Assembly (NCBI GenBank): GCA_900128395.1
Contig: LT649470.1
Location: 1-24,102 of the forward strand
Source: Stramenopiles sp. TOSAG23-2
Taxonomy: Eukaryota; Sar
Length of the DNA stretch: 24,102 nucleotides
Direction of reading: 5' to 3'
The notes beneath the pieces were generated by a model. The model was not told where the DNA came from. It worked only from the letters and a program-made list of their open reading frames with translations, and searched no databases. A program made the translations under genes and the position numbers. Each line of letters starts with the position of its first letter. Positions within the stretch are counted from its first letter, which is position 1. This document shows, in pieces, positions 1-24,102 of the stretch.

Positions 1-43
1 CACATACACACACGAGACACACATGAGACACATACGTAATATT
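1..43. other. CA-rich flank downstream of the CobW gene
   Basis: The first bases are a CA/GA-rich stretch just past the TAA stop of the minus-strand CobW-family gene. It is too short to interpret and probably belongs to the 3' flank of that gene. Confidence 0.4.
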
Positions 44-3031
44 TTACGGATGATTGTGTCCATGATCGTGTGTACATGTTGTTGAATTGCAATCGTCATC
101 TTTATTGATTGGCCAATCTGCATTTTCTTCAGCAAATGGATCCTTTAAACAGCACCATGCATCTTTGCTACCATCTTTAAACTCTTCATCAGTTAATACA
201 CATTTATTTAGAGTAGCTTCAATTTTTGGTATATCCATTTTTTGACCAATGAAAACCAACTCCTGTTGGCGATCACCGAACTTTTCATCCCAAAGAGGAG
301 CAATTGCTTCCTTCAAACCTTCAGGCCAGTCCTCTTCAGAGATCTTTGCCCACCATACTGGACCTGGAATGAGCGATGTTGTCTGTCCTGCAAGCGCAAA
401 AACAGCTTGAATATCGTATTGCGTCGCCAACCATGCAAAACCTTTCGCTCGCAACAACGTATCAAATGGTGCTTCTTTTCTACACATCATATCAAATGCC
501 TTTTGTAACCTTTCAGGATGCATTGGTCTTCTTGATCGAAATGTAAAGGAATGAATTCCATATTCAATTGTTTCTGGAACATGTTCTCCAATGCGGGCTT
601 CTTTCAGCCATTCGTCGTGTTTCTCTGCTTCTATCATAGAAAATCGCTTGGTACCTAGAATTTTAGTTGGGTCTACCACACCATGTGTTGATTCAATTAT
701 TTCAGCATCTGGATTAAATTTCCGCAATAACATTTTCACTGTACCCTTTTCTTTTTCATCAATAAGATCGCATTTATTTAATATAATTATATTCGCAAAT
801 TCCACTTGATCACATAATAAATGTGCAATCGTTCGTTGATCCTCCGGATCAGCATGCCACCCTCTGTTTCTCAATGATTCCAACGTTTGGAGCTCACGCA
901 TGAATGAAGCCCCATCTACTACAGTTACTAATGTATCCAGAGCAGCAACATCTGATAATGCAACTCCAGTATCATCTTTGAAAGTAAATGTTTCTGCAAC
1001 TGGCAATGGTTCAGAAATGCCACTACTTTCAATGATTAAATAATCAAAACGCTGTTCCGCAGCAAGTGTAGCAACTTCATTTAGCAAATCTTCTCTAAGC
1101 GTGCAACATATGCAACCGTTAGATAATTCAATCATACGTTCTTCTGTTTGCTTTAAAGAGCCTCCATTTTGCAACAGTGCAGCATCGACATTTACAGCAC
1201 CCATATCATTCACAATTAATGCAACGCGTAATCCTTGTCGATTTTGCAATACATGTGTCAACAAAGTAGTTTTACCAGCGCCAAGAAAACCAGAAAGTAC
1301 TGTTACAGGTAACATTTTATGTTCTTCTAACTTTCCATTCTTTGGTTGATTTCGTATTTTCCGTACTAATGCTAACATATCTTTTTTATTTATTTTTGTA
1401 GTGGTGGTGGTTGTGGTGGTGGTGGTGGTGCTAGTAGTTGTTGCCGAAATTGATAACGATGTATCATTCATGCCATCCTTGCCATTTTCAATAAATTCCA
1501 TTGGCATTGCTTCATCAAGTGTACCAGCACTCTCTTGACCAAATACACCGCCCCATTTAATTGGTAGGGCATTTGCAATTGCAGCGCCTTTTAAAGCATA
1601 TGCCATTGTTTGCAAGGCTATGATGGTACCTTGGTCATTTCCCAAAGCAGTGATTGCACGAGGAAGAGTATACCAATCATATATATCATCTTCATCTTCC
1701 ATATCTGCCTCTTCAAGTGGTCCATCAGGTGGAGGGTGAACAGCATAAAGTGCATACAATGTTACAATGATTGGCTTTCCAGATGGCAAATATATATTTA
1801 CTGGTACAATATTTGTCATTGGTATAACTTCCGTTTTACCGTCAATCTCGCAAAATTGGCTAACGCTACGAATGGCACAATCAAATGCTGACTCATTATC
1901 ATTGCAAGCTACAGATGGTATACGCAGTCCTTTCCATTTTTTTTTCAGTGATCTACAGAGAACACAACGATTTCCACGAAGAATCAAACCACCTATTTCT
2001 CGTGCACAGTCATCAATATTAATTTTCATTGCACTGTCATTATCACTAGTTGCTCCTCCTTTTTCCTCTTCTTCCTTTTCTAGCATTTGCAACTTTGATG
2101 TTACATCAATACTTATTTGTTTTCCCATTTTTGTATTCGGATCCAATATAATTTGTACTTCTGAGAAAAATATCATTTGTCCTAACTCATCGTATTTTTC
2201 CATATCATACTCTGGTACTACTATAATATCAGTTTTCTTCATGTCAGCATCTTTATTCTTCATTTCAACATCTTTTTTTTTATTATTTGCAACATTATCT
2301 TGCGGTATATCAATTTGAAAAATTGTTGGAATCAATAATTTATTATTTTCGATATTAAAATGACATGTCGAATTTCCAATTGGGCAATAATGTCGTAAAA
2401 TAGAATCACGTCGATTTTGTTCTTTACCATTTGAATATACTACGTCTAAACGAACATCTTTTAATTTTGATGCATATTGGTTGTTTAATTGATTACTAAT
2501 AAACTTTGAGGATAATTTTGGATGCAACATAATCAATCGTTTGATATTTTCTGAAGCAAATGCCCGAGATGCAACTGGGCTCAAAAGCTTTATTGCGAAT
2601 TGGCAACATACGCCACGTGCAACAATAGTAGCATTTCGAAGATGGAGTCGCTCTAAAAAGCGAACTATAGGTTTTTCCATCCGTTTTCCAAATTGTTGTA
2701 AAAGTGCTTCTTCGTTGGCAATGTCACGATCTAACTCATCTTTTTCGCGCAAGATTAATAAATCTGCAATGTCAATAACAAGAATAGTTGAAAATTCTTC
2801 AACTTTATCACTTTTTGTAAATAATATTTCTTGTGTCACACCCATTAAATTTTTCATAGGGTTACTACTTTTATCGGTTGCATGGCTTTGATGTTCCAAA
2901 ATGACCATGGCATCATATAAATAATCATTTTCTGGTGGTTTGTACGGGGAATATCCTTTGGTAGCAGCCCATGCCCGTACACATTGCCAATCTTGTTTTT
3001 CCTCTGATGATATCCGTGCTTTTCTTGACAT
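44..3031 (-). CDS. CobW/COG0523-family GTPase metallochaperone with N-terminal degenerate Nudix domain
   Basis: 995 residues, much longer than the 300-450 usual for COG0523 GTPases. The C-terminal half is a clear CobW domain. It has Walker A GFLGAGKTT at 581-589, the metal-binding CxCC signature CICC at 640-643, an ESSG segment at 668-671, the guanine-specificity motif NKCD at 752-755 and a CobW C-terminal domain at about 826-942. It ends in a His-rich tail (HDHGHNHP) preceded by two Cys, a typical metal-binding end. Family members bind Zn or other metals and use GTP hydrolysis to load client proteins; the client here is unknown. Residues about 337-480 resemble a Nudix fold, but the catalytic Glu residues of the Nudix box are not conserved. 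Residues about 80-215 weakly suggest an alpha/beta-hydrolase-like fold. A Thr run (531-545) links the two halves. The start is the first ATG, followed by MSRKAR. The CobW call is firm; the N-terminal assignments are inference. Confidence 0.92.
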   Translation of the reverse strand: MSRKARISSEEKQDWQCVRAWAATKGYSPYKPPENDYLYDAMVILEHQSHATDKSSNPMKNLMGVTQEILFTKSDKVEEFSTILVIDIADLLILREKDELDRDIANEEALLQQFGKRMEKPIVRFLERLHLRNATIVARGVCCQFAIKLLSPVASRAFASENIKRLIMLHPKLSSKFISNQLNNQYASKLKDVRLDVVYSNGKEQNRRDSILRHYCPIGNSTCHFNIENNKLLIPTIFQIDIPQDNVANNKKKDVEMKNKDADMKKTDIIVVPEYDMEKYDELGQMIFFSEVQIILDPNTKMGKQISIDVTSKLQMLEKEEEEKGGATSDNDSAMKINIDDCAREIGGLILRGNRCVLCRSLKKKWKGLRIPSVACNDNESAFDCAIRSVSQFCEIDGKTEVIPMTNIVPVNIYLPSGKPIIVTLYALYAVHPPPDGPLEEADMEDEDDIYDWYTLPRAITALGNDQGTIIALQTMAYALKGAAIANALPIKWGGVFGQESAGTLDEAMPMEFIENGKDGMNDTSLSISATTTSTTTTTTTTTTTKINKKDMLALVRKIRNQPKNGKLEEHKMLPVTVLSGFLGAGKTTLLTHVLQNRQGLRVALIVNDMGAVNVDAALLQNGGSLKQTEERMIELSNGCICCTLREDLLNEVATLAAEQRFDYLIIESSGISEPLPVAETFTFKDDTGVALSDVAALDTLVTVVDGASFMRELQTLESLRNRGWHADPEDQRTIAHLLCDQVEFANIIILNKCDLIDEKEKGTVKMLLRKFNPDAEIIESTHGVVDPTKILGTKRFSMIEAEKHDEWLKEARIGEHVPETIEYGIHSFTFRSRRPMHPERLQKAFDMMCRKEAPFDTLLRAKGFAWLATQYDIQAVFALAGQTTSLIPGPVWWAKISEEDWPEGLKEAIAPLWDEKFGDRQQELVFIGQKMDIPKIEATLNKCVLTDEEFKDGSKDAWCCLKDPFAEENADWPINKDDDCNSTTCTHDHGHNHP

Positions 3032-3477
3032 ATTGTTTTTGCTGTTGTCTTTTACTGCTGTAGTTGTAAATTATATATATGCAAGAATTGTATCTATTTA
3101 CTAATATGATATAGTATACATATATATTTGTAAGAATTAATATTAATACTAGTACTATATATGTACATATACCATTTACTCATACATCGAACTGTATTTG
3201 TACGTGGTATATTATAAACAAATAAATTGTGCATGATGATATAATATTTAGTAGTGTATCAAAGTAGAAGAGACGCGTAAATACAACAGTACCGACCGTC
3301 TAATATTAATAGTCAGTAATAGTGCCAGTTGCCAGTCGTTAATAATCCAAAAAAATATTGGATTTTCGCTATCAATTTAAGTACAAAAAAATTCTATAAA
3401 AAAGTGTAGTCTAAAAAATACACCTCCTGATCTCCTGATGATAAAATACCTACCCAGGTAATGAAGAAGAAATAAAT
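3032..3477. other. AT-rich intergenic, upstream of the CobW gene
   Basis: This is the 5' flank of the minus-strand CobW gene. It is AT-rich with several TATATA-type stretches (about 3070-3180) and no plausible coding frame. I see no RNA gene or clear regulatory motif. It should contain the promoter of the CobW gene, but nothing pinpoints it. Confidence 0.5.
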
Positions 3478-3773
3478 TACAAATAGTTTGCGATCAACAT
3501 GGCCCACTTGGAAAAACACGACGCCCACTCCCCCCCCCCCCCCCCCCACCAAAAATACCTTGAAAACGTGAAAAAAAGTGAAAAAACAACAAAATCTGCA
3601 ATTTTCTTAGTAATCTATTATATGTACATATTGCAGATTTTCATAAAAATTGCAGATTTTGTTGTTTTTTTCACTTTTTTCACGTTTTCAAGGTATTTTT
3701 GGCGGGGGGGGGGGAGAGGGGAGAGAGCGTCGTGTTTTTCCAAGTGGGCCATGTTGATCGCAAACTATTTGTA
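3478..3773. repeat. Large inverted repeat (128-bp arms, 40-bp loop) with homopolymer C/G core
   Basis: Positions 3478-3605 and 3646-3773 are near-perfect reverse complements. Outer ends read TACAAATAGTTTGCG and CGCAAACTATTTGTA. Inner ends read AAAATCTGCAATTTT and AAAATTGCAGATTTT. The main divergence is in the homopolymer core: the left arm has a run of about 17 C, while the right arm has 11 G followed by AGAGGGGAGAGAG. The 40-bp loop repeats part of the inner arm (TTGCAGATTTT at 3631 and 3650). The structure resembles a foldback or MITE-like element, but I see no target-site duplication or transposase. Translatable frames here read through the repeat and are not genes. Confidence 0.85.
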
Positions 3774-3990
3774 GTACAGTTGCATTATAGTACTGTATTC
3801 TATTAATACATACTTTTCTATTATTTGTTGTTTTTTTCACTTTTTTCACGTTTTCAAGGTATTTTTGGCGGGGGGGGGGGAGAGGGGAGAGAGCGTCGTG
3901 TTTTTCCAAGTGGGCCATGTTGATCGCAAACTATTTGTAGTACAGTTGCATTATAGTACTGTATTCTATTAATACATACTTTTCTATTAT
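3658..3990. repeat. 166-bp tandem duplication of the right arm of the inverted repeat
   Basis: Two head-to-tail copies (3658-3823 and 3824-3989) are essentially identical, including the 11-G run. Each contains the right arm of the inverted repeat plus about 50 bp of flank ending in TACTTTTCTATTAT. The region therefore holds three copies of the arm sequence, one inverted and two direct. Near-identity suggests a recent duplication. Confidence 0.9.
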
Positions 3991-4976
3991 ATATTTCAGA
4001 AAAGGATCACATGCTCAATAAATATCCAGTTTGGTTGTTTGTAAATGTGTTCATGGTGATGGAGTTGTGAAAAGAACCTCAAAATAGTGGGGTTCCAATA
4101 AGTATAGATTTAGTATACCATAAATATATATTTGATAGGCCGATCTTGACAGATCTTTTGATAATACATAAACTTTTTGTTGCAAGTGCTGTATCTATGC
4201 TAATTATTATTATAGACACAGCACTAATTCAAAAAAACTTCATAGGGACCATTTTCACGACAATATCAATTAACAAAAAATCTCCATACTTAAGTTTTAA
4301 GTACTCTAACAAAAATATGTAAATTAGACTACGAAATTTATACTACATTTCTATAACACCTCAAACACAAATATTTTTGCCAATTTTATTTTCATTTTTA
4401 AAAGTTCCGCCAAATAGGGTACAAAAATTGAGAAATTTAATGAGATATATAAAATTTGCATTATGTCTTCAAACATCATTTTCAACATTTTGAAGTCATA
4501 TAAACTACCACATCCATTCTTTATATATATAACTTATATCTCTAAACTCCAACCAAAATAAATATTACATTTACATGAAACGCTAGACCCAAAGTGAATT
4601 TTCACTAAAAAATGTACATTTTTGGACACTTTTATTAAGGTTTTACAGGCCTATTCTATAGTAAGGGTACTTTGACATGCAATTGAAACGTCGTTAGTAA
4701 AGTATGTTCCTGACACTCAGTTGTCATCAACTTACTCTTAGGTTTGGCTCGATACATGTATAAATGAGAATCGAACCTACTTTTGTAATAATATTTTGAT
4801 TGATGTGAGATATATTGTATCAACTATACCCCATTTTGCAATGTATTTGAACATGCTTGAAAAAGGCCTAGAATTCCAGATCGATTTTCATTCACAACAA
4901 TTTTAACAGGAGCTAGAAATCTTCATTTTGAACATGCAACATAAAAAATTTTTATAAAATCTCGTAGTTTCTATTT
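3991..4976. other. Non-coding AT-rich stretch
   Basis: About 1 kb with no convincing open frame, RNA gene or internal repeat. It contains one TTGATAGG motif (4132-4139). A GGTTCGATTC-like string on the minus strand near 4770-4785 does not fold as a tRNA T-arm. Confidence 0.5.
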
Positions 4977-5222
4977 CATAGGTGATATATTTAACTTTTC
5001 TCCGAGAGTTTACATGTATAATTATGTTTTTAAACAAAAGTGCTGCAATTTTTTTTTAAATCACACGTTAGCATGGAGTTAGTATTAGAGCACTTTTCCA
5101 TAGGTGATATATTTAACTTTTCTCCGAGAGTTTACATGTATAATTATGTTTTTAAACAAAAGTGCTGCAATTTTTTTTTAAATCACACGTTAGCATGGAG
5201 TTAGTATTAGAGCACTTTTCCA
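4977..5222. repeat. 122-bp tandem duplication
   Basis: Two head-to-tail copies (4977-5098 and 5099-5220) start CATAGGTGATATATTT and are almost identical. Each holds a 9-bp inverted repeat, AAAAGTGCT and AGCACTTTT, at 5036-5044/5089-5097 in copy 1 and 5158-5166/5211-5219 in copy 2. There is no coding content. Confidence 0.9.
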
Positions 5223-5350
5223 TGTAAATGGTGAAAATCATGAAAGGTTGAAAACTTTCATTAAAATAATTAATATTAGACTTTGAAACGTTGTATATCC
5301 GTTATTTATTACGTATACAATCTCTGTAGGTTGTGGTCTGGGGAGCTTAG

Positions 5351-5602
5351 AAGTAGAACCATGCTTACTAAAAATATCGTGCATTTTGATCATTTACGTT
5401 AGGGTTAGAGATGCTAGCACTACTCAGCATTGCGGGGTCATACCCGTACATAACGGGACCTCTCACTCTATTTTTCAAGTAGAACCATGCTTACTAAAAA
5501 TATCGTGCATTTTGATCATTTACGTTAGGGTTAGAGATGCTAGCACTGCTCAGCATTACGGGGTCATACCCGTACATGACGGGACCTCTCACTCTATTTT
5601 TC
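5351..5602. repeat. 126-bp tandem duplication with telomere-like and hairpin motifs
   Basis: Two head-to-tail copies (5351-5476 and 5477-5602) start AAGTAGAACCATGC and differ at a few positions. Each carries TTAGGGTTAGAG and a compact set of short inverted motifs around CCCGTACATAACGGG (copy 1) or CCCGTACATGACGGG (copy 2). The open frame that spans the region only reflects the duplication. Confidence 0.9.
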
Positions 5603-5868
5603 AGCACCAACATACACTCATACGAATGCCATTTCTACACTTTCCTATTATATACAAAGCTGAAACCAATACCTAAAAGTCGTATACTGATCACCTAAAC
5701 AATCCCCGACCGTTCCCCTGTCCATACATCACATATAAGTCGAGCTTGACATCGATATGTAATTTTCAAGATCGGGTTAGTTTAGGGTTAGAGACCAAAA
5801 AATCACCAAAATATTGAAAAATTATCACAAATATCATCAAAATACAATATGTCGATTTTTTCTATCTA
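5603..5868. other. Non-coding spacer between duplications
   Basis: AT-rich, without a gene. It contains a further TTTAGGGTTAGAG near 5776-5788, sharing the TAGGGTTAGAG core with the adjacent 126-bp repeat. Confidence 0.45.
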
Positions 5869-6130
5869 AATCTTCTACGAATGAATTCGTTTTAAGACAC
5901 ATCTCTTAACATACCCCTAAAGGAAAGAAGTACATGAATATTTTGATCTAATTATGTTTTAAATGAAACTGACAAGGTAAAGAAATTTTTTCAAAATGAA
6001 AATCTTCTACAAATTAATTCATTATAAGACACATCTCTCAACACTTGTCTAAAGGAAAGAAGTACATGAATATTTTGATCTAATTATGTTTTAAATGAAA
6101 CTGACAAGGTAACGAAATTTTTTCAAAATG
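5869..6130. repeat. 132-bp tandem duplication, moderately diverged
   Basis: Copy 1 (5869-6000) and copy 2 (6001-about 6130) share long identical blocks, such as AAGGAAAGAAGTACATGAAT and AAATGAAACTGACAAGG, with clear substitutions in their first 50 bp. A 6-bp palindrome in copy 1 (ACGAAT/ATTCGT) is lost in copy 2. The divergence shows this is an old genomic duplication rather than an assembly artefact. Confidence 0.85.
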
Positions 6131-6149
6131 ATGTATTTTTTTGAAATTA

Positions 6150-6777
6150 GTATGGACATAGGCTGGACTAAAAATGCAAAGTTTGAAAATTACAAAAGGT
6201 AGTTTTTTACATATACAGATACATAACTTTAGCAAAATAAGTATCCACGATCAATTTTGATATACTTGGTAATGAACATACAAGGTATATCAATATTATT
6301 GTATCAATTTCATATTTAAATAACCGTTAAAAGTTGAAAAAAACGCGTAACCCTATAGCTGTAACACTACTTGATAGGTGCTTTTCGCATGTAGTGTCAG
6401 CTCTGTCTTACACAATGTAGTACAAAAATACTATACTGAATTATTGATAGGTTTCAATATTCCAAAAACGATATTTACAATTTATGTAAAAAAGTGAATT
6501 TCCATCTAAAATATGATATTTTGTATGATTTCATGTTAAAAGTTGAAAAAAACGCGTAACCCTATAGCTGTAACACTACTTGATAGGTGCTTTTCGCATG
6601 TAGTGTCAGCTCTGTCTTACACAATGTAGTACAAAAATACTATACTGAATTATTGATAGGTTTCAATATTCCAAAAACGATATTTACAATTTATGTAAAA
6701 AATGACATTTCCATCTAAAATATGATATTTTGTATGATTTCATATTAATGGTATTTATATCCAGCCTATGTCCATAC
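6150..6777. mobile_element. Candidate TIR-bounded non-autonomous element (628 bp) with TA flanks
   Basis: GTATGGACATAGGCTGGA (6150-6167) recurs as its exact reverse complement at 6760-6777. TA dinucleotides sit immediately outside both ends (6148-6149 and 6778-6779). The inverted match extends outward through AAATTA and a T7/A7 run with one mismatch, giving about 32 bp. TA target sites and short TIRs are the hallmark of Tc1/mariner-type MITEs. The interior has no transposase frame and consists largely of two copies of a 209-bp repeat. It could instead be a chance or repeat-derived inverted match, so confidence is moderate. Confidence 0.5.
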
Positions 6778-6990
6778 TAATTTGAAAAAAACGCGTAACC
6801 CTATAGCTGTAACACTACTTGATAGGTGCTTTTCACTTGTAGTGTCGGCTCTGTCTAACACAATTTAGTACAAAAATAGTGATTGTTTTTTTGATAGGTT
6901 TCAATATTCCAAAAACGATATTTACAATTTATGTAAAAAATGACATTTCCATCCTAAAATATGATATTTTGTATAATTTTAAATTAATGG
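6330..6990. repeat. 209-bp repeat: two tandem copies plus a third diverged copy
   Basis: Copy 1 (about 6330-6538) and copy 2 (about 6539-6747) are nearly identical. A third, more diverged copy (about 6782-6990) follows after a roughly 30-bp insertion containing the right TIR. The shared core begins TTGAAAAAAACGCGTAACCC. Each copy contains a 12-bp hairpin (AGCTG-TA-ACACTAC paired with GTAGTGT-CAGCT or CGGCT) at 6357-6402, 6566-6611 and 6805-6850. No protein is encoded. Confidence 0.9.
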
Positions 6991-7112
6991 TATTTATATC
7001 TAATTTTAAGAAGATGATGAAATTGTTAAAATGTCGATGTAATTTTTACATGTTTTTTGTGTTTTTAAAAATGGATATTTTTTTAATTTAATGATTTCTA
7101 TGAATTTTATAC

Positions 7113-7403
7113 TTTGTTTTCGTCATTTCTGTAAATTAATAATTTATTTAAGTACAAATTTTAATGTAAAAATTCGATACCAGAAATTCTGCTATCCCTA
7201 ATTTCTGAAAACAAGAAATGTCAAAATTATTTTGCCAATTGATAGGAAAAATAGTATTTTGTTTTCGTCATTTCTGTAAATTAATAATTTATTTAAGTAC
7301 AAATTTTAATGTATAAATTTGATGCCTGAAATTCTGCTATCCCTAATTTCTGAAAACGTGAAATGTCAAAATTATTTTGCCAATTGATAGGAAAAATAGT
7401 ATA
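7113..7403. repeat. 145-bp tandem duplication
   Basis: Copies at 7113-7257 and 7258-7402 both begin TTTGTTTTCGTCATTTCTG and end with CAATTGATAGGAAAAATAGTAT. They differ at several sites. Copy 1 holds an 8-bp inverted repeat (CAGAAATT/AATTTCTG) that is broken by one change in copy 2. Confidence 0.88.
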
Positions 7404-7760
7404 CTAATGGAGCCTAAGTTTAAAAAGGTATTTTCAATGTTTTTCCTTTGTTTTCTTGTAATGAAATGAAAAATCCAACATCAAAACAATGAATTATAAG
7501 AATTTAGGTTGAAAATGATGATTTTAATGAAATTTGAGGGAAAATATGCGAGTTGTAATGGTATGTAGTGCTATGAGGAAAAAGGAAAAGAAAACTGAAG
7601 TAGAAACTATAAAAAAAAAAAAAGGAGGTGTTGTTGTCATCTTTGAGCAACATATATTACTTACTAATCTCACGAGTAATATAAATATATATGTAGAGGG
7701 ATGAAAATGAAATATTAGAAAACAACTGTTAATACGATACAAACAAATAAGCTACAATAA
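7404..7760. other. 5' flank of the secreted Pro-rich protein gene
   Basis: AT-rich with a 13-A run (about 7611-7623) and TATA-like stretches around 7676-7694. No gene is seen. It presumably holds the promoter for the plus-strand gene that follows. Confidence 0.45.
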
Positions 7761-8375
7761 ATGATGGCAAGAATAACAAGTATGAAATATATTACGTTTT
7801 TGTTTTTGTGCACGCTAGTTTTATTTAGCAAGTATGTCGTAATGGGATTAAAGCACGATGCAAAAAGTATTAGTAAAAATAGCAATGTTGTCAGTATCAA
7901 TAGTAATAATAAAAATAATAATAACAATAAAAATAAACGGACTCCTTGGATGGAACATGCTCAAGCTTATCCTGAATTGAAGCCAAGTGATGCAATTTTG
8001 CCGGGGGATGTTGCGGCTGCAGGGGATCCTGAACAGAAATATGATAATCCACTAAAGCCACCACCGTGGATGATGTTAAAAGGAATGGAACCTCCAGGAT
8101 TGCCAGAAACTCCTCCTCCACCACCACCAGAGCAACCTGCTCCATTAGCTACACCTGATTTTAGTTCGTGGGGAGGTGCTGGTTGGAATGGATATATGCC
8201 AAAAACATTAAATAACGGAGGTAGTCTTAACCCGAGTGTGCATTTGCTAGCACAAGGTCCCCAACAGCGTTATCGCATTGGCGTAACACCAACCAGTACA
8301 TTAAACTCTTATTATGGTTCTTTAATAGAAATGAGTAATAGAAGGAAGAAAAATAGGTTATTACGTGGCAATTAA
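7761..8375 (+). CDS. Small secreted proline-rich protein, unknown family
   Basis: 204 residues; I do not recognise a family. The N-terminus is a hydrophobic signal peptide or anchor (KYITFLFLCTLVLF, about residues 9-22), so the protein probably enters the secretory pathway. Then come an Asn/Lys low-complexity stretch (about 39-59), a motif-like segment starting RTPWMEHAQAYPELKPSD (60-77) and a Pro-rich segment (about 98-130, with a run of six Pro). A Gly/Asn-rich part and a basic C-terminus (RRKKNRLLRG) follow. The first ATG is at 7761; the in-frame ATG at 7782 gives a more typical signal peptide and may be the real start. It stands in a divergent arrangement to the CobW gene across the repeat block and converges on the coiled-coil gene. 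Patterned amino-acid content and the signal peptide support real coding, but expression is unproven. Confidence 0.68.
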   Translation: MMARITSMKYITFLFLCTLVLFSKYVVMGLKHDAKSISKNSNVVSINSNNKNNNNNKNKRTPWMEHAQAYPELKPSDAILPGDVAAAGDPEQKYDNPLKPPPWMMLKGMEPPGLPETPPPPPPEQPAPLATPDFSSWGGAGWNGYMPKTLNNGGSLNPSVHLLAQGPQQRYRIGVTPTSTLNSYYGSLIEMSNRRKKNRLLRGN

Positions 8376-8527
8376 ATTATTATTATTTTATCATCAACGT
8401 AAGAAGAAAATATAAGCTATTGTGTCGTCGATACTTTTTTGTTTTGCTTTAAATTTTTGTAAAAATTTTTTATACATTTTATAACGTTAAAATATTAATT
8501 ATAACAAATACAAGCTTAATTATTTCA

Positions 8528-8552
8528 TGTGCGTGTGTATAATACACGCACA
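8528..8552. terminator. Palindrome between convergent genes (9-bp arms)
   Basis: TGTGCGTGT (8528-8536) and ACACGCACA (8544-8552) form a perfect 9-bp hairpin with a 7-nt loop. It sits in the 207-bp gap between two genes transcribed toward each other. A 3'-end processing or transcription-boundary role is inference only. Confidence 0.35.
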
Positions 8553-8582
8553 AATAGCTTTTAACCCCACTTCTCTGTGTAT

Positions 8583-9497
8583 TTATTTATCAGCAGTTGC
8601 TAGATTCATCCAATAAATTTTTTCTTTCCCAAGTTGTTCAATATTCTGTTCCATAGTAGCAATTTTCTTTAAATATAAATTCTTTTCCGCTTGTAAATTT
8701 CCAATCATTGCTTTAAATTTTTTCTCACTTTTCGTCGAATCTAAAATCAACTTTTCCATTGTAGTATGCAAATGATATGCCTTTGCTTTAATTAAAGATT
8801 TTTTCATCAGTGCTACTTCCTCTTCTGCTTTTGCAGCACGTTCTTGCGCCGATGCCATTGCAAGACGATTGCTTTCACGCATGCGATCTAATGCCATTTC
8901 TACGTCACCAACACCTAAAAGTGAAGTATCATTACTACTTCTTAAAATATCTATTTGCTTCTTCAAAAATACTTCTCGTTCATAAGCTCGTTCCAACGCT
9001 CTGGCGGATGCTTTTCTTTCTTTGACTAAAGTTTGACGTAATACAGTTATTTGATGATCTCGTGGATCTGCCAATGTCATTGATGGATTAGGTGCTGGCG
9101 GTGGTTGTCTTGTTGGCGTTGCCTTGTTGGTATAATTATTATTATTATTATTATTATTATTGTTACTGTTATTGTTGTTATTATTTTCGATAGTATTTCC
9201 TTGATAACTAAACGACGTTGATTGTTGTGTGGATTCATTCTTTCTTGGTGACACGTATCCCAACGAAGCAGCCATTTTTGCATTTTGCGCACGCATGCTT
9301 TGAATGCTCTGATTATAATTAACATGATTGTGGCCATATGCCTTATTTAATATTCTTTGTTGTTCCTCTTCAACAGCATTTAAAGTTAATGGGACAATAT
9401 TATTATCGGCTTCTTTTGACATTGGATTGTTCTCACTTTGATGAAGTGCAACAAGACTATCAAATCTTGACATGAAACTTTTTTCAATATCACTCAT
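8583..9497 (-). CDS. Coiled-coil protein with poly-Asn tract, unknown function
   Basis: 304 residues when started at the ATG at 9497 (MSDIEKSF); an upstream in-frame ATG at 9539 would add 14 residues of doubtful quality. The N-terminal 100 residues are polar with no recognised domain. A long Asn run encoded by AAT/AAC repeats (around 9131-9190) is followed by a short Pro-rich stretch (RQPPPAPNPS). The last 150 residues are strongly heptad-like and charged, predicting a long parallel coiled coil of the sort seen in cytoskeletal or centriolar scaffold proteins. No membrane segment or signal peptide is visible. It converges with the secreted protein gene and diverges from the four-pass membrane protein gene. 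I cannot name an orthologue. Confidence 0.8.
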   Translation of the reverse strand: MSDIEKSFMSRFDSLVALHQSENNPMSKEADNNIVPLTLNAVEEEQQRILNKAYGHNHVNYNQSIQSMRAQNAKMAASLGYVSPRKNESTQQSTSFSYQGNTIENNNNNNSNNNNNNNNNNYTNKATPTRQPPPAPNPSMTLADPRDHQITVLRQTLVKERKASARALERAYEREVFLKKQIDILRSSNDTSLLGVGDVEMALDRMRESNRLAMASAQERAAKAEEEVALMKKSLIKAKAYHLHTTMEKLILDSTKSEKKFKAMIGNLQAEKNLYLKKIATMEQNIEQLGKEKIYWMNLATADK

Positions 9498-10019
9498 TTT
9501 GTATACGCGTGTGTATATATAAAGTATGGGCTGATTCAATATTGTGATTATCTTTTATTTGTAATTGTTCTATTGTATGATTGTAACATTTGTCTTTACA
9601 ATAAATTTATTTTGTAACAACTAGTTGTATAAATATTTCTACTACTACTTCATAATTCTAGAATAATAATAAAAAAAAATAATATAGTCCGCCGCTGGTC
9701 TGCGAAAGAAGAAACAAAAAAACTAAGTACCAATATTTATATTCTAAGCTATTACATAGACAGAAGACATACTACTACCAGCTAGCACTATATATATAGT
9801 ATTATTATTTTATTACGAAAAAAACTATTATTAAATTCATCATACCACTGCTGGACTGGTGGTACAAGTACTATATAATACTATAATATACACTCTGCAT
9901 CAAAACTGCAACTATATGATCTTGACTACTATTATTGGTAATATTACTTCTGCCCCCATAATTATAACTAGGACTACCTGACAACTAAAGTCCAAAATCG
10001 TGGTCTGGTACCTTTTAGA
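9498..10019. other. Divergent promoter region
   Basis: About 520 bp between the divergent coiled-coil and membrane-protein genes. It is AT-rich with TATA-like strings (about 9792-9800 and 9871-9892) and a weak palindrome near 9844-9866 (TACCAC/GTGGTA). No gene is evident. An in-frame TAG at 9969 supports starting the plus-strand gene at 10020. Confidence 0.5.
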
Positions 10020-11252
10020 ATGTGTATAATAATCGAATGGTTGCTGCGCTGCTTTTGCGATCGCTTTTGTTGCCAAGAAAAGAATAATAATGCTGAAGAT
10101 AATAGTTGCTGCGGAAAAATATGTAAATTTATTGAAGATTCCTCTTTGAGAGTCCATCTCCTGATTGTTGGGGTGGTTTACAGTTTACTATTTATATGGA
10201 CTACCGTCTGCTTACCAATAATTTTTGGATCTAACATGATGTATGATGAGGTCGGGACAAATTTTATTTTCTTTTTCCTTTTCTGGATACCCAATTCTTT
10301 TGCATTGTTCCTGGTAATGGGGTTGTGGAAGAAGTTGGCTGTGGAAGAAGTTGGCATTTTCAAGTTGCTTGAAGAATTTAGCGAAAAATTCCCTGATACG
10401 GTATTTCATGGTTTGAGTTCATATAATTTATTGCTGATGTTCCTTCCTTGGACCATGTACCTTTTAATTGTGTACGACAAAGATCTCGTTGAGAGGTTGG
10501 CAGGAACAATCAAAGTGGAAGATGCACGGGCAATCGCAGAAGCTAACAAATTTGTCGAACCATTCTTCGTCTTCAAGAATGGATATATTGACGAGGAGCC
10601 CGATGCATGCTATCAAAATATGTATTACAAAGCAGAACCTGGCTGTCGATGGTTTTGCGATTATCCATCCTATGATCGCATCTGCCCAATTGTGCCCTCG
10701 GAGCAGGCGAACATAACATGTGAAGATATTGTGGGTTGGTATGGATACAACTTTTACAATGGCTCGATATCGACGTTTGGTTATCGTTATTCACCTAATT
10801 GTGATGATGGATTTTGCGTTTCTGGTGAAATAATACATCATTCTTTGCCAACGCTAAAGGAAGAAAAAGGAGAACACACACACAAATCTATATATCATGA
10901 TTGTAATACTATGTCGGAATTGCTGCTGTACAAATCTTTAGCTAAGAGGTTTATAGACGAAACGCCAATGAAATTTATTTCTCGATGTTTGTGGTTTGCT
11001 TTCAATTTCCTGTTTGTTGTTGTCGGCAGCTATTTCCTTTGGTGTAAAAAGGTGGAATGGAAACCCGCTGATGTGTCAGTGGCAGAGGTGATTGCGGAAG
11101 TAGAAATCCCTGACCGTGCCGATACTGACCGTAACATAAATATATCAGTGGCAGAGGTGGTTGCAGAAGAAGCAGAATGTCCTGACTGTGACATAAATAA
11201 TATATCAGTGGCAGCGGCGATAAATAATATAAAGCTAAAAAGCACAATCTAA
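10020..11252 (+). CDS. Four-pass membrane protein with Cys-rich extracytoplasmic loop, unknown family
   Basis: 410 residues, no family recognised. Hydrophobic segments lie at about 45-69, 82-101, 134-152 and 319-341. Between the third and fourth is a loop of about 165 residues with many Cys (for example 197, 209, 213, 222, 234, 261, 266, 295) and N-glycosylation sequons (NIT, NGS), so it probably faces the lumen or outside and is disulfide-bonded. The N-terminus has eight Cys in the first 35 residues, including two CC pairs, possibly palmitoylated or metal-binding. The C-terminal tail holds three imperfect repeats built on ISVAEV(I/V)AE (residues 351-402). The start is the first ATG after an in-frame stop at 9969. 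The topology loosely recalls receptor or channel subunits, but I see no diagnostic motif. Confidence 0.8.
   Translation: MCIIIEWLLRCFCDRFCCQEKNNNAEDNSCCGKICKFIEDSSLRVHLLIVGVVYSLLFIWTTVCLPIIFGSNMMYDEVGTNFIFFFLFWIPNSFALFLVMGLWKKLAVEEVGIFKLLEEFSEKFPDTVFHGLSSYNLLLMFLPWTMYLLIVYDKDLVERLAGTIKVEDARAIAEANKFVEPFFVFKNGYIDEEPDACYQNMYYKAEPGCRWFCDYPSYDRICPIVPSEQANITCEDIVGWYGYNFYNGSISTFGYRYSPNCDDGFCVSGEIIHHSLPTLKEEKGEHTHKSIYHDCNTMSELLLYKSLAKRFIDETPMKFISRCLWFAFNFLFVVVGSYFLWCKKVEWKPADVSVAEVIAEVEIPDRADTDRNINISVAEVVAEEAECPDCDINNISVAAAINNIKLKSTI
11070..11225 (+). repeat. Coding tandem repeat in the membrane-protein tail
   Basis: Three degenerate copies of a unit starting (G/A)T(G/A)TCAGTGGCAG encode SVAEVIAE, SVAEVVAE and the truncated SVAAAI. 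They form an acidic, presumably cytoplasmic C-terminal extension. Expansion of this repeat probably explains the length of the tail. Confidence 0.7.
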
Positions 11253-11699
11253 ATCTACTTCTTTCTTTTTGATTTACAGAATTGATTGATTATGTATTAT
11301 ATAAATGTATATAAACAAATATTTGAATATTAAATAAATAAAAAATATTTATATAAATAAATATTAATAAAATAAATCGAGTTTATCTATAAATTATTAT
11401 CTTTTTTTACAGCGCTTAAATTAAGTGTGGTACTGTAAGTGTACTATTCCTCGTTACCAGGTAATGATGGATGCGATGTGGTGGATAAAAAAGAAAAAGA
11501 AACCGCGAATAAGACTATGTAATTTTATACTTGTAAGAATATATAGAATACTATATACTAAAATTAACATCTAAGAGAAAAAGGAATAGAACAAATTATT
11601 CATTTGTTTGTGTAAAAGTAAAAGCAATTGTTAGCAATAGAAAAAGAAGTGTACATTTTGGCACGTAATCAATATAACGACGGTTTCAAAATAAGCAAG
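11253..11699. other. Intergenic region upstream of the ENOD93-like gene
   Basis: AT-rich spacer between two co-oriented genes. It holds AATAAA-type strings shortly after the upstream stop (11331-11345 and 11368-11376), consistent with polyadenylation of the membrane-protein gene. A 35-codon ATG frame near 11466 is not supported as a gene. Confidence 0.45.
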
Positions 11700-11993
11700 A
11701 TGGCGTCTGGTAAGCGTCAAGATAGACCATCGATAATAAAAGAATGCGTTAATGAATCATTGATGGAAGGAGTGATGACTGCCATGAAAGCAGGAGCAAT
11801 TGCTTCATCAGTCGTATTGTTAGCGCACCATTTTCATAAAGGATTCAGAACAAATGTAGGAGTTAGTGGTAAAGTAGCGACGGTTATGATGCCTTTATTT
11901 GGAAGTTTTATCTTAACGACTGAACATTCTGTAAGTGCATGTAGGCGGAGACAGCAAGAGTTTGAACGATCTATGAGAAAATTGAAGGGATGA
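11700..11993 (+). CDS. Small ENOD93-like membrane protein
   Basis: 97 residues from the ATG at 11700, which lies in a strong context (AAGATGG). The upstream in-frame extension has no ATG. The protein has the length and layout of the early-nodulin-93 family: an EG..A..KAGA stretch (about residues 23-33), a first hydrophobic helix (AIASSVVLLAHHF), a short polar link, a second helix (KVATVMMPLFGSFILTTEHSV) and a Cys/Arg-rich end. ENOD93-type proteins are small two-helix membrane proteins. Plant and fungal members are linked to mitochondria or respiration, so a mitochondrial role is possible here. The match is by pattern rather than alignment. It converges on the calpain gene with a 101-bp gap. 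Confidence 0.6.
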   Translation: MASGKRQDRPSIIKECVNESLMEGVMTAMKAGAIASSVVLLAHHFHKGFRTNVGVSGKVATVMMPLFGSFILTTEHSVSACRRRQQEFERSMRKLKG

Positions 11994-12002
11994 TGTATAT
12001 AT

Positions 12003-12028
12003 ATATATATATACTCGTATATATATAT
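12003..12028. terminator. TA-repeat palindrome between convergent genes (12-bp arms)
   Basis: ATATATATATAC and GTATATATATAT are separated by 2 nt, giving a perfect hairpin in the 101-bp gap between the convergent ENOD93-like and calpain genes. It is made of TA microsatellite, so it may be a by-product of repeat composition rather than a selected terminator. Confidence 0.35.
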
Positions 12029-12094
12029 TCACGAGGTGTACTCATATAAATATTATACAATTATATAAAAATAAAAAATAAATCAAACTTATAT

Positions 12095-14887
12095 TTACGA
12101 TAATAAAGATACACTATCAAAAAATGAAATTTGATTTGATTCTGATGATAAAGATTTATGTGTTATCGTAGACGATTCAATAACGTTAAACTGATTCAAA
12201 AACATATTATATCTTGCTACCATCGAGCTACTTGTTACAAAAGTATTTTCATTGGCAATTAATAAATAATTGCCATCATTAATATTATTAGTACCATCAT
12301 TAAATAAAATTTCATCATACATACAAGAAATAAAAATAAATCTTTTCTCAAGTCCTTTTACATTAACAACCGATTTATTATCAGGAATCCAAATATATTT
12401 ACTACCAAAACAGTCATCGGCATCGCCTTTTTCCCTACCTTTCGTATGATTTGTACCACTGCTGCTGCTGCTACTGCTACTACTACTGCTATTATTTTTA
12501 TTAATACCACTCATGAAAGATGGAATTATTATATCAATTGGTACCATCGATAAGTTAGTGATAGAAATATAACCAATCTTGCCACAGCATAACATTTCCA
12601 ATTTAGTAGTATCATTTAATATCCTCGAGTAAATTCGAGGTTGTTCCACGTTTGCATTAAATATATTACCTTGATGGGAAGTAATTCCACATTGTATTGT
12701 TTTAAATAACATATCACGAAATTTATTTTGAAAGGAACGTGAATCTCCTTCGGATAATATAATTTGTCTAGCAGATATTGGATTTGCACTTAATATTTTC
12801 CAGATGTAATCAATTTGTACACTACGATTATATCGTAAAAAATATATACGATATGTAGCATTGGTATCATCTAAAATTAATTCCACATGATCTTGATTTG
12901 TAATAGATGTATTGCTTTTGACGACAAGAACTTCTTCCTGTGTGTTTTTCGATCCATTACCATTACTAGGAACATGTTTTGTAATAACTATTGTTACATC
13001 ATTTTTAGAATTGTAAGAATAATCTTTTCTACCACGTGTATTTGGTAAAAACAAACATATTTGAGTCCATGTAACTTGATGAACCCTCATTTCAACAACA
13101 TTCGAATCAATAAAATTCATTCCTCTAGTATTATGCATATTTTGGATTTTAGAAGATTTAAAGGTTACGTTATACCAATTTTTATGTGCTTTAACAACAT
13201 CAACATTTGTAAAACGCCTCATAAAATCAGTATATGTAATCCAGAATGTGCCATCATTCTTATCAGTCATCTTCAAAATTTTTTTTAATGAATTTGTCCA
13301 CACGTCAGAACCGGATGAAAATGCCCCATGCCATTCTTTCTTCCCCCATGGATTCCTTATACGAAGTACTCTTAATGTACCTTCTAATGATAAATGGACA
13401 TTTTGACTGTCTTTTAATTTTTGTTTATCATAACAATTCCCATTACTATGAAATTGATTAGTAACACTTGCACTTGTATTTCCAGCAGCAGATGTTGAAC
13501 TTTTTTTCTTTGAAGAAGAAAAGAACTCTTTAATGGATTGTTGTCTACCAAGCTTCACATCTTTAATTTCTTTTACTTCCAATATAGAATATGCATGTAA
13601 ACCAACGATACCTTCACCAGTTGTTAACGTGCCGGCTCCCATTGGAAAATTACAGCTTGCATATGACAATAATTTACCCCATGCAATATCTGAATCAAAA
13701 TGTTCGTCATTTAAACTTAATACTTCAGTTGGACAACCAGTTAATACACTGAATGCTTCCACTATTTCGCCACCTGAAATTGCCATATAATTGCTACATG
13801 CTTTTGCATATGCTTTTTCCAAAAAAGCAAGCCATAATGAATTTCCTCTTCCAGGCTTTGCAAACGCTAAATTTGATTTTGGTAATTTACGATATGATGA
13901 TGATGACGATGTAGAAGAAGACGAGGATGACGTACTACTGTTATTTCCGTTTGCTTTTTTATCATTATTTACACGTATGGGTAAAAAATTATCAATTGAA
14001 ATTGCTTCCCATTCACCATGTAAGCATAAATTAATTACAAGTTTCCCATCTTTTGGTATGCACATATTACGTTTAATATTATTATTATCATTGTTGTTGT
14101 TATTATTATTATTATCGGAAAGATACGTAGTATTGTTTAAATGATATGAAAATATTTGTTGCATTAAATCAGATCGTTCAGCAACAACTGCTGCTGCTGA
14201 AATGAACCAACAATCCCCAATTTTACCTTGTAATATGTCATTTGGAGCAAATAGTTTTTCATTTAATAAATGAGTTTGTGCAAGTTTATATTCAGGTGAA
14301 GAAAAGCGTTTCCAAGAGAGATCTTTCGCTTGTTTCGTATGTGGTTCACCGTTACACCATTGAAAAAATTTACAACGAAATTTGGCTGGTTTATTACAAC
14401 AATAAAAATATTTACCTTTGTTTTGTGTTTCTTTACGAACACGCTTTGCAGTAGCATGTTTACCACAATAACATTTCGGAGCTTCATCGCTATTATTATT
14501 ACTTTTTTTTTTCATACCAGAGCGTCCATCAATACTTCGTGAATTAGCTTGAAAATTGATGTCTACAAATAATTGATTTTTTGTATTTTGTTTTTCTACA
14601 TTTATATTGTCCGAAAGTTTTCCTTTTATCATGGAAACAGACGATGATATGATCCAGTTGTTCGTAGTATTATGAATGATTGTATTTGAATTATTTTCAT
14701 GATCACTATTACGTTTCTTGACTATTTCAGTTGTTGACGTTATTAATTTTCTTTTTTTATTTACAATGTGATTATTATTATTGTTATTGTTGTTCGTTGG
14801 GCGATGATGACCATTATTTACATGGTTTTGATTGGCATCATTGTTATCATTGTGGTTTGGGCTAGTCAAATCAATAATTCCACTCAT
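12095..14887 (-). CDS. Calpain-type cysteine protease with SIM-like motif, NLS, GRF zinc finger and PIP box
   Basis: 930 residues from the ATG at 14887 (MSGIIDLTSP); an upstream in-frame ATG at 14938 adds 17 unconvincing residues. In order: a SUMO-interacting-type motif IIDLTS (4-9), poly-Asn, a basic NLS-like patch (KKRK at 44-47, KKR at 57-59), a GRF-type zinc finger (about 139-178, with CYC at 139-141, YFYC at 160-163, C172 and FFQWC at 174-178), and a calpain protease core. The triad is present: Cys226 in GDCWF, His431 in GLHAYS and Asn512 in RIRNPWG. Between His and Asn an insertion of about 60 residues holds QQSIKEFF (449-456), a full PCNA-binding consensus. A beta-rich calpain domain III-like region follows, with Ser-rich tracts. 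No EF-hand domain is seen. Calpains cut proteins at limited sites; the add-on motifs point to the nucleus and replicating DNA. The protease call is firm; its site of action is inference. Confidence 0.93.
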   Translation of the reverse strand: MSGIIDLTSPNHNDNNDANQNHVNNGHHRPTNNNNNNNNHIVNKKRKLITSTTEIVKKRNSDHENNSNTIIHNTTNNWIISSSVSMIKGKLSDNINVEKQNTKNQLFVDINFQANSRSIDGRSGMKKKSNNNSDEAPKCYCGKHATAKRVRKETQNKGKYFYCCNKPAKFRCKFFQWCNGEPHTKQAKDLSWKRFSSPEYKLAQTHLLNEKLFAPNDILQGKIGDCWFISAAAVVAERSDLMQQIFSYHLNNTTYLSDNNNNNNNNDNNNIKRNMCIPKDGKLVINLCLHGEWEAISIDNFLPIRVNNDKKANGNNSSTSSSSSSTSSSSSYRKLPKSNLAFAKPGRGNSLWLAFLEKAYAKACSNYMAISGGEIVEAFSVLTGCPTEVLSLNDEHFDSDIAWGKLLSYASCNFPMGAGTLTTGEGIVGLHAYSILEVKEIKDVKLGRQQSIKEFFSSSKKKSSTSAAGNTSASVTNQFHSNGNCYDKQKLKDSQNVHLSLEGTLRVLRIRNPWGKKEWHGAFSSGSDVWTNSLKKILKMTDKNDGTFWITYTDFMRRFTNVDVVKAHKNWYNVTFKSSKIQNMHNTRGMNFIDSNVVEMRVHQVTWTQICLFLPNTRGRKDYSYNSKNDVTIVITKHVPSNGNGSKNTQEEVLVVKSNTSITNQDHVELILDDTNATYRIYFLRYNRSVQIDYIWKILSANPISARQIILSEGDSRSFQNKFRDMLFKTIQCGITSHQGNIFNANVEQPRIYSRILNDTTKLEMLCCGKIGYISITNLSMVPIDIIIPSFMSGINKNNSSSSSSSSSSSGTNHTKGREKGDADDCFGSKYIWIPDNKSVVNVKGLEKRFIFISCMYDEILFNDGTNNINDGNYLLIANENTFVTSSSMVARYNMFLNQFNVIESSTITHKSLSSESNQISFFDSVSLLS

Positions 14888-15580
14888 TTTGCATTTAATC
14901 GTTTTGATGTTTTTTTTTTTTTCATCTATATAGTACACATACGAAGCACATCTATCTCTCTGAAAAATGTTTTACTAGATAGATATTTTTGAATTACATC
15001 ATGCAATTCTATTTGGAACAACAACTAACCAAAAAGGTTAACCCAAAAAACTTTTAAGTATAAATTCTCATCTACATCATTTGATAGGGAAAATCGATAA
15101 ATTCTTTTTATCTATTTTCAATCTTCCATTTTCCATTTAATAACTTTTAAGTATAATTTCTCATCTACATCATTTGATAGGGGAAATCGAATCTGGGCTC
15201 TTTTTTTAGTTGCCGTGTTGCGTCAATCAAGCCCAGCAAGCCTGGCAAGGCACCAACATGAAGGAGCAAGAAGCCCGGCGGCGGCTAGAACCAATCAAAA
15301 GTGAAATATCTTTTGCTTTTTGTGGTGTACACATTCGCACATCTCACAGGTATAGAGCTACCATCATCACACCACCCTTTATTGTACTTATAGAATCTAT
15401 ATTACAATATATATATGTAAATGTAAGATTATTCTGTGGATACATACATTTATACATATATTTATCATATAATAACAACAACATAAAAAATTATATTAGT
15501 TATATATATATTAATTAGGAATAACTTGATATTTTGTAACAGCAACAAATTATAATATTAATTGACGACATCAATATATC
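14888..15580. promoter_or_regulatory. Divergent promoter region with 50-bp direct repeat and GC-rich block
   Basis: This 693-bp gap lies between the divergent calpain and SET genes. A 50-bp sequence ending CATTTGATAGGG(A/G)AAATCGA occurs twice (about 15049-15098 and 15142-15190, spacing 93 bp). A GC-rich block of about 90 bp follows at 15208-15298, in contrast with its surroundings. An 86-codon ATG frame starting at 15258 begins in this block but decays into Ile/Tyr/Asn-rich sequence and is not called as a gene. Confidence 0.5.
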
Positions 15581-16678
15581 ATGATGATGATGATGAAATT
15601 TATGTTCATATTTTTATTATGTTTTTTTATACATACGCAAACATCAAATGCAAATGTTGCATCCGTAGATGCTACACAGATGAATATGCCATATAATCCA
15701 CTTGTGGAACTAAGAAAGCAATATGTACCACCAGAAATTGCAATATTTGATTGGGTACGTTCCCACGGTGGTATTGTCGATGGTGTAGCGATATTTTCAC
15801 CAAAAAATAAACCAAGAGGTTTATATACGACAAAGCAATTTAAAAACGGTACAATGTTATTGTCAATACCAAACGAAGTGATGATACACAGAGGATTTGT
15901 TCTCAATGAGAAAAAAAATCCAGCATTTGTATCATATTACAGAGGACATAGCATTGATGGTAAAAATTACTTCATCGGACATGGTTTGCAAGCAATTAAA
16001 GATATGGATGCTGGTGAAGAAATATTTGATAACTACAGTCCACTAAGCGAAACTCACTTATGTACAATCAATATTCTTATAACATTTGGTTTTCTTGAGC
16101 CGGAACGTGGATACGATTGTTACGAGTTTACAGTAAATGCGACATTCGACGGAGAGTCAAAATTTGTTGCTGAAAAAATAGCATTATTTAACGCATTTGG
16201 TATACCAAGAACTTTATCGGTTACATTGCGTGGCTCGACATTGGATTCAATGCGCGAACGATTTCCAGAAGATTATTTAATATTTATGCGAATTATGTCA
16301 ATTTCCAATATTAATCAGTATAAGACTGGTATGATTGTAGCAAATGGAATTAAAGCTGGTACACATTCACGGAAAACAGTTTGGTCCCTCGATAACGAGC
16401 ATAATACGCTACGAAGTTTAAAAAAGCAAGCGAGTAACATACAGCTACATAATTTTGAAACGACTGTTGAGGAAGATTTGCAAATCTTGCAATTGTTGGA
16501 TAGTAAATTAAATGATAGTAGCATTACAAGTTACAAAACATTAGAATCTTATCGACAACAAAAACTAATTGTCGGATTAAGGCGCCGTGAGCATGAAGTA
16601 GTATCTACATTGATTGATTTTGCAGATGAAAAATGGATGAATTTATTAAATGCTAAAATATTAAACTCAGACATTTAA
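15581..16678 (+). CDS. Secreted SET-domain protein of the Rubisco LSMT/SETD3 type, SET core shortened
   Basis: 365 residues. A signal peptide (about residues 6-24, KFMFIFLLCFFIHTQTSNA) follows five Met encoded by ATG repeats. The front of a SET domain is clear: FDWVRSHGGIVDGV (56-69), RGLYTT (79-84) and LLSIPNEV (93-100). So is the back: HGLQAIKDMDAGEEIFDNYS (134-153), then LITFGFLE. Family members carry a long I-SET insert and an NHxxxPN-like motif between these blocks; here only about 35 residues separate them and that motif is absent. The C-terminal half resembles the helical substrate-binding domain of Rubisco-methyltransferase-like proteins. Intact members methylate Lys or His with S-adenosylmethionine. 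This one may have lost activity or evolved a minimal site. The signal peptide suggests the ER or a complex plastid. It diverges from the calpain and converges on the GH99 gene. Confidence 0.8.
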   Translation: MMMMMKFMFIFLLCFFIHTQTSNANVASVDATQMNMPYNPLVELRKQYVPPEIAIFDWVRSHGGIVDGVAIFSPKNKPRGLYTTKQFKNGTMLLSIPNEVMIHRGFVLNEKKNPAFVSYYRGHSIDGKNYFIGHGLQAIKDMDAGEEIFDNYSPLSETHLCTINILITFGFLEPERGYDCYEFTVNATFDGESKFVAEKIALFNAFGIPRTLSVTLRGSTLDSMRERFPEDYLIFMRIMSISNINQYKTGMIVANGIKAGTHSRKTVWSLDNEHNTLRSLKKQASNIQLHNFETTVEEDLQILQLLDSKLNDSSITSYKTLESYRQQKLIVGLRRREHEVVSTLIDFADEKWMNLLNAKILNSDI

Positions 16679-16754
16679 AAATGCTATCTCAGCAGTTTCA
16701 ATGTCTCGTAAAAATGTTGTAGGAAATCATGTACACGTTATATATTACGAAGAG

Positions 16755-16798
<44 letters not shown>

Positions 16799-16985
16799 AT
16801 CAAAGTGTGTTGCTAATTTTTATTTTAGTACCTAGTGCGTTCAATGAAAGAACTGAACACAATTTTTTTTACACAACAACACGAAAATGTAAAAACATAT
16901 TTATTTTAATATTTTTTTTTAATATATTTTTATCATAATTACTGCTGAGAGTAATACGAACCCTTCAGTGTATTCAAAAATCTCC
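16679..16985. other. Convergent intergenic region with GA microsatellite
   Basis: The 307-bp gap between the SET and GH99 genes holds a pure GA-type microsatellite (about 16750-16794), poly-T tracts and a weak 6-bp hairpin (ATTACT/AGTAAT, 16938-16955). No gene is seen. Confidence 0.6.
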
Positions 16986-18323
16986 TCAATCATGGATCAA
17001 AGGTGACAAAATATCTTTCGTTAAATCTATATAATAATACTCTCCATTTACACCATAATCTTTATATTTTTCACCAGAATCTTTACGTTTCTCATTTGGA
17101 ATAGCTCTTTCAATGTTTGTCCCTTCGTGCCATTCATTAAATGATGTAATGGATATAAATCTTTTCGTATTACGCTTTGCATTACCTAATGCTTCTTTAT
17201 AATAATCGCCATTACGTCGCTCACGCGTATTCTGCCTATTCCAAGGACGTACTGGTACATCTTCATATCCAGGACCGACAGATGGAATATAAATTAAATG
17301 ATTTTGATCTGCAAAATTTCTCATTGAATGGAAATTCTGAAATGAGCTACCATATGTCATCCCATTTACCGCAAAATATGTATAAAATCCATCCCAATGT
17401 CCATTTTTAATATTTGTCTGATGTGTAGATTCTACAAGTAACCCAATCATGATACAATCATATTTAGTGCCACGAATAGTATTTTTTGATGTTTTTTTTA
17501 AAATCTTAGACCAGGCATTTGGACGAATTAAATACGAATCATAAATATACATCATTGGCAAACGGCTTTTCTCTTCCCGATAAAATGCAGGGTGTTCACC
17601 ATACGTATTGATAATATATTTCAAATCCTCTTTCACGCTTTTAGGCGACCGTTTTTTATATGGCTCAATATGAAATGTTATCTTTAACCCATATTGTGCC
17701 GCTTTATTTAATAATAACGGAATCAATTCATCTGAAGCCCTTCCTTCATTATCATGTTGATTTGGTGGATACCAGCTAACTACAAGTACACCGGCACCTG
17801 CGCGTTGTATTTGCTTCATATGATCTTCTACTACACTTGGATTATGGCTACTATAAAACCCCAGACTTGGATAATATATACTGCCAACATCGTTATTTTC
17901 TGGAACGTGCCTTTCTTGGGAGAAACGTTTGGCAGTTCGTTTGTTCCAATGTGCTAAACGAGGATGATTCCAATGCAGCCATCTATTATCGTATGTAGGA
18001 TTTCCGTACCAACCGTAGTAGAATATATGAATATCATATGAGCAGTTTAACATTATTTTACAATTTGGAAAATTAGGTGGGGAAGACGTTTGTGGAGAAG
18101 TTGCTTTTAAATTAATTGAAGACGAAAGATGATCATTGCCATCATTATTTACAAAATGATTTTTTTTATCCTTTATTATTTGTTGACTCTTTATTGTTTT
18201 TTGTAATTGTACTATTTTATGCGCATTTGTTGGGGTCAACTTATTCATTACGTATCTAGTAATCAATAACCATACCATTAAGATACTTGCAACAATGATG
18301 GTGACTTTATTATTACATTTCAT
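16986..18323 (-). CDS. GH99 endo-alpha-1,2-mannosidase (MANEA-like), Golgi type II membrane protein
   Basis: 445 residues with one N-terminal membrane anchor (about 7-25), a Ser/Pro/Asn-rich stem to about residue 90 and a full GH99 catalytic domain. Visible family blocks are FYYGWYGNP (101-109), GSIYYPSLGFYSS (147-159), VLVVSWYPP (179-187), ITFHIEPY (215-222), GFYTYFAVNG (312-321) and SFNEWHEGTNIE (394-405). The last contains the two catalytic-site Glu residues (397 and 400) of the family. GH99 enzymes cut glucosylated mannose from immature N-glycans in the Golgi, bypassing ER glucosidases, through an unusual epoxide-type mechanism. Length and topology match animal MANEA. An ATC/ATG repeat lies immediately before the start codon. 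Function is well supported; the exact substrate is assumed from the family. Confidence 0.93.
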   Translation of the reverse strand: MKCNNKVTIIVASILMVWLLITRYVMNKLTPTNAHKIVQLQKTIKSQQIIKDKKNHFVNNDGNDHLSSSINLKATSPQTSSPPNFPNCKIMLNCSYDIHIFYYGWYGNPTYDNRWLHWNHPRLAHWNKRTAKRFSQERHVPENNDVGSIYYPSLGFYSSHNPSVVEDHMKQIQRAGAGVLVVSWYPPNQHDNEGRASDELIPLLLNKAAQYGLKITFHIEPYKKRSPKSVKEDLKYIINTYGEHPAFYREEKSRLPMMYIYDSYLIRPNAWSKILKKTSKNTIRGTKYDCIMIGLLVESTHQTNIKNGHWDGFYTYFAVNGMTYGSSFQNFHSMRNFADQNHLIYIPSVGPGYEDVPVRPWNRQNTRERRNGDYYKEALGNAKRNTKRFISITSFNEWHEGTNIERAIPNEKRKDSGEKYKDYGVNGEYYYIDLTKDILSPLIHD

Positions 18324-18344
18324 GATGATGATGATGATGATGAT
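18322..18344. repeat. (ATG)n microsatellite at the GH99 start
   Basis: Seven ATG units on the plus strand read as CAT/ATC repeats on the coding strand, just upstream of and overlapping the GH99 start codon. Slippage here would change the leader length but not the protein. Confidence 0.7.
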
Positions 18345-18740
18345 TATGAAAGAAGGGATAATATATATGTAGACGTATATATATTCCTTTTTGAAATTGA
18401 AAAAAACATTTGCTATGTTTTTATATAATAATTTTTATTCTTCTTTATCTCGTGGCATCCGTGCGTCGTTTTTTTGCTTTTGTGTACTTTGTATTCTGGT
18501 ATTTATGCAGACTTCCTTAAAAAATGCACAGAGCACCAGACTTTTTTTTTTTATTACAGTATACTACAGCTACAGGTATAGTTGCTATAGTCTATAGTAG
18601 TAGTATAATATTTTAATTTTTAATACTGCCAGTGACAAAATATTGAAATTACAATAGTATAAACACCACGTGGTAGTGTGGCTTTATTATTAGATAGGGA
18701 AAATGTATTATGGTGTCCAGAGAAGTGTGTGCCTTTCCAG
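18345..18740. other. Divergent promoter region, GH99 side
   Basis: AT-rich with poly-T runs and imperfect palindromes of ACTATAG-type strings near 18555-18612. A TTAGATAGGGAAAAT string (about 18691-18705) resembles motifs seen upstream of other genes in the window. No gene is seen. Confidence 0.45.
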
Positions 18741-18840
18741 CTGCTGGTTTGCCAGTTTGCCAGTTTTAGTTTTTGCTGGTTTGCTGGTTTGCCCTGTGGT
18801 TTGCTGGTTTGCTGGTTTGCTGGTTTGCCAGTTTGCCCTG
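18741..18840. repeat. GCTGGTTT minisatellite
   Basis: About ten units of the 8-mer GCTGGTTT and its variant GCCAGTTT lie in tandem with some degeneracy. Frames through it give repetitive Cys/Leu/Phe/Ala strings and are not genes. It sits in the divergent gap between GH99 and the methyltransferase-like gene. Confidence 0.85.
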
Positions 18841-19098
18841 ATTTGCAACAACCTAAACCCTTTCTGCTTTCTGGCTTTCTTCTACTTCTTCTTCAACTTT
18901 TCACAACTTTTTTTTTTTCTTCAAAAAAAAAAAGAGTTGCAACAGCAGTTTGATTTTTTTAAATAATTATAAATAATAAATCGAAGCAATGATACTGTAG
19001 GAAACAAGTGATTTAATTTATTTCAAAGAGATTGTATTATATTATTCATTATACCCATATATGTATATATACATTTTACCATTTACCATTTTACAACA
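18841..19098. other. 5' flank of the methyltransferase-like gene
   Basis: AT-rich leader with T and A tracts (18909-18932) and TATATA strings near 19057-19070, roughly 30-40 bp before the start codon. No gene is seen. Confidence 0.4.
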
Positions 19099-20556
19099 AT
19101 GAACAAATACGGTGGCATAACTCATTATGTGAGACACAAATTATGGCTTTGTTTGGGTTATATAATTCTCATCATCAATATTATGATATTTAACGCAAAT
19201 CATAATAGACACATTTTTTGTCAAGCAACAGGAGATGGTGATAATTATTGTAAAGAAGGAAATATAAATGACAGAGACTGTAAAGACAAAAAAACAGTCG
19301 AGATAGATTTCCAAAGTCCTGGCAGAGACAAAACATATTATCATAAAAACATACGATTAATGTTAAGTGAAAGTATATTTGGTTTGTTAAACAGTAATAC
19401 TGCCTTTTGTTTTACACTGTATAATCAAAATAATAAACAAAGTTTTGACAAATGTGTATATAAAAAAGAAGAAATTGCAGAATTTATATATCCAAAGCAT
19501 ATTACAGTTAGAGGCCTTGGAGAAGGAACCATAGATTTGGCAGCTTGGATGAAAGATAAAAATACAGAATTACCAATTGAATCAACATGGGTTTCATATT
19601 CTTTTTATGTAACATTTGAGTGTATAAAGAATTTTGATTCTGTCCCATCATTTTTTTTGGAAATGGAACAAGTCGACTTGCAATCAGTTATATTAACTAA
19701 TGCACCATTGTGTTATGATTTTTTGAAACACAAAATTAAAAACAGTCGGAACAATACAAATAGAAGGCTTGATACTGTTGATAATAATTACAATAACGAT
19801 ATCACCTTTCGGAATAAGGATAATGACAATCAGAACAATAACAAAATCAAAGAGGATAATTTATCTGAAAAATTATTGCGAAATTATCTAGATGTAAAAA
19901 GTGGCTCTAGAGGTGTGTTTGGAGTTCCATTTTATGAGCAATCTTTTGGACATGGGGATAGAATATATTTAGATTTCATACTTGCTAGTAAACCTAATTA
20001 TAAATCGATTGTTGAGTTTGGAACATTTAAAGGTTTAACAAGTTTGTACCTTGGCATGTCCGCTAGACTACGTAGCAGAGCTAAAAACTTTCAAACTTTT
20101 GATATCGTCGATTTACGACAACCACATATAATATCTTCCTGGTTAGGTAATATGAATTTCAATCTTGCTGATTTAGAAAAAGTACCATTAAATACAGATG
20201 TTGTCAAGTCAATTATAAATACAGATTTTTTATTTGTAGATGGTGGAAACAAACATGTCGAGGCGGTCCTCTATGCAGGCCTTCTAAAAGTTGGTTCAGG
20301 TATATTTATTCATGATTATCAATATGATAATGAAAATTTCGATTCACCAAGCGAACGGTTTCCAGAATTAGAAGAAATGGGATTTACTCCATTTTATGAC
20401 GATGCTGCAATGCTCTTTAATTCATGCGGTCGCTTTTGGATACGAGAGAAGCAGCTACAGACTTTTGATTTAAGAATATGGTTGACGAATCTCGGATGCG
20501 TTTCAGTCACACATTGTGATGTTTCAAAGACTTGGAAAGGCCATTTTGGTCTGTAA
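19099..20556 (+). CDS. Membrane-anchored class I methyltransferase-like protein (Methyltransf_24/CmcI type)
   Basis: 485 residues. The N-terminal hydrophobic segment (about 15-31) is a signal anchor. Residues about 65-180 look like a beta-sandwich. An Asn/Asp/Lys-rich linker (213-253) leads to a Rossmann domain at about 275-450. SAM-binding motif I is IVEFGTFKGLTSL (304-316). FDIVDL (334-339) fits the second strand, FLFVDGG..H (377-386) matches the acidic motif of Methyltransf_24/cephalosporin-hydroxylase-like proteins, and IFIHDY (402-407) is the usual HD block. Such proteins are O-methyltransferases or uncharacterised SAM-dependent enzymes, often in sugar or natural-product modification. 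A lumenal position suggests a glycan or secreted substrate, which is inference. It diverges from GH99 and converges on the TMC gene. Confidence 0.8.
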   Translation: MNKYGGITHYVRHKLWLCLGYIILIINIMIFNANHNRHIFCQATGDGDNYCKEGNINDRDCKDKKTVEIDFQSPGRDKTYYHKNIRLMLSESIFGLLNSNTAFCFTLYNQNNKQSFDKCVYKKEEIAEFIYPKHITVRGLGEGTIDLAAWMKDKNTELPIESTWVSYSFYVTFECIKNFDSVPSFFLEMEQVDLQSVILTNAPLCYDFLKHKIKNSRNNTNRRLDTVDNNYNNDITFRNKDNDNQNNNKIKEDNLSEKLLRNYLDVKSGSRGVFGVPFYEQSFGHGDRIYLDFILASKPNYKSIVEFGTFKGLTSLYLGMSARLRSRAKNFQTFDIVDLRQPHIISSWLGNMNFNLADLEKVPLNTDVVKSIINTDFLFVDGGNKHVEAVLYAGLLKVGSGIFIHDYQYDNENFDSPSERFPELEEMGFTPFYDDAAMLFNSCGRFWIREKQLQTFDLRIWLTNLGCVSVTHCDVSKTWKGHFGL

Positions 20557-20626
20557 AACATTAAAAAAAAGGGAGTGAGATTTTGTGTTATTTTAATTCC
20601 ATTGAAAATTCTCTTTGGAGTATCGA

Positions 20627-20653
20627 CACACTATGATATCATATCATAGTGTG
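20627..20653. terminator. Perfect palindrome between convergent genes (12-bp arms, 3-nt loop)
   Basis: CACACTATGATA (20627-20638) and TATCATAGTGTG (20642-20653) are exact reverse complements around TCA. The palindrome lies in the 247-bp gap between the convergent methyltransferase-like and TMC genes and, unlike the TA-repeat case, is not simple-sequence. Either transcript could form the hairpin at its 3' end. Confidence 0.45.
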
Positions 20654-20803
20654 ATAGATAGATATTAATTTATATTATAACTCAGTTACCGCATTCCTGG
20701 CATTCTTTTAGAGAGTAGAAATTATTAAATGAGTGAGTTAAAAAACTACGAGAGCGTAAATTATGCATAAAATTTAAACTGCAAAATGTTGTTTTTCAAA
20801 ATA

Positions 20804-23710
20804 TTATAAATTATTCACTTTCTTTTGTAATATATTGTTTCTCTTTGTAAGGCTCTTAATCATGTCTCTATAGCCAAGCTCATGTTCAGCGTGAAATTCT
20901 TCATTAGTTTTAATAGTATTTCCTAAAAAGTAAGGCTTTGTAGCCAAAAAAACTACAAGTATGATCAAAAGTCTTACATCTATTATGTATCTAGTGATTA
21001 ACGATACGAAACTGAAATCACCATTATTTAGCGTTATAATTGGAGATAATCCATTGTAATATTCTTTAAATGGACCTTGGGACCATAGACAAGCACACAA
21101 GACTAAAACTTTATTATCAGGATGTTTCACATCATTTAAAAAGGTCAAAGGCATCAGTTTAAAGGCATCAATATATCTATATGAGTCACTTGTTGGATAT
21201 GGATTAATAAATAATATGGTTTCTGTCGAATTTATTGGATCCTTCTCCCACTCGATTGCTTTTAGTGGTGAGGAGAGCGCTTCTGCTAAAGTACTAGCAT
21301 TAGCTGGAAGAAGTTTTGTATGTTGATTTAAAAGTAAGTAACATTCATCCACTTCATAGTTATCATCTTTATATCGTTGTAGTTCATAGTCATCATGTTC
21401 TTTAAATTCTACTATACCGTAATTATCATATGTCGTATTTTTTGGTAACGACCTTGCTTGCAATTCACATTGTTTTGGAAATGTAGAATATGTTAACAAA
21501 AACGTACAATAGAAAACGTTGATAATGGATGACATCAAAAAGAACTTTAAGAAAAAGCTCAAGCTACCACCACCTCCACCACCACCTTTTGGCTTTGTAT
21601 TGCTCCAAAACATTACATTTTTCTCTGATTTAAAATTAATATAAAGTGTGATAAACATAATTACCCCAGCTAATGGATATAACGGCAACGAAATCAAGCA
21701 AATCTGGGTGTAATATAACAGTCCAATCATCTTCAGTTCAATATTAAAAGCCGTCTTTTTCATCGCTTTCTTATTTTTTTTACCCATCACCCAAGCAATT
21801 GCTGGAAACAATACTAGAAAAATTTTATGCATGACAAATTCTGTAACCATGATGTTAAAAATGCTATTACCAGCCATATCCATACGGCTGTTATAAACAG
21901 TTGGGTCAAACTTTTTTGCAAACGATTGACGTAAATGTCGCCATTTTAAATTTGGAAATAATTCAGTCCTGGATTGAAGAAAAAATGGATTTGATAAAAG
22001 CATATAAGATACTAACTGAATGACATTATTTATAGTTTTAGAAATAAAGATTCTAAAAACAATTTGTTCTACTTCATCCATTTTGTTATCCCACGCCTCC
22101 GTTTCCACTAATTTAATAATAATTTTTGGAATAATTGTATTTATCACAGATACAACGATAGGGACAACAGTGATTGGGATACTAGCTTGTTGTGCATCAG
22201 TAATTGTCAACTGACTGAATACTAAATCAGTGAAATACGCTTCATAAAATATTAATTGAAAAATACCATAGATCGCCAAACTTTGAAGAGCAAGATAGAT
22301 GGTAATCAAAAGCGCGCGTTTTGAATATAATTTTGCTTTGTCCTTGAAGCTACGGTTTTTTATAGTTTCAGCAATTTTTTCACTGATTAACATACCCGTG
22401 AACTGTTCAGCATTTCCCATCATCAAATCATTCATATCGTCCTCATCATGGAGGGTATGATCAAAACAATTCAATGATACAGTTGCGAACCGTTTTGCAT
22501 TTCCTTGCAAAGCATTTATCACTTTTGCTTTTCGGTCTTCAACAATCCATTTGTTTAAAGATATAAAAACAAGAACTATGTTTAACAATAGCAAAACAAG
22601 ACTATAATATAATGGCATATCACCCTGATAAAAACTGGAATAATAAAAAAGTTTTGCATACCAGGTACTGTCTGCAAAAACGTTTCCCGCTTCTAATTTC
22701 AATACAATTTGATAAACAATTAATGCTAAATATACTATCATAATGCTTATACTTGACTTAGTAATCCATTGATTAAAACGATAGTATGAAGCAACGGAAG
22801 AGCCAAATCTAGCTTCAACTTGGTCGACGTCTTTTTTTAAAGGATCATATTTAGTCATTATTTTTTTCACCCTATATCTGATTCTTTGTATAATATTCAT
22901 TTCTCCTTCTTGAGCATTATATAAAGCATCGTCATCGCCATCATCCCCACCTGCTTGAAGTAATTTTTTCCGCTCTTTCTCACGTCTCGCACGTTCTTCA
23001 TCCTCCTTAGCAGAGACGTCATTTACGTTAATTTTAGCTGCGAACATACCACCACCACCGGTAGCTGCCGAGTGATTGGCCGTATGCAAGTCATCTTGCG
23101 CTTGTGTCAATTGTTCGTTAAGTTTGTTATTTTTTTGCAGTTGCTTACGGTACATTTCACGTAACTTGTTCATGGTTTCTTCATATTCTTTGTTTTTTTT
23201 CATAGTTTTCAGTAATTTTCTATGAACCTGATCATCTGAAGCTAACGCTTGTGGCTTAACTAATGGCTTGCCATCCTTTGCAAATGATATGCCACTCATA
23301 TGCCCAACGCTATCTTTTTTCTCATCTCCATCATCATCATCATCTATTACGTATAAATCTGTACCACCTGAACCTTGGCGTCGTGCTGAGTGTTTTTTGG
23401 GCGCTCTATGACTATCAAGCCTTTCAATAGGATTATCCTCACCGCTAGCCCATTGCATTTGTTTATCTATAACTTTATCTAAATTCAACAGTTCACGCCT
23501 GTTTCCAGTAAACTCACTCTCTGTGACATTCTTGTCGCTTGCTTCAGTTTCATCCCATTGAAATTGAGATGCTACCCTATTTGAGTGCCCTTCCTCAATT
23601 TCCCACTGAAGGTTATGAGACTCATGGTGTTGAGAATCTTCACCAAAATTACTACCACTAGGTGCAACTTTACGAGAAGCCCCAAATAAGGACTTTCCGC
23701 CACCAAACAT
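20804..23710 (-). CDS. TMC (transmembrane channel-like) family membrane protein
   Basis: 968 residues. The N-terminal 270 are cytoplasmic, acidic and partly coiled coil (about 160-210), with three spaced QW motifs (35, 51, 86) and charged clusters. From about residue 285 a TMC-type start appears (RFGSSVASYYRFNQWI). Hydrophobic segments follow at about 319-338, 368-388, 467-490, 511-534, 618-642, 661-695, 720-741 and 905-925. A large loop (742-900) carries N-glycosylation sequons. The block GLLYYTQICLISLPLYPL (663-680) and a later QGPF (878-881) match the TMC-domain layout (the NQ..WLG..F.P block and CGPFR region). A Gly run (709-715) interrupts one loop. TMC proteins are multi-pass, ion-channel-related proteins; animal TMC1/2 act in mechanotransduction. 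A role in mechanosensing or ion transport here is inference. The start is the first ATG (MFGGGKS). Confidence 0.78.
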   Translation of the reverse strand: MFGGGKSLFGASRKVAPSGSNFGEDSQHHESHNLQWEIEEGHSNRVASQFQWDETEASDKNVTESEFTGNRRELLNLDKVIDKQMQWASGEDNPIERLDSHRAPKKHSARRQGSGGTDLYVIDDDDDGDEKKDSVGHMSGISFAKDGKPLVKPQALASDDQVHRKLLKTMKKNKEYEETMNKLREMYRKQLQKNNKLNEQLTQAQDDLHTANHSAATGGGGMFAAKINVNDVSAKEDEERARREKERKKLLQAGGDDGDDDALYNAQEGEMNIIQRIRYRVKKIMTKYDPLKKDVDQVEARFGSSVASYYRFNQWITKSSISIMIVYLALIVYQIVLKLEAGNVFADSTWYAKLFYYSSFYQGDMPLYYSLVLLLLNIVLVFISLNKWIVEDRKAKVINALQGNAKRFATVSLNCFDHTLHDEDDMNDLMMGNAEQFTGMLISEKIAETIKNRSFKDKAKLYSKRALLITIYLALQSLAIYGIFQLIFYEAYFTDLVFSQLTITDAQQASIPITVVPIVVSVINTIIPKIIIKLVETEAWDNKMDEVEQIVFRIFISKTINNVIQLVSYMLLSNPFFLQSRTELFPNLKWRHLRQSFAKKFDPTVYNSRMDMAGNSIFNIMVTEFVMHKIFLVLFPAIAWVMGKKNKKAMKKTAFNIELKMIGLLYYTQICLISLPLYPLAGVIMFITLYINFKSEKNVMFWSNTKPKGGGGGGGSLSFFLKFFLMSSIINVFYCTFLLTYSTFPKQCELQARSLPKNTTYDNYGIVEFKEHDDYELQRYKDDNYEVDECYLLLNQHTKLLPANASTLAEALSSPLKAIEWEKDPINSTETILFINPYPTSDSYRYIDAFKLMPLTFLNDVKHPDNKVLVLCACLWSQGPFKEYYNGLSPIITLNNGDFSFVSLITRYIIDVRLLIILVVFLATKPYFLGNTIKTNEEFHAEHELGYRDMIKSLTKRNNILQKKVNNL

Positions 23711-24102
23711 TTTTTTTGGTGTTTAATGTAGATAGAAATGCGTTCTACTTCGCAATGTTGTTTTGTTTGTTGTAAGTATGTTACGATGTATATAGTATAT
23801 TAAACTGAATAAATATATAATTTCTGTCAGTTTTTTTTTTTAGTCTTACACATAATAATATGATGTGCATTGTGTGTATTTATGATAATGATCATACTGG
23901 CAAAATCTTAAAATTGATATATTATAATAAGAATAGCATTGTATATTTATTAATACAAATAACTGAAATCGTTGTTTGTTGTTGAAAAAAAAAAGGCTGT
24001 GAAAATTTCTTTCAATCCATATAAAACCTTTAAAAGGTGTAGATTCCCAGAGATGCCACCGTTCACGTACGTTCAGTGAACGTCCAAAAGGCCAAAATGC
24101 AA
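23711..24102. other. 5' flank of the TMC gene
   Basis: AT-rich upstream region with a T run (23832-23842) and an A run (23984-23994). A 7-bp palindrome (ACGTTCA-G-TGAACGT, 24069-24083) lies at the window edge. No gene is seen. Confidence 0.45.

Follow-up and report, generated by a model that had tools for sequence, protein, structure and literature searches.

GRF-calpains of algae and other protists: a conserved set of parts suggesting a chromatin protease

Described GRF-calpains and comparable proteases

Calpains with a GRF zinc ribbon were listed in 2012 as one clade of Zf_GRF-CysPc proteins from SAR, Hacrobia and Plantae (PMC3563603), and UBA_4-zf_GRF-pC2 calpains from Ostreococcus and Micromonas were added in 2015 (PMC4631099). 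Like the family analysed here they have a GRF ribbon ahead of the calpain core, in some cases with UBA_4; in the accessible parts of both sources the entries give domains only, and an insertion PIP box, a SIM, a SOL-like C-terminus and a function are absent from them. A sequence-only reading of the present gene had proposed that no calpain with its combination of parts was described. This stands for the PIP box, the SIM and the function, of which no description was found in the accessible text of the open-licence literature, but not for the GRF-calpain and UBA_4-GRF-calpain architectures, which are in print.

The nearest characterized system is CAPN15 of the SOL calpains. Its cleavage is ubiquitin-directed, it takes no part in the bulk degradation of ubiquitinated proteins, and both ubiquitin binding and protease activity are required for the rescue of knock-out cells, according to the available excerpts (PMC12805371). 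CAPN15/SOL proteins resemble the GRF-calpains in being zinc-finger-led and perhaps in their C-terminal region, and they are the nearest branch of the tree. CAPN15 differs by its NZF/RanBP fingers and its known client, E-cadherin, and the four SOL rows aligned lack a GRF match, their His-Asn stretch, 21 residues long, containing no PIP box.

Similar combinations of parts are found in unrelated proteases. FAM111A, a protease with a PIP box and a region binding single-stranded DNA, acts against obstacles at replication forks, for which it has to interact with PCNA and needs both its DNA-binding and its protease domain; it is a trypsin-like serine protease of unrelated fold, and a SIM is unmentioned in the accessible part of the source (PMC7067828). 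SPRTN (PIP and UBZ) as well as Wss1 and GCNA (SIMs) likewise join a protease to a reader of PCNA, ubiquitin or SUMO, but they are SprT/WLM-type zinc proteases; in the available sections of the article treating them a GRF ribbon is unmentioned, and the terms calpain and cysteine protease are absent (PMC9240642). APE2 and NEIL3 share the GRF ribbon and are a nuclease and a glycosylase, not proteases.

Gene layout and kinship

The window, a stretch of 24,102 nucleotides forming positions 1 to 24,102 of contig LT649470.1 from Stramenopiles sp. TOSAG23-2, encodes a GRF-calpain on its minus strand with the following features.

12095..14887 (-): whole gene, GRF-calpain of 930 aa in one uninterrupted frame
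14861..14878 (-): SIM-like IIDLTS, residues 4-9 (sequence and SIM counts in relatives)
14711..14758 (-): basic patches KKRK (44-47) and KKR (57-59), resembling a bipartite NLS (sequence and N-tail enrichment)
14522..14569 (-): calpain entry motif FVDINFQANSRSIDGR, residues 107-122 (alignment)
14351..14479 (-): GRF zinc ribbon, residues 137-179, predicted ligands C139, C141, C164 and C172 (profile matches)
13559..14344 (-): calpain PC1 and first part of PC2, residues 182-443 (profile match)
14210..14212 (-): catalytic Cys226 (alignment; invariant in 53/53)
13595..13597 (-): catalytic His431 (alignment)
13520..13543 (-): putative PIP box QQSIKEFF, residues 449-456, within the insertion that separates the catalytic His from the catalytic Asn (sequence and conservation)
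13352..13354 (-): catalytic Asn512 (alignment)
13190..13384 (-): second part of PC2, residues 502-566
12098..13189 (-): C-terminal region, residues 567-930, CAPN15/SOL-like by family profile (hhalign)

Runs of Asn and Ser are abundant in the protein. IIDLTS, the KKRK/KKR patches, the GRF finger with its Cys ligands and QQSIKEFF all lie where the sequence-only reading had placed them, and the profile searches that it proposed returned GRF (E 3e-9) and Peptidase_C2 (E 6.1e-49), both exceeding the Pfam cut-offs. The ribbon, with the ligand spacing C139-x-C141...C164...C172, also matched the GRF of NEIL3 (7jl5, E 3.5e-10). Among 155 rows the zinc-ligand pattern was found in its tight form in 105 and in a looser form in 133; 20 of the 22 rows outside the looser form have four cysteines with a longer insert, and the other two, P0033 and P0162, are partial matches. 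Elsewhere in this genome GRF matches occur at two topoisomerase loci, in a ZGRF1-like helicase and in an APE2-type exo/endonuclease-phosphatase protein. The ribbon is situated between the entry motif and the protease core, as judged from sequence and alignment; classical and SOL rows possess a similar entry motif just ahead of the core without GRF.

The calpain fold with its Cys-His-Asn triad is intact, as had been claimed: Cys226, His431 and Asn512 align with calpain-1 and are invariant in all 53 GRF-calpains. As Ca2+ ligands of PC1 and PC2 in classical calpains we take D106, E185, E302, D309, D331 and E333. At these sites the protein has D, S, E, S, D and T and thus keeps three of the six, whereas the classical rows retain all of them (7/7). 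Within the GRF-calpains D106 (40/53), E302 (53/53) and D331 (49/53) are mostly kept; E185 is mostly replaced by Q (33/53) or S (7/53), D309 is D in only 20/53 and E333 is T in 40/53. Since three of the positions assumed to be ligands are mostly kept, Ca2+ control may remain in some form. The Pfam scan of the 930-aa protein gave no EF-hand family match at E up to 1, hence no penta-EF-hand domain, and no RanBP match as in the N-terminal NZF/RanBP fingers of CAPN15/SOL; among ten relatives scanned RanBP matched only P0008, weakly.

For the tree 47 GRF-group rows, 26 controls and six paralogues were chosen by hand and analysed by a quick method, with a long-branch warning for the paralogues. The GRF-calpains, with the ribbon N-terminal to CysPc, form a single branch of 47 rows (SH-aLRT 96); it includes the present protein and adjoins SOL/CAPN15 (89). 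P0019, P0021 and P0035 are located inside this branch although they have no GRF match. The C-terminal family profile matched the corresponding CAPN15/SOL region with an hhalign probability of 96.8 (E 2.1e-10, 218 columns; a single pair without library background) and that of classical calpains with 88.9 (93 columns).

The HMMs defining GRF and core were built from an alignment (A1) of 32 rows. On account of their length or a missing GRF annotation it excluded P0019, P0021, P0028, P0031, P0033, P0035, P0037, P0039 and P0040, and it contained none of P0041-P0074. Reduction at 75% identity left 41 of 53 GRF rows and 62 of 77 non-GRF rows in the first set; the non-GRF rows are an impure control, as their source includes P0019, P0021 and P0035 from the GRF branch. 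The second set originated from a third search with family members as query and covers the best 120 of 264 matches. GRF and both calpain parts were present in 99 of the 106 new matches among those listed; the reduction was from 105 to 68 rows, overlap with the first set being retained, and 60 rows with an N-tail of at least 60 residues and a Met start entered the SIM count.

Motifs in the His-Asn insertion and the tails

A PIP box of the form QxxPsixxFF occurs at a conserved place in many GRF-calpains, in a segment that is presumably exposed. The strict pattern was found in the His-Asn loop of 16 of the 41 first-set GRF-calpains (shuffled mean 0.03, max 1) and the relaxed one in 23, leaving 18 without even the relaxed form. 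In the second set (best 120 of 264) the strict pattern was present in 49/68 (shuffled mean 0.06, max 2) and the relaxed in 59/68; nine rows had neither. Some rows contain degenerate forms, e.g., QTKLPEVL in P0013. As the shuffles disregard the relatedness of the rows, the weight rests on the motif being conserved while the rest of the loop varies freely. Among non-redundant non-GRF rows only P0019 (1/62) carries the strict pattern, a protein with a short N-terminus which, as mentioned, groups with the GRF-calpains. In seven paralogous loci of this genome the sole PIP-like string, QRYLDYYY in L011, lies upstream of the hairpin place (a further match, on C356, is outside this count). The PIP box as a general calpain feature is therefore ruled out. 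C-tails of rows without an insertion PIP gave no support for a relocated one (1/19 versus 0.32 expected). P0091, a partial record that covers 47% of the query at 97% identity, diverges right after His431 and so offers no confirmation of the PIP box for this species.

SIM patterns comprise few residues and are degenerate. Matches within the core, where many relatives have LLDLTG, belong to the calpain fold and were discounted, so counts were restricted to the tails. The first 70 residues contained SIM-like strings in 15/41 GRF-calpains (shuffled mean 3.9, max 11) versus 4/55 non-GRF rows (2.7); they were absent from the other 26. The closest relative, P0001, has no N-terminal SIM in its predicted form. 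The pattern had been composed after inspection of some first-set N-termini; the second set, a fresh test, gave 39/60 (shuffled mean 8.3, max 17; best 120 of 264). In the diatoms Fistulifera solaris (P0158) and Cylindrotheca closterium (P0025) a strict PIP box is accompanied by a SIM-like string at the N-terminus. Strings of the VIDLT type were found in the N-tails of 5/41 GRF-calpains (0.14 shuffled) and 0/55 non-GRF rows (0.37), and in the C-tails of 12/41 (0.49 expected) and 4/62 (0.56), respectively. The basic pattern K[KR].[KR] occurred in 14/41 N-tails (shuffled 4.4, max 12) compared to 27/70 in non-GRF rows (24.9). Shuffles and conservation across relatives rule out that PIP and SIM are chance motifs.

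Several relatives carry candidate ubiquitin readers. The Pfam scan detected UBA_4 in P0013 and P0154, CUE in P0155 and an NZF-like match below the cut-off in P0008 (E 0.076). A UBM-like motif was present in 7/243 rows and in none of 200 shuffles; Pfam found no UBM in whole P0009, P0010 and P0014, and of their N-terminal peptides P0010 alone matched, below the cut-off (E 0.072).

The sequence-only reading is borne out in part. Conservation in many relatives supports the combined architecture and its link to SUMO or ubiquitin, DNA and PCNA; orthologues without elements of the set, which tell against that reading, exist as well, since 22 of the 47 GRF-group tree rows have neither strict nor relaxed PIP in the insertion. 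Seventeen of these form one alveolate-like subclade with Amoebophrya, Symbiodinium and Polarella, and five are found elsewhere.

Profile searches of the assembly gave no match for PCNA_N, PCNA_C or the RFC C-domain; MCM yielded six matches, so incompleteness or introns may account for the absence. Of 14 ubiquitin-like matches eight were examined, and none of these was recognisable as a SUMO gene. A Peptidase_C48 (Ulp1-type) match is present, and the search for a zf-MIZ SUMO ligase was uninformative, with no match and silent controls. The genome also encodes one SprT protein (GCNA-like) and one WLM protein (Wss1-like), which rules out the GRF-calpain as a replacement for missing crosslink proteases.

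Proposed role and alternative readings

The part set of the GRF-calpains is neither chance nor a single odd gene. Parts, positions, conservation and kinship are established by sequence; from these we infer zinc and DNA binding by the ribbon, binding of PCNA and SUMO, nuclear localisation and altered Ca2+ control, and the clients named below are a guess. The occurrence of much of the part set in algae and other protists suggests an undescribed chromatin protease, perhaps clearing proteins stuck to DNA. The N-tail would bring the enzyme into the nucleus, and its SIM would read SUMO or ubiquitin on the client; in relatives a UBA, CUE, NZF-like or UBM-like element may serve as an added or alternative reader. 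The GRF ribbon would grip single-stranded or forked DNA beside PC1, and the PIP box of the PC2 insertion would dock on PCNA. These contacts would unite enzyme and client, perhaps more than Ca2+ does, and may help to set the active site. This reading is favoured by the motif counts, the Gly conserved ahead of the PIP Gln (23/23 registered rows), the candidate ubiquitin readers of relatives, the other GRF-bearing proteins of this genome, the kinship with the ubiquitin-directed CAPN15 and the example of FAM111A. Against it count the rows lacking a PIP box or an N-terminal SIM, the missing PCNA, RFC C-domain and SUMO matches, the three kept Ca2+ positions, and the GCNA-like and Wss1-like proteases that the genome already encodes.

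That GRF-calpains are chromatin proteases tethered by PCNA or DNA we regard as likely. The fuller statement, a nuclear calpain-fold cysteine endopeptidase, sister to CAPN15/SOL, which cleaves proteins where DNA replicates or is damaged, is still probable, with somewhat less assurance. DNA-protein crosslink repair is the leading substrate idea, the likeliest of several candidate classes, and that its clients are mainly such crosslinks or other proteins blocking the fork is a tentative assignment. More tentative still is the complete scenario, in which a calpain of algae and related protists clears such proteins as a cysteine-protease counterpart of SPRTN and FAM111A, having arisen beside the CAPN15-type ubiquitin-directed calpains through a DNA ribbon before the core and a PCNA peptide between His and Asn, with clamp, DNA and SUMO/ubiquitin contacts replacing Ca2+ as the switch.

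A narrower alternative inside the general chromatin-protease reading is a regulatory, SUMO/ubiquitin-directed protease at PCNA with limited cleavage of replication or translesion factors as its task (polymerase switching, removal of clamp clients) instead of crosslink repair. UBM-like and UBA elements, as seen in relatives, occur in ubiquitin signalling at lesions. The sister branch points the same way, CAPN15 being ubiquitin-directed and without a role in bulk degradation in the excerpts at hand (PMC12805371). The ribbon favours direct DNA contact, however, and the present evidence fits crosslink repair equally; we consider limited cutting rather unlikely.

Less likely again is that the insertion motif serves the structure or autoregulation of the core instead of binding PCNA, and that SUMO/ubiquitin and nucleic acid guide the protease to other places in the nucleus, e.g., to RNA or ribosome precursors. 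The motif could in part be structural, because several of the 17 PIP-less alveolate-like rows retain FF (or YF) at the PIP place without the Gln; a Gly two residues ahead of the PIP Gln, outside the search pattern, is moreover invariant (23/23 registered rows). GRF fingers also occur outside DNA enzymes, as in ZCCHC4. The latter is an rRNA methyltransferase according to the accessible text (PMC6834594). Against this stand the full canonical PIP boxes counted above in both sets, with variable intervening residues, and the lack of the segment in the CAPN15/SOL and classical rows aligned. An ordinary Ca2+-activated cytosolic calpain with chance look-alikes of SIM, NLS and PIP in a low-complexity protein has the certain calpain fold, the three kept Ca2+ positions, the shortness of the motifs and the Asn/Ser runs in its favour, but is already disfavoured by conservation, shuffles and the three altered positions, and is very improbable.

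If the preferred reading of a calpain clearing proteins from replicating or damaged DNA is right, calpains would have a definite task at replication forks, for which no description was found in the literature searched, and a cysteine protease would join SPRTN, Wss1, GCNA, FAM111A and Ddi1 among the crosslink-repair proteases discussed in the accessible sections of PMC9240642. GRF-calpains, in a domain survey since 2012, would obtain a testable function, and algae would possess a repair route unlike any known from work on animals and yeast.

Architecture of the GRF-calpain

The 930 residues of the GRF-calpain are encoded by a single uninterrupted frame (12095-14887, minus strand), in which both the calpain protease (E 6.1e-49) and the GRF zinc ribbon (E 3e-9) match above the Pfam cut-off. 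The solved structures matching the protein are those of calpain-1 and its relatives and of the GRF domain of NEIL3. The triad proposed in the sequence-only reading, Cys226/His431/Asn512, is correct according to calpain alignments and the structure match, and is invariant in all 53 aligned GRF-calpains. The remaining elements were found as described: the protein starts with MSGIIDLTS and thereby carries the SIM-like string IIDLTS, basic patches lie at residues 44-47 (KKRK) and 57-59 (KKR), and the PIP box QQSIKEFF occupies residues 449-456. The reported combination of motifs is confirmed. The following genes were assigned in the same window:

44-3070, minus strand: CobW GTPase (CobW and CobW_C), preceded by about 550 residues without Pfam match at E 0.01
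15566-16678, plus strand: Rubisco-LSMT-type protein, SET match under the cut-off, N-terminus leader-like by eye
16986-18434, minus strand: glycosyl hydrolase family 99 enzyme (E 1.2e-123)
20804-23722, minus strand: 972-residue protein with an anoctamin match just under the Pfam cut-off (26.8 versus 28 bits)

Six adjacent tandem duplications with units of 122-209 bases are located at 3658-7399; the first two copies are 92-100% alike in each case, and the third copy of one family 72%.

In the alignment, classical calpains and representatives of the sister branch CAPN15/SOL show a motif F.D..FPP...S just ahead of the protease core, and in the window protein the GRF ribbon is placed between a motif of this type and the core. 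The stretch from the catalytic His to the catalytic Asn, a hairpin in calpain structures, comprises 21 residues in four SOL rows, 25-31 in seven classical rows and 82 in the window protein, with the PIP box near the beginning of the extra residues. Each of the two added modules is thus inserted into the calpain plan at a point that spares the catalytic residues. A single pairwise profile comparison with hhalign suggests that the family's C-terminal third is similar to its counterpart in the SOL rows (probability 96.8, E 2.1e-10, 218 columns). In 18 of the 53 GRF-calpains, e.g., the relatives P0024, P0034, and P0036, His takes the place of the Trp equivalent to W298 of calpain-1, two residues past the catalytic Asn.

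Kinship and calcium sites

In a tree of 79 core sequences (quick method, midpoint root) the GRF group forms one branch of 47 rows (SH-aLRT 96), three of them without GRF match, and adjoins the CAPN15/SOL rows together with one paralogue of this genome (support 89). The calpain paralogue at L009 613-3264 (minus strand; another locus of the assembly) places beside CAPN15/SOL. By visual inspection its N-tail contains a pair of UIM-like repeats; Pfam reported no UIM in it at E 0.01.

Six Ca2+ ligands of calpain-1 are D106, E185, E302, D309, D331, and E333. Most GRF-calpains retain D106 (40/53), E302 (53/53) and D331 (49/53), and most differ at E185, D309, and E333; in the window protein the six sites read D, S, E, S, D, and T in sequence order. 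Ca2+ control may therefore be altered, although some form of it may persist.

A 2015 survey lists a UBA_4-zf_GRF-calpain of Ostreococcus and Micromonas (PMC4631099). A 2026 hypothesis paper mentioning such calpains concerns cytokinesis, the terms “DNA repair” and “PCNA” being absent from it (PMC13413365). CAPN15 is described, in a December 2025 article, as cutting E-cadherin in a ubiquitination-dependent manner via its zinc-finger region (PMC12805371).

Retention of PIP boxes and putative SUMO/ubiquitin readers

Three protein searches yielded many relatives, among them sequences from Rhodosorus marinus, Cylindrotheca closterium, Fistulifera solaris, Chaetoceros tenuissimus, Epithemia clementina, Mayamaea pseudoterrestris, Amoebophrya, Symbiodinium pilosum, and Polarella glacialis. 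Within the His-Asn loop (median length 35 in GRF rows versus 6.5 in non-GRF rows), 16 of 41 non-redundant GRF-calpains of the first set carried a strict PIP box (shuffled mean 0.03) and 23 a relaxed one (1.16). The only strict box among 62 non-GRF rows belongs to P0019, which groups with the GRF-calpains in the tree. A second set, searched with the patterns already fixed, gave 49/68 strict (shuffled 0.06) and 59/68 relaxed boxes (1.95). Since shuffling ignores shared descent, all such motif counts demonstrate reality and retention, not the number of origins. Because rows were selected by the pattern itself, independent evidence comes solely from the residues around it: in 23 registered rows the Gly two residues ahead of the PIP Gln is invariant (23/23), and the 14 positions following the motif are variable (2.7-3.4 bits).

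SIM-like strings within the first 70 residues were detected in 15/41 GRF-calpains of the first set (expected 3.9), 39/60 of the second (8.3) and 4/55 non-GRF calpains (2.7). VIDLT-type SIMs in C-tails occurred in 12/41 GRF-calpains (expected 0.49) versus 4/62 non-GRF sequences (0.56). For basic patches of the K[KR].[KR] type in N-tails, the counts were 14/41 GRF-calpains (expected 4.4) and 27/70 non-GRF sequences (24.9). Some relatives possess UBA_4 (P0013, E 1.6e-5; P0154, E 7.9e-9; under the cut-off in P0018 and P0020), CUE (P0155, E 1e-6) or an NZF-like finger (P0008, E 0.076, under the cut-off). A motif resembling the UBM of translesion polymerases was present in 7/243 rows and in none of 200 shuffles, with weak Pfam support. 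Because these varied readers stand N-terminal to a kept core, the sequences suggest that SUMO/ubiquitin reading is a constant need of GRF-calpains.

Proposed function

Several observations speak against a chromatin protease tied to PCNA, DNA, and SUMO/ubiquitin. The PIP box is missing from the insertion in 22/47 tree rows, 17 of which belong to a single subclade that includes Amoebophrya and dinoflagellates. In several rows of this subclade the FF at the PIP place is retained, so this pair may be partly structural. The predicted N-terminus of P0001, the nearest relative, lacks a SIM. P0091, a partial record (97% identity over 47%), shares the SIM of the window protein and diverges immediately past His431; it is perhaps a chimeric contig. 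Neither PCNA domain and no RFC C-domain was found in this assembly, in which MCM, a Peptidase_C48 protease, a GCNA-like SprT protein and a WLM protein are present; an incomplete assembly or intron-split genes may account for these misses. No SUMO was recognized among the 8 of 14 ubiquitin-like matches read, whose sequences are ubiquitin-like.

The GCNA-like SprT-like protein is encoded at L020 40-2457 (plus strand) and has acidic SIM-like tails by eye, with SprT zinc ribbon and HMG matches under the cut-off. The remaining GRF matches of this genome fall in a helicase resembling ZGRF1, in a topoisomerase and in a protein of the APE2 type. On contig G000:C29 the GRF/topoisomerase and Peptidase_C48 matches are both doubled at an identical offset of 22,541 bases, which indicates a large duplication, real or assembly-made.

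Precedents for such a design are FAM111A, which requires its PCNA interaction, its DNA-binding domain and its protease domain together (PMC7067828), SPRTN, which is activated by ubiquitin on the crosslink (PMC12279946), and Wss1 and GCNA with their SIMs (PMC9240642). In the proposed mechanism, the client would be recognized by the SIM or a ubiquitin reader, the DNA held by the GRF ribbon and the enzyme docked on PCNA through the His-Asn insertion, whereupon the calpain core would cut the client.

The architecture is real and conserved across a large part of the family. Its best general reading is that GRF-calpains are probably chromatin proteases tied to PCNA, DNA, and SUMO/ubiquitin. The sequence-only reading had put forward a replication-coupled DNA-protein crosslink protease as a candidate; crosslinked or fork-blocking proteins are the leading, if still tentative, candidates for the clients of these enzymes.
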